Assembly: GCA_015179125.1 (NCBI GenBank) | Contig: WHVA01000032.1 | Coordinates: forward strand, 1 to 64,000 | Direction: 5' to 3' | Length of the DNA: 64,000 bases | Origin: Gautieria morchelliformis | Lineage: Eukaryota; Basidiomycota; Agaricomycetes; Gomphales; Gomphaceae | In this document: positions 1 to 64,000 of the stretch, piece after piece | Layout of the letters: the number at the start of each line of letters is the position of its first letter | Position numbering within the stretch: the stretch's first letter is position 1 | The notes under the pieces: generated by a model | Told to the model about the DNA's origin: nothing | Seen by the model: only the letters and a program-made list of their open reading frames with translations | Database searches by the model: none | Made by a program: the position numbers and the translations under genes

Positions 1-813
1 GGTGGGGGGTGGCATCCGATTGCCTTCTTCTCTAAAAGCCTTAGTCCGGTCGAGCGGAACTATGAGATCCATGACAAGGAGATGCTGGCAATCATCCGAG
101 CACTGGAGGAGTGGCGACACTTCCTCGAGGGTGCTCTATGCCCTTTTGAGATCTGGACAGACCACAAGAACCTCGAGTATTTCCGCACGTCTAAGAAGCT
201 GAACCGACGACAAGCACGGTGGTCCCTACACCTGTCCCGGTTTGACTTCATGCTCCACCACCGCCCCGGCCGCACCATGGGCAAGCCCGATGCCCTATCC
301 CGCCGCGCGGATCACGGAAGCGGAAGTGGAGACAACGCGGATATGACACTGCTCCGCCCAAGTCTCTTTGCAATCCGTGCCCTAGAAGGAGTAACTGCAG
401 TTGGGGCGGAAGCGGAAATGCTCCGGGATATCCGGAGGCAGTACCGGAATGGAGAGAAGGAGGAGTCGGTGGTGAAGGCAGTGGAGGAACTCCGGAAAGG
501 GCACTCACGGTCTGTACGGGCAGCGGAATGGTCGGAACGTGATGGACTGCTCCACTTCAGAGGCAAGGTCTATGTTCCGGGTGGGGCGGACCTCCGCCGT
601 CGCATCGTGTCCCAGCACCATGACACACGGGTCGCTGGGCATGCTGGCAGGTGGAAGACGCTGGAGTTAGTGGCTCGGAATTACTGGTGGCCTCAGATGT
701 CCCGCTACATCGGACAGTACGTGAAGACGTGTGACCTTTGTCTCCGAACCAAAGCGCAACGACGTCCGCCCGTCGGAGAACTTGTTCCGCTCCCGATTCC
801 CGAATCCCGCTGG
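1..813 (+). pseudogene. Gypsy-1 pol, middle part (RNase H to integrase zinc finger), 5' truncated by the window and 3' cut by gypsy-2
   Basis: Frame 1 is open from base 1 to 813. It reads the end of reverse transcriptase/RNase H ([26 protein letters not shown], then a PDALSR block) followed by the H2C2 zinc finger of a Ty3/gypsy integrase (H at [13 protein letters not shown]-x2-C at CDLC near 730-742). It ends at IPESRW, where the identical gypsy-2 protein continues DTISVDF. At 814 an LTR begins and the frame meets TAG at 832-834. The last five bases, GCTGG, are the target-site duplication of the gypsy-2 insertion. The missing 3' half of this copy lies at 19558-20696 on the other strand. The 5' LTR, gag and reverse transcriptase must lie left of the window. 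Confidence 0.9.
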
Positions 814-1276
814 TGTAAGGGCGACCCTGGCTAGTTGTGGAGATCACACTACCACACAACTGACAAGGGGAAATCCAAAGTCTGTATAAATGAACAGAGC
901 ATACAAGAGAGGGGATTCTCACCTGACAAGGGGAAATCCAAAGAGAAAAGTCTAAGGACCCCCAATGTCAGCGAGCCCGTATTATACTACGCTGCGCAGC
1001 CAGGGACAACACTTGGCACCCGCCATCAACCCTGCACCTCCCTGACCCTTGATCGACCCTTGATGTCACCTATTACGCGAGTCGCTTGATTTCCGACACT
1101 GTTCCGAGGATGGAACTCGGAAATTGGAGTGGAACTGGGAAGGCGAACAGAACTGGTGGAAGTTCTCCCAGAAGCGGAATCATTTCCGAGAGCGGAGGCG
1201 GAGATGGAATCGGAATCGGAAGCGGAGTCGGAAATGGAGTCGGAACTGGAAATGGAAAACAGGGTGTCCCCTGACA
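814..1276 (-). repeat. LTR of gypsy-2 (3' LTR), 463 bp
   Basis: On the + strand it reads TGTAAGGGCGACC to GTCCCCTGACA; in the orientation of gypsy-2 (minus) it is TGTCAGG to CCTTACA, with standard TG/CA ends. It looks identical to the 463-bp LTR at 20697-21159. A purine-rich tract on the minus strand (1277-1288, GAGAGGGGGTGA) immediately precedes it, as expected of a polypurine tract. It is rich in CGGAA hexamers between about 1090 and 1260. Confidence 0.93.
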
Positions 1277-4200
1277 TCACCCCCTCTCTAGCGTGCTGCG
1301 TCCTCGAAGCACGGGACACGAGGGATTGAAATGCCAACGAGCGGATCCGGCGAGGGGCACCGGGATGTGTCCTATAGAACTCCCCGAGCTTGTCCGGGGC
1401 GGAAACATCTTGCTCCGGGACCCACGAATTCTCTTCGTACCCATACCCTTCCCATTTCACGAGGAATTGGAGTCGTCCTCGCACAAACCGGCTGTCCAGG
1501 ATCCGTTCCACCACATAGTGCTCCTCCCCATCTACAATCTCTGGCGGAGGTGGCGGATGAGCCTTCCGACCTGGAATTGGGTCCTCAAGCATAGGGAGTA
1601 ACTTCACCACGTTGAAGACGGGGTGGAGGCGGGACATGGACATCGGAAGTCGGAGGCGGTATGCATTCCGTCCAACCCTCCGCGTCACTGTGAAGGGCCC
1701 AAGGTAGCGGTGGGCAAGCTTCTGTGAAGGGCGTGTGGTGCGGATGTCACTTGCATCTAGATACACCTTGTCTCCAACTTGGTACTCTGGGGCAGGAACC
1801 CGGCGTTGGTTGTAGTACCTCGCCATGTCATCCTTGGCCTTTGCAAGGGCCGACTTGGCTTCCGAAAGGGTGGAGTCCATGCGGTCTCGGAACTCATTGA
1901 CCGTCTCGAGTCGGGACTCAGCCTGGCGTGGTTCGAAGCCCATCCGCGGGTGTCGTCCGGAGTCGAGCATGAAGGGAGTCTGTTGTGTGGCGGAATGGAC
2001 ATGGTTGTTGTATTGGAATTCCGCCAGCGGAAGTAATTCATCCCAGTCGTCCTGCCTCTCATTGACAAAGAGGCGGAGATATTGCTCCAACTCCTGATTG
2101 ACCCGTTCCGTCTGTCCGTCACCCTGCAGATGGTACGCCGTGGTGGTAGCTAGCTTTATGCCGAGCAGGCGGTAGAGCTCCCGAGTCAGTTCCGCGACAA
2201 ACTGCGGACCTCGGTCGGAAACAACTTGCTTCGGGAGCCCATGCAACTTCCAGACATGGGCAAGGAACAGGCGGGCCGCTCCGAGGGCTGTGATCGTCGT
2301 GTGCGTCGGAATGAAGTGGGACACCTTGCTTACCGAATCCACGACGTTCATGATCGCGTCGTAGCCATGAGACTCTGGGAGTTCAACAATGAAGTCGACG
2401 CTGATGGTGTCCCAGCGGGATTCGGGAATCGGGAGCGGAACAAGTTCTCCGACGGGTGGATGTCGTTGCGCTTTGGTTCGGAGACAAAGGTCACATGTCT
2501 TCACGTACTGTCCAATGTAGCGGGACATCTGAGGCCACCAGTAATTCCGAGCCACTAACTCCAGCGTCTTCCACCTGCCAGCATGCCCAGCGACCCGTGT
2601 GTCATGGTGCTGGGACACGATGCGGCGGCGGAGGTCCGCCCCATCTGGAACGTAGACCTTGCCTCTGAAGTGGAGCAGCCCATCCCGTTCCGACCATTCC
2701 GCTGCCCGTACAGACCGTGAGTGCCCTTTCCGAAGTTCCTCCACTGCCTTCACCACCGACTCCTCCTTCTCTCCATTCCGATACTGTCTCCGGATGTCCC
2801 GGAGCATTTCCGCTTCCGCTCCAACTGCAGTCACTCCTTCTAGGGCGCGGATTGCAAAGAGACTTGGGCGGAGCAGTGTCATATCCGCATTGTCTCCGCT
2901 TCCGCTTCCATGATCCGCACGGCGGGATAGGGCATCGGGCTTGCCCATGGTGCGGCCGGGGCGGTGGTGGAGCATGAAGTCAAACCGGGACAGGTGTAGG
3001 GACCACCGTGCTTGTCGTCGGTTCAACTTCTTAGACGTGCGGAAATACTCAAGGTTCTTGTGGTCTGTCCAGATCTCAAATGGGCATAGAGCACCCTCGA
3101 GGAAGTGTCGCCACTCCTCCAGCGCTCGGATGATTGCCAGCATCTCCTTGTCATGGATCTCGTAGTTCCGCTCGACCGGACTGAGACTCTTAGAGAAGAA
3201 GGCAATCGGATGCCACCCCCCACCTTCTTCCGATGACTGTTGCGACAAGACCGCTCCGGTAGCTGCGTCGGAAGAATCCGCCTCCTCTCGGTAAGGGCGA
3301 GAGTCGTCGGGAAAGATCAGGACCGGGGCGGAAGTGATCAGCTCTTTGAGTTTGTCAAAGGAGGCCCGTTCCGGCTCTCCCCACCGCCATCCAACCTCCT
3401 TCTTGGTGAGGTCGAAGAGGGCGCGGGCGTGGCAGGAGAAGTCCTTGATGAACCGCCGGTAGAAATTGACAAACCCAATGAAGGACTGGACTTCCTTCTT
3501 GTTCCGCGGCACCGGCCAATCCGACACACCGGAAACCTTGACGGGGTCCATTTCCACCTTTCCTTCCGACACGATCACCCCAAGATACTCTATCCGCGTC
3601 CGCTCAAATTCGCACTTTTCCGGCTTGAGACACAGGTTGTACTCCCGGAGTCGTTCCAGCACTCTCCGCACGACTTCCCGATGTTCGGACATTGTTTTTG
3701 TGAAGATGAGGATGTCATCGAGGTAGACGCAGACAACCCCTTCTGCTATCATGTCATGGAAAATGTCATTCATCATTGTCTGGAACGTGGCAGGACTGTT
3801 GGTGAGGACAAAGAACATGACCTGTGGCTCAAAGAGTCCTCGGTTGGTGCGGAATGCGGCCTTCCACTCATCTCCCTCCCGGATCCGGACATTATTGAAG
3901 CCCCAGCGGACATCCAGCTTGGTGAAGTACTTCGCCCCGCGGAGTTGTGTGATCAATTCGGAAATGAGCGGAATGGGGTACCGGTTCTTGATCGTGATCG
4001 CATTCAAGGCCCGGTAATCCTGCACAAGTCTGAGCGAGCCGTCCTTCTTCTTGATGAAGAACACCGGAGATGCCATGGGTGACTTGGAGGGGCGGATCCT
4101 CCCTGTACGGAGATTTTCCGCAAGGAATGCATTGAGCTCTACCTGCTCCTTGGGTGACAGCGGGTAGACCTTGCAGTTGGTGGGCTTCGACCCAGGCTCC

Positions 4201-4554
4201 AACTCGATGGCATGGTCCCACAGTTTCCGCGGAGGCAGGGCATCAAACGACTCCTTGGAGAAGACGTCCTCAAACTCCCGCAAGTACTCCGGAATTTCCG
4301 CCTCCACTCTATCATACCTCTTAGAGGCTTCAGCAAGGCGTTGCGAAATATTTCCGGTGGCGCGGATGTGTTCCGCCTCCGGCGGAAGGTTTACGTACAG
4401 CAAGCGCTCCCCTTCCGTCAGAGTGTCTTCCAGGCCGAGTCGGATGGCGTCGGAATCGGAATCGGAAGGGGGATCCGGGTCAAATTCCGCTTCCGAGGCT
4501 TCTTCTGCAAGCAGTGGATGGGGGCCGGAACGACATGTCTGTATGAGCCGTTCG
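1026..4554 (-). pseudogene. Gypsy-2 pol, 3' part: reverse transcriptase, RNase H, integrase, chromodomain
   Basis: This is a long open minus-strand frame. In order it encodes an N-terminal linker, reverse transcriptase with the active site YLDD (3714-3725), RNase H (TDHKNLEYF near 3060), the H2C2 finger and DDE integrase (DTISVDF near 2400, SDRGPQF, GDGQTERVNQ), and a C-terminal chromodomain (YVVERILDSRFVRGRLQF to ENSWVPE, about 1390-1540). This makes it a chromovirus-type Ty3/gypsy element. Its 5' end stops at the copia-L insertion (TSD GTTCG 4550-4554); gag and protease are at 21347-23155. Compared with gypsy-1, one extra base just before the LTR removes the stop, so the frame reads 84 codons into the LTR and ends at 1026. 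Otherwise I see no break, so the enzyme region may be functional apart from the split. Confidence 0.92.
4550..4554. repeat. Target-site duplication GTTCG of copia-L (left copy)
   Basis: GTTCG sits directly before the copia LTR at 4555. The matching copy is at 23151-23155 in reverse complement (CGAAC), just before the inverted copia LTR at 23156. The pair fits a 5-bp duplication only if the segment 9813-23155 is flipped. Confidence 0.8.
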
Positions 4555-5052
4555 TGTTGGGTGCATTTATGCTCCTGCACCAAAATCAAGCATAATATAT
4601 CCAATTTGTTGTGTGGCCTTCCAATTTCTTCTCACATTGTTCTTGTATTATGCATCCATTTCTCTGGTTATTTTCGAAATTTTCCACTCATTCCTTATCT
4701 CTCTATTTCATCTTGTTATTCCTACTTTCACAAGCGGCTGCACCCAGCGGAGTCTGAAATGACTTCGACGCGCGAGCTCTTGGGCGCTAAAGGGCCGGGT
4801 AGTAGTACATGCGCAGTGGAACACATTTCCCCCTCTCTCAGTGACCACTAAATTCACTGAGAGAGGCAAGTAAATTAGTCTAGTAGTCTTTGCATTTATT
4901 GACCTAGAAATCCTCTGTAGTGAATTGATTTCTAGGTAGTGTATAATATATTTATAGTGACCACTAAATTCACTGAGAGAGTGAATTGATTTCTAGTCTA
5001 TTCTTTTGAATAACAAGTCCATACCTACTGCCTATAATTCCTGTCCTCTACA
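4555..5052 (+). repeat. Copia-L 5' LTR, 498 bp
   Basis: Begins TGTTGGGTGCATTTATG and ends CCTGTCCTCTACA. It contains an internal inverted motif, the repeated box GTGACCACTAAATTCACTGAGAGAG (two full copies, with CTCTCTCA just upstream of the first), and a possible TATA-like stretch (GTATAATATATTTATAG near 4938). The following bases GGGTTATGGG include the gag-pol ATG at 5058, so the primer-binding site and start codon lie within a few bases of each other. Confidence 0.93.
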
Positions 5053-5057
5053 GGGTT

Positions 5058-8000
5058 ATGGGCCCCGGAGACACTTCTGAGAAGCTATTGGGTGTTGAGA
5101 AGCTTGCTACTGATGGTAGTAATTGGCCATTGTGGCGAGCCACTCTCATCAGCTATTTCGAGTCCAAAAATCTACTCAAGCATGTAGAAGGGAGAGTCAC
5201 TCGACCTCCTGATCCTCCAGTCATGCCCCCAGGCCATATTCTAACAGAAGCTGAGGAAACTCAGATGGATAAGGCCGAGGAGAAGCTGGAGAGATACCTT
5301 GCTAGAGAAGGACAAGCCAAGACCCAAATCATCGTCTCAGTGTCAGAGTCATTAGCCCTGATGCTACAGAAGCAGAAGACAGCAAAAGAGACTTGGGATG
5401 CACTGGTCAATGAAATGACCAAAAAGCCCAAGATGGTCCTCACCAGCCTGCAGAGACAACTCCGCAGTATGAGATGTCCTGAGGATGGAGACTTGAGAGA
5501 TCACTTGGACAAGGCCCAAGACCTATATGCTCGTCTTAATGAGATGGGAGCTAGAGTTTCTGAAGAAGAATTCATGGACATAATCCTTGCGTCACTTCCA
5601 CCATCCTATGAGGCAGTCATGAATGCCCTTACAACTTCGCTTGAAGAATGCGGGATGCCATTGGTCCCTGATAATATTATTAGGGTACTAAAGGCTCAGT
5701 ATGACAGGAAGAAAACACTCCCGCAAGAAGAGCAGGTGTTTATTGGTTCATCTACTAAGAAGGACCAGAAGGGGCAGAAGGCGCATGTATGCACCAACTG
5801 CAAAAAGCCTGGACATTCCATCGAAAATTGCTGGGCTAAAGGAGGTGGTAAAGAAGGTCAAGGACCACGTCAGAAGAAGAAAGCCAAAGGCAAGAAGAAG
5901 AAGAAGGGTAAAGCAAAAGCGAATGTTGCCGAAGAAGAGTCTACTTCTGAGGAAAGTGGTGATGGGCATCTTGCCTTCACCAATTTCGACGAGTGCTCTA
6001 ATTTCAATTTGAGCACATCCTCAGGAGTTATAGTCATACTCGACACCGGAACGACATCGCATATGACTCCTCACAAAAATTTATTGAGGAACTACTGTCA
6101 ATTCTCACAGCCGAGGACTATCCGAGCAGCCAACAAAGGTACCTTTGATGCCTTCGGCTCAGGACTGCTCGTATTATCCAATAAGGTTGGAGATAGAACA
6201 GTAGAAGTCACGTTGCAAGATACATACTATGCACCCAAAATTGCTGCTACCCTCGTCTCGATCGGTCGGTGCGATGATGCTGGCTACGACATTCGACTCG
6301 GTGGCCAGAAATGCACAATATCTAATGCTGCTGGAAAAGTATTGATGCAAGCACCGAAAGTCAATGGCTTATATCGACTAGACCTCCAGTCACCAAGTGC
6401 TCAAGCCCATATGTGTTTATCTGCCATGGAAATTCATCAAAAGATGGGGCACATCTCGCAGAAGTCCCTACAACATCTATTAAATCATGGCATGATATTG
6501 GGCATTGAACTGAGCTCCACAGGCGATAGAATTGTCTGTGATGCGTGTATTCAGGCCAAGATTGCGCGCAAACCTCTTCCTCGAGAACCCAGAGACCGAA
6601 CATCAAAATTCGGTGACAGAATTTATTCTGATGTCTGGGGACCTGCAAGACACCTCACGATCGATAAGAAGTCATATTATGTCTCCTTTATCGATGACTA
6701 CTCAAGAGAATCGGTGATCTATCTCATGGCGAACAAATCAGAAGCATTCTCAAAGTACAAGCTCTACGAGGCTTTAATGCTTCGACAGAGAAATGTGCAC
6801 ATCAAGGCACTTGTTTCTGATCGAGGGGGCGAGTATATGAGCTCTGAATTCGAACAGCATCTAGCCAAACAAGGCACGAAGCATCAGTTGACGGTACACG
6901 ACACACCAGAGTCCAATGGTGTTGCGGAACGCCTGAATCGAACTCTCACTGAGAGAACTCGTGCCATGCTGCTAGAATCAGGCCTTCCTAAGATATTATG
7001 GGGCTATGCGATACAGCATGCCAATTATCTTAGGAATAGGACGCATACAAGAGCTCTACCAGATAAAACGCCCTACGAGATGATTCACCATGAAAAACCG
7101 AATCTCAAAGACATTCACGCGTGGGGAACTGAAATTTATGTTAAAATCACTCAGGGAGATAAATTGGCAGCTCGTGCCAAGAGAGCTCGGTGGATAGGAA
7201 TTTCTGCGCAGAGCCATGGTCATTATGTTTATTGGCCTGACTCGCACAAAGTTTCTGTCGAGCGGAATGTTGTGTTTGATTCAGAGATGAAGAAGGGAAA
7301 GGTCCCAATCATTTCTATTGAGGAATCCAAGCTACCTACGTCTAAAGAAGAGAAGAAGGCCATTCCGGCATCAGTGCCTGTGCCCGGTCGCTTAGTCAGC
7401 GAAGAGGCAAAGATCGAAGAAATTGATGAAAGTGCACCGGAAGAATATCTTGAAAAGCTGCAACCTATTCAGGGAGTTGATGACAGACCTAGAGAAGCTG
7501 AACCGATAAGGAGAAGCGAAAGGATCCGTCAACAACAAGTGCAGCCGGCCCCATCAGGTCCCGTAACAAGATCTCAAACCCAGAGACAAGCTGGCGCACA
7601 TATGACTACGCTAGCTTACGAGGACGTTGAGGACCATGAAGAAGTTTTATTCGACCAAGAATTATCCTCCGAGATTGATGGCATCAGTAGCTATGAGTGT
7701 GCCATCAGTGCGTTTCTAACCGACGGTCAAAACAATAACAAGGCGCCGGATTTGAGTCAAATTGAACCTAGCAATGCAGACGAAGCTCTGAATAATCCTA
7801 TGTGGAAGAAATCAATGGACAAAGAGTATGAGGCCCTAATCGACAAGGGAGTGTGGGAACGAGCCAAACCACCTCCTGGAGCCAATATTGTCGGTAATAA
7901 ATGGGTCTACCTTTGGAAGCGTAATCCAGAAGGGAAACCAATAATGCCTAAATCGAGAATGGTCGCCCAAGGCTTCACACAGAAGTTTGGAGTCGACTAT

Positions 8001-9179
8001 GATGAGACATACTCACCTGTTGCTCGGTTATCCTCCCTACGGATCATATGCGCCATTGCTGCTAGGAATGACTGGCCTATTCATCAAATGGACGTGGACT
8101 ATGCATACCTCAATGCTACGTTGCCCGAACCTATTTACATGAAGCAGCCGTATGGATATGAGTCAGGAGACAAAGGCGAAGTGCTACTTTTGAAGAAAGC
8201 ACTCTACGGCCTCAAGCAATCTGGAAGAGAATGGTACAAACGTCTAAGTGGTGAATTCCACAAGTTAGGATTCACTACGTCAGCCACAGACGGGGCTGTA
8301 TTTTATAGACGTGGCGGAAAGGGGCATGTGATCATTGCAACAGCTGTGGACGACCTTACCATCACAGCTGAGAATCAATCAGTCCTGGACGAAGTCAAAC
8401 GAGATCTTGCTCAGGTCTTCAGTATGAAAGATCTAGGCGAGATTCATTGGCTATTGAATCTCAAAATCGAAAGAGACTGGCAGAAGAAGACCATTGCAAT
8501 TTCACAACCTGCATACATCGAGAAGATCATCAAAAAATTTAATCTCGAAGATGCAAAGACTTATGCTACGCCTCTTGATCCAGCCGTAAAATTATCTAAA
8601 GACCAATGTCCTTCTACAGAGAGAGGCAAGAAAGCCATGTCGAAGTTTCCATACAGGCAAGCTATAGGATCACTGATGTGGGCGGCTGTAGCCACTCGAC
8701 CTGACATTGCATTTGCGGTGTCATTACTCTCGCAATTCCTTGAAAATCCAGGTGGCACACACTGGAATGCAGTCAAACGTGTCTTCAAATATTTGAAAGG
8801 CACGAAGCATTACAAGCTCACACTTGGAAGAAATCAAGACGGCTTGATGGGGTATTCAGATGCGGATTGGGGTTCACAGAGTCATAGGCGTTCGTATTCG
8901 GCATACTTATTTCAGATTGATGGAGGCACTGTTTCATGGAGTTGCCAGAAACAGTCGATAGTAGCCCTCTCATCAACTGAAGCCGAATTCGTCGCCCTGA
9001 CCCATGCGGGCAAAGAGGCTCTTTGGATGCGCCATTTTATTTCTGAAATATTCCAACCACTGAACAGACCCATCCAAGTTTATTCAGACAATCAATCAGC
9101 CATTGCCATCACGTATGGCACCCAACAACACACGAGAACCAAGCATTTCGACATCGGTTATATTTCCTTCGAGATATAA
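5058..9179 (+). pseudogene. Copia-L gag-pol polyprotein, frameshifted near its C-terminus
   Basis: One ATG-started frame (5058). Gag is followed by a CCHC zinc knuckle (CTNCKKPGHSIENCW, residue 245 on), an aspartic protease (DTGTTSH, D at residue 329), a gag-pre-integrase finger (H..H, CDACIQAK), a DDE integrase core (first D at residue 525 in YSDVWGP; SDRGGEY; ESNGVAERLNR), reverse transcriptase (active site AVDD, D at residue 1098) and RNase H (SDADW, D at residue 1268; SSTEAEF; SDNQSAI). Compared with copia-R, one base is missing near 9152 (ACATCGG against ACATCAGG). This ends the protein about 40 residues early, inside the last RNase H block. Only a few other amino acids differ (for example LGGQ/LGDQ, YKRL/YKHL). 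Confidence 0.93.
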
Positions 9180-9314
9180 TCAAAAATCAACAAGCCAAGC
9201 TCGTTTATTTGCCAACCGAACAAATGTTGGCAGATATCCTCACTAAAGGACTTCCTAGTCCTAGAGTGAAGATTCTCAACGAGCAAATCGGAATATATTA
9301 AGCTTGAGGGGGCG

Positions 9315-9812
9315 TGTTGGGTGCATTTATGCTCCTGCACCAAAATCAAGCATAATATATCCAATTTGTTGTGTGGCCTTCCAATTTCTTCTCACATTGT
9401 TCTTGTATTATGCATCCATTTCTCTGGTTATTTTCGAAATTTTCCACTCATTCCTTATCTCTCTATTTCATCTTGTTATTCCTACTTTCACAAGCGGCTG
9501 CACCCAGCGGAGTCTGAAATGACTTCGACGCGCGAGCTCTTGGGCGCTAAAGGGCCGGGTAGTAGTACATGCGCAGTGGAACACATTTCCCCCTCTCTCA
9601 GTGACCACTAAATTCACTGAGAGAGGCAAGTAAATTAGTCTAGTAGTCTTTGCATTTATTGACCTAGAAATCCTCTGTAGTGAATTGATTTCTAGGTAGT
9701 GTATAATATATTTATAGTGACCACTAAATTCACTGAGAGAGTGAATTGATTTCTAGTCTATTCTTTTGAATAACAAGTCCATACCTACTGCCTATAATTC
9801 CTGTCCTCTACA
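9315..9812 (+). repeat. Copia-L 3' LTR, 498 bp
   Basis: Same ends and length as the 5' LTR and apparently identical. It is preceded by the purine tract AAGCTTGAGGGGGCG (9300-9314), a good polypurine tract. It is followed directly by gypsy-B gag sequence (AGAACCG), not by gypsy-2, which is the first sign of the rearrangement. Confidence 0.93.
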
Positions 9813-10702
9813 AGAACCGTACGACGGATCACACGATGATCCGGGCGTTAGGACGCGCGGACACGACCAGAGAGTCTGTGCTAGCGAAGGGCATAAATGG
9901 CCACCGGCCGTATGCAATCGGACCTCGAAGAATTGAATTTCGTGCAGCATCCTACGATGGCTGAAATGAATTGCCTCTAGGCAACCAGCTAGACACGCAG
10001 GTCGCTACGTGGCACTCGCCTCACCGGCCCAGGAGTGGTTCTTTCAGAACGTTCGTCGATCGCAGGGCGCTGGAGTCGATGATGCAAGGCCCAAAGAGGT
10101 TCCTGCACACACTGACATACCATCACGCATCGAATAAATTCAACCCGGTCATGCAGCAGAAAACCGTTCAGAGATGCTGAATGAGCTCACAAATACGCGC
10201 ACGATGAACAGCGCAGACGAATACACGTTCCGGAGACGGTCGTATCGGCGCTACGCGAAACACTGCGCAACGAAGTCCTCAAAAAGGGCTATAATACGAG
10301 AGCAGCTCAATAGAGCAGCTCTTTGAGACGGCCCGAATGATCGAGGAGGCATCCCGATACAACATGGGGATGCGCCGCACGGAAAGCGCAGCGGCAACGG
10401 CAAGCGCCGCCCGGCTCACAGGGAGCAAGCCGTTGACACAAATGGGCCTGACCAGGCCCAGCCTGTTCGCAAGAAGCGGAACAGGACACGGATATCGCCC
10501 TCACGCCCAACACAAACTGGACGCCTGCCTGAGGCTAAACAGCCTGAAGCGCCAGGATCGTCCCCGCGACCTGCCCCACCGACGAAAATGTCGGGCCGGC
10601 CCAATGACAGGCCCAGCGGCAGCCAAAGCAACGCCACATGCTTTGAGTGCGGCCAACCTGGCCACAAGAAGGCTGAATGCCCCCGGCTTAGGTCCGGTAT
10701 AA
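9813..10702 (+). pseudogene. Gypsy-B gag, C-terminal part with zinc knuckle, frameshifted
   Basis: Joining the minus-strand gag start (ending ...PI at 28415) to 9813 continues the frame as PIEPYDGSHDD, a reasonable start of a retrotransposon gag domain. Further on the frame is broken by shifts: one frame holds IEEASRYNMGMRRTES (about 10337), and another holds a CCHC knuckle CFECGQPGHKKAECP (about 10639-10683). After the knuckle comes an acidic linker with runs of D and E. Nothing here can make a full-length Gag. The junction with the copia LTR has only AG in common with the other side instead of a 5-bp duplication. Confidence 0.75.
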
Positions 10703-10958
10703 GGATAGCGGCCGTGAGGCACGATGGTGAGGCCGAGGATCCGGAGACGGATCCCGATCAAAACTCTCTTCAACAAATCGATGAAGAGGGGGAGGGTGAT
10801 CCCCAACCCAACGACACTCCGGATAACGGAGACACCCCCGCTGAAGAGTGGGACCCTGAGCCGTCCCAATACTATGAATGGGACGAAGAGGTGGAAGATA
10901 CCACCTATAGGTCCAGTGCGATCAGATTTGCGCTGGAAGACGAAACCGCCACGAAGTC

Positions 10959-11516
10959 ATGGCGGCTCGCACATCGGTCACGCCAGACAAGGCGGCCGAG
11001 CCGGTGTATCACCACCGAAGTAAGCACAGAACGTGGCCAACGCGTCCGCGTAGTGAGAACCGTACCCTATCGGGGTACTGGGAAATAAATGGCGTAAAAG
11101 CCCACTGCCTGCTAGATAGCGGCAGCGAAGGGGTACTGCTGTCCCCCAAATTCACGCGAGCTACAGGGATGAAGACATTCTCCCTGGAGCAGCCAATCGC
11201 ACTGCAGCTAGCCTGCATAGGCAGCCGTTCCACGATCAACTATGGAATGAACACGACCATCAAGTTTGGTCGCGGGACATACGACGAATACTTCGAAGTG
11301 GCAAACGTCGAATATTACAACGCGATCTTAGGGACACCGTTCCTAAGGAGATTCGGCATAACCCTGGACTTCTCAAGCCCAGGGATGATCCGCAAGGGAA
11401 ACGAAGTGATCCCTACGGGCAAGGTCTCATTCAACGACGACGACTCGAAGAACGAGGACAAAGAGCCACGGGTGAGCAGGATCACCCAAGCGCCGACGCC
11501 GAACCCGGCTCATTGA
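10959..11516 (+). pseudogene. Gypsy-B aspartic protease region
   Basis: Within this frame the stretch GYWEINGVKAHCLLDSGSEG (about 11070-11130) is a retropepsin-like aspartic protease with the catalytic DSG. A second conserved block follows (YYNAILGTPFLRRFGITLDF, a hydrophobic-G-P-F motif, about 11313-11372). The frame ends at TGA 11514-11516 and differs from that of the upstream zinc knuckle, so a frameshift or decay separates gag from pol. Confidence 0.75.
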
Positions 11517-11626
11517 AGCCAGGAGGACGAGTCGCGGAACGACTCGTCCTCAACCTCACCCTACAGTCGTAGGGAGAGACGCTCTCACCTGACAGTGAGA
11601 ACAATGGGACAGAGGAAAGCGGGCCC

Positions 11627-14157
11627 GTGCGCCGCAGACCTAATAGACGCCAACAGCGCCTAACGGCTTCTAAGCCAACCGTTACCATCATCCTCACGGA
11701 TGATGACCTTCCTCGCCTCCGCGAGGAATGGATGGAAAGAATCACTGACCTAGTCAGTGGAATTCCATTAGAACTCCCGCCATTGCGGGAGATCAACCAT
11801 GAGATCAACCTCATCGATCCCAACAAGCACATGCGGTATCGACTACCAAATGCCCCGAACACTTCCGAGAGGAACTGTCGGCAAAGATAGAACGATACAC
11901 CACTGCAAAGTGGTGGATTCCGGCAGTAGCGCAGCAGGCAGTGCCCATGCTGTGTGTGCCAAAGAAGAACGGTACGTTGAGAACCGTCTTCGATCTGCGC
12001 CAGCAGAATGAGAACACGGTGAAGGACATCACGCCCTTCCCGGATCAAGATATCATATGCAGCGACATGGCTCGCGGCCGATATCGAACTAAACTTGATA
12101 TGTCAGAAGCATACGAGCAGATCCGGATCCATCCGGATCACGTAGCAAAGACAGCCTTTGCTATGATCCTCGGCACCTTCAGGAGCCAGGTGATACAGAT
12201 GGGGGACTGTAACGCCCCATCAACATTCCAACGGCTGATGACAGCCATCTTCCGCGACTGCATAGGTCGCTTCATCCATGTATACATGGACGACATCTTC
12301 ATATTTTCGCTCTCAATACAAGAGCATGAAGAGCACCTCTACATCGTCTTTGACAGACTGAGGAAGAACCACCTCTTTCTGAGCAAGAAAAAGGTGGACC
12401 TCTACTCCATCAGAATGGAGTGCCTCGGCCATATAATCGATGGCCGAGGAGTACATGCCGACGAGGATAAGATGCAACGCATCCGCGAGTGGCGCAGGCC
12501 ACGGACATTCAACGACGTCCAGCGCTTCCTCAGGCTCATACAGTATCTGGCACACTACATGCCGGATGTCAGCGCATATACCACCCCGCTATCGGGCTGT
12601 GCGCGTAATAACCGTCCATTCGAATGGACGCCTCTGCTCGACAAATGCTGGCAAAGCATTAAGGCGCTGGCCTGTAAGGCCCCGATCCTGCGTCCAGTAG
12701 ACGCAAGGTGCCCAGAGCCAATCTGGGTGATCACCGACGGATCAAAAGCCGGCATCAGTGTGGTCTATGGCCAAGGTCCCGACTGGAAAACTTGTCGACC
12801 AGCCGGCTTCTTGTCAAAGAAGTTCAGCGTTGCTCAGCAACACTATCAGACTCACAAGCACGAGACGATCGCGGTGCTCAAGGCTCCCATGAAATGGGAG
12901 GACAAACTGCTGGGGCGAAGGTTCACCCTTGTCACAGACCACAAGGGACTCAAATACTTCGAGACCCAAAAGAGCCTATCTGACCGACAGGTCAGATGGT
13001 GGGAGTTTCTCTCCCGGTTCAATTTCAACACCGTTCATGTTGACGGTGTAGAGAACAAGGTAGCGGACTGCCTGTCGCGCTATTACGAGAGCGACACAGG
13101 TGACGACAATCACCTGGACCACATCTTCGTGAACGCGGATGCGCGTTTAGATCCGGACGGTGAGTTATTGCCCACCGACCGGTATGTCGAGCTGCGAACA
13201 GCGGCGACAAGACGATCTAAACGCCTCGCTGAGAAGGCAGAGGCGAGAGTAACAGAAGCCGCCGCATTAAACGAGGGCTCACCAGAGCCCGCGAACGTCG
13301 CCACATCCAGCGACGACGACGATGACGTCAAAGCCATCGACCCAGGGAACGACAGCGCACCCCTGCGCCGGATCGTCGAGCAAGGCGTAGACCTGTCTAA
13401 GGTCCTACGAGACGCGTACCATAGGGACACCATGTTCACAAAGATCATGGCGCACCCGGACGCGCACCCGAGATTTGGAATCTGGGACGGGCTGTTATGG
13501 ACTAAGAATCAGCTCAAGAGAGACGTCATTGCCGTCCCCCGCTCTGTTCTTCAAGGGGGAAGGAGGCTGATCGAAATTATCATCGATCAGGCACATCAGA
13601 TAGTCGGCCACTACGGCCATCTAAAGACTTCGAACTACGTTCGAAGGGCATATTGGTGGCCGGGCATGAGCCCAGACATAGAGGTGTTCTGCACTTCGTG
13701 CGCGAAGTGTCAGATGATGAAAACTGGGCCACAACGGCCCAAAGGCCTACTACACAGCCTACCCATTCCGGATAGGCCGTGGCAGTCGATTGGCATCGAC
13801 TTCATGGGCCCCCTGCCCAGATCTAACGACTGCGACTACCTGATGGTAGTCATCGACCGACTAACGTCGCTCGTACACCTCGTGCCAACCACGACGAGCG
13901 TGTCAGCCAAGGGAGTAGCCTGGCTGTTTCTGAAGGAGATCATCCGACTACACGGAGTTCCCGACTCCATCGTATCGGACAGAGACTCAAAGTTCACGTC
14001 GATCTTCTGGCGTGAACTCCAGCGACTCATGGGACTAAGCTCCTCATGTCAACTGCCTTCCATCCACAAACGGATGGAGCAACCGAGCGGGCAAACCGCT
14101 CGATCAGCCAGATATTGCGCGCAGTCGTTAGAGACGATCAAAAGGATTGGGCAGTGA
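11627..14157 (+). pseudogene. Gypsy-B pol: reverse transcriptase, RNase H and integrase (two frameshifts)
   Basis: Starts with a linker ending HMRYRLPNA. A one-base shift near 11856 moves the frame into PEHFREELSAKIERYTTAKWW, the usual lead-in to reverse transcriptase. Then come PMLCVPKKNGTLRTVFDLR, the active site YMDD (near 12282-12293), RNase H (ITDGSK..., TDHKGLKYFET, VADCLSR), an acidic linker, the integrase finger (H..H, CAKCQM) and the DDE core (GIDFMGPLP, SDRDSKF). A second frameshift near 14040 ends this frame; the integrase continues as STAFHPQTDGATERANR in the next frame. Because of these shifts it is a pseudogene, although most residues are conserved. Confidence 0.88.
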
Positions 14158-14876
14158 AATGCCCAATGGTTGAGGTCGCCCTCAACAGCAACGTCAGTGC
14201 GACCACAGGGTTCGCACCTTTCGAGCTGAACCACGGCTATATGCCGCGGATAGACCTCCCCATAGACGCGGACACCCCGTTCAAAGGGGTGGCCCGGTTC
14301 GCACATCAGGCAAAATGGAACCTGATGGCGACACACGATGCAATCATAGAGCATCGAGTGACGCAAACGTTTCACGCAAATAAGAAACGTATGGCGAGCG
14401 ACAGATACGCGGCCAACGACCGCGTCTACCTCTCGACACAAAACTTAACTCTCCCGAAAGGAAGAGCCAGAAAACTAGTCCCGCGGTACATCGGACCATA
14501 CCACGTCATCGAGGCTCACAACGATGCCTCGATGGTGACCTTCGATCTTCCCGATGAGCTGAAAAGCCGTCGCATTTCACCGGTTTTCCATTCCAGCCTC
14601 GTACGGCGATACGAGGCTAACAACGACGAATTGTTCCCTCATCGTGAGGCCAAGTCATTTTATGACTTTGGAGCAAATGACAACGAGGAGTGGCTCATCG
14701 ACAAGATTATCACACATCGATGGATAAACTCGACGGACCTGGAATTCCAGGTCCGTTGGACCCTAGGTGACGTGACATGGGAACCCATGTCGTCCTGCAA
14801 GGACCTGGAAGCCCTGGATAGCTACTTAGAGCTTCGGGGGGTGGGCAAGCCACGCGACCTCCCCAGACGCCGCTAG
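14046..14876 (+). pseudogene. Gypsy-B integrase C-terminus and chromodomain
   Basis: Continues the integrase after the frameshift near 14040. HPQTDGATERANRSI carries the third catalytic E; then comes a GPY/F-like block (KLVPRYIGPYHVIEA) and a C-terminal chromodomain-like module (EWLIDKIITHRWINSTDLEF to VTWEPMSSCKDLEALDSYL). Stop at 14874-14876. Between it and the next start (15000) lie about 120 bases with no gene, including a G/C-rich inverted repeat around CACGTGCAGACCACGTG. Confidence 0.85.
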
Positions 14877-14999
14877 ACGCATCTGTCACGTGCAGACCAC
14901 GTGACGCGCCGGCCACGGCGCGGTTAAATTTTCACCTCGGATCTTTCCGAGGGCGCATCGCTTCTTGGAAGCTACCACCACCATCATCTACCCACGAAG

Positions 15000-17476
15000 A
15001 TGATGCCCCCCAAAGATGGGATGGACGTTGACCCGTCAACGTCCACAACGCGAACAACGGCCCCGAGACAAGGGGCCGCGGACATTCTCCGTGCTCTGGT
15101 AGACCAGGAGCACTGGACTATCGTGGGATGGGAGGACGCCCTCTGTAAGGGCAACCCTGGCTAGTCGTGGAGATCACACTACCACACAACTGACAAGGGG
15201 AAATCCAAAGTATGTATAAATGAACAGAGCATACAAGAGAGGGGGTTCTCACCTGACAAGGGGAAATCCAAAGAGAAAAGTCTAAGGACCCCCAATGTCA
15301 GCGAGCCCGTATTATACTACGCTGCGCAGCCAGGGACAACGCTTGGCACCCGCCATCAACCCTGCATCCCCCTGACCCTTGATCGACCCTTGATGCTACC
15401 TATTATGCGAGTCGCTTGATTTCCGACACTGTTCCGGGGCGGAAGTCGGAAATTGGAGTGGAACTGGCAAGGCGAACGGAACTGGTGGAAGTTCTCCCAG
15501 AAGCGGAATCGTTCCCGAAAGCGGATGCGGAGATGGAATCGGAACCGGAAGCGGAGTCGGAAATGGAGTCGGAACTGGGTGTGGTGTCGGAACTGGAAAT
15601 GGAAAACAGGGTGTCCCCTGACACCCTCGCCATCGTCCACCCGGACGATAGCGCGACGTGCACGGACTATGCCGTGCACCTAAGGGCAGCGACAGGCACC
15701 CGCAAGGTCAAACTGCGGGACGAAGACATCGGCGACGCCGTCGATGCAGCGTGGGGATGGCTCCCAAAGGGCATCGCGCGTGACGCGCGAGAGGAGCCCC
15801 TCCGGGACGTCCACGACCTCAAAAAAGAGGTCAAGGAGCTAGAACGCGCGGTCGAGGACCGCGACGACGCACTCGCGACCGAGCGCGCCAGGATCAAGGA
15901 GCTGGAGCAACAGCTGAGTGCAGCCCAGCTCCAGGTTACCCTGGTCCACGCTGCCTCAAAAAGGCCGCGACATGACCCAGCCACAGACCCAGTGGCCGGG
16001 CCATCTTCACCTCGCGCGACGGCGCCGTTGCCGGCGCGCGCAACGTCGGGGCTCGTGTCCCGATTGTCGGCGCCGACGCCAACCACGACAACAACGGAAG
16101 GGCAGAGCGCACCTTCCGACTCTGCGTACGGCGTCCCTGATGGATGGGACTCCGACTCATCCGTCTGGAAGGCGTACGACCCCGAACGGGCACAGTGGCT
16201 GGCAGAGCAGCCAAAGAAGAAGCTCAAGAAATTGCGCGGCCCCATCCACAACGTCAATGGGCTAGCCATTGCGAAGGAAAGCGCGATCAGCGCTTACCTG
16301 GCGGCGTCATCGTCGCACACCATCCACGACCCCGCCCTTCAGCGGCGGATAGCTCAGGTCGAGGCCCAGTACATCGGGCCTGGCGTGGCCCTACCGCCGC
16401 CGACGGGGACAGTTGAGTCGGCTTATCCTCCCTACCCGGGGGAGGGAAGGCTCATCCCACTCGGAGATCCACCAATCTCCGAGATGGGCCTACTACCACG
16501 ACCGGTAGGAAAGGCCCAACAACGTCGTACCCAATGGTACGACGTCTGCCCGCTCGACGAACCCCGCTTCGTCGAACTCATAGCGCGGGCAAAAGAAACA
16601 CCGCAGATCGCGCGTACGCGCGAGATGATCGGCGTATTCAAATGTATCGAGCGCGAACAACGCGCTCGCAATCCCAAAAGGGATTGTCTCGTGATAGCAG
16701 ACGGTACCCCGCACGATATCGCGGCCATCCTGAAGGGTTGGATACACAACCCCGAGGGAATTCCATCTGCCATCTGTGACAACGCAGATGGCACCTTCAA
16801 CCTAGACGATATGGACGTCTGGATGTGGTTGAAGGCCCTTGCACCCCGGGTCAAAGGGGTCGCATCACCACTCAGGGCGAGACTACTCGACCTCTTCGGT
16901 TCGACTGACCAATGGTCGAGCCTCGTCGACGCCAGGGAAGTGCTGATGCCTCAGAGCACCACCCTGCGGCTCTCAATCACGGGCCCATTCCCTGTGGAGG
17001 GCCGAGCCGGCCCCGACATCCCACTCGCGGAGATCGCGAGATGGTTGGCCCGCTACGCGGGGGTCACTCGCGAGCGAGCAGCGCGCATTGAACATTACGT
17101 TCAGGGCAGCATCACCGGCGCGGCATTCAGCGCCGCCGCCCGTGAGGGCCAACAAAAGGTCATCGAGACCAGCCATGTGAGGGCCGCAGTGCCACGACCC
17201 CTCACTCACGCTCAGCTCGACCGAGAGCTGGCGCGCTTCCGGCCCCCTCCTCAAACGGAGGACCCGGCCGTCAAGGCTATGCTCCGCGAGGACACGGGCC
17301 CCAGCGCCTAAGCGGAGAGCGTCACCAGTGGTGAGGCCGACCAGCCTCCCCCAATCACCACCGACGACGCGGAGATGCCCCTGGAGGAGTCACATGCTCC
17401 TCCGGCCCCGTACGACGACGTCGTCGTCGTATCGGCCACTCTAGAGGATTCCCTCATGGACGACCTCTATGAGTAG
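15000..17476 (+). pseudogene. Gypsy-B ORF3, extra protein of unknown function downstream of pol, split by a solo LTR
   Basis: ATG at 15000 opens 48 codons to 15143. The solo LTR 15144-15623 and its CCCTC duplication follow, and the same frame resumes at 15629 and runs to TAA at 17309-17311, giving 608 residues before insertion. After that stop the same frame stays open for 54 more codons to TAG at 17474-17476 with an acidic, proline-rich tail, so the TAA may itself be a late mutation. Visible features: an N-terminal S/T-rich stretch, a coiled coil at about residues 108-143 (DLKKEVKELERAVEDRDDAL...), a P/T/S-rich middle, and a folded-looking C-terminal half. I see no signal peptide, membrane segment, zinc finger or envelope feature. 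Its place after integrase is where some elements carry an extra gene. I do not recognise the function. Confidence 0.7.
15144..15623 (-). repeat. Solo LTR of the gypsy-1 type, 480 bp
   Basis: Reads TGTAAGGGCAACCC to GTCCCCTGACA and is flanked on both sides by CCCTC (15139-15143 and 15624-15628), a perfect 5-bp duplication. No internal element sequence is present. It shares with the gypsy-1 LTR (19083-19557) the extra segment GGTGTGGTGTCGGAACTG that gypsy-2 LTRs lack. It probably arose by recombination between the two LTRs of a full element inserted in gypsy-B ORF3. Confidence 0.93.
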
Positions 17477-17512
17477 TAGTCAACCCCTATAGTTATCTAT
17501 AGAGGGGGAGGG

Positions 17513-17726
17513 TGTAAATAACCTGTGTATCTACATGTAAAATAGTTATTACATAATCCCAGTGGGCCCCTTAGGGACCCACTGTATAGTTTATGCGTGG
17601 GAACCGGCCAGCGGTTCCCATCGCATCTTACTCTTACCTGTCACTACATAGCATTCAGAATACCACTCATTGGTCAAGTTCTGCAGTGCCCTTGTGATAC
17701 AAGGTCCTAAGATCGACATCTTTACA
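17513..17726 (+). repeat. Gypsy-B 3' LTR, 214 bp
   Basis: Begins TGTAAATAACCTGTG after the purine tract AGAGGGGGAGGG (17501-17512) and ends CGACATCTTTACA. It differs from the 5' LTR (29904-30117) at two positions, one an ACGT to ACAT change at a CpG. Two long hairpins are visible: 17560-17584 (CAGTGGG...CCCACTG) and 17598-17620 (TGGGAACCG, 5-base loop, CGGTTCCCA). Confidence 0.92.
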
Positions 17727-17938
17727 GCAGACTACCGGTTTTCTCCCAGAAGACTTCGGAGTACGGTCAGAGGAGTGGGACGGTGCCTATCCAGACCACA
17801 AAGCCCTTCAGGTAGGGCGCAAAGGCAAGGAGCTTGTCATCAGCCTCCCTGCACAGATCTGGTATCCTCGTGCCGTTTCTTGGGCCCAGGCTCTCTACGT
17901 TATGAGCGAGGTGCAGTTCCAGCTTGAAGAGCAATAAT
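17727..17938 (+). pseudogene. C-terminal exon of the integrase-like host gene, displaced by the inversion
   Basis: After the GCAGA duplication the frame reads TTGFLPEDFGVRSEEWDG, then LQVGRKGKELVISLPAQIW, then YPRAVSWAQALYVMSEVQF, ending LEEQ and TAA (17936-17938). This is the conserved C-terminus of the Agaricomycete integrase-like family whose remaining exons are at 30118-32104 on the minus strand. Joining at the duplication (...GTG CAG GTG CAG ACT ACC GGT...) keeps the frame exactly. It is a separated piece of one gene, not a gene on its own. Confidence 0.85.
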
Positions 17939-18089
17939 GTAGGCATCTATCATCTCCATCTATCTAATTTTTTCATCTTGGTTTGCATGTAGAGAGATCG
18001 CTGTGCCCGACTGCATGACACGGCGCGACACACACACGAAACCAGTGGGTTTGAATCTGAAGGGGTCACGAGCACCCACATCCATGGTG

Positions 18090-18660
18090 CTCTTTACCAT
18101 GTCTTGTTCTCATGTCTCCTCCTCCCTCTCCTTGTCCGCCTTCATCAATGCTTCCGGGTCCATAGGCCGAGGTCTTGCTGTCAATGTAAATGGAAATCAT
18201 TGGCAGAGGGTCATTGTTCAAGTAGACAATGATGAAGAAGAGGCCGTTGTAATCGTCTACAGATTCATGCCACGAAAGAAGTATGAAATTGCCCTGGGCA
18301 TCGTAGCTACTGATGATACTGTCTCAGAAGATGTCACTATGCAGCCAAGTGAAGGTGTGTGCTCTAAATAACTGTCATGCTTTTGTATGCTTGATTCCCT
18401 CCACTCTCTAGATTATGATACTGCTCCATCAGCTCTTCCCATGGCGGGTGCAACGGCTCATGTGGCATATTCGGCTGCTTCCCCATCCACACTTACTCCT
18501 CCCACAACACCTGTTCGATCATCACCACCGAGAACTATTACGCAGGAGGAGCGCATCGGACAACTGCGAAAGCAGCTTTCTCTTCGGACAGTCGAGCAAG
18601 ACGATCTCACGTCCCAGCTCAAGCTTCCCCGTCGTGAATCACAGTGCAGCAACACAGACC
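18090..18660 (+). pseudogene. Truncated conserved fungal gene fragment (unknown function) with one intron
   Basis: A frame from about 18090 encodes SCSHVSSSLSLSAFINASGS, then LAVNVNGNHWQRVIVQVDN, then EEEAVVIVYRFMPRKKYEIALGI. A 57-bp GT-AG intron (18355-18411) joins in phase 1 to DYDTAPSALPMAG, a P/T/S-rich linker, and a predicted coiled coil start (ITQEERIGQLRKQLSLRTVEQ). I recognise this pattern (a beta-rich N-terminal domain followed by a long coiled coil) as a conserved uncharacterised basidiomycete protein. The coiled coil ends abruptly near 18655; the sequence after that does not continue the family in any frame, so this is a 3'-truncated remnant. In the original order it follows the integrase-like gene on the same strand. 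Confidence 0.6.
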
Positions 18661-19082
18661 GCTGCAGCGACCCAGGCCCACGCACCCCACACGCGACGCA
18701 GACACACGGGACGGGACGTGGACGGATGATGACAGACCGCCGACCACGCAGTCCGCATCATGGTCCCTCATGTCGGTGCATAGGCCGCAGCCGCCACGGG
18801 GTGTGCACGAGTGCGTCGGTCTCAGACACGCAGAGACCGACACACACATCCATGCAGTTAGCTCGGTGCTGTGCCACGCTCCTATCCCAGCCTGGACGGA
18901 CGTGCACGATCCACGCCGTGTGCACGCCGCACGAGTGGATGTCGGCGCGGCTGTCTCGCCTCGACAAACCCACACTCGGCGTGTGCAGTGCGCGTGGCGC
19001 GTTCAGACCCACGCTGGCAGCGGGCGGTGCCACATCCACCGCGTGTAAAGACAAGACCCCTTCACTGCTGGTGTAGGCCTAT
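18661..19082. other. GC-rich stretch without a recognisable gene
   Basis: All frames give low-complexity, R/H/T/C-rich products (CA-rich stretches such as CACACACGGGACGG), with no family resemblance. It ends with CCTAT (19078-19082) at the gypsy-1 LTR. I see nothing further in it. Confidence 0.5.
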
Positions 19083-19557
19083 TGTAAGGGCAAGCCTGGC
19101 TAGTCGTGGAGATCACACTACCACACAAAAGGGGAAATCCAAAGTATGTATAAATGAACAGAGCATACAAGAGAAGGGGTTCTCACCTGACAAGGGGAAA
19201 TCCAAAGAGAAAAGTCTAAGGACCCCCAATGTCAGCGAGCCCGTATTATACTACGCTGCGCAGCCAGGGACAACACTTGGCACCCGCCATCAACCCTGCA
19301 TCCCCCTGACCCTTGATCGACCCTTGATGCTACCTATTATGCGAGTCGCTTGATTTCCGACACTGTTCCGGGGCGGAAGTCGGAAATTGGAGTGGAACTG
19401 GCAAGGCGAACGGAACTGGTGGAAGTTCTCCCAGAAGCGGAATCGTTCCCGAAAGCGGATGCGGAGATGGAATCGGAACCGGAAGCGGAGTCGGAAATGG
19501 AGTCGGAACTGGGTGTGGTGTCGGAACTGGAAATGGAAAACAGGGTGTCCCCTGACA
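19083..19557 (-). repeat. Gypsy-1 3' LTR, 475 bp
   Basis: Reads TGTAAGGGCAAGCC to GTCCCCTGACA. It lies immediately 3' of the gypsy-1 pol end on the minus strand. It has a small internal deletion near 19127 relative to the other LTRs (ACAACTGACAAGG reduced to ACAAAAGG) and carries the GGTGTGGTGTCGG segment of the solo LTR. In the element's orientation the outer flank is ATAGG. Confidence 0.88.
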
Positions 19558-20696
19558 TCACCCCCCTCTAGCGTGCTGCGTCCTCGAAGCACGGGACACA
19601 AGGGATTGAAATGCCAGCGAGCGGATTCGGCGAGGGGCACCTGGATGTGTCCTATAGAACTCCCGGAGTTTGTCAGGAGCGGAAACATCTTGCTCCGGGA
19701 CCCAAGAATTCTCCTCGTACCCATACCCTTCCCATTTCACGAGGAATTGGAGTCGTCCTCGCACAAACCGGCTGTCCAGGATCCGTTCCACCACGTAGTG
19801 CTCTTCCCCATCTACAATTTCTGGCGGAGGTGGCGGATGAGCCTTCCGATGTGGAATTGGGTCCTCAAGCATAGGGAGTAACTTCACCACGTTGAAGACG
19901 GGGTGGAGGCGGGACATGGACATCGGAAGTCGGAGGCGGTATGCATTCCGTCCAACCCTCCGCGTCACTGTGAAGGGCCCAAGGTAGCGGTGGGCAAGCT
20001 TCTGCGAAGGGCGTGTGGTGTGGATGTCACTTGCATCTAGGTACACCTTGTCTCCAACTTGGTACTCTGGGGCAGGAACCCGGCGTCGGTTGTAGTACCT
20101 TGCCATGTCATCCTTGGCCTTCGCAAGGGCCGACTTGGCTTCCGAAAGAGTGGAGTCCATGCGGTCTCGGAACTCGTTGACCGTCTCAAGTCGGGACTCA
20201 GCCTGGCGTGGTTCGAAGCCCATCCGCGGGTGTCGTCCGGAGTCAAGCATGAAGGGAGTCTGTTGTGTGGCGGAATGGACATGGTTGTTGTATTGGAATT
20301 CCGCCAGCGGAAGTAACTCATCCCAGTCATCCTGCCTCTCATTGACAAAGAGGCGGAGATATTGCTCTAACGCCTGATTGACCCGTTCCGTCTGTCCGTC
20401 GCCCTGCAGATGGTACGCTGTGGTGGTAGCCAGCTTTATGCCGAGCAGGCGGTAGAGCTCCCGAGTCAGTTCCGCGACAAACTGCGGACCTCGGTCGGAA
20501 ACAACTTGCTTCGGGAGCCCATGCAACTTCCAGACATGTGCAAGGAACAGGCGGGCCGCTCCGAGGGCTGTGATCGTCGTGTGCGTCGGAATGAAGTGGG
20601 ACACCTTGCTCACCGAATCCACGACGTTCATGATCGCGTCGTAGCCATGAGACTCTGGGAGTTCAACGATGAAGTCGACACTGATGGTGTCCCAGC
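19558..20696 (-). pseudogene. Gypsy-1 pol, 3' part: integrase core and chromodomain
   Basis: Minus-strand continuation of the fragment at 1-813. The frame begins WDTISVDFIVELPESHGYDA, passes the integrase core (SDRGPQF, GDGQTERVNQ), the C-terminal block (HRYLGPFTVTRRVG) and a chromodomain (YVVERILDSRFVRGRLQF to ENSWVPEQDV), and stops at TGA 19558-19560 directly before the LTR. It is preceded on the minus strand by the gypsy-2 5' LTR. The bases between LTR and coding sequence are GCTGG, the same 5 bp found at 809-813. Confidence 0.9.
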
Positions 20697-21159
20697 TGTC
20701 AGGGGACACCCTGTTTTCCATTTCCAGTTCCGACTCCATTTCCGACTCCGCTTCCGATTCCGATTCCATCTCCGCCTCCGCTCTCGGAAATGATTCCGCT
20801 TCTGGGAGAACTTCCACCAGTTCTGTTCGCCTTCCCAGTTCCACTCCAATTTCCGAGTTCCATCCTCGGAACAGTGTCGGAAATCAAGCGACTCGCGTAA
20901 TAGGTGACATCAAGGGTCGATCAAGGGTCAGGGAGGTGCAGGGTTGATGGCGGGTGCCAAGTGTTGTCCCTGGCTGCGCAGCGTAGTATAATACGGGCTC
21001 GCTGACATTGGGGGTCCTTAGACTTTTCTCTTTGGATTTCCCCTTGTCAGGTGAGAATCCCCTCTCTTGTATGCTCTGTTCATTTATACAGACTTTGGAT
21101 TTCCCCTTGTCAGTTGTGTGGTAGTGTGATCTCCACAACTAGCCAGGGTCGCCCTTACA
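20697..21159 (+). repeat. Gypsy-2 5' LTR, 463 bp
   Basis: Reads TGTCAGGGGACACC to GGGTCGCCCTTACA and is followed by the gypsy-2 leader and gag, so it is the 5' LTR in + orientation. It appears identical in inverted form to the 3' LTR at 814-1276. Left flank CCAGC (20692-20696) is the reverse complement of GCTGG at 809-813. Confidence 0.93.
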
Positions 21160-21346
21160 GCAGAAAAGTCTCTCCCATAGAGGACCGGCGGTCGTACTGC
21201 GTGTCGCAGCCGCCATAGGTGCGTTCGGAATCGGAGACAGCGACTCGGAGATTGCAACCTCTTCCGCACACACAGCGTACGACAGCCCTTCTTCTTACGT
21301 CGAGCTCCCAACCCCGGAAATCCCGTCCCACATTTCTCCTTCCGAC
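21160..21346 (+). other. Gypsy-2 leader between 5' LTR and gag
   Basis: 187 bases without a gene. The primer-binding site should start within the first few bases after the LTR (GCAGAAAAGTCTCTCCC); I cannot assign the tRNA. The region encodes a short open stretch rich in acidic residues in the gag frame, so the true gag start could lie slightly upstream of 21347. Confidence 0.6.
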
Positions 21347-22522
21347 ATGGATCCGGACGATCGTCTTCGGAATATGGAGGAGGAATTGACGCGGAACCGG
21401 ATGAAGACCGACGCGATTGAAACAGCCTTACAAGCGATTTTGGCTAAGTTAGATATTCCACAAGGTGGTGGAAATGAAATGTTGGATGATCCGGATTTCG
21501 GAAAAGCGGAACTAGCGGAGGAGAGAAAGTCCGCGAAGTTAGCAAAGGTCAAACCCGCAACTCCGGCGGACTTTGACGGAGATCGGGAGAAGGGACGCGC
21601 ATTCTTCAACACATGCAGCATCTACTTCGCAATTGTCGGAGACCTCTTTCCGAACGACCAGGCTCGGATTCACTGGGCATTGTCCTTTTTCAAGTCGGAC
21701 CGCGCATCCCGTTTTGCAAACAAGGTGATCCGACATGAAGCAAAGGGCAAGGGGAACTACTTCCGAGACTGGGACGCCTTCGAGAAAACATTTTCCGACC
21801 AGTTCTGCCCAAAAAATGAGCAGCTCACAGCCCTTACGAAGCTCGAGGGGACCAGCTGGTACCAGGCCAAGGATCCGGTCGATGACTATATCGATCGCTT
21901 CCAGGAGCTCATCGACCTTGCGGAGTATGATGACGACAAGACGATCGTCATCAAATTCCGACGAGGACTCGATCCGACACTCCAGAACCAAGTTGCGCTG
22001 CTTGGGGATGGAGCTCCGGACTTTGATGACCCGGAAGGGTGGTACCAAGCTGCACAGAGGGTGTCCCGGAACAGGGAAGCAAATGAGGCCTTCGTGGAGA
22101 CGAGCCGGAATATGACGCGCAGTTCCACTCGTCCTACTCCACCTGTGCCAAAATCCGGAAGCGCATTCATTCCCATGCGGAAAGTATTTCCGACGCTTTC
22201 TCCGCTCGCTCCTATTAGGAACCATAGCCCTCCTCCCTCGAAGAGTGGCCCTGCCCCGATGGATGTTGACCGCATGCGCGGAAAAGGCCGCGGAACTATC
22301 ACCTGCTTCCGATGTCAACAACCAGGCCACTATGCCCGCGAGTGCCCCCAAGCATTTGACATCCGGCTTATGACCACAGAGGAGAAACTCGAGCTCCTTC
22401 CAGAGTTCCTCGCACTTGCGGACATAAGCGGAGTGCCTACTGCGGAAGGAGTTTCCGAAAATGCGGAACATGGCGCATCGGAAGCGGAAGATGCGTCGGA
22501 TTTTGTGACGCGCAGCGGGTGA
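21347..22522 (+). CDS. Gypsy-2 Gag polyprotein
   Basis: ATG at 21347, 391 residues. The N-terminus is a short acidic coiled coil (DPDDRLRNMEEELTRNRMK). The capsid-like retrotransposon gag domain covers about residues 70-250 (DFDGDREKGRAFFNTCSIYF, WALSFFKSDRASRF, DWDAFEKTFSDQF, DDYIDRFQELIDLAEY). A single CCHC knuckle follows at residue 320 (CFRCQQPGHYARECP), then an acidic tail. The stop TGA (22520-22522) overlaps the next frame, which is open through this point, as in elements that make Gag-Pol by frameshifting; no slippery site could be confirmed. The protein forms the virus-like particle that packages the element RNA. Confidence 0.88.
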   Translation: MDPDDRLRNMEEELTRNRMKTDAIETALQAILAKLDIPQGGGNEMLDDPDFGKAELAEERKSAKLAKVKPATPADFDGDREKGRAFFNTCSIYFAIVGDLFPNDQARIHWALSFFKSDRASRFANKVIRHEAKGKGNYFRDWDAFEKTFSDQFCPKNEQLTALTKLEGTSWYQAKDPVDDYIDRFQELIDLAEYDDDKTIVIKFRRGLDPTLQNQVALLGDGAPDFDDPEGWYQAAQRVSRNREANEAFVETSRNMTRSSTRPTPPVPKSGSAFIPMRKVFPTLSPLAPIRNHSPPPSKSGPAPMDVDRMRGKGRGTITCFRCQQPGHYARECPQAFDIRLMTTEEKLELLPEFLALADISGVPTAEGVSENAEHGASEAEDASDFVTRSG

Positions 22523-23155
22523 GATGTGTGCCCCTGCTGCCTGTACATAACCGGTTTGCCTGTCTTGAAGTAGAGAATGAAAAACCCCGACTCCCCTCAC
22601 TTCATACAGACCCACCGGATAAAGTCACACAAAAGCCAAATCCGACGCCCCGTCTATCCCGCATCCGCCCTTGGGAGAGACGCCTTCCGAAGCGCTATGT
22701 CGTTGCTGCCACCCCTGGCCCCAAGTCACTAGTCATTAAGGTAGAGATCCAGACGACAGATACGGCGGAAGTCAAATCCGGACCCGCCCTTGTCGATTGC
22801 GGGGCCACTGGTCAGTTTATGGACCGGGACTATGTGGAACGGAACCGACTGACGACGCGGAAGTTGCAACGTGCAATCCCGGTGTTCAATGTGGATGGAA
22901 GCCCCAATGAGGCAGGGTCCATCACGGAGATAGTGGACACAATTCTCCGCTACGATGGACACTCGGAACGCACTTCCTTCGCTGTCACCAGCCTGGGGAA
23001 GCAAGACATCATCCTTGGGTTTACCTGGCTTCAAGAGCACAACCCGGAGATCAATTGGCAGACTCGGAAGGTACTGATGAGTCGATGTCCAGCCAAGTGT
23101 CACATGTGCCGGTCGGAAGTGCGGAAGGAGCACCAGGAGCAGCGGAAGACCGAAC
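22519..23155 (+). pseudogene. Gypsy-2 protease, start of pol, cut by the copia insertion
   Basis: Frame open from before 22519. It carries a retropepsin-like domain: PALVDCGATGQFMDRDYV, with DCGA where most families have DSG or DTG, and a second block QDIILGFTWLQEHNPEINW. After the C-rich stretch KCHMCRSEVRKEHQEQ the frame runs into the inverted copia LTR at 23156 and stops at 23158-23160. In the unrearranged element it would continue into the reverse transcriptase on the 4554-1277 piece, the join being CGAAC. Confidence 0.85.
23151..23155. repeat. Target-site duplication CGAAC (partner of GTTCG at 4550-4554)
   Basis: Last five gypsy-2 bases before the inverted copia LTR. It is the reverse complement of the bases flanking copia-L on its left. 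Confidence 0.8.
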
Positions 23156-23653
23156 TGTAGAGGACAGGAATTATAGGCAGTAGGTATGGACTTGTTATTC
23201 AAAAGAATAGACTAGAAATCAATTCACTCTCTCAGTGAATTTAGTGGTCACTATAAATATATTATACACTACCTAGAAATCAATTCACTACAGAGGATTT
23301 CTAGGTCAATAAATGCAAAGACTACTAGACTAATTTACTTGCCTCTCTCAGTGAATTTAGTGGTCACTGAGAGAGGGGGAAATGTGTTCCACTGCGCATG
23401 TACTACTACCCGGCCCTTTAGCGCCCAAGAGCTCGCGCGTCGAAGTCATTTCAGACTCCGCTGGGTGCAGCCGCTTGTGAAAGTAGGAATAACAAGATGA
23501 AATAGAGAGATAAGGAATGAGTGGAAAATTTCGAAAATAACCAGAGAAATGGATGCATAATACAAGAACAATGTGAGAAGAAATTGGAAGGCCACACAAC
23601 AAATTGGATATATTATGCTTGATTTTGGTGCAGGAGCATAAATGCACCCAACA
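23156..23653 (-). repeat. Copia-R 3' LTR, 498 bp
   Basis: Plus-strand reading TGTAGAGGACAGG to GCACCCAACA, the exact inverse of the copia-L LTR ends. The polypurine tract on the minus strand lies at 23654-23668. Confidence 0.93.
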
Positions 23654-23666
23654 CGCCCCCTCAAGC

Positions 23667-26600
23667 TTAATATATTCCGATTTGCTCGTTGAGAATCTTC
23701 ACTCTAGGACTAGGAAGTCCTTTAGTGAGGATATCTGCCAACATTTGTTCGGTTGGCAAATAAACGAGCTTGGCTTGTTGATTTTTGATTATATCTCGAA
23801 GGAAATATAACCTGATGTCGAAATGCTTGGTTCTCGTGTGTTGTTGGGTGCCATACGTGATGGCAATGGCTGATTGATTGTCTGAATAAACTTGGATGGG
23901 TCTGTTCAGTGGTTGGAATATTTCAGAAATAAAATGGCGCATCCAAAGAGCCTCTTTGCCCGCATGGGTCAGGGCGACGAATTCGGCTTCAGTTGATGAG
24001 AGGGCTACTATCGACTGTTTCTGGCAACTCCATGAAACAGTGCCTCCATCAATCTGAAATAAGTATGCCGAATACGAACGCCTATGACTCTGTGAACCCC
24101 AATCCGCATCTGAATACCCCATCAAGCCGTCTTGATTTCTTCCAAGTGTGAGCTTGTAATGCTTCGTGCCTTTCAAATATTTGAAGACACGTTTGACTGC
24201 ATTCCAGTGTGTGCCACCTGGATTTTCAAGGAATTGCGAGAGTAATGACACCGCAAATGCAATGTCAGGTCGAGTGGCTACAGCCGCCCACATCAGTGAT
24301 CCTATAGCTTGCCTGTATGGAAACTTCGACATGGCTTTCTTGCCTCTCTCTGTAGAAGGACATTGGTCTTTAGATAATTTTACGGCTGGATCAAGAGGCG
24401 TAGCATAAGTCTTTGCATCTTCGAGATTAAATTTTTTGATGATCTTCTCGATGTATGCAGGTTGTGAAATTGCAATGGTCTTCTTCTGCCAGTCTCTTTC
24501 GATTTTGAGATTCAATAGCCAATGAATCTCGCCTAGATCTTTCATACTGAAGACCTGAGCAAGATCTCGTTTGACTTCATCCAGGACTGATTGATTCTCA
24601 GCTGTGATGGTAAGGTCATCCACAGCTGTTGCAATGATCACATGCCCCTTTTCGCCACGTCTATAAAATACAGCCCCGTCTGTGGCTGACGTAGTGAATC
24701 CTAACTTGTGGAATTCACCACTTAGATGTTTGTACCATTCTCTTCCAGATTGCTTGAGGCCGTAGAGTGCTTTCTTCAAAAGTAGCACTTCGCCTTTGTC
24801 TCCTGACTCATATCCATACGGCTGCTTCATGTAAATAGGTTCGGGCAACGTAGCATTGAGGTATGCATAGTCCACGTCCATTTGATGAATAGGCCAGTCA
24901 TTCCTAGCAGCAATGGCGCATATGATCCGTAGGGAGGATAACCGAGCAACAGGTGAGTATGTCTCATCATAGTCGACTCCAAACTTCTGTGTGAAGCCTT
25001 GGGCGACCATTCTCGATTTAGGCATTATTGGTTTCCCTTCTGGATTACGCTTCCAAAGGTAGACCCATTTATTACCGACAATATTGGCTCCAGGAGGTGG
25101 TTTGGCTCGTTCCCACACTCCCTTGTCGATTAGGGCCTCATACTCTTTGTCCATTGATTTCTTCCACATAGGATTATTCAGAGCTTCGTCTGCATTGCTA
25201 GGTTCAATTTGACTCAAATCCGGCGCCTTGTTATTGTTTTGACCGTCGGTTAGAAACGCACTGATGGCACACTCATAGCTACTGATGCCATCAATCTCGG
25301 AGGATAATTCTTGGTCGAATAAAACTTCTTCATGGTCCTCAACGTCCTCGTAAGCTAGCGTAGTCATATGTGCGCCAGCTTGTCTCTGGGTTTGAGATCT
25401 TGTTACGGGACCTGATGGGGCCGGCTGCACTTGTTGTTGACGGATCCTTTCGCTTCTCCTTATCGGTTCAGCTTCTCTAGGTCTGTCATCAACTCCCTGA
25501 ATAGGTTGCAGCTTTTCAAGATATTCTTCCGGTGCACTTTCATCAATTTCTTCGATCTTTGCCTCTTCGCTGACTAAGCGACCGGGCACAGGCACTGATG
25601 CCGGAATGGCCTTCTTCTCTTCTTTAGACGTAGGTAGCTTGGATTCCTCAATAGAAATGATTGGGACCTTTCCCTTCTTCATCTCTGAATCAAACACAAC
25701 ATTCCGCTCGACAGAAACTTTGTGCGAGTCAGGCCAATAAACATAATGACCATGGCTCTGCGCAGAAATTCCTATCCACCGAGCTCTCTTGGCACGAGCT
25801 GCCAATTTATCTCCCTGAGTGATTTTAACATAAATTTCAGTTCCCCACGCGTGAATGTCTTTGAGATTCGGTTTTTCATGGTGAATCATCTCGTAGGGCG
25901 TTTTATCTGGTAGAGCTCTTGTATGCGTCCTATTCCTAAGATAATTGGCATGCTGTATCGCATAGCCCCATAATATCTTAGGAAGGCCTGATTCTAGCAG
26001 CATGGCACGAGTTCTCTCAGTGAGAGTTCGATTCAGGCGTTCCGCAACACCATTGGACTCTGGTGTGTCGTGTACCGTCAACTGATGCTTCGTGCCTTGT
26101 TTGGCTAGATGCTGTTCGAATTCAGAGCTCATATACTCGCCCCCTCGATCAGAAACAAGTGCCTTGATGTGCACATTTCTCTGTCGAAGCATTAAAGCCT
26201 CGTAGAGCTTGTACTTTGAGAATGCTTCTGATTTGTTCGCCATGAGATAGATCACCGATTCTCTTGAGTAGTCATCGATAAAGGAGACATAATATGACTT
26301 CTTATCGATCGTGAGGTGTCTTGCAGGTCCCCAGACATCAGAATAAATTCTGTCACCGAATTTTGATGTTCGGTCTCTGGGTTCTCGAGGAAGAGGTTTG
26401 CGCGCAATCTTGGCCTGAATACACGCATCACAGACAATTCTATCGCCTGTGGAGCTCAGTTCAATGCCCAATATCATGCCATGATTTAATAGATGTTGTA
26501 GGGACTTCTGCGAGATGTGCCCCATCTTTTGATGAATTTCCATGGCAGATAAACACATATGGGCTTGAGCACTTGGTGACTGGAGGTCTAGTCGATATAA

Positions 26601-27911
26601 GCCATTGACTTTCGGTGCTTGCATCAATACTTTTCCAGCAGCATTAGATATTGTGCATTTCTGGTCACCGAGTCGAATGTCGTAGCCAGCATCATCGCAC
26701 CGACCGATCGAGACGAGGGTAGCAGCAATTTTGGGTGCATAGTATGTATCTTGCAACGTGACTTCTACTGTTCTATCTCCAACCTTATTGGATAATACGA
26801 GCAGTCCTGAGCCGAAGGCATCAAAGGTACCTTTGTTGGCTGCTCGGATAGTCCTCGGCTGTGAGAATTGACAGTAGTTCCTCAATAAATTTTTGTGAGG
26901 AGTCATATGCGATGTCGTTCCGGTGTCGAGTATGACTATAACTCCTGAGGATGTGCTCAAATTGAAATTAGAGCACTCGTCGAAATTGGTGAAGGCAAGA
27001 TGCCCATCACCACTTTCCTCAGAAGTAGACTCTTCTTCGGCAACATTCGCTTTTGCTTTACCCTTCTTCTTCTTCTTGCCTTTGGCTTTCTTCTTCTGAC
27101 GTGGTCCTTGACCTTCTTTACCACCTCCTTTAGCCCAGCAATTTTCGATGGAATGTCCAGGCTTTTTGCAGTTGGTGCATACATGCGCCTTCTGCCCCTT
27201 CTGGTCCTTCTTAGTAGATGAACCAATAAACACCTGCTCTTCTTGCGGGAGTGTTTTCTTCCTGTCATACTGAGCCTTTAGTACCCTAATAATATTATCA
27301 GGGACCAATGGCATCCCGCATTCTTCAAGCGAAGTTGTAAGGGCATTCATGACTGCCTCATAGGATGGTGGAAGTGACGCAAGGATTATGTCCATGAATT
27401 CTTCTTCAGAAACTCTAGCTCCCATCTCATTAAGACGAGCATATAGGTCTTGGGCCTTGTCCAAGTGATCTCTCAAGTCTCCATCCTCAGGACATCTCAT
27501 ACTGCGGAGTTGTCTCTGCAGGCTGGTGAGGACCATCTTGGGCTTTTTGGTCATTTCATTGACCAGTGCATCCCAAGTCTCTTTTGCTGTCTTCTGCTTC
27601 TGTAGCATCAGGGCTAATGACTCTGACACTGAGACGATGATTTGGGTCTTGGCTTGTCCTTCTCTAGCAAGGTATCTCTCCAGCTTCTCCTCGGCCTTAT
27701 CCATCTGAGTTTCCTCAGCTTCTGTTAGAATATGGCCTGGGGGCATGACTGGAGGATCAGGAGGTCGAGTGACTCTCCCTTCTACATGCTTGAGTAGATT
27801 TTTGGACTCGAAATAGCTGATGAGAGTGGCTCGCCACAATGGCCAATTACTACCATCAGTAGCAAGCTTCTCAACACCCAATAGCTTCTCAGAAGTGTCT
27901 CCGGGGCCCAT
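23667..27911 (-). CDS. Copia-R Gag-Pol polyprotein, intact, 1414 residues
   Basis: ATG at 27909-27911, stop next to the polypurine tract. Domain order: Gag; CCHC knuckle near residue 245; protease DTGTTSH near residue 329; gag-pre-integrase zinc finger; DDE integrase with first D near residue 525 (YSDVWGP), SDRGGEY and ESNGVAERLNR; a K/E-rich linker; reverse transcriptase (WVYLWKRNPEGK, YSPVARLSSLR, active site AVDD near residue 1098); and RNase H (SDADW, SSTEAEF, SDNQSAI). It has the complete C-terminus TKHFDIRLYFLRDIIKNQQA that copia-L has lost. All parts needed for retrotransposition are visible. The virus-like particle assembles in the cytoplasm and integrase acts in the nucleus, by analogy with the family. 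Confidence 0.94.
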   Translation of the reverse strand: MGPGDTSEKLLGVEKLATDGSNWPLWRATLISYFESKNLLKHVEGRVTRPPDPPVMPPGHILTEAEETQMDKAEEKLERYLAREGQAKTQIIVSVSESLALMLQKQKTAKETWDALVNEMTKKPKMVLTSLQRQLRSMRCPEDGDLRDHLDKAQDLYARLNEMGARVSEEEFMDIILASLPPSYEAVMNALTTSLEECGMPLVPDNIIRVLKAQYDRKKTLPQEEQVFIGSSTKKDQKGQKAHVCTNCKKPGHSIENCWAKGGGKEGQGPRQKKKAKGKKKKKGKAKANVAEEESTSEESGDGHLAFTNFDECSNFNLSTSSGVIVILDTGTTSHMTPHKNLLRNYCQFSQPRTIRAANKGTFDAFGSGLLVLSNKVGDRTVEVTLQDTYYAPKIAATLVSIGRCDDAGYDIRLGDQKCTISNAAGKVLMQAPKVNGLYRLDLQSPSAQAHMCLSAMEIHQKMGHISQKSLQHLLNHGMILGIELSSTGDRIVCDACIQAKIARKPLPREPRDRTSKFGDRIYSDVWGPARHLTIDKKSYYVSFIDDYSRESVIYLMANKSEAFSKYKLYEALMLRQRNVHIKALVSDRGGEYMSSEFEQHLAKQGTKHQLTVHDTPESNGVAERLNRTLTERTRAMLLESGLPKILWGYAIQHANYLRNRTHTRALPDKTPYEMIHHEKPNLKDIHAWGTEIYVKITQGDKLAARAKRARWIGISAQSHGHYVYWPDSHKVSVERNVVFDSEMKKGKVPIISIEESKLPTSKEEKKAIPASVPVPGRLVSEEAKIEEIDESAPEEYLEKLQPIQGVDDRPREAEPIRRSERIRQQQVQPAPSGPVTRSQTQRQAGAHMTTLAYEDVEDHEEVLFDQELSSEIDGISSYECAISAFLTDGQNNNKAPDLSQIEPSNADEALNNPMWKKSMDKEYEALIDKGVWERAKPPPGANIVGNKWVYLWKRNPEGKPIMPKSRMVAQGFTQKFGVDYDETYSPVARLSSLRIICAIAARNDWPIHQMDVDYAYLNATLPEPIYMKQPYGYESGDKGEVLLLKKALYGLKQSGREWYKHLSGEFHKLGFTTSATDGAVFYRRGEKGHVIIATAVDDLTITAENQSVLDEVKRDLAQVFSMKDLGEIHWLLNLKIERDWQKKTIAISQPAYIEKIIKKFNLEDAKTYATPLDPAVKLSKDQCPSTERGKKAMSKFPYRQAIGSLMWAAVATRPDIAFAVSLLSQFLENPGGTHWNAVKRVFKYLKGTKHYKLTLGRNQDGLMGYSDADWGSQSHRRSYSAYLFQIDGGTVSWSCQKQSIVALSSTEAEFVALTHAGKEALWMRHFISEIFQPLNRPIQVYSDNQSAIAITYGTQQHTRTKHFDIRLYFLRDIIKNQQAKLVYLPTEQMLADILTKGLPSPRVKILNEQIGIY

Positions 27912-27916
27912 AACCC

Positions 27917-28414
27917 TGTAGAGGACAGGAATTATAGGCAGTAGGTATGGACTTGTTATTCAAAAGAATAGACTAGAAATCAATTCACTCTCTCAGTGAA
28001 TTTAGTGGTCACTATAAATATATTATACACTACCTAGAAATCAATTCACTACAGAGGATTTCTAGGTCAATAAATGCAAAGACTACTAGACTAATTTACT
28101 TGCCTCTCTCAGTGAATTTAGTGGTCACTGAGAGAGGGGGAAATGTGTTCCACTGCGCATGTACTACTACCCGGCCCTTTAGCGCCCAAGAGCTCGCGCG
28201 TCGAAGTCATTTCAGACTCCGCTGGGTGCAGCCGCTTGTGAAAGTAGGAATAACAAGATGAAATAGAGAGATAAGGAATGAGTGGAAAATTTCGAAAATA
28301 ACCAGAGAAATGGATGCATAATACAAGAACAATGTGAGAAGAAATTGGAAGGCCACACAACAAATTGGATATATTATGCTTGATTTTGGTGCAGGAGCAT
28401 AAATGCACCCAACA
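27917..28414 (-). repeat. Copia-R 5' LTR, 498 bp
   Basis: Same sequence and ends as the other three copia LTRs as far as I can compare. It lies just upstream (minus sense) of the ATG at 27911. Confidence 0.93.
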
Positions 28415-29762
28415 CTATCGGTATGACGTCGGCCTGGTCAGGGATTCCCTGGCCTTCCGTTGGGGCCATGGATCGTTCGCGCGGTTGTGACGCCGCGTGG
28501 GGCAGGCTGTTATATGCCCTGATGGGCCCCGGGCCCGGGTTGGGCTCGGGATCGGGAGCATTTAGTGCTCTCGGTTCCGGGGGCATTTTGTGCCTGGTGT
28601 CCCCGGTCAGTCCCGCGTTGCGGATCCGTAGCCTGCTGTTGTAGGCTGCGTGCGCTTGCCGTGCGTCTTGTACGGCTTGCATGAGCTGCTCGTCTGGTAG
28701 CTGCGTGGTGTGGCTGTGGGCCACCGTTTCTTCAGCGTTCTTCGCTAGTAGCTCGAGTGCCCGTGTGTGGTGGCGTGCGGCTGCAGCTTCTTTACGCTGC
28801 CAGTGTGCGACTTTGAGCTCTAAGCTCTCGGTCGTGGTTTCAGAGTCAGGCTCTGAGGCGACCTGATCCCTAACGATCTGCTGGATCATTTTACGGCTGT
28901 CCGTTGGGGCAGCCGGTTGTTCCTGAGGCTCGTTTCCGAACCTTACATCCTGTTCGACCGGGACGGCTGGCGGTGGCATTCGCTGCTTGTCTTGCTCCTT
29001 TCGGCTCGCGTCGCGACTGCGTTTGTTAGCTGCGGACTGTCGCGAGCTCGGACGCGTTGCGTTGCATTCCCCGCGTGGGCGGAGTGCTTTCTGGACGTCC
29101 TCCAGCGTGGTTGCATCTTGCAGCCTGATCTCTTCCGCTTGGTGGAGTTCCTTGCCGATTGCCATTAGGGCGGCGGTGGCGTTGTCAAGCTGCGAGGCCA
29201 GCTGATCGTGCTTGAGGTGCGTCAGCGTACTTCGGTGCAGCGCAGCCTGCACCTGTTTATTCAGGGCCTCTGCCGTCTCGTGGTCGATGGTGTGAGCCCT
29301 CGAGCTCTTGCGACTAGAGCTTGAGTATTCTGAGTCCTGACCGTCGTCTGGGACTCGTCTCTTATGCCGTCGTCCTCCTTCAGGGACGATCGTCGTCGCT
29401 CTACTTCGTGAGCGTCGGTTTGAGTCGCGGCTCTGTGCCCGCCTCGACGTTGTTGCTCTACCGTCTGACGACGGCGATACTTCTCTGCCCTTTCCTTTGT
29501 CTTTGGGCAGATAGAGATGGGGGGGTGGCGCCGACTCGTTGCCCGACGTCGTCTCCTCTTCGGCCATGCTCGACGAGACGTGGTCGGGATTTTCCTCATC
29601 CCCTGCTGAGGGGACGAGGGCGGTGAGATCAATGATCTCTCCGTCTTCTATTGTCCTGGTCTCTTGGTCCAGGGTAGCGTCAGCCATCGTGTTGCTGGGC
29701 TGCGCCTGGGGCGTGGACCTCGAGCTCATCGCTCGTGTCCGTCTTCGACTGCATGGAATCAT
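28415..29762 (-). pseudogene. Gypsy-B gag, N-terminal part, cut by copia-R
   Basis: Minus-strand frame from ATG 29762 (an alternative start is MSSRSTPQ at about 29729) to the copia LTR. It encodes an S/R- and E-rich N-terminus (DATLDQETRTIEDGEIIDL), a basic SR-like stretch, and predicted coiled coils (HLKHDQLASQLDNATAAL; LELKVAHWQRKEAAAARHH), ending RSMAPTEGQGIPDQADVIPI. It has no recognised domain of its own. Its place directly after the gypsy-B 5' LTR and its continuation into gag at 9813 make it the Gag leader region. Confidence 0.75.
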
Positions 29763-29903
29763 CACGCTCGCAGCGGACAGTAGAAGGTCTACTGGAGGGT
29801 CTCAACGATGTTTAGTCGTCGACGCAGCGATCTTTTTCAAGATTGCTTCGAATCCACTATCGGTTGGTCGCGTGGCGATCAACCGCAGGATACATCAAAA
29901 AGG
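29763..29903 (-). other. Gypsy-B leader with primer-binding site region
   Basis: 141 bases between 5' LTR and gag start, without a gene. On the minus strand the sequence right after the LTR is CCTTTTTGATGTATCCTGCG; the primer-binding site should be here, but I cannot name the tRNA. Confidence 0.5.
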
Positions 29904-30117
29904 TGTAAAGATGTCGATCTTAGGACCTTGTATCACAAGGGCACTGCAGAACTTGACCAATGAGTGGTATTCTGAATGCTACGTAGTGACAGGTAAGAGT
30001 AAGATGCGATGGGAACCGCTGGCCGGTTCCCACGCATAAACTATACAGTGGGTCCCTAAGGGGCCCACTGGGATTATGTAATAACTATTGTACATGTAGA
30101 TACACAGGTTATTTACA
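29904..30117 (-). repeat. Gypsy-B 5' LTR, 214 bp
   Basis: Inverse of the 3' LTR at 17513-17726 with two differences. The outer flank 30118-30122 is TCTGC, the reverse complement of GCAGA at 17727-17731, so the two LTRs bracket one insertion. Confidence 0.92.
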
Positions 30118-32104
30118 TCTGCACCTGCACAAGAGCCGCTTCAAAAGCTGCCTGGATGGCTGCCGGCTGTCCGTCAAACGGATTTTCATGCCGCGGTGGA
30201 TGCACAGGTTTGTGCTTGACATTGGACCGTAGGTCCATTGCAATGCGGCGCTGCAAGGCACTGGACTCATCTGTGTCCTCAGTGTCTGATTCTGCGGCTG
30301 AGGAAGACGACTCATCAGGTATAGTACCGTCTGTTTCATCCTCCTCATCCGATGGATGACCAGCCCCAGTTTGGTGCGGGTCATTTTCGGCAGATTCTCC
30401 ATATGTTCTGCAATATCGATGAAGGAGGTCTGGGTGTACACCCGTCATCTCATCTATTGGCTTTCCTTGGCGAGTCTCACCCAGGAAACGCAGATCCTGG
30501 TCAGAGGTTACTATAGTGACCTCTGAAGAGAGTGCTACGTACCGAAGGGCTTTGGCCATGCAAACTTGGCCCAGCCAGTGGATGCACATTCCACTCCTTC
30601 CGAAAAGCGAGACAATCCATGTTCAGAAGGTCTAGAAATAGGTAGTGCAGGAGCCAGAGGTGTGTAGGATTGCTGCAGTCAAGACGATGCAGGTGTTCGA
30701 GGCATGTGAAGAATGCCCGCCAACGATGAGCGAACTGCGTGCCAACCTCCACCCACAACCGTTCAATACGAGTGTCGAATCCTCTACTTCTTCGATTTTA
30801 TTCTGGTACAATTCTCTTTACTATCCTTTCCCATTTTACACCTCCATTATTTTACTAAAATTAAATGAACCAGTTAATATTATAATAATTAAAATAGCGG
30901 AACTTAATATTAATTCATAAGAGATCATTGCAGCCGTGTGGAGCTATACAAATTAGTCCAAGTAAGAGCAGTGAAAGTGAAGGACTTACGATCCCCACAT
31001 AAATGCTGCATGGTCAGTGCCATGATGCATTATCATCCAGACCGCAACTCGCACATTCTCACCGCCACGATCCCCACGAACCCTTGATGGTATTCCATAC
31101 TGTTCAATAGCATCTAAAAATACTTGATATACTGTGGAAGCCTTATTGTTGGTACTAGCACGTAAACCGGTGACCTGCAGGCCAGGTTGGTAAGGAGGCA
31201 GCTGAGATGTCACGAGTGGACTCACGGTACGACAGTAACCATCTATAAAGCCATGGATCACAAAGTCTCATGGAATGAGCTTGTGATGCCCATCATAATG
31301 CCAGCAAAAGTTGGGGCGTGGTGAGGTATAAACCCTGCGCTGTATTTTTTCATTTCAACGCAGGGCCTTACCTAACCCATCTACTCGCCGATAAGAGCTT
31401 CGTAATCGTGCTCTCTGTATCCGTAATCCATGTTATCTCAGGAATCCAACGATGTAACCAAGATCCGATTCAGGACGTCGGCTTTTGAAGACTTGGAGCA
31501 AGTTATCCAGGTCATGGTTTGAGATATCGGTAAATCTTTCATAGACACCAGCCTCCCGTAGCTTATATCGTAGTGTGTTACGGTGAATTCCAAGTATATC
31601 TGCAAGGGTACGCATTGTGATACAACGACTAGTCTTTGTGGCTTCATGTAACCACAGTGGGTTGACCTGTTTGCGAGGGGGGCCTGCATGACCGCTGTGT
31701 GCCAGCTGGACCAGCTGTAGCTTGGTGAGCTGTGCCCGGTCTCTAAGTCACCAAGTCATTAGTGGTCATAGTTAATATAAGAATCTCCAGACTGACTCTT
31801 CTTCTGCGCCCAGAGCCACTGCTTCTAACTCAACCAGAAGACCGCCCAAGGTATGTGCGCAGTTGGCGACCCATTCATCCGCCAGGCCCTCAGTCTCCAA
31901 GGCCTCCAGAATAGGTACTAAATTCTCTCTAATACGCCTCGAGTGATGTCGGAGACATAGTACGTCACCTTCTTCTTGTCGAAGTATTTGTATTGCTGTC
32001 CTATAGCTGTTTGACAGGATATGGTGTGCTGTCTGCACATTATGGGACCATGCCGTTTCATTACTTGGAAGCTGAGGGAATACATCTGGAATACGGGGTG
32101 GCAT
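30118..32104 (-). pseudogene. Integrase-like host gene (fungal DDE integrase-core family), decayed and split by gypsy-B
   Basis: The proposed start is ATG 32104 (MPPRIPDVFPQLP), followed by a helical N-terminal region, an HTH-like segment (TMRTLADILGIHRNTLRYKL) and the integrase core (WHYDGHHKL, VIHGFIDGYCRT, TGLRASTNNKASTVYQVF, SRVRGDRGGENVRVAVW, DTRIERLWVEVGTQF, HLWLLHYLF). GT-AG introns fit at 31175-31225, 30784-30989 and 30497-30542; a fourth near 31730-31796 is likely, but its phase does not close with the donor I see. Between the HTH and the core the aligned frame has three stops: TAA 31433-31435, TGA 31355-31357 and TGA 31268-31270. The C-terminal exon is at 17727-17938. The family resembles retroviral-type integrases and is common in mushroom genomes. 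Its role is unknown to me. Confidence 0.8.
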
Positions 32105-32209
32105 ATTGAGAGATAGCGTGGCAAGAGGTTGACCCCCCGGGCATGAAAATTTCATCGCCGGGTTGGAATAGGATAGGTTTATCCTTGAACCTCGACATAT
32201 TTTCTTGTT

Positions 32210-33107
32210 GCAACACACTGTATGACAGTTGAAACACAGCACCATCACAAATGGTATATATCCGATGGCTCAGCCATATTTCAAGTATGTTATTTTGATT
32301 TCCTGGGTTGCAATGTATTAAAGTTGATGTACACGCGCAAAAATCACAGGTGGAGAACAAACTTTACAAAGTCCATGCTGCATTGCTAGCCAACGTATCA
32401 GTAATGTTGCAAGAGATGTTTGCGATGCCGTCAGGCACTGAGCACTCTTGCGAAGGGACAAGAGATGATCGCCCCATTGTATTGCATCCACCTGTAACAT
32501 CACAAAAGCTGGACTACCTTCTAGAATGGTTTTACAGTCAGTAAGTGATGTGTTTGTCTTATGGGAAACAGAATGTCTCAGACTGAGGTAGCAGTGTCAG
32601 ATACAGCGAGAAGGAGCCTTCGACTTTAGTATTGAGGCACTGGATGCCATATTGGAACTTGCAGCATTCCTGCAGATCGAGGCTGCACGTACCTTTGCAC
32701 TAAAAGAGCTGAATGCTCGAGCAGTTTCGCCAGCATGGAGGCTACTGCTAGGACAACGTCACCACATTCCCGGATGGATTCCAGCGGCGTTTCGCACCCT
32801 CATAGACCAGATAGACGAGTTCGTCACACTGGATGAGTATCAAGAGCTTGGCATGCTCAATGTCCATGTTCTGCATCAGACACTCACACGGATACAGTCT
32901 CACCGGCTTGCCGTTGCTTATAACCCACCAGTAGTTCAGCACCATCTCTCTTGTATCAACCATGGGGAGTGCCGGAAAGCCTGGGAAACGGCATGGTTGG
33001 GAGGTTTTGCACGGCACTATTTGCATCCGGAATCACCCTCGCCACCGGCAGTTGTCCTGAGGAAACTTGAGGTTGCGGCAATACCGAAAGTAAACCGGGA
33101 ATGCTAG
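32210..33107 (+). CDS. BTB/POZ domain protein, spliced
   Basis: Exon text KWYISDGSAIFQ ends at 32284. A 65-bp GT-AG intron (32285-32349) joins in phase to VENKLYKVHAALLANVSVMLQEMFAMP, then PIVLHPPVTSQKLDYLLEWFY: the BTB/POZ fold as found in large basidiomycete families. A second intron begins at GTAAGT 32541 and should end at CAG 32606, leading to REGAFDFSIEALDAILELAAF and the BACK-like helical part to TAG 33105-33107. In the simplest splice model the phases at this second intron do not match by one base, so it may be mis-modelled or mutated. The 5' end is uncertain; an earlier exon upstream of about 32243 is likely. It diverges from the integrase-like gene (start 32104). BTB proteins mediate protein-protein contacts; partners unknown. 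Confidence 0.65.
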
Positions 33108-33579
33108 CATCTGACTGTCGAAAGTTTGGCCGAAGATGGTGTATTGATGAGGGAAGAGGTCATGATTTTAGAGGGAGTAGCGAAGCTTGAGCCTGTTGAA
33201 AAATACTAGAACCCGTTCCTTTAGTCTTACTGTAATTCTCTCACCGTAGTTAGAATCATTTTCATATTTGAGACACACTCGTCCCTTGCAATAATGCTAC
33301 TCAGATGGAGAAAATCGCTTACGGCGCTGGAGGCTACAATGTTTTTGGCGCAGAGTCAAGTACATTTGGCGCGGATTCAATTATTGTGCAAACGGCCGAG
33401 CATACACTCACTGCCAGACACGACATGATATGCAGCCGCGTTGCCTATTAGACACGGTCCAGCTGTACTTAGGAAGACGACCGAGTACATCAGAGCCACG
33501 TGCTTGGACGCTCGCTTCAACTGGATGCCCTGGATGCCGGGAACACGTGCGAGGTAAGCTTCGACATGTCTTAAACCAA
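33108..33579. other. Non-coding stretch between BTB gene and Helitron array
   Basis: Probably the 3' end of the BTB transcript followed by host sequence. There is no reading frame with family resemblance and no clear repeat. Two short similar phrases (TTTGGCGCAGAGTCAAG near 33342 and TTTGGCGCGGATTCAA near 33366) are the only pattern I see. Confidence 0.5.
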
Positions 33580-33668
33580 TTCCTATAGGTGAAAGCAGCA
33601 CGGTGGGAGGTTGTGGGCACGCTGACCAATGCTGACCAATGCTTGGTCATTAGTTTGTCAGCGGAGCG

Positions 33669-33900
33669 CGCGAGCGGCGCAGCCGCGAGCCAAGAACGCT
33701 GCGCAGCATGGTCACGTGACCGTTTGCGTTCCAAATTAGGTCAGTGGCGAGCGGCGCAGCCGCGAGAGAACGCTGCGCAGTGGTCACGTGACCCGTTCGC
33801 GACCAGAGCGCGCATACGCGAGTGTGGTCCGTGCACGACACGCGCGCACGGTATAAAGGCCGAACGGTAAGGACATAACGCCAGGAACCTGCCCAACCGG
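33669..33900 (+). promoter_or_regulatory. Helitron A promoter module: two GGTCACGTGACC palindromes and a TATA box
   Basis: GGTCACGTGACC (E-box core CACGTG) occurs at 33710-33721 and 33782-33793. Each follows a GCGGCGCAGCCGC inverted repeat and a CTGCGCAG element. TATAAA is at 33852-33857. The same layout recurs in Helitron E (53571-53582, 53646-53657, TATAAA 53716-53721) and in reduced form in F (56504-56515, TATAAA 56573-56578). It looks like an RNA polymerase II promoter reading into the element; transcription is inferred. Confidence 0.6.
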
Positions 33901-34249
33901 CGATTCCTCTGTCTGCTGTCCGCTATGTGCTCTGTGCCCTGTGCTCTGTGCTCTGCGCTGTCTGCTCTGTCCGCTGTCAGCTCTGTGCTCTGTCTGATCT
34001 GGGTGCTGTCTGCTGTCAGCTCGGTCTGCTGTCTCCTCCTTTAGCTGGCTGGCTGTCTATGGCTTTGGTTGGCTGACTATCTATTGGCTTGGCTGGCTAT
34101 CTATTGGTAAGTAATATCTCTTTTTTAATGCATTCCAATGTATTTTATTTTATTTGTGTTTATAATTTTATTGGTTCCTTTTTTTTTATCATATTGCATT
34201 CACATGTGCTTTATATTTTTGTGATTTTTTTCGAAAATAGATTTAAATA

Positions 34250-34890
34250 AAATCCAAAGACTGCTGAAAAAAAAGTATTTTAATATCAATATTTTTCAGG
34301 TTTTTTTTGAAAATAGACATCAATAAGTTCCCTCTAAAATTAATGAGATTCTGCTTTTAAATGTGGTTTGTTTTATTGGTTTATTTACTGTAAAGCCACT
34401 CACCAGCCACTCCTCTCTGGCTATACTGGTGGCTGGCTTACTATGGCTTTGGCTGGGCTCTGGGTTTCTCTGTCAGTCTCTGGGCTTCTCTGGCTTTGGC
34501 TGGGCATTAATAACAGCTTCTGCTTCAATGTACTGTGCTTTTTTGACATTTTTTCGCAAATAGATATCAATAAATTATCCTGACTTTGTGAAAATTGACA
34601 ACAGCTCCAGGTTAAATGTACAGTGCATTTTCTTGACATTTTTCGAAAAATAGATAATCCTAACTTTGCTAAAATTAATAACAGCTTCAGCTTAAATGTA
34701 CTGGACATTTTCTTGACATTTTTTCGAAAAATAGATAATCCTGACTTTGCTAAAAATTAATGACAGGAGCTGCTTAAATATAGATTCCTTGACTATTTTA
34801 TTTATGTCTGTATATGTCACAAAATAGATATTGATACATGTCCCTGAGCTTGCTAAAAGTTAATAAGTAGTAACAGCCTCTGCTTGCTTC
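34250..34890 (+). repeat. Degenerate repeat of about 80-100 bp, AT-rich
   Basis: Successive blocks share TTTTTTCGAAAAATAGATAA, then TCCTGACTTTGCTAAAATTA, then AACAGCTTCAGCTTAAATGT. Similar blocks fill Helitron E (54010-54670) and F (56740-57235). No coding potential. They look like tandem non-coding duplications inside non-autonomous Helitrons. Confidence 0.7.
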
Positions 34891-34959
34891 ACTTTGAGGC
34901 CCTTGGGGATATGCTACACATGCCATTGGGACATGCTATGCATGCTATACTTGAGGGGC

Positions 34960-35830
34960 ATGCTACACACACTATGCATGGGGACATGCATATGCGTGGA
35001 GACATGCATGGGATGCGACACACACGCTATGCTTGGGGACACCCATGCTATGTGTGGAGACACTCATGGTATGCATGGAGACACTCATGTTATGCGTGGG
35101 GACACGCACACTATGCTTGGGGACACGCACGCTATGCATGGAGACATGCATGTTATGCGTGGGGACACGCACGCTATGCATGGAGACATGCATGTTATGC
35201 GTGGGGACATGCACGCTATGCTTGGGGACACGCACACTATGCTTGGGGACACCCATGTTATGCGTGGAGACACACACACTATACTTGGGGACACTCATGT
35301 TATGCGTGGAGACACGCATGTTATGCATGGGGACACACATGCTATGCATGGGGATGTGCACACTATATGTGGGGACACACTATGCTTGGGGGACATGGTA
35401 CAAACAAGGGACACACTACAGGGGAAAACACTACAAACAAGGGACATTCTACACAAGCTATACTTGGGGGACACGCTACACACACTACATGTAGGGACAT
35501 GCTACACATGTGGACACGCTATGCATGGGGGACACACATGCTATAATTTAGGGACACACTATGTTTGGGCACATGCTACAAACCAGGGACATGCTACACA
35601 CAAAATACTTGAGGGACATGTTATGCATGTGGGACATGCCATGCACACTGTACTGCATGTGGGGACACACTACATATGGAGACATGCTACATGTGGAGAC
35701 ACACTACGCACACTATGCTTTGGGACACACTACGTGTGGGGACATGCCACATGTGAGGATGCAATACGTGTGAGGACAGATGAAGTGTGATGACACACTA
35801 CAGGCAAGGACACACTACATGTGAGGTAGG
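34960..35830 (+). repeat. Minisatellite, 21-bp unit, in Helitron A
   Basis: Unit close to GGGGACACGCACGCTATGCTT, with regular copies from about 34960 to 35390 (about 20) and irregular, shortened copies to about 35830. The 21-bp period keeps several frames on both strands open (GDTHAMH-type heptads), which is why it looks coding. Much of each unit alternates purine and pyrimidine (ACACGCACGCTATGCATG). Helitron E has the same repeat at about 54735-55136. Confidence 0.9.
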
Positions 35831-36314
35831 GGACATGAGACATGGGAGAAATGTGTAGAGTCATTACCTGTTATGTATCAGGTTTGGATCTAAAAGGACT
35901 GCAGCTCCAACTTATATGTTGCACCCCCAACTATCATCCTAAGTATTCTGGAGATCTGAGATTGGAAGTTGGAAGAGGTTGAGTATTGTAACTGAAGTAG
36001 TAAGGGTTCAAGAATTGAGTTAAGTTGGATATGAGAAATCAAGTTGGAAGACGGAGGTCAGAGAGACAGAGGCCTTGCAGGTCTAATAACCGGAGACAGT
36101 GCAAAGGGAGTGACATATCAAAGTCGATTATCTGATTGCTGAACAGAGGCACACATGACTGGGTTTTATACAAAGAGCTGAGACAACATGTCAGAAGGTA
36201 GAGGTAAGCAATTCCAGTGCAAGTAACTAGAATAAAAGTACCTAATGCGAAACAAGAGGAACTACAAGGGGGTGCAGTGTAGAACTAAGAACAATAGGCA
36301 AAAGACCAAGGGTC

Positions 36315-37079
36315 TAATTGGTAGCAGAACAAATGGAACTCCTGACGCTCTGGACTTGCTGTGCTGAGGGTCAAGTATGGAATGCTGGTGAAAAGAGTCA
36401 TTAGGGGAAATATGTGAAGAACAAGGGGATCACAAGGTTGAAGTGCAGACATTGTGGAATAGAGTCAGAGGTGCGGGGGTACCAGAGTTGGTTGAGCATG
36501 GTCATAACATTACCTACCTTGATGTGTTATTTAGAGTTACTTTCAATCAATAAGAAGGGTTTTACTTATCTGAATGAAATTTTCTTATCCGAATGTGTTT
36601 GACTTATCCCAAGTTTGATTCACCCAATGCGTTTGACCTTACCGATGCATTTGACTTGCACCCCCATGCGAAGTGTGGGTACCCACCTAGGGAATTGATA
36701 GCGGAACAAATGGAACTCCTGATGCTCCGGAATTGCTATGTTAAGGGTTAAGTAAGGAAGGCTGGTGAATAGAGTCATAAGGGGAAGTATGTGAATAGGA
36801 AAGAACAAGGAGATCAAAAGGTCAAAGTGTGGACATTGCGGAATAGAGTCAGAGGAGGTGCAGAGGTACCAGAGTTGGTCAAGCAGCATGGTCATAACAT
36901 TACCTACCTCAATGTGTTACTTAGAGCTACTTTTAATCAATAAGATGCATTTTACTTATCTGAATGTGTTTGACTTATCCCAAGTTTGATTTACCCAAGG
37001 TGTTTGACTTTGCTGATGTGTTTGACCTTACCGAGGCGTTTGACTTGCACCCCCGCGCGAAGCGCGGGTATCCACCTAG
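36315..37079 (+). repeat. Direct duplication of the Helitron 3' end region
   Basis: Two tandem copies, about 36315-36691 and 36692-37079, share GGAACTCCTGA.GCTC.GGA, the segment CAGACATTGTGGAATAGAGT and the terminal hairpin with CTAG. The inner copy's hairpin is changed to CCCATGCGAAGTGTGGG, the outer is the standard CCCGCGCGAAGCGCGGG. The element thus has an inner, decayed 3' terminus and an outer, functional-looking one. Confidence 0.8.
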
Positions 37080-37379
37080 TCTAAGAGTGAAACGCGCTCA
37101 GTGGGTTGTGGGCGCTGCTGACCAATGCTTGGTCATTAGTTTGTCAGCGGAGCGCGCGAGCGGCGCAGCCGCGAGCCCCTGGGCCCTACCGGCGGTTTGC
37201 GCCACTCTGCCGGCTCCAGCGCTGCGCAGCGTTCTGGAGCGTGCGAGCGGCGCAGCCGCGAGCGGTTTACGCCGGTCTGCCGGCTCAGGCGCTCAAAGCA
37301 GCGCTGCGCTGGCAGATCGCTGCGCAGCCAGCCGCTTTGCGCACTCCACCACCACCCTCCTCTCCTCTCCTCTCTGCCC

Positions 37380-38014
37380 ACTACTAGATAGAATAAAAAT
37401 TGCGTGAGACTGAATTAATAGATAGCCTATATAGTGTAGTACACAAAAGATCTCTTCCCAGGGAGGTCTCTGCAGTGAACTATTGGGGTTGACCCCTTCA
37501 TTGGGGCAGCTTTTTCTCTGCTACGGAGCCAGGTAGTCATCCCAGGCTGCCTTAGAGGGAGCCACAATTGCATTGCAGTTCTTTCAGTGTTGACTTGCAC
37601 TACTGGTGGCTGAAGAAGACATCTCCCCAGGACCAGGACCAGGACCAGGACCTTTTACTGGAAGAATTATTCCAGTTGGATAGCCGAAGAAGACTTGGAT
37701 ATTTTCATCAAAAAAATTCCCCATCCCTTCCTTGGTACATATATTTCTCTGTGGTCTGGTGTGAGCCATCTGACAGTTTTTTTTTTTCTTTTAAATAGAA
37801 ATTATTAAATTCCCTTGACTTTGCCTAACAAACAGACTCCCCATCCCTTCCTTGGTATGTATGTATTTCTCTGTGGTCTGGTGTGAGCTGTCTGACATTT
37901 ATTTAATTAGAAATTAATAAATTCCCCTGACTTTGCCCAAGAAAAATTAACAACAACAGCATCTGCTTGCAAATGTAAGTTGAAGTGGGGTAGCTTGATT
38001 GTTCCTCTAAGCTT
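37380..38014 (+). other. Leader region of Helitron B
   Basis: No supported gene. It contains a CAGGAC hexamer repeat (about 37625-37652) and two copies of a phrase around TTTCTCTGTGGTCTGGTGTG (37741 and 37865). The same leader is found in D (47690-48300) and G (58940-59561). Small open frames on both strands run through the hexamers in all three copies but have no other support. Confidence 0.55.
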
Positions 38015-41000
38015 ATGCCTGCATTTCTCAGGGATCCTTCTACTCCAGAGAGAAATCGTCAGCAGGAGCGTGAAAGGGCGAGGGAGGAGCAGGAGGGTCG
38101 TATGACGTCGCCTACTGATCGGAGAGCGCGTGCCCTTGCTGTGGCTGCTGCCAGAGCTCGGAACCAGCCACCCCCTCCACCACCTCCTTTTGCCATCCCT
38201 CACCCTCCTCCTAGAAGCAATGCGGCTGATCCTTTTCAACAACCTGCTGCAGGGCCATTACGTCCTCCTGATCCCAGTCCTGGACAGCAGGTGGCAGCCC
38301 TTCGTGCTCAGTTAGCAGCAATCCCAGCAGCACAGCCCGTGAGAAGATACAGGCAGGCGCCTATACAGCCACCTCCCAATCTTCCTGTGGTTGGTTCTGC
38401 AGGAATTGCACAGTTGCGTGCTCAGGCTGCTGAGCAGTCTGCTATATTGCAGCAATTGGGAAGAGGTAGACAGGCAGCTAATCCTCCTGTAGTAGGTTCT
38501 GCAGGAGTGGCAGCATTGCGTGCTCAGGCCAATGCAATAAGACCAATGCCTCCGCTACTCCCTGCGCTTCTGCGGCCTCTTCAGCGACTCCCTGCACCTC
38601 CTCAGCCTCCTCTGCCACTCCCTGCACCTCCACAGCCTCTTCTGCCACACCCTGCACCTCCTCAGCCTCCTCTGCCACTCCCTGCACCTCCACAGCCTCT
38701 TCTGCCACACCCTGTACCTCGGCAGCATCCTCAGCGACTTCCTCCTTTTATTCCACTTGGTCGCTCTAGAATAATCGAGGCAGATGTGCTGCGTCATGAT
38801 CTGGGTCCCATGGTTGTTGCCTGCCCTGACTGTGGAGCATTACACTGGATGGCAGAACGCCTGCTGAGATCCTCAAATCGGCGGCCCAGATTTGGTGATT
38901 GCTGTTTAGAAGGCAAGGTGCAGCTTCCAGAGCTGCCAGTGCTCCCTCAGCCATTGAGACGGCTCTTAGAGGGCCAGGACCCTGAGGCCAAACAGTTTCG
39001 CAAGAACATCAGGCAGTACAATGCTGCATTTGCATTCACTTCCTTGGGAGCCGACTTTGACCAAGATTTGCTTCGGGAGGGTCGTGGTCCATATGTCCTC
39101 AAGCTGCAGGGCGAACTGTATCATATTCATGGCTCTCTCATCCCTAACCCTGGGAGGCGGATACAGTATGCCCAACTTTATATATATGATCCAGCATTGG
39201 CTTTGGCACAGAGGAACACCCGTAACCCAGGTCTGTCTCCAACTATCATGGGAGACTTGCAGGAAATGCTCCTCTTATGCAATCCTCATGTTCCCATATA
39301 TAGACAAGCGGCTGAGAGGCTCAGAGCTCAGGGACAGAATGGTGAGATCCGGGCTAGGCTCACATACAGGGAACACAGGGATCCTAGGAGGTATAATATC
39401 CCTACTGCGGATGAGATTGCGGTGGTTCTTCCTGGAGATGGCATCAACCCTGAACCTAGGGATGTTATTGTCCAGCTCAAAGGTGGACGCTTTCAAAGGG
39501 TATCCGATATGAATCCAAACTATGCCTCTCTTCACTATGTCTTGCTCTTTCCCAGGGGAGAGTTGGGGTGGCAACCTGGTATTCGCTATCGCCAATTACC
39601 AGACGGGCGTGAGCGAAGTGGGCATGTCACCCAAATTCAGTTCCATTCCTATCGTCTCTTCCAGAGAACAGAAGAACCTACAACACTCCTGCGCGCTGGC
39701 AAATTATTCCAGCAGTACATTGTAGACTCTTGGGCCGCTGCAGAGCAAAGCAGGCTGTGGTGGATCAGGACAAATCAACACACTCTCCGTGCTGAGATGT
39801 ATAACCAGATGATGGATGCCTTTCATCGCAATGACAATGACAGAGATCCAAACAACTTGGGCATAAGATCCATTCTGCCAGCCACATTTCAGGGGGGGAC
39901 ACGGGACATGCAGGAAAACCTGCAGAACTCTCTGGCCATTTCAAGGAAGTATGGTGTGGCAGATCTCTTTATTACCATGACTGCCAATCCCAACTGGCAG
40001 GAGGTATTGGATGCATTGTTGCCCGGACAAACTCCTCAGGACAGGCCTGACCTGGTGTCGCGGGTGTTCCAGCTCAAAAAGAAATACCTCATTGACTTGA
40101 TCGTCAAGGAAAAGATTTTTGGGGAAACCGTCGCTCGCGTGCACACCATTGAATTCCAGAAAAGGGGACTCCCACACATGCATATTCTTATCTGGTTTGA
40201 AAGAGATTCCAAGATCAGACATGCACATGAGGTGGATTCAATGATTTCGGCAGAGTTCCCTGATCCAGAGACTCATCCTGTCCTCTACCGGTTGGTCTGT
40301 GAGCTGATGACACATGGTCCCTGTGGACAAATGAAACCAAACGCACCCTGCATGGAAAATGGCAAGTGCAAGAAAAACTTCCCAAAGCCATTCTGTGAGG
40401 AAACCAGTCTGAATGAGGATGGATATCCAAAATATCGTCGTCGCAATGATGGAAGGCTGCACAATGTCAGAGGTGACATGCTGGACAACAGATGGGTTGT
40501 GCCATACTCTGCTCTGCTCTTGCTCAAATTCTGGTGTCACATCAACCCTGAGCTCACCATCAATGTGAGGTGTATCAAGTATATCCACAAGTATCTCTAC
40601 AAGGGCCATGATCGGACCACCATGGAGTTTGGTCGCACCCAGGATGAAATTAAGCAGTACCTGGACGCTCGCTATGTCAGTGCTCATGAGGCCTGTTGGA
40701 GGTTGCTGGAGCGGGAAATCCACACCCAGGTGCCTGCAGTCATGGCACTGCCAGTCCATGAAAAGGACCATCACACAATCATCTTTGATCCCAACCAGGA
40801 TGTGGACAACATCCTGGAAAGGGCTGAGGCAAAAAAGACACCGCTCATGGCTTACTTTGAGGCCAATGATATCTACCCTGAAGCACGTGATCTGCTCTAT
40901 GTGGAGTTTCCTGAGCATTTTACCTGGCAAGCACAGGAAAAGGTATGGACACCACGCCAAAGAAGCTTTAGCATCGGTCGCCTTCACTTTGCAAACCCTA

Positions 41001-42925
41001 AATCAGGAGAGAGATTTTTTGTGCGCACTCTCCTCACAGTGGTCAAGGGGGCTAGATCCTTTGAGGAGCTTAGGTCAGTGGATGGCATACAATATGCTAC
41101 TTACAAGGAGGCCTGTCGTGCAAGGGGACTTCTGGATGATGATCAGGAGTTGAGGTTGTGTCTCCAGGAAGCCAGTGGCATGAAAACAGGTGCTCAGCTC
41201 AGACATCTCTTTGCCACCATCCTTGGCCATTGCAATCCATCGGGCCCTGGCAGATTATGGGATGGCTTCAGGGAGCACATATGTGATGATCTCAGACATC
41301 AGCTCCAAATCAGACATGGTATGCAGGATCCACAGGACGATCAGGTTTATGATTTTGGCCTCTTTCTCTTGGAAAAAATCCTCCAGCAGGGTGGAATGTC
41401 CTTGAGCAGCTTTGATGATATGCCTCGGGTGGCAGGCGAGTGGGAGGCCCTCATTGGAAACAGGTTCATAGCTGAGCAGAGGGACTATGACCGTGTTGAA
41501 GAGAGGAACATAGCTGATGAGGAGGTTCCCAGGCTGAATGAGGGGCAAAGGTCCACGCATGATCAGATATTACGGTCGGCACTGACCAGAGATGCTCATG
41601 GGAAACCTGATGGACAAATGTTTTTTGTCACTGGCTCAGGTGGCGCCGGGAAATCATTCACATGGAACACTCTAATCCACTCCTGTAGAGCGGAGAGCCT
41701 CATTGTGATTGCAGTAGCCTCATCTGCAATGGCTGCACTTATCCTCACTAAGGGTACAACCTCTCATAGCATGCTTGGAATTCCCATTCCTGTCCATGAG
41801 CGCTCTTTCTCCTCCATCAAAAAGAACTCTGACAAGGCTGACATGCTGAGACAGGCCAGTCTCCTCATCTGGGATGAGGCTGCAATGCAGCATCGCCATG
41901 CCATAGAGGCCATTGACAGGACACTGAGGGATTTCCTTGACCAGCCTGACAGACCCTTTGGTGGCATCACGGTCGCCTTTGGAGGTGACTTTCAGCAGAC
42001 TCTCCCAATTGTCCCTAAAGGCTCCAAGGAGGATATCGTGGGAGCTACCCTTCAGAAGTCATATCTGTGGCCAAAGATCAATGTCCTCCATCTGACAGAG
42101 AACATGCGGGTGAGAAATGACCCTGACAGAGCCAGGTTTGCAGAATGGCTGCAGAATGTGGGCCAGGGAAAGGATCTCCCACTAGATCATATGTTCTCAC
42201 TCCCTCCTCACATGGTTTGTGGCCCTGGAATTGAAGATCTGATCCAGGAAATATACCCTGGCATTGGCAATCATGTCTCTGCCCAGGACAATTACTTTTT
42301 GGAGCGTGCCATCCTCTGTGCCAGAAACACTGAGGTCAATGAGATCAATTCCATGGTGTTTAGGGAGTTTCCAGGTGATGCTCAGGTCTTGCACTGTGCA
42401 AATTCCATTGAAGAGTCCGACGATGCAGATCGGTATCCTGTGGAGTATCTGAATTCCATAGAGATGGGCTGTCTTCCTCCTGCTCGCTTGGAAGTCAAGC
42501 CTGGAGTGCCTCTGATGCTGTTGCGCAATTTGGATCAGAGGCAAGGACTATGCAATGGGACAAGGTTGCGGTTGGTGAGGATAAGCATTAGAGTGTTGGA
42601 GGTCAGGATCATCTCAGGTCCATGTGCAGGAAATATTGCTTTCATCCCCAGGATCATCATTAAGCCATCAGAGGGAGAGTTGCCATTTGTGCTGAAAAGG
42701 AGGCAGTTTCCAGTGCGTTTGGCATTTGCAATGACTATCAACAAGTCTCAGGGACAGTCTTTGGGTACGGTTGGGCTGGACCTGAGATATCCAGTGTTTG
42801 GACATGGTCAGTTGTATGTTGGTGTATCAAGAGGGACCAACTGGAACAGAGTGAAGGTCTTGCTTGAGGAGGGTTTGGACACAACCAACATTGTATATAA
42901 AGATGTATTACTTAGAGCTCCTTGA
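38015..42925 (+). CDS. Helitron Rep-helicase (RepHel) transposase, intact
   Basis: ATG 38015, 1636 residues. A proline-rich N-terminus with 30-bp repeats (PAPPQPPLPLP) is followed by a Cys/His region (CPDCGALHW, residue 270 on). The HUH endonuclease (Rep) has PHMHILIWF with the histidines at residues 721 and 723, and two candidate catalytic tyrosines at 856 and 860 (YIHKYLYKGHD). The SF1 Pif1-like helicase follows: Walker A GSGGAGKS at 1207-1214, Walker B IWDEAAM with DE at 1287-1288, GGDFQQTLPIV, LTENMRV, and the C-terminal motif TINKSQGQSLG at 1574 followed by YVGVSRG. Rep nicks and joins single strands at the element ends and the helicase unwinds, so the element moves by a rolling-circle-like route. 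All key residues are present; it could supply activity to the other units. Confidence 0.95.
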   Translation: MPAFLRDPSTPERNRQQERERAREEQEGRMTSPTDRRARALAVAAARARNQPPPPPPPFAIPHPPPRSNAADPFQQPAAGPLRPPDPSPGQQVAALRAQLAAIPAAQPVRRYRQAPIQPPPNLPVVGSAGIAQLRAQAAEQSAILQQLGRGRQAANPPVVGSAGVAALRAQANAIRPMPPLLPALLRPLQRLPAPPQPPLPLPAPPQPLLPHPAPPQPPLPLPAPPQPLLPHPVPRQHPQRLPPFIPLGRSRIIEADVLRHDLGPMVVACPDCGALHWMAERLLRSSNRRPRFGDCCLEGKVQLPELPVLPQPLRRLLEGQDPEAKQFRKNIRQYNAAFAFTSLGADFDQDLLREGRGPYVLKLQGELYHIHGSLIPNPGRRIQYAQLYIYDPALALAQRNTRNPGLSPTIMGDLQEMLLLCNPHVPIYRQAAERLRAQGQNGEIRARLTYREHRDPRRYNIPTADEIAVVLPGDGINPEPRDVIVQLKGGRFQRVSDMNPNYASLHYVLLFPRGELGWQPGIRYRQLPDGRERSGHVTQIQFHSYRLFQRTEEPTTLLRAGKLFQQYIVDSWAAAEQSRLWWIRTNQHTLRAEMYNQMMDAFHRNDNDRDPNNLGIRSILPATFQGGTRDMQENLQNSLAISRKYGVADLFITMTANPNWQEVLDALLPGQTPQDRPDLVSRVFQLKKKYLIDLIVKEKIFGETVARVHTIEFQKRGLPHMHILIWFERDSKIRHAHEVDSMISAEFPDPETHPVLYRLVCELMTHGPCGQMKPNAPCMENGKCKKNFPKPFCEETSLNEDGYPKYRRRNDGRLHNVRGDMLDNRWVVPYSALLLLKFWCHINPELTINVRCIKYIHKYLYKGHDRTTMEFGRTQDEIKQYLDARYVSAHEACWRLLEREIHTQVPAVMALPVHEKDHHTIIFDPNQDVDNILERAEAKKTPLMAYFEANDIYPEARDLLYVEFPEHFTWQAQEKVWTPRQRSFSIGRLHFANPKSGERFFVRTLLTVVKGARSFEELRSVDGIQYATYKEACRARGLLDDDQELRLCLQEASGMKTGAQLRHLFATILGHCNPSGPGRLWDGFREHICDDLRHQLQIRHGMQDPQDDQVYDFGLFLLEKILQQGGMSLSSFDDMPRVAGEWEALIGNRFIAEQRDYDRVEERNIADEEVPRLNEGQRSTHDQILRSALTRDAHGKPDGQMFFVTGSGGAGKSFTWNTLIHSCRAESLIVIAVASSAMAALILTKGTTSHSMLGIPIPVHERSFSSIKKNSDKADMLRQASLLIWDEAAMQHRHAIEAIDRTLRDFLDQPDRPFGGITVAFGGDFQQTLPIVPKGSKEDIVGATLQKSYLWPKINVLHLTENMRVRNDPDRARFAEWLQNVGQGKDLPLDHMFSLPPHMVCGPGIEDLIQEIYPGIGNHVSAQDNYFLERAILCARNTEVNEINSMVFREFPGDAQVLHCANSIEESDDADRYPVEYLNSIEMGCLPPARLEVKPGVPLMLLRNLDQRQGLCNGTRLRLVRISIRVLEVRIISGPCAGNIAFIPRIIIKPSEGELPFVLKRRQFPVRLAFAMTINKSQGQSLGTVGLDLRYPVFGHGQLYVGVSRGTNWNRVKVLLEEGLDTTNIVYKDVLLRAP

Positions 42926-43459
42926 TTTTTTTATATCCACTTCTCTTCATATGGTTTATGTGTGTTACTTGATTTTACTTGATGCAAATTGGTTACTTTT
43001 ATTTTCCCCAATGCACTTGACCTTACTGATGCGTTTGACCTACACCCCCGCGCGAAGCGCGGGTACCCACCTAGTAATATCAAAAAGTGAATCGCGCCCG
43101 TAACGGTGGTTGTGGGTGTCGCTTATGTCATGATTGGTCAGCTTAGTCAGCCAACCAATCGCGAGCCGGCACCACTTCCCAGCCCAATCGCGAGCGAGCG
43201 GCGCAGCCGCGAGCCCCGGTCCAGACCGAGGACCGGCAACCGGTGCAGAACCAGTTGCCGGTCTAGCGCTGGGTGAGCTGGCAAACGCTGCGCAGCAACA
43301 CTCGCTGCGCAGCCGCTCCCACCCCCTCTTCCCTCCTCCCACCATCATCATTCCCTCCTCCCACCATCCCTGGCCCTCTCATCCCTGGCCCTCTATCTCT
43401 TAGTGCTACTGTGCTTTATTGGTGAGTTTCTCTTTTATCATTGTAATGTGTGATCTCTC

Positions 43460-43482
43460 TGACACACTTTTTTTTATTTTTT

Positions 43483-43515
<33 letters not shown>

Positions 43516-43935
43516 TTTAATTATTATTATTTTTTATTTTATTATTTAATTGATATTTTATTATTTGTAATTCCTATTTATTTTCGCTTTTTTTTAGCTT
43601 TTTTAGGCTCTATTCAGGCCTCTCTGCCCCCATCCTTCCTGTGATTCCTCTATCCTGGTGTGTCTTTTTGATGTTTATTATGTTATTATTGCTGATAACA
43701 ATTTCGCTTTTTTTAGCCTTTTTAGGCTCTATTCAGGCCTCTGCCCTGTCCATCCTTCCTGTGATTTCTCTATCCTGGTATGTCTTTTTGATGTTTATTA
43801 TGTTATTATTGCTGATAACAATTTTGCTTTTTTTAGCCTTTTTAGGCTCTTTTCAGGCCTCTCTGCCCTGTCCATCCTTCCTGTGTGATTCCTCTATCCT
43901 GGTGTGTTTTGTGCTCCTGTTTCTGCTTTTTTAGG
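43460..43935 (+). repeat. T-rich tract and tandem repeat of about 119 bp in Helitron C
   Basis: 43460-43590 is almost pure T/A (TTTTTATTTTTATTT). From about 43588 a unit containing AGGCTCTATTCAGGCCTCT and TTATTATGTTATTATTGCTG repeats two and a half times. No gene. Confidence 0.75.
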
Positions 43936-44101
43936 TATTAATATTAAGGTCAGTTGCTCTGCTGTCCCTCTGGTAAATATTGTCATTTCATTTCACTTTT
44001 TTGGCCTATTTTAAATAGAGGTCAATAGATTCCCCTGAGTTTGCCTTGGTCTGCTTGCAATGTAAGTCTGATATTGACAGCTTGATTCTCTCTCTACTCT
44101 T

Positions 44102-47100
44102 ATGCCTGCATTTCTCAGGAATCCATCTACTCCAGAGAGTAACCGTCAGCAGGAGCGTGCACAGGCGAGGGAGGCCCGGGGGGTAATGACACCACTCACT
44201 GAACGGAGAGAGCATATCAGAGATCGGGACCAATCACCCCCTCCACCCCCACCTTTTGCCATCCCTCACCCTCCTCCTGGAAGCAATGTTGCCGATCCTT
44301 TTCAACAATCTGTTGCTGGGCCGCCATGCCCTCCCACACTTGCACCATCCTCACGTCAACAGCCACCACACCCTCCCGTGCTTGCACCATCATCATATCA
44401 ACAACCTGTTGCTGGGCCATCATACCCTCCCATGCTTGCACCATCGTCACGTCAACAACCTGTTGCTGGGCCATCACTCCCTCCCCCACTTGCACCATCG
44501 TCACGTCAACAGCCTGTTGCTGGGCCATCACGCCCTCCTATGCTTGCACCATCGTCACGTCAACAACCTGTTGCTGGACCATCACTCCCTCCCCCACTTG
44601 CACCATCGTCACGTCAACAACCTGTTGCTGGGCCGTCACGCCCTCCCACACTTGCACCATCATCACGTCAACAACCTGTTGCTGGGCCATCACATCCTCC
44701 TGATCCCAGTCCCAGAGTGCAGGTGGCAGCCCTCCTTGCTCAGAGAGCAGCTCTCCCTCGGTTACAGCCCGTGAGAAGAAATCAGCCAGACCCTGTACAG
44801 CCAGCACCTGTAGTAGGTTCTGCATTTATTGCAGACTTGCGTGCTCAGGCAGATCAGCAGGCTGCTATATTGCAGCAATTGGATAGACGTAGATGGGGGG
44901 CTAATCCTCCTGTTGTGGGTTCTGCAGGAGTGGCAGCATTGCGGGCCCAGGCTAATGCAATCAGGCAAGAGGAAGATGCAATTCTCAGACCTCCATTGGT
45001 ACCACCTCATCCACCACCACCTCCCAATCCTCAGCCACTCCCTTCCCTGCACCTCCTCAGCCACTCCCTGCACCTCAGCTGCCTCCTCCACTCCCCATAC
45101 CTCGGCAACGTCCCCAGCGACCTCGGCGCGGTGCTCAGCGACCTCCTCCTATTCCACTAGGTCGCTCTCAAATAATTGAGGCAGATGTGCAGCCTCATGA
45201 TCTGGGTCCCATGGAAGTGGCCTGTCCTAAATGTGGAGCATTGCACTGGTTTGCAGAGCGTCTGCAAAGCTCTACAAATGCGGAGGACCGTTTTGGTGAT
45301 TGCTGTATAAAAGGAAAGGTGGAGCTTCCAAAGCTGCCAGTGCCCCCTCAGCCTTTGAGACGGCTCTTAGAAGGCCAAGACCCTGAGGCAAAAGAGTTTC
45401 GCCAGAATATCAGGCAGTATAATGCTGCGTTTGCATTCACTTCCTTGGGGGCCAACTTTGATAAAGATTTGCTTCGGGCGGGTCGTGGTCCATATGTCCT
45501 CAAGCTACAGGGTGAACTGTATCATCTTCATGGCTCTCTCCTCCCAGACCATGAACCGGATACAACGTATGCCCAGCTTTACATATATGATCCAGCATTG
45601 GCTTTGGCAAAGAGGAAGACACGTAACCCAGGTCTGTCTCCAACTGTCATGGGAGACTTGCAGGAAATGCTCCTGGTCTGCAATCCTCATGTCGCCATAT
45701 ATAAACAAGCAGCTGAGAGGCTCAGAGATCAGGGACAGAATGGTGAGATCCAGGCAAGGCTCACATACAGGGAACACAGGGATCCTAGGAGGTATAATAT
45801 CCCTACTGCAGATGAGATTGCAGTGGTTCTTCCTGGAGATGGCATCGTCCCTGAACCTAGGGATATTATTGTCCAGCTCAAAGGTGGAGCTTTCAAAAGG
45901 GTATCCGTTATGAATCCAAACTATGCCTCTCTTCACTATGTCTTGCTCTTTCCCAGGGCAGAGTTGGGATGGAAACCAGGTATTCCTTATCGTGACCCAG
46001 AGGGTGCTCAGGAGGCCAACCCAAACAGACGGGGGCAGGTCACCCAAATTCAGTACCATTCATTTCGTCTCTTCCAGAGGAGAGATGAACCTACAACACT
46101 CCTGCATGCTGGCAAGTTATTCCAGCAGTACATTGTAGACTGTTGGGCCACTGCGGAGCAAAGCAGGCTGAGGTGGATCAGGACAAATCAACACACTTTG
46201 CGTGCTGAGGTGTATAACCAGATGGTGGATGCGTTTAATCGCAATGACAATGACAGAGATGCAAACAGCTTGGGCACAAAATCCATTCTGCCTGCCACAT
46301 TTCAAGGAGGGACACAGGACATGCAGCAAAACCTGCAGAACTCTCTGGCCATTTCAAGGAAGTTTGGTGTGGCCGATCTCTTTATTACAATGACTGCCAA
46401 TCCCAAGTGGCAGGAGATATTGGATGCATTGTTACCTGGACAATCACCTCAGGACAGACCTGACTTGGTGTCACAGGTGTTCCATCTCAAAAAGAAATAC
46501 CTCATTGACTTGATCGTCAAGGAAAAGATTTTTGGGGAAACCATTGCTCGCGTCCACACCATTGAATTCCAGAAAAGGGGACTCCCACACATGCATATTC
46601 TTATCTGGTTTGCAAGAGATTCCAAGATCAGGCATCCACATGAGGTGGATTCTATGATTTCGGCAGAGTTCCCTGATCCAGAGACACATCCTGTCCTCTA
46701 CCAGTTGGTCTGTGACCTGATGACACATGGTCCCTATGGAGAAATGAATCGAGACGCACCCTGCATGGAAAATGGCAAGTGCAAGAAAAACTTCCCAAAG
46801 CCCTTCTGTGAGGAAACCAGTCTAAATGAGGATGGATATCCAAAATATCGTCGTCGCAATGATGGAAGGCAGCACAATGTCAGGGGCAACATGCTGGACA
46901 ACAGATGGGTTGTTCCATACTCTCCTCTGCTCTTGCTCAAACTCCTGTGTCACATCAATGCTGAACTCACCATCAATGTGAGGTGTATCAAGTATATCCA
47001 CAAGTATCTCTACAAGGGCCATGATCGGACCACGATGGAGTTGGGTCTCAGCAAGGATGAAATTAAGCAGTACCTGGACGCTCGCTATGTCAGTGCTCAT

Positions 47101-47343
47101 GAGGCCTGTTGGAGGTTGCTGGAGCGGGAAATCCACACCCAGGTGCCTGCAGTCATGGCACTGCCAGTCCATGAAAAGGACCACCACATGATCATCTTTG
47201 ATCCCAATGAGGATGTGGACAACATCCTCATTAGGGCTGAGGCAAAAAAGACACCGCTCATGGCTTACTTTGAGGCCAATGATATGTACCCTGAAGCACG
47301 TGATCTGCTCTATGTGGAGTTTCCTGAGCAGTTTACCTGGAAA
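44102..47343 (+). pseudogene. RepHel of Helitron C: frameshifted and truncated before the helicase
   Basis: ATG 44102. The N-terminus contains about six copies of an 18-residue repeat (RQQPVAGPSRPPMLAPSS, 54 bp each, 44340-44700). A frameshift in the proline-rich stretch near 45040-45160 moves the coding frame to that of 45187. From there the protein matches RepHel: CPKCGALHWFAERL, then FITMTANPKWQEILDAL, PHMHILIWF (HUH) and the two tyrosines in YIHKYLYKGHD. It ends in PEQFTWK at 47343, before the helicase domain. The frame then reads into unit D to 47787, which is not part of the protein. It could not act alone. Confidence 0.88.
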
Positions 47344-50300
47344 TTACACTATATGAAAACAGCTCGGTGGGTTGTGGGCGTCGAGCTTATGTCAGGTTTT
47401 ATGTCAGCCTTAGTCAGCTGGCCAATCGGACGCGAGCGGCGCAGCCGCGAGCCAAGGACGCGAGTGGCGCAGCTGGCCCAAACCGGATCATGCCGGGCTG
47501 CCGGTTTGCGCCAGTCTTCTGGCTCCAGCGCTCAATGCGGCTGCGCAGCGTTCTGGAGTGTGCTCGCGGCTGCGGTTTATGCTGGTCTGCCGGCTCAGGC
47601 GCTCAAAGCAGCGCTGCGCTGGCAGATCGCTGCGCAGCCGCATCTGCGCACTCCACCACCCTCCTCTCCTCTCTGCCTACTAGATAGAATAAAATTGTGT
47701 GAGAGTGAAACAATAGATAGCCTATATAGTGTAGACTACAAAAGATCTCTTCCCAGGGAGATCTCTGCTGTGAACTATTGGGGTTGACCTCTTCAGTGGG
47801 GCAGCTTTTTCTCTGCTAAGGAGCCAGGTAGTCATCCCAGGCTGCCTTAGAGGGAGCTACAATTGCATTGCAGTTCTCTTAGTGTTGACTTGCACTACTG
47901 GTGGCTGAAGAAGACATCTCCCAGGACCAGGACCAGGACCTTTTACTGGAATTATTCCAGTTGGATAGCCGAAGAAGACTTGGATATTTTCATCAATCAA
48001 TTTCCCTGTCCCTTCCTTGGTATGTATATATTTCTCTGTGGTCTGGTGTGAGCCATCTGACATTTATTTATTTTATTTTAAATAGAAATTAATAAATTCC
48101 CTTGACTTTGCTTAACAAACAATTACCTGTCCCTTCCTGGGTATGTATGTATTTCTCGGTGGTCTGGTGTGAGCCGTCTGACATTTATTTAATTAGAAAT
48201 TAATAAATTCCCCTGACTTTGCCCAAGAAAAATTAACAACAACAGCATCTGCTTGCAAATGTAAGTTGAATTCTGGTAGCTTGATTGTTCCTCTAAGCTT
48301 ATACCTGCATTTCTCAGGTATCCATCTACTCCAGAGAGAAATCGTCAGCAGGAACGTGAAAGGGCAAGGGAGGAGCAGGAGGGTCATATGACATCGCCCA
48401 CTGATCGGAGAGCACGTGCGCTTGCTGCTGCTGCTGTCAGAGCTCAGGACCAGCCACCCCCTCCCCCACAGCCTTTTGCCATCCCTCACCCTCCTCCTAG
48501 AAGCAATGTCGCCGATCCTTTTCAACAACCTGTGGCCGGGCCATCACGTCCTCCTATGCTTGCACCCTCTTCACGTCTGCCCATGCTGGCACCCTCATCA
48601 CGTCCTCCTAATCTCAGTCCTGGAGAGCAGGTGGCAGCCCTTCATGCTCAGTTAGCAGTTATCCCACCATTACAGCCCCTGAGAAGAAATAGGCCAGACC
48701 CTGTACAGCCAGCTCCTATAGTAGGTTCAGCAGCCATTGCAGACTTGCGTGCTCAGGCAGCTGCATTGCGGCCTTTGGGAAGGCACAGGCCTGCATCTGT
48801 ACAACCAGCACCTCCTCCTGTAGTAGGTTCTGCAGGAGTGGCAGCATTGCGTGCTCAGGCCAATGCAATAAGACCAATGCCTCCGCTACTCCCTGCGCTT
48901 TTGCGGCCTCTTCAGCGACTCCCTGCACCTCCTCAGCCTCCTCAGCCACTCCCTGCACCTCCTCAGCCTCCCCAGATGTTCCCTGCACCTCCTCAGCCTC
49001 TCCCTGCACCTCCACAGCCTCCTCAGCCACTCCCTGCACCTCCTCAGCCTCCTCAGCCACTCCCTATACCTCGGCAGCGTCCTCAGCGACCTCCTCCTTT
49101 TATTCCACTCGGTCGCTCTAGAATAATCGAGGCAGATGTGCTGCGTCATGAGCTGGGTCCCATGGTTGTTCCCTGCCCTGACTGTGGAGCATTACACTGG
49201 ATGGCAGAACGCCTGCAGAAATCCTCAAATGTGCGGCCCAGGTTTGGTGATTGCTGTATGGAAGGAAAGGTGCAGCTGGAAGACCTGCCAGAGCCCCCTC
49301 AGCCGTTGAAACAGCTCTTAGAAGGCCAGGACCCTGAGGCAAAAGGATTTCGCCAGAATATCAGGCAGTATAATGCTGCGTTTGCATTCACTTCTGTGGG
49401 GGCCGACTTTGACCAAGATTTGCTTCGGGAGGGTCGTGGTCCATATGTGCTCAAGCTACAGGGTGAACTGTATCATCTCCATGGCTCTCTCCTCCCTGAC
49501 AATGAAGACGATCCAAAGTATGCCCAGCTTTACATATATGATCCTGCACTGGCTTTGGCAAAGAGAAAAAATCGTAATGAGCGTCTGTCTCCAACTATCA
49601 TGGGAGACTTGCAGGAAATGCTCCTGCTATGCAATCCTCATGTGCGCACATATAAACAAGCAGCTGAGAGGCTCAGAGCTCAAGAATAGAATGGTGACAT
49701 CCAGGCAAGGCTCACGTACAGGGCACACAGGGATCCTAGGAGATATAATGTCCCAACTGCAGATGAGATTGCAGTCGTTCTTCCTGGAGATGGCATCGAC
49801 CCTGAACCTAGGGATATTATTGTCCAGCTCAGAGGTGGATCTTTCAGAAGGGTATTGGATACCAATGCAAACTATGCCTCTCTGCACTATGTCTTGCTCT
49901 TTCCCAAGGGAGAGTTGGGATGGGAACCAGGTATTCCTTATCATGAGCCAGAGCGTGGTCGGCAGGCCAATCCCAATCCAAACAGACGGACACAGGTCAC
50001 CCAAATACAGTACCATGCATATCGTCTGTTCCAGAGAGCGAGAGAACCTACAACACTGCTGCGTGGTGGCAAATTGTTCCAGCAGTACATTGTAGACTCC
50101 TGGGCTGCTGCAGAGCAAAGCAGACTGAGGTGGATCAGGGCCAATCAACACACTCTGCGTGCTGAGCAGTATAACCAGATGGTAGATTCATATGGAGGCT
50201 TGGACAATGACATTGGAGATGCAAACAGCTTGGGCATAAAAGTCATTCTGCCTGCGACATTTCAAGGAAGTACACGGGACATGAATCAAAACTGCCAGAA

Positions 50301-53300
50301 ATCCCTGGCCATTGCAACAAAGAAGGGTGCCCCTGATTTATTTATTACCATGACTGCCAATCCAAAGTGGGATGAGATAGTGGCCGAGTTGCTCCCTGGA
50401 CAAACTGCTCAGGACAGACCTGACCTGGTGTCGCGGGTGTTTCACCTCAAAAAGAAATACCTCATTGACTTGATCGTCAAGGACAAGATCTTTGGAGAAA
50501 CTGTCGCTCGCGTTCACACTATTGAATTCCAGAAGAGGGGGCTCCCACACATGCACCTGCTTACCTGGTTCGATAGGGAGTCCAAGGTCAAACATCCACA
50601 TGAGGTGGATTCTATGATTTCAGCAGAGTTCCCTGATCCAGAGACACATCCTGTCCTCTACCAGTTGGTCTGTGAGCTGATGACACATGGTCCCTGTGGA
50701 CAAATGAATCCAAATGCACCCTGCATGGAAAATGGCAAGTGCAAGAAAGGCTTCCCAAAGCCATTCTGTGAGGAGACCGTTGTGAATGTAGATGGATATC
50801 CAAAATATCGTCGTCGCAATGATGGAAGGCTGCACAATGTCAGAGGTGACATGCTGGACAACAGATGGGTTGTGCCATACTCTCCTCTGCTCTTGCTCAA
50901 ACTCCGGTGTCACATCAACCTTGAATTCACCTTCAGTGTGAGGTGCGTCAAGTATATCCACAAGTATCTATACAAGGGCCACGATCGGACCACGATGGAG
51001 TTTGATGTCAACCATGAGATAAAGAAGTACCTGGACGCTCGCTATGTCAGTGCTCATGAGGCCTGTTGGAGGTTGCTGGAGCGGGAAATCCACACCCAGG
51101 TGCCTGCAGTCATGGCACTGCCAGTCCATGAAAAAGACCAGCAATCAGTCGTTTTCAATCCCGATGCTGATCCGCTCACCATCATAAACAGGGTCGAGGG
51201 GTCAAAGACAGCGCTCAAGGCTTACTTTGAGGCCAATGCTGCCTACCCTCATGCACGTGATGTGCTCTATGTGGATTTTCCTGAGCATTTTACCTGGAAA
51301 AAAGAGGAAAGGGTATGGACACCACGTCAAAGGGGATATAGCATTGGACGCCTTCACTTTGCAAGCCCAAAATCAGGAGAGAGATTTTATTTGCGCACTC
51401 TCCTCACGGTGGTCAAGGGGGCCAGATCCTTTGAGGAGCTTAGGACGGTGGATGGCATACAATGTGCTACTTACAAGGAGGCCTGTCTTGCCAGGGGACT
51501 TCTGGAGGATGATCAGGAGTGGAGGTTGTGTCTCCAGGAAGCCAGTGGCATGAAAACAGGTGCTCAGCTCAGACATCTCTTTGCCACCATCCTTGGTCAT
51601 TGCATTCCCTCACAACCTGACAGACTATGGGACGCCTTCAAGGAGCACATATGTGATGATCTCAGACATCGGCTCCAAGTCAGACACAATATCCAAGAGC
51701 CACAGGATGATCAGGTCTATGATTTTGGCCTCTTTCTCTTGGATAAACTCCTTCAGTGTAATGGAATGTCCTTGAGCAGCTTTAAAGATATGCCTCGGGT
51801 GGTAGGCGAGTGGGAGGTCCTGATTGGAAACAGGTTCATAGCTGAGCAGAGGGACTATGACCCTGTTCAAGAGAGGCAGATGGCTGAGGAGGAGGTTCCC
51901 AAGCTGAATGAGGGGCAAAGGTCTGCACATGATCAGATATTACGGTCGGCACTGGACATAGATGCTCAGGGGAAACCTAACGGACAAATGTTTTTCGTCA
52001 CTGGCTCAGGGGGCGCTGGGAAATCATTCACATGGAACACCCTAATCCACTCCTGTAGAGCAGAGAGTCTCATTGTGCTTGCTGTAGCCTCATCTGCAAT
52101 GGCTGCACTTATCCTCACTAACGGGACAACCTCTCACAGCATGCTTGGAATTCCAATTCCTGTCCATGAGGGCTCTCTCTCCTCCATCAAAAAGAACTCT
52201 GACCAGGCTGATATGCTGAGACTGGCCAGGCTCATCATTTGGGATGAGGCTGCAATGCAGCATCGCCATGCCATAGAGGCCATTGACAGGACACTGAGGG
52301 ATTTCCTTGACCAGCCTGACAGACCCTTTGGTGGCATCACGGTCGCCTTTGGAGGTGACTTTCAGCAGACTCTCCCAATTGTCCCTAAAGGCTCCAAGGA
52401 GGATATCGTGGGAGCTACCCTTCAGAAGTCATATCTGTGGCCAAAGATCAAGGTCCTCCATCTGACAGAGAATATGCGGGTGAGAAATGACCCTGACAGA
52501 GCCAGGTTTGCAGAATGGCTGCAGAATGTGGGTCAGGGAAAGGATCTCCCACTAGATCATACGCTCTCACTCCCTCCTCCCATGGTTTGTGGCCCTGGAA
52601 TTGCAGAGCTGATCCAGGAAATATACCCTGGCATTGGCAATGCAATCCCTGCCCAGGACAATTATTTTTTAGAGCGGGCCATCCTCTGTCCCAGAAATAT
52701 TGAGGTCAATGAGATCAATTCCATGGTGTTGAGGCAGTTTCCAGGTGATGCTCAGGTCTTCCACTGTGCAGATTCTGTCAAGGAAACCGACTTTGCAGAG
52801 CAGTATCCTGTGGAGTATCTGAATTCCATAGAGATGGGCAGTCTTCCTCCTGCTCACTTGGAAGTCAAGCCTGGAGTGCCTTTGATGATGTTGCGCAATT
52901 TGGATAAGAAGCAAGGACTATGCAATGGGACAAGGTTGCGGTTGGTGAGGATGAGGAATAGAGTGTTGGAGGTCAGGATCATCTCAGGTCCACGTGCAGG
53001 AAATACCACTTTCATCCCCAGGATCACCATTTCACCATCAGAGGGGGAATTACCATTTGTGCTGCAGAGGAGACAGTTTCCAGTGCGTGTGGCATTTGCA
53101 ATGACCATCAACAAGTCTCAGGGACAGTCTTTGGGTACGGTTGGGCTGGACCTGAGATATCCAGTGTTTGGACATGGTCAGTTGTATGTTGGTGTTTCAA
53201 GGGGAACAAGCTGGAACAAAGTGAAGGTCTTGCTTGAGGAGGGTTTGAACACAACCAACATTGTATATAAAGATGTATTACTTAGAGCTCCTTGATTTCT

Positions 53301-53457
53301 GATATCTACTTGATGCAAATTGATTACTTTGATTTTCCCCAATGCACTTGACCTTACTGATATGTTAGACTTACCGATGCGTTAGACTTACTGATGTGTT
53401 TGACCTTACTGACGCGTTTGACTTGCACCCCCGCGCGAAGCGCGGGTATCCACCTAG
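47344..53457 (+). mobile_element. Helitron D, 6.1 kb, RepHel with one nonsense codon
   Basis: Left end TTACACTATATGAAAACAGC after an A, right end hairpin and CTAG (53454-53457). The 5' module contains a GCGGCGCAGCCGC repeat near 47436. Directly upstream of the 3' hairpin are five short units like TTGACCTTACTGATGCG (53345-53430). Its left end is nearly identical to that of unit E. Confidence 0.9.
48301..53295 (+). pseudogene. RepHel of Helitron D: lost start codon and one in-frame stop
   Basis: Aligned with the gene of unit B, the start codon is ATA (48301-48303); the next in-frame ATG is 48388. The frame is otherwise open for 1664 codons except for TAG at 49687-49689 (LRAQE-stop-NGDIQ; units B, C and G have GQNGEI or similar there). 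After the stop the same frame continues through the HUH motif (PHMHLLTWF), YIHKYLYKGHD, Walker A GSGGAGKS and the C-terminal helicase motifs. It is therefore a recent pseudogene with only two visible defects. Confidence 0.9.
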
Positions 53458-56354
53458 TTACACTATATGAAAACAGCTCAGTGGGTTGTGGGCGTCGAGC
53501 TTATGTCAGGTTTTAGGTCAGCCTTAGTCAGCTGGCCAATCGGACCCGAGCCAAGAACGCTGCGCAGCATGGTCACGTGACCGTTTGCGTTCCAAATTAG
53601 GTCAGCGTCGAGCGGCGCAGCCGCGAGCATAGAACGCTGCGCAGCGGTCACGTGACCCGTTCGTGACCAGAGCGCGCATAGGCGAGCGTGGTCCGTGCAT
53701 GACACGCGCACGCGGTATAAAGGCCGAACGGTAAGGAGGGAACGCCAGGAACCTGCCCAACCGGCGATTCCTCTCTCTGCTGTCTGCTCTGTCTGCTGTC
53801 TGCTGTCTGCTGTCTGCTGTCTGCTTTGTCTGCTGTCTCCTCCTTTAGCTGGCTGGGATGTCTATTGCTTTGGAAGGCTGGCTATCTATTGGTAGGTAAT
53901 ATCTTTTTGTTAATGCATTGCCATGTATTTTATTTGTGTTGGTAATTTTATTGGTTCTTTTTTTTTTCATCATATAATATTGTCACATGTGTATTATATT
54001 TTTGTGATTTTTTTCGAAAATAGATTTAAATAACATCCAAAGACTGCTGAAAAAAATGTTTTAATATCAATATTTTTCAGGTTTTTTTTGAAAATTGACA
54101 TCAATAAGTTTCCTCTAAAATTAATGACAATAGATTCTGCTTTTAAATGTGGTTTGTTTTATTGTTTTATTTACTGTAAAGCTGCTTACCAGGCACTCCT
54201 CTCTGGCTATACTGGTGGCTGGCTTACTATGGCTTTGGCTGGGCTCTGGGTTTCTCTGTCAGTCTCTGGGCTTCTCTGGCTTTGGCTGGGCATTAATCAC
54301 AGCTTCTGCTTCAATGTACTGTACTTTTTGACATTTTTTCGCAAATAGATATCAATAAATTATCCTGACTTTGTGAAAATTGACAACAGCTCCAGGTTAA
54401 ATGCACAGTGCATTTTTTTGACATTTTTCGAAAAATAGATAATCCTAACTTTGCTAAAATTAATAACAGCTTCAGCTTACATGTACTGGACATTTTCTTG
54501 ACATTTTTTCGCAAAATAGATAATCCTGACTTTGCTAAAAATTAATGGCAGCAGCTGCTTAAATATGGTTTCCTTGACTATTTTATTTATGTCTGTATAT
54601 GTCACAAAATAGATATTGATACATGTCCCTGAGTTTGCTAAAATTTAATAAGTAGTAACAGCCTCTGCTTGCTTCACTTTGAGGCCCTTGGGGATATGCT
54701 ACACATGCTATACTTGAGGGGCATGCTACACACACTATGCATGGGGACACACATGTTATGCGTGGAGACATGCATGTTATGTGTGGAGACACGCACGCTA
54801 TGCTTGGGGACATGCATGCTATGTGTGGAGACACTCATGTTATGCATGGAGACACACATGTTATGCGTGGGGACACACGCTATGCTTGGGGACACGCATG
54901 TTATGCTTGGAGACACGCATGTTATTCTTGGAGACATACATTTTATGCATGGGGACATGCACCCTATGCTTGGGGACATGCATGCCACATGTGGGGACAC
55001 ACTATCCTTGGGGACAGACAGGCTATGCATGGGGACACACATGCTATGCGTGGAGACACGCATGTTATGCGTGGGGACAAGCATGCTATCCATGGGGACA
55101 TACACGCTATGCTTGGGGACACGCATGTTATGCGTGGTAAGCAATTCCAGTGCAAGCAAAAGTAACTAGGATAAATGGAGTAAGTAACTAATACCGAACA
55201 AGAGGAACTACAAGGGGGTGCCGGGTAGAACTAAGAACAATCAATAGGCAAAAGAACAAGGGGAATGTGGGTCTAATTGATTGTTACGTATTGGAATTCC
55301 CAGAGGTCGGAACTGGAAAGGACAACGGCTTCAACTTATGTGTTGCACCCCTGATGAACTACCGTCCTAAGTATTTCGGGATTGACTTGCGGATATTGGA
55401 GAAGGCAGAAGTCAGGAACAGAGTACTGAGAGTCCAGGTTCGAAGGTCGGAGAACAAAGGTCGGAAGAGGCGGAAGAGGCGGAGGACAGAGGGTTGAGAG
55501 CGGAAGGAGACAAGACTAGCAAAACCCGTTGTGCTAAGAACAGGAGACAGTGCGAAGGGAATCACGTATTGAAGTTGATTATCTGATTGCAGGAACGGAG
55601 ACATACATGAGGGGGGTTTATACAAAGAGCTGAAGCAACAGGTAATGGTATGGTACTAAGCAAATTCCGGAGAGTGCAAGAATCGGATAGACATATGGGG
55701 CAAGTAACTAATGCGGAACAATGGGATGACAAGGGGGGTGCAGGGTAGGGTAAGTACAATGGCAAAGAACAAGGCGAGTAAGTACAATAGGCCTCGGAAG
55801 AAACGGAATTACGGAAATGGTATCTTGCTGTATTCAGGGTAGAGTACGGGGGCCGGTATCTGGAGGTGGCCAGGGGTACTGAAATCACAAGGGTCGAGGT
55901 AGAGGGTTGCGGATGGTGCGGAGGATATGCGGATATGGTGGAGATGGTTGAGCAGAACAGTCGTAACATTGATAGTGGCACAAATGGATCTCCTGATGCT
56001 CCGGACTTGCTATGCTAAGGGTCAAGTAGGGAAGGCCGGTGAATAGAGTCAAAAGGGGAAGTATGTGAATAGTAAAGAACAAGGGGATCAAAAGGTCAAA
56101 GTGTGGACATTGCGGAATAGAGCCAGAGGAGGCATGGAGGTACCAGAGTTGGTCAAGCAGCATGGTCATAACATTACCTACCTTGACCTGTTACTTAGAG
56201 CTACTTTCAATCAATAAGATGTGTTTTACTTATCTGAATGAAATTTTCTTATCCAAATGTGTTTGACTTATCCCAAGTTTGATTTACCCAAGGTGTTTGA
56301 CCTTACCGATGCGTTTGACTTGCACCCCCGCGCGAAGCGCGGGTACCCACCTAG
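53458..56354 (+). mobile_element. Helitron E, non-autonomous, 2.9 kb
   Basis: Begins TTACACTATATGAAAACAGC immediately after the CTAG of unit D and ends with hairpin and CTAG at 56351-56354. It contains the promoter module, a CTGTCTG-rich leader (53770-53850), AT-rich repeats, the 21-bp minisatellite (54735-55136) and a 3' region like that of unit A. No RepHel gene. The 5' 120 bases are like unit D, the rest like unit A, so it looks recombinant. Confidence 0.85.
54735..55136 (+). repeat. Minisatellite, 21-bp unit, in Helitron E
   Basis: About 19 units close to GGGGACACGCATGTTATGCGT, the same family as in Helitron A. Both strands appear open in several frames because the unit is a multiple of three without stops; no gene is inferred. 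Confidence 0.9.
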
Positions 56355-57239
56355 TCTAAGAGTTAAACGAGCACGGTGGGTGGTTGTGGACCCGCTGACT
56401 AATAATGTTACGTAAAAATTAGGTCAGCGGAGCGAGCGGCGCAGCCGCGAGCCCTACGCCCCTGGCCCAGGCCAGACCATTGACGCTGCTGCGCAGCGTC
56501 CCAGGTCACGTGACCGGTTCGCGTTCGTCGCGACCATACGTGAGGGTGGTCCGTGCACGACCCTTCGCTCGGTATAAAGAGAGTGATGCTGCAGCACCGC
56601 ACTCCCCACTGGTGTCCTCCTGTGTTCTGGCTGTGGTGGGCTTACTACTGCTTTGGCTGGGGTCTTGGTGTCTTTCTGTTGGTCTCTGGGCTTCCCTGGG
56701 CTTCTCTGCCTTTGGCTGTGAATTGACACCAGCTTCTGCTTCAATGGCCTGTATATTTTTTCAATGTTTTTTCGCAAATAGCTATCAATAAACCTAACTT
56801 GCTAACCTTAACAATAGCCAACTTATATATCCTGTACAATTTTCGATATTTTTTCGCAAATAAACATCAATAAATCTAACTGGCTAACCTCAGCCACCTT
56901 AACTATCCTGTAAATTTTTTTGACATTTTTTCGCAAATGGATATCAATAACTTATACTGACTTTGCTCAAGTTGATAACAACTTCTGTTTTAATGTAGTG
57001 TGTCTTTTTTAATCTTTTTTTGAAAAATAAATACAGATATCAATGAATTATCCTGACTTTGCTAAAATTAATACCAGCTTCAGGTTAAATGTACCGTACA
57101 TTTTCTGACATTTTTTCAAAAGGTAGATATCAATAAATTATCCAGGCTTTGCTAAAATTAATGACAACAGCTGCTTAAATGTGGTTTCTTTTGCTATTTT
57201 ATTTATGTCAATATAAATAGATACTGATACATGTCCCTG

Positions 57240-58205
57240 ATATGTGTGAGGACATGTTACGTCTCACAGTGAGGACACGCTACCTGTGGGGACACATTAC
57301 ATGTGAGGACACATTACGTGTGAGGACATGCTACCTGTGGGGACATGTTACGTGTGGGGACACGCTACCTGTGAGGACACATTACGTGTGAGGACACGCT
57401 ACCTGTGGGGACACGCTACCTGTGGGGACATATTACGTGCGAGGACACACTACCTGTGAGGACACGTTACGTGTGGGGACACGCTACCTGTGAGGACACG
57501 TTACGTGTGGGGACACATTATGTGGGGGGACAACCTGTGAGGACACGTTACGTGTGGGGACACCCTACCTGTGAGGACACGTTACGTGTGGGACATGTTA
57601 TGTGTTACGTGTGGGGACACGCTACGTTACGTGTGGGGACATGCTACCTGTGAGGACACGCTACCTGTGGGGACACGCTACCTGTGGGGACACATTACGT
57701 GTGGGGACATGCTACCTGTGAGGACACGCTACCTGTGGGGACACGCTACCTGTGGGGACACGTTACGTGTGGGGACATGCTACCTGTGGGGACACGTTAC
57801 GTGTGAGGACACATTACGTGTGGGGACATGCTACCTGTGAGGACACGCTACCTGTGAGGACACGCTACCTGTGAGGACACGCTACCTGTGAGGACACGCT
57901 ACCTGTGGGGACACGCTACCTGTGGGGACACGCTACCTGTGGGGACACGCTACCTGTGGGGACACGTTACATGTGGGGACATGCTACCTGTGAGGACACG
58001 TTACCTGTGGGGACATGCTACCTGTGAGGACACGCTACCTGTGGGGACATGCTACCTGTGAGGACACGTTACGTGTGGGGACATGCTACCTGTGAGGACA
58101 TGTTACATGTGCGGACACGCTGCCTGTGAGGACACGCTACCTGTGAGGACACGCTACCTGTGAGGACACGCTACCTGTGCGGACACGCTACCTGTGAGGA
58201 CATGC
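57240..58205 (+). repeat. Minisatellite, 17-bp unit, in Helitron F
   Basis: Units alternate between GGGGACACGCTACCTGT and GAGGACACGTTACGTGT-like forms, roughly 55 copies. It is related to the 21-bp repeat of units A and E through the GGGGACACGC core but is four bases shorter. The longer frames seen across it repeat every 17 residues and are an effect of the repeat. Confidence 0.92.
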
Positions 58206-58212
58206 TATCCAA

Positions 58213-58541
58213 CTGCACTTTGGGTCTTCCCCCATTTCTGATTTTGGTATTGTTTCTGGTTCTGTGAGAGTGTCACTGGAGGATCAGCTGGCATATCGAT
58301 ATAACCACATTGTCAAAATTCAGGATCCCCAAGATCACTATTGGATCTATTTCACAATGCACAAGCTTTGAAACCTGTGGATTATGACAATAGGCGCAAT
58401 CTTATAATCTCTGATGATTCAGTCAAGACTATTACCACTTTCATGTCTAGAGTCGCTGGGAGGCCCATCCCAGAGGTCGAGAGAGAGCTCTGCATGTTCG
58501 GCTGTTCCATGGGTGCATACATGATTCATGATACTATATGA
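58213..58541 (+). pseudogene. Coding-like fragment of unknown origin inside Helitron F, frameshifted
   Basis: One frame from about 58216 reads HFGSSPISDFGIVSGSVRVS and LEDQLAYRYNHIVKIQDPQD, then HYW; after a one-base shift near 58345 it continues DLFHNAQALKPVDYDNRRNL, IISDDSVKTITTFMSRVAG, and CMFGCSMGAYMIHDTI with stop at 58539-58541. The composition is that of an ordinary globular protein and unlike the surrounding repeats. I do not recognise the family. The position, between the minisatellite and the 3' end of a non-autonomous Helitron, fits a captured gene fragment. Confidence 0.5.
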
Positions 58542-58676
58542 TCATGGATATATTTTGCATGATGCTATTTACCCCAATGCACTTGACCTTACTGATTCAC
58601 TTGACCTTACTGATGCATTTGACCTTACCGAGGCGTTTGACCTACACCCCCGCGCGAAGCACGGGTACCCACCTAG

Positions 58677-61600
58677 TCTAAGAGTTAAACGAGGGGGGTG
58701 GGTGGTTGTGGGCCCGCTGACCAATGCTTGGTCATTAGTTTGTCAGCGGAGCGCGCGAGCGGCGCAGCCGCGAGCCCTACGCCCTACCCGCGGTTCACGC
58801 CGGTCTGCCGGCTCCAGCGCTCGAGGCTGCGCAGCGTTCTGGTGGCTCAAGCACTCAAAGCCGCGCTGCGCTGGCAGAACGCTGCGCAGCCGCTTTTGCG
58901 CACTCCACCACCACCCTCCTCTCCTCTCTGCCCTCTAGATAGAATAAAATTGCGTGAGAGTGAATTAATAGATAGCCTATATAGTGTAGACTACAAAAGA
59001 TCTCTTCCCAGGGAGATCTCTGCTGTGAACTATTGGGGTTGACCTCTTCAGTGGGGCAGCTTTTTCTCTGCTAAGGAGCCAGGTAATCATCCCAGGCTGC
59101 CTTAGAGGGAGCCACAATTGCATTGCAGTTCTCTTAGTGTTGACTTGCACTACTGGTGGCTGAAGAAGACATCTCCCCAGGACCAGGACCAGGACCAGGA
59201 CCTTTTACTGGAATTATTCCAGTTGGATAGCTGAAGAAGACTTGGATATTTTCATCAAAAAAATTCCCCATCCCTTCCTTGGTACATATATTTGTCTGTG
59301 GTCTGGTGTGAGCCATCTGACATTTTTTTTTTTTTTTTTAAATAGAAATTAATAAATTCCCTGGACTTTGCCTAACAAACAAACTCCCTGTCCCTTCCTT
59401 GGTATGTATGTATTTCTCTGTGGTCTGGTGTGAGCTGTCTGACTTTTATTTAATTAGAAATTAATAAATTCCCCTGACTTTGCCCAAGAAAAATTAACAA
59501 CAGCAGCATCTGCTTGCAAATGTAAGTTGAAGTGGGGTAGCTTGATTGTTCCTCTAAGCTTATGCCTACATTTCTCAGGGATTCTTCTACTCCAGAGAGA
59601 AATCGTCAGCAGGAGCGTGAAAGGGCAAGGGAGGAGCAGGAGGGTCATATGACGTCGCCCACTGATCGGAGAGCGCGTGCACTTGCTGCTGCTGCTGTCA
59701 GAGCTCAGGACCAGCCTCCCCCTCCACCACAGCCTTTTGCCATCCCTCGCCCTCCTCCTAGAAGCAATGTCGCTGATCCTTTTCAACAACCTGTGGCTGG
59801 GCCATCACGTCCTCCTATCCTTGCAGGGCCACCACGTCCTCCTATGCCTGCAGGGCCGTCACGTCCTCCGGATCCCAGTCCTGGACAGCAGGTGGCAGCC
59901 CTGCGTGCTCAGTTAGCAGCAATCCCAGCAGCACAGCCTGTGAGAAGATACAGGCAGGAGCCTATACGGCCACCTCCCAATCTTCCTGTGGTTGGTTCTG
60001 CAGGAATTGCACAGTTGCGTGCTCAGGCTGCTGAGCAGTCTGCTATATTGCAGCAATTGGGAAGAGGTAGACAGGCAGCTAATCCTTCTGTAGTAGGTTC
60101 TGCAGGAGTGGCAGCATTGCCGGCTCAGGCCAATGCAATAAGACCAATGCCTCGGCTACTCCCTGCGCTTCTGCGGCCTCTTCAGCGACTCCCTGCACCT
60201 CCTCAGCCTCCTCAGCAACTCCCTGCACCTCCTCAGCCTCCTCAGCCACTCCCTGCACCTCCACAGCGTCTTCTGCCACTCCCTGCACCTCCTCAGCATC
60301 TTCTGCCACTCCCTGCACCTCCTCAGCCTCCTCAGCCACTCCCTGCACCTTGGCAGCGTCCTCAGCAACCTCCTCCTCCTATTCCACTTGGTCGCTCTAG
60401 AATAATCGAGGCAGATGTGCAGCGTCATGATTTGGGTCCCATGGTTGTTTCCTGCCCTGACTGTAAAGCATTGCACTGGATGGCAGAACGCCTGCAGAAA
60501 TCCTCAAATGTGCGGCCCAGGTTTGGTGATTGCTGTATACAAGGAAAGGTGCAGCTTCCAGAGCTGCCAGTGCTCCCTCAGCCATTGAGACGGCTCTTAG
60601 AGGGCCAGGACCCTGAGGCCAAACAGTTTCGCCAGAACATCAGGCAGTACAATGCTGCATTTGCATTCACTTCCTTGGGAGCCGACTTTGACCTAGATTT
60701 GCTTCGGGAGGGTCGTGGTCCATATGTCCTCAAGCTGCAGGGCGAACTGTATCATATTCATGGCTCTCTCATCCCTAACCCTGGGAGGCGGATACAGTAT
60801 GCCCAACTTTATATATATGATCCAGCATTGGCTTTGGCACAGAGGAACGGGCGTAACCCAGGTCTGTCTCCAACTATCATGGGAGACTTGCAGGAAATGC
60901 TCCTCCTATGCAATCCTCATGTTCCCATATATAGACAAGCGGCTGAGAGGCTCAGAGCTCAGGGACAGAATGGTGAGATCCGGGCTAGGCTCACATACAG
61001 GGAACACAGGGATCCTAGGAGGTATAATATCCCTACTGCGGATGAGATTGCGGTGGTTCTTCCTGGAGATGGCATCATCCCTGAACCTAGGGATATTATT
61101 GTCCAGCTCAAAGGTGGACGTTTTAAAAGGGTATCCGATATGAATCCAAACTATGCCTCTCTTCACTATGTCTTGCTCTTTCCCAGGGGAGAGTTGGGGT
61201 GGCAACCTGGTATTCGCTATCGCCAATTACCAGGCGGGCGTGAGCGACCTGGGCGTGTCACCCAAATTCAGTTCCATTCCTATCGTCTCTTCCAGAGAAC
61301 AGAAGAACCTACAACACTCCTGCGCGCTGGCAAATTATTCCAGCAGTACATTGTAGACTCTTGGGCCGCTGCAGAGCAAAGCAGGCTGTGGTGGATCAGG
61401 ACAAATCAACACACTCTCCGTGCTGAGATGTATAACCAGATGATGGATGCCTTTCATCGCAATGACAATGACAGAGATCCAAACAACTTGGGCGCAAGAT
61501 CCATTCTGCCTGCCACATTTCAGGGGGGGACACGGGACATGCAGCAAAACCTGCAGAACTCTCTGGCCATTTCAAGGAAGTATGGTGTGGCTGATCTCTT

Positions 61601-64000
61601 TATTACCATGACTGCCAATCCCAACTGGCAGGAGGTATTGGATGCATTGTTGCCTGGACAAACTCCTCAGGACAGGCCTGACCTGGTGTCGCGGGTGTTC
61701 CAGCTCAAAAAGAAATACCTCATTGACTTGATCGTCAAGGAAAAGATTTTTGGGGAAACCGTTGCTCACGTCCACACCATTGAATTCCAGAAAAGGGGAC
61801 TCCCACACATGCATATTCTTATCTGGTTTGAACGAGATTCCAAGATCAGACATCCACATGAGGTGGATTCAATGATTTCGGCAGAGTTCCCTGATCCAGA
61901 GACTCATCCTGTCCTCTACCGGTTGGTCTGTGAGCTGATGACACATGGTCCCTGTGGACAAATGAAACCAAACGCACCCTGCATGGAAAATGGCAAGTGC
62001 AAGAAAAACTTCCCAAAGCCATTCTGTGAGGAAACCAGTCTGAATGAGGATGGATATCCAAAATATCGTCGTCGCAATGATGGAAGGCTGCACAATGTCA
62101 GAGGTGACATGCTGGACAACAGATGGGTTGTGCCATACTCTGCCCTGCTCTTGCTCAAATTCTGGTGTCACATCAACCCTGAACTCACCATCAATGTGAG
62201 GTGTATCAAGTATATCCACAAGTATCTCTACAAGGGCCATGATCAGACCACCATGGAGTTTGGTCGCACCCAGGATGAAATTAAGCAGTACCTGGACGCT
62301 CGCTATGTCAGTGCTCATGAGGCCTGTTGGAGGTTGCTGGAGCGGGAAATCCACACCCAGGTGCCTGCAGTCATGGCACTGCCAGTCCATGAAAAGGACC
62401 ACCACACTATCATCTTTGATCCCAACCAGGATGTGGACAACATCCTGGAAAGGGCTGAGGCAAAAAAGACACCGCTCATGGCTTACTTTGAGGCCAATGA
62501 TATCTACCCTGAAGCACGTGATCTGCTCTATGTGGAGTTTCCTGAGCATTTTACCTGGCACTCACAGGACAAGGTATGGACACCACGCCAAGGAGGTTAT
62601 AGCATCGGTCGCCTTCACTTTGCAAACCCTAGATCAGGAGAGAGATTTTTTGTGCGCACTCTCCTCACAGTGGTCAAGGGGGCTAGATCCTTTGAGGAGC
62701 TTAGGTCAGTGGATGGCATACAATATGCTACTTACAAGGAGGCCTGTCGTGCAAGGGGACTTCTGGATGATGATCAGGAGTTGAGGTTGTGTCTCCAGGA
62801 AGCCAGTGGCATGAAAACAGGTGCTCAGCTCAGACATCTCTTTGCCACCATCCTTGGCCATTGCAATCCATCGGGCCCCGGCAGACTATGGGATGGCTTC
62901 AGGGAGCACATATGTGATGATCTCAGACATCAGCTCCAAATCAGACATGGTATGCAGGATCCACAGGACGATCAGGTTTATGATTTTGGCCTCTTTCTCT
63001 TGGAAAAAATCCTCCAGCAGGGTGGAATGTCCTTGAGCAGCTTTGATGATATGCCTCGGGTGGCAGGCGAGTGGGAGGCCCTCATTGGAAACAGGTTCAT
63101 AGCTGAGCAGAGGGACTATGACCGTGTTGAAGAGAGGAACATAGCTGATGAGGAGGTTCCCAGGCTGAATGAGGGGCAAAGGTCCACGCATGATCAGATA
63201 TTACGGTCGGCACTGACCAGAGATGCTCATGGGAAACCTGATGGACAAATGTTTTTTGTCACTGGCTCAGGTGGCGCCGGGAAATCATTCACATGGAACA
63301 CTCTAATCCACTCCTGTAGAGCGGAGAGCCTCATTGTGATTGCAGTAGCCTCATCTGCAATGGCTGCACTTATCCTCACTAAGGGTACAACCTCTCATAG
63401 CATGCTTGGAATTCCCATTCCTGTCCATGAGCGCTCTTTCTCCTCCATCAAAAAGAACTCTGACAAGGCTGACATGCTGAGACAGGCCAGTCTCCTCATC
63501 TGGGATGAGGCTGCAATGCAGCATCGCCATGCCATAGAGGCCATTGACAGGACACTGAGGGATTTCCTTGACCAGCCTGACAGACCCTTTGGTGGCATCA
63601 CGGTGGCCTTTGGAGGTGACTTTCAGCAGACTCTCCCAATTGTCCCTAAAGGCTCCAAGGAGGATATCGTGGGAGCTACCCTTCAGAAGTCATATCTGTG
63701 GCCAAAGATCAAGGTCCTCCATCTGACAGAGAACATGCGGGTGAGAAATGACCCTGACAGAGCCAGGTTTGCAGAATGGCTGCAGAATGTGGGCCAGGGA
63801 AAGGATCTCCCACTAGATCATACGTTCTCACTCCCTCCTCACATGGTTTGTGGCCCTGGAATTGAAGATCTGATCCAGGAAATATACCCTGGCATTGGCA
63901 ATCATGTCCCTGCCCAAGACAATTACTTTTTGGAGCGTGCCATCCTCTGTGCCAGAAACACTGAGGTCAATGAGATCAATTCCATGGTGTTTAGGGAGTT
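58677..64000 (+). mobile_element. Helitron G, autonomous, continues beyond the window
   Basis: Left end TCTAAGAGTTAAACGAGG directly after the CTAG of unit F. It has a GC-rich 5' module with GCGGCGCAGCCGC (near 58760) and a shared leader (58940-59561) with CAGGAC hexamers and a run of T (about 59322-59339). The RepHel gene follows. It is very similar to unit B along its length. Confidence 0.9.
59562..64000 (+). CDS. RepHel of Helitron G, open to the window edge
   Basis: ATG 59562 (MPTFLRDSSTPERNRQQ). I see no stop in this frame up to 64000 (about 1479 codons). The proline-rich N-terminus and CPDCKALHWMAERL correspond to unit B. The HUH motif PHMHILIWF (about 61803-61829), the YIHKYLYKGHD tyrosines (about 62213), Walker A GSGGAGKS (about 63266) and LIWDEAAM (about 63496) are present, and the frame ends in the helicase region at VNEINSMVF. 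Compared with B there are scattered substitutions only. It is probably a second intact transposase gene, but its last 150 residues or so lie outside. Confidence 0.9.
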   Translation, partial: MPTFLRDSSTPERNRQQERERAREEQEGHMTSPTDRRARALAAAAVRAQDQPPPPPQPFAIPRPPPRSNVADPFQQPVAGPSRPPILAGPPRPPMPAGPSRPPDPSPGQQVAALRAQLAAIPAAQPVRRYRQEPIRPPPNLPVVGSAGIAQLRAQAAEQSAILQQLGRGRQAANPSVVGSAGVAALPAQANAIRPMPRLLPALLRPLQRLPAPPQPPQQLPAPPQPPQPLPAPPQRLLPLPAPPQHLLPLPAPPQPPQPLPAPWQRPQQPPPPIPLGRSRIIEADVQRHDLGPMVVSCPDCKALHWMAERLQKSSNVRPRFGDCCIQGKVQLPELPVLPQPLRRLLEGQDPEAKQFRQNIRQYNAAFAFTSLGADFDLDLLREGRGPYVLKLQGELYHIHGSLIPNPGRRIQYAQLYIYDPALALAQRNGRNPGLSPTIMGDLQEMLLLCNPHVPIYRQAAERLRAQGQNGEIRARLTYREHRDPRRYNIPTADEIAVVLPGDGIIPEPRDIIVQLKGGRFKRVSDMNPNYASLHYVLLFPRGELGWQPGIRYRQLPGGRERPGRVTQIQFHSYRLFQRTEEPTTLLRAGKLFQQYIVDSWAAAEQSRLWWIRTNQHTLRAEMYNQMMDAFHRNDNDRDPNNLGARSILPATFQGGTRDMQQNLQNSLAISRKYGVADLFITMTANPNWQEVLDALLPGQTPQDRPDLVSRVFQLKKKYLIDLIVKEKIFGETVAHVHTIEFQKRGLPHMHILIWFERDSKIRHPHEVDSMISAEFPDPETHPVLYRLVCELMTHGPCGQMKPNAPCMENGKCKKNFPKPFCEETSLNEDGYPKYRRRNDGRLHNVRGDMLDNRWVVPYSALLLLKFWCHINPELTINVRCIKYIHKYLYKGHDQTTMEFGRTQDEIKQYLDARYVSAHEACWRLLEREIHTQVPAVMALPVHEKDHHTIIFDPNQDVDNILERAEAKKTPLMAYFEANDIYPEARDLLYVEFPEHFTWHSQDKVWTPRQGGYSIGRLHFANPRSGERFFVRTLLTVVKGARSFEELRSVDGIQYATYKEACRARGLLDDDQELRLCLQEASGMKTGAQLRHLFATILGHCNPSGPGRLWDGFREHICDDLRHQLQIRHGMQDPQDDQVYDFGLFLLEKILQQGGMSLSSFDDMPRVAGEWEALIGNRFIAEQRDYDRVEERNIADEEVPRLNEGQRSTHDQILRSALTRDAHGKPDGQMFFVTGSGGAGKSFTWNTLIHSCRAESLIVIAVASSAMAALILTKGTTSHSMLGIPIPVHERSFSSIKKNSDKADMLRQASLLIWDEAAMQHRHAIEAIDRTLRDFLDQPDRPFGGITVAFGGDFQQTLPIVPKGSKEDIVGATLQKSYLWPKIKVLHLTENMRVRNDPDRARFAEWLQNVGQGKDLPLDHTFSLPPHMVCGPGIEDLIQEIYPGIGNHVPAQDNYFLERAILCARNTEVNEINSMVFRE

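Follow-up and report, generated by a model that had tools for sequence, protein, structure and literature searches.

The analysed stretch, called the window, covers 64,000 nt of contig WHVA01000032.1 and contains gypsy-B, most likely a multi-copy element of Gautieria morchelliformis. A Pfam profile search indicates a Ty3/gypsy LTR retrotransposon with the order gag CCHC, aspartic protease, RT, RNase H and integrase. The zf-CCHC, RVT_1, RT_RNaseH, H2C2 and SH3_Tf2-1 matches lie above the cut-off, Asp_protease_2 barely so; gag-asp_proteas falls slightly below it, rve is also below, and the Chromo match at the integrase end is weak (17.1 bits for a cut-off of 25.1). The 3′ part (9813–17726, + strand) carries the rest of gag, the protease, RT-RNase H-integrase, ORF3 and the 3′ LTR, and is dense in hairpins. 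The 5′ LTR and the start of gag (28230–30117, − strand), from the same element or from a sister copy, now lie apart from it; an inversion between copies of copia in opposed orientation apparently separated them. Both parts are joined in copy L031, in which window positions 28230–28419 have no match. The 3′ LTR (17513–17726, +; 214 bp) is 99.1% identical to the 5′ LTR (29904–30117, −).

Stems were counted as non-overlapping perfect inverted repeats of a given minimum length with loops of at most 12 nt. The 3′ part holds 14.3, 8.2, 4.0, 1.6 and 0.8 stems/kb of at least 6, 7, 8, 9 and 10 bp, respectively, the longest being 12 bp; its base shuffles yield 2.4, 0.61 and 0.18 for the first three classes. 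The gag piece with the CCHC zinc knuckle (10327–11088, +) contains seven stems ≥7 bp, and the protease-like ORF (10911–11516, +) none of this length and seven ≥6 bp. The region encoding RT, RNase H and integrase (11803–14876, +; H2C2, weak rve, SH3_Tf2-1 and weak chromo), split in this copy into two frames (11803–14157 and 14016–14876), reaches 9.8 stems ≥7 bp per kb. The hairpin-dense ORF3 (15620–17311, +) has no Pfam family above the cut-off, and open frames of ~687 aa are found at its place in several other copies. Directly upstream, ~476 bp foreign to gypsy-B are inserted (15144–15619, +), which the other aligned copies lack. An earlier note on this DNA had placed the hairpins in pol and ORF3. 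Both carry them, but they are not the limit, since stems ≥6 bp are also present in the protease-to-RT stretch (11517–11802, +; eight in 286 bp, almost back to back), the pol-ORF3 gap (14877–15143, +; six in 267 bp) and the 3′ LTR (four). The 5′ part is poorer in perfect stems, with five ≥7 bp in 1888 bp (dinucleotide-model mean 1.05).

All 12 individually named stems are present in the sequence, among them 12613–12630 (9 bp, loop 0), 12423–12449 (10 bp, loop 7) and 16522–16545 (10 bp, loop 4), all on the + strand. Most lengths agree; three stems are somewhat longer than had been reported, namely 15022–15045 (+; 11 bp, loop 2), 12120–12139 (9 bp, loop 2) and 16768–16793 (9 bp). Between 12100 and 14040, where about 13 stems ≥7 bp had been claimed, 18 were counted (9.27/kb over 1.941 kb), so the excess over the base-shuffle expectation (0.64/kb, ~1.2 in total) is even larger.

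The stem density of gypsy-B was not reached by codon-preserving shuffles, a comparison on which the claim could have failed. In 100 synonymous shuffles per ORF, keeping protein and codon use, the mean numbers of stems ≥7 bp were 2.1 for RT-IN (maximum 7), 1.1 for IN (3), 2.25 for ORF3 (7) and 1.15 for gag (5), compared with 19, 11, 13 and 7 observed. A second set, which also kept dinucleotides, gave 2.9, 2.5, 2.4 and 1.7 (maxima 8, 6, 7 and 5). The exception is the short protease ORF, without stems ≥7 bp, yet with seven ≥6 bp for a mean of 0.84 (maximum 3). Other elements of the window served as controls. Stems ≥7 bp are at the shuffle level in gypsy-1 (3 vs. 3.0), the gypsy-2 gag (1 vs. 1.3) and the Helitron ORFs (4 vs. 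3.7 and 0 vs. 2.7). A mild excess is visible in the copia ORFs (5 vs. 2.4 and 6 vs. 2.2; for stems ≥6 bp, 20 and 22 vs. ~10, exceeding every shuffle) and, for stems ≥6 bp, in the gypsy-1-type piece 19558–20883 (9 vs. 3.4, maximum 8; 2 vs. 0.9 for ≥7 bp). Ten random 5-kb genome pieces contain 0.2–3.0 stems ≥7 bp per kb, and one of them, L072, ends in a gypsy-B-like stretch. An artefactual origin of the stems in base composition, codon usage or repetitive peptides, conceivable for an A-rich element of 53–62% GC, is highly improbable, given that codon- and dinucleotide-preserving shuffles fall short of the observed stems and that other window elements at 45–59% GC are without an excess of stems ≥7 bp.

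The loops have preferred sizes. Stems are enriched 5.5-fold at loops of 3 nt, 9.1-fold at the peak of 4 nt and 3.3–5.5-fold at 5–10 nt, as against 1.7–3.4-fold at 0–2 nt, 2.2–2.7-fold at 11–15 nt and 1.1–1.6-fold beyond; the favoured range of 3–10 nt is that of stable hairpins, which supports selection. Imperfect stems are enriched in a graded manner (10.9-fold for 8/8 pairs, 3.8-fold for 7/8 and 1.4-fold for 6/8). Decay of perfect stems may add to the near-perfect class. The suggestion that the stems rest largely on synonymous positions is backed by the codon phases, with enrichments of 4.6- and 5.8-fold in the phases that match third positions to first or second ones and 2.7-fold for third with third. 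It is also backed by amino-acid conservation, which is not lowered in the arms (0.60 vs. 0.58 outside); window-specific departures at conserved columns amount to 6/49 in arms and 21/244 outside.

Folding energy was determined for the sense strand in 350-nt fragments and compared with dinucleotide shuffles. The excess is 24.6% for the joined 3′ part, 27.7% for pol, 25.4% for ORF3 and 20.3% for the 5′ part, and 26.0%, 18.6% and 24.2% for the relatives L036, L037 and L068. Energies below those of dinucleotide shuffles, expected of genome-scale ordered RNA structure (GORS), are thus present in all seven gypsy-B clade pieces (18.6–27.7%). The controls gave 12.3% (copia), 10.9% (gypsy-2 gag), 1.9% (gypsy-1) and −0.9% (Helitron). 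The earlier contrast with gypsy-1/2 and copia therefore holds in that none of them matches gypsy-B, but copia is mildly raised in stems and energy, and the gypsy-2 gag in energy.

Which molecule folds is addressed by the strand comparison. The target of selection could be the single-stranded cDNA or both strands, for instance DNA hairpins formed while the element is reverse-transcribed or integrated, a reading that we regard as unlikely. The sense strand does fold better than the antisense strand (24.6 vs. 19.6% in the 3′ part, 26.0 vs. 21.7% in L036), although the difference of ~12% is not significant (30 fragments, p = 0.20), is reversed in two of five pieces and is not decisive. Sense-strand hairpin loops are rich in A (1.35×) and poor in G (0.78×), with T at 0.96× and C at 0.90× (shuffles ~1; eight pooled sequences, some of them close copies), which is not decisive against cDNA either. 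DNA hairpins favour loops of 4–5 nt, in line with the observed preference, and the mismatches are nearly strand-symmetric. One-mismatch stems are enriched 2.8-fold for G-U and 2.7-fold for A-C at 7 pairs, 5.6- and 5.1-fold at 8, and 7.7- and 5.5-fold at 9; in a separate count, A-C is ahead (29 vs. 4.9 expected, compared with 10 vs. 3.7 for G-U). Differences in stems between subfamilies B1 and B2 include 6 and 12 G-U and 9 and 12 A-C pairs (derived from rounded fractions), and G-U pairs are rarer in the predicted folds of pol than in shuffles (0.052 vs. 0.089). This counts against selection on sense RNA, which should spare G-U.

High stem density is also present in other genomic copies: the best 30 ranked copies and the more divergent relatives show the same hairpin density. 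It is kept up beyond neutral expectation, as indicated by 100 permutations in which each relative's substitutions were redistributed among sites matched for base and nominal codon position. L036, at 25% pol divergence, has 20 stems ≥7 bp vs. 3.4 after permutation (maximum 9); L037 (16%) has 19 vs. 6.0 (12), L043 (11%) 18 vs. 9.5 (16) and the ORF3 region of L068 (46%) 16 vs. 1.4 (5). The positions, in contrast to the density, mostly turn over. From the window copy to L036, only 4/46 stems are unchanged and 3/42 changed ones fully paired, including 12423–12449 with one pair changed on both sides. Such consecutive short stem-loops with poorly conserved positions correspond to GORS, and a density kept during turnover supports selection for a folded RNA.

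Within the shorter distance between B1 and B2, 62 stem pairs are common, compared with a slid-control mean of 0.37 (maximum 10), partly through common descent. Examples are 11898–11915 (+; 7 bp, loop 4) and 13833–13852 (+), the latter with one compensated pair. Unchanged stem pairs are more frequent than in control pairs (0.80 vs. 0.68 and 0.79 vs. 0.70), so that paired sites vary less, as in GORS. Changed pairs are compensated in 7/43 and 5/39 cases (controls 3.6% and 3.9%). This conservation and compensation support selection, though template switching would also yield compensated pairs.

Copies with more private mutations have lower density. Among 29 copies, density falls with private differences (rho −0.47, p = 0.011 for ≥6 bp; −0.44, p = 0.018 for ≥7; −0.39, p = 0.039 for ≥8) and rises with CpG o/e (0.65, 0.51 and a non-significant 0.28), with exceptions that remain dense (L009: 120 differences, 13.3/kb). 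Stems are lost by 139/529 private changes and ~12/110 lineage-fixed ones, the latter counted by a proxy (sites where relatives have stems) that understates losses because it is drawn from the single decayed copies L036 and L037. The lower fraction among fixed changes and the thinning of stems in copies with more private differences speak for selection. Gains by fixed changes (~12/110) are not clearly above those by private ones (33/529). Variants found in at least three copies and singletons break stems equally often (76/305 vs. 139/529), which may be due to recurrent C>T/G>A decay.

Of the two causes proposed in the earlier note, selection for folded RNA is favoured over template switching that perfects quasi-palindromes. 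In the latter, reverse transcriptase would fold back on its own cDNA or switch template in hairpins, rewriting one arm, so that perfect repeats pile up without benefit. Arm homogenisation of this kind is reported for yeast genes (PMC8604942), and the process is discussed for coding palindromes in mitochondria (PMC6649704); the near-purity of Watson-Crick pairing, with little G-U preference, would also suit it. One-arm rewriting is, however, not the rule in gypsy-B. Differences that make or break stems fall on both arms, randomly and without overdispersion, in 7/7 overlapping comparisons (p = 0.29–1.0), as illustrated by the 12-bp stem 14733–14756 (+), broken in B2 by three left-arm and four right-arm differences. 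Six window stems with polarised B1-lineage changes carry one such change each. Only 1/84 private two-base clusters places its two changes together in the same arm of a newly gained stem, and 0/10 larger private clusters rebuild such an arm; but private changes are mostly post-insertion decay, in which errors of the last RT cycle are hard to see. The graded enrichment of near-perfect stems and the undiminished protein conservation in the arms also argue against perfect repeats made in this way. The single exception is an 8-bp stem of L037 at the place of window 12216–12235, with three polarised changes, all in the left arm and one of them altering an amino acid (by codon reading); against B1, this stem shows four left-arm differences and one right-arm difference. 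Correction of a single mismatch by template switching would look like one substitution. Overall, template switching appears doubtful as the main source of the stems.

The best explanation, which the sequence comparisons make somewhat probable, is that diffuse selection has acted over long periods on the genomic nucleic acid of gypsy-B, in the simplest case its RNA, for folding into many short Watson-Crick hairpins. This selection would favour stems of 6–12 bp, as counted, with loops mainly of 3–10 nt. Ordinary substitutions in either arm, most of them synonymous, would both create and destroy stems; few stems would be fixed in place, and the overall density would be held in the mobile lineage and decay after integration of a copy. 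Two candidate benefits can be named: hairpins too short for dicing might protect the element from RNA silencing, and a more compact genome might be easier to package into virus-like particles.

The predicted folding follows the pattern of GORS. As in RNA viruses with GORS, gypsy-B has surplus folding energy along its coding sequence and a succession of short, mostly unbranched stem-loops; its duplexes stay short, and its pairings are poorly shared among relatives. It differs in being an integrated fungal LTR retrotransposon with nearly pure Watson-Crick stems. Its energy difference of 24.6% (pol 27.7%) compares with ~15% for SARS-CoV-2 under similar, not identical, settings. For vertebrate RNA viruses, genome means of up to 23.4% are stated, with single regions higher (>50% in ORF3a).

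Other systems share single features. The nematomorph mitochondrial palindromes (PMC6649704) are likewise perfect inverted repeats within functional genes, with gains and losses among relatives and unequal codon phases. They reach 284 bp, the long ones being nearly always perfect with conversion suspected, unlike the graded stems of gypsy-B, which do not exceed 12 bp in the window copy and change on both arms. The yeast template-switch repeats (PMC8604942) are also short and in coding DNA, but multi-base changes homogenise an arm there. In Ty3 and Ty1, the genomic RNA also has folded stretches; the accessible text of PMC11381356 describes a mosaic in which stable, highly structured regions make up as much as 30% of the RNA, and no chain of perfect hairpins. 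No earlier description of such hairpin packing in a fungal gypsy family was found among the listings of the literature searched, and the portions seen discuss genome-wide RNA structure of this kind for RNA viruses, its purpose there being open.

Tentatively, and in parallel to RNA viruses, a retrotransposon lineage may have made much of its genome a chain of hairpins, each of at most ~12 bp, as a general shield against RNA silencing by the host or to help packaging; the coding-region structure signal of gypsy-B would then be the strongest among the elements examined. With numerous copies in one genome, decaying ones among them, and subfamilies ~5–46% diverged, such an element makes gain, loss and selection of structure directly measurable, with neighbouring elements as controls, and could separate shielding, packaging and mutational explanations. 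Coding hairpins can also mislead inverted-repeat annotation in such genomes. The copia of the same genome, with its 12% energy excess, may be on the same path.

The coding sequence of gypsy-B, a Ty3/gypsy LTR retrotransposon, contains a high density of perfect inverted repeats. Every stem named in the earlier note is present in the sequence, and the excess it had described was confirmed: stems of at least 7 bp with loops of up to 12 nt occur at 8.2 per kb, compared to 0.61 per kb in base shuffles. Shuffles in which the protein and codon use were kept fixed (100 each) never match these counts. The RT-IN part of pol has 19 such stems versus a mean of 2.1, the integrase 11 versus 1.1, and ORF3 of the window copy 13 versus 2.25, the shuffled ORF3 frame being 15383-17311, of which 237 bp are foreign insert. 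A composition or codon artefact is thus ruled out as the cause. In two other copies, L059 and L061, ORF3 contains 17 stems each, versus 2.7 and 2.6 (50 shuffles each). Between the ORFs of the window copy, hairpins lie nearly back to back, so protein coding may hold down their density inside the ORFs.

The element encodes, in this order, a CCHC zinc knuckle, an aspartic protease, RT, RNase H, an integrase with a Tf2-1-like SH3 domain (Pfam) and ORF3. Its 5' LTR and the start of gag are found on the minus strand (30117-28230) and the remainder on the plus strand (9813-17726), while in copy L031 both parts form one joined element; the LTRs are 99.1% identical across 214 bp. Both halves are bordered by identical copia LTRs in opposed orientation (four of 313 bp, two per orientation: 4740-5052, 9500-9812, 23156-23468 and 27917-28229). 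Since gypsy-B is cut at these LTRs, it seems to have been divided by an inversion between opposed copia copies. A foreign insertion of ~476 bp (15144-15619), matching window positions 814-1276, 19083-19557 and, on the minus strand, 20697-21160 at 95-98%, is perhaps a solo LTR or another non-coding part of a gypsy-1-type element. ORF3 (15620-17311), located 3' of the integrase and open for ~687 aa in several copies, matches no Pfam family above cut-off, with just weak coiled-coil-type matches, and has one metagenome protein as a relative (39% identity over 96%). In the 122-Mb assembly (1113 contigs), the integrase part finds at least 136 places (136 of 4335 candidates scored), with a protein identity of 89-95%, the window's own excepted, which indicates a large family. 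Protein relatives amount to 756 matches, the best 120 of which show 50-67% identity and include Phanerochaete and Trametes as named organisms. No DNA relatives beyond the Gautieria genome were found in the viral contigs and genome contigs searched.

The earlier note considered gypsy-1/2 and copia in the window to be unlike gypsy-B. For stems of at least 7 bp, gypsy-1, the gypsy-2 gag and the Helitron are at expectation, but copia is mildly enriched at 6 bp, both copies (5010-9179 and 23667-27959) carrying stems of at least 6 bp at twice the expectation. A gypsy-1-type piece is also mildly enriched in 6-bp stems. Ten random 5-kb genome stretches contain 0.2-3.0 stems of at least 7 bp per kb. 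Some hairpin-rich kilobases, with up to 4-5 such stems, were seen in the random genome pieces L074, L079 and L081, perhaps representing another family with the trait.

The density is shared by the copies and relatives compared. The best 30 copies have 14-23 stems of at least 7 bp each in a 1.9-kb core, and 12 further copies, including the relatives L036 (75% identity), L037 (84%) and L043 (89%), have 19-29 in ~3 kb, versus ~3 in codon shuffles made in one frame per whole locus, a frame that is wrong for the window row. In subfamily B2 (eight copies, 71-76% identity to the window), 18-26 stems are found. L036 contains 20 stems versus 3.4 when its actual substitutions are permuted among like sites, and the ORF3 region of the relative L068 (46% different) contains 16 versus 1.4, nominal codon positions being taken along one frame. 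Stem density is therefore renewed while individual stems are not: between the window and L036, 4 of 46 stems are unchanged, and full pairing persists in 3 of the other 42. With private mutations (unique to one copy) removed, stem pairs are conserved between the subfamilies B1 and B2 above control pairs. Where a stem pair has changed, compensation is 3-5 times more frequent than in controls (7/43 and 5/39, the two directions having pairs in common). Six of a set of 14 loci, with 9-17 stems of at least 7 bp and 49-65% overall window identity (L045-L048, L050 and L052) contain partly other sequence and were kept out of group tests. The ORF3-region pieces L067, L069 and L070 (1.9-4.2 per kb) and partly L071 (5.0 per kb) apparently include non-element sequence.

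Across 29 copies, the density drops with private differences and climbs with CpG content, with exceptions such as L009. The stems are therefore a trait of the mobile element that decays in the chromosome, and their creation in the chromosome after insertion is rejected. Copy L024, 99.7% identical to L023, was excluded from this test, from the private-change counts and from the private-cluster test; these two loci lie on separate contigs, the identity extends over the 3.8 kb compared, and they represent a duplication or an assembly duplicate. The CpG observed/expected ratio is 0.56-0.77 in the B2 copies L036, L049, L051, L053-L055, L057 and L058 and 0.98-1.11 in the B1 group, and about half of the B1 private changes (274/529) are C>T or G>A, a picture of methylation- or RIP-like decay.

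The hairpins seem made to fold. Enrichment is 5.5-fold for loops of 3 nt, 9.1-fold for 4 nt and 3.3-5.5-fold for 5-10 nt, and weaker for 0-2 nt (1.7-3.4-fold) and beyond 15 nt (1.1-1.6-fold). DNA palindromes as such are rejected, as loops of 0-2 nt are favoured less than those of 3-10. The loops are high in A and low in G; a common motif is rejected, since the loop 3-mers are A-rich without a shared tetraloop, and so is a known RNA family in 9500-18000 (no Rfam match at gathering score). The folding-energy excess over dinucleotide shuffles reaches 24.6% in the gypsy-B 3' part (insert removed) and 27.7% in pol. With similar settings, the difference is reported to be ~15% for SARS-CoV-2, and the highest genome mean stated among vertebrate RNA viruses is 23.4%, single regions being higher (PMC7642675). 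The copia copy at 5010-9179 has a moderate excess (12.3% sense, 7.8% antisense), and the gypsy-2 gag (21143-22522) has 10.9% (six fragments), its count of perfect stems being no higher than expected.

As a possible cause, the earlier note had proposed template switching of the reverse transcriptase that perfects quasi-palindromes. Copying of one arm from the other should put stem-making differences together on one arm. No such clustering is seen in seven overlapping comparisons (p 0.29-1.0), and among 12 window stems with at least three one-sided broken pairs in B2, two are wholly one-armed, ~2.1 being expected by chance. Private clusters of two substitutions gained a stem in 7 of 84 cases and those of at least three in 1 of 10 (copy sets overlap), with both changes on the same arm once. 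On the arm distribution and the private clusters, one-arm overwriting is rejected as a general rule. One event, in L037, looks like a template switch; by our reading, it includes one amino-acid change.

The other proposed cause was selection for a folded genomic RNA. About 12 of 110 lineage-fixed substitutions fall within stems, and their sites fall in the relatives' stems about as often, a proxy for loss that single-copy decay makes too low. The 529 private substitutions, counted with the insert and sparsely covered columns masked, produced 33 stem gains and 139 losses. On these numbers, the difference between fixed and private changes is clear for losses and not clear for gains. Variants in at least three copies resemble singletons (17 gains and 76 losses out of 305), which does not favour selection; we read them as recurrent C>T/G>A decay.

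Selection on the sense RNA ought to spare G-U pairs, which is hardly seen. In one-mismatch stems, for which L037 was read in one frame, G-U and A-C kinds are about equally enriched. In 30 related copies, 70 A-C versus 7 G-U mismatches were counted, and A-C was also ahead in the loop-size analysis. Stems present in at least 60% of copies have four A-C and one G-U in B1, and one and three in B2. G-U is scarce in predicted folds. The folding excess is 24.6% sense versus 19.6% antisense in the gypsy-B 3' part and 26.0 versus 21.7% in L036; a paired test over 30 fragments gave p 0.20. As the candidate folding molecule, sense RNA is a simpler case than cDNA, because translation, packaging and exposure to silencing all concern that one molecule.

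With its excess folding, its series of short stem-loops and a density kept while positions are not conserved, gypsy-B follows the pattern of genome-scale ordered RNA structure. Among the papers listed in a mostly open-access literature on ordered RNA structure in retrotransposons and on RNA structure in coding regions of retrotransposons or fungal elements, none was found to describe it for an LTR retrotransposon. The nearest DNA precedent found is the palindromes in nematomorph mitochondrial coding sequences, which differ from the gypsy-B stems in being far longer and nearly all perfect (PMC6649704). Elsewhere in the window, 34857-35790 and 54642-55165 are repetitive, with several long open frames encoding repeated Cys/Met/His/Gly-rich peptides.
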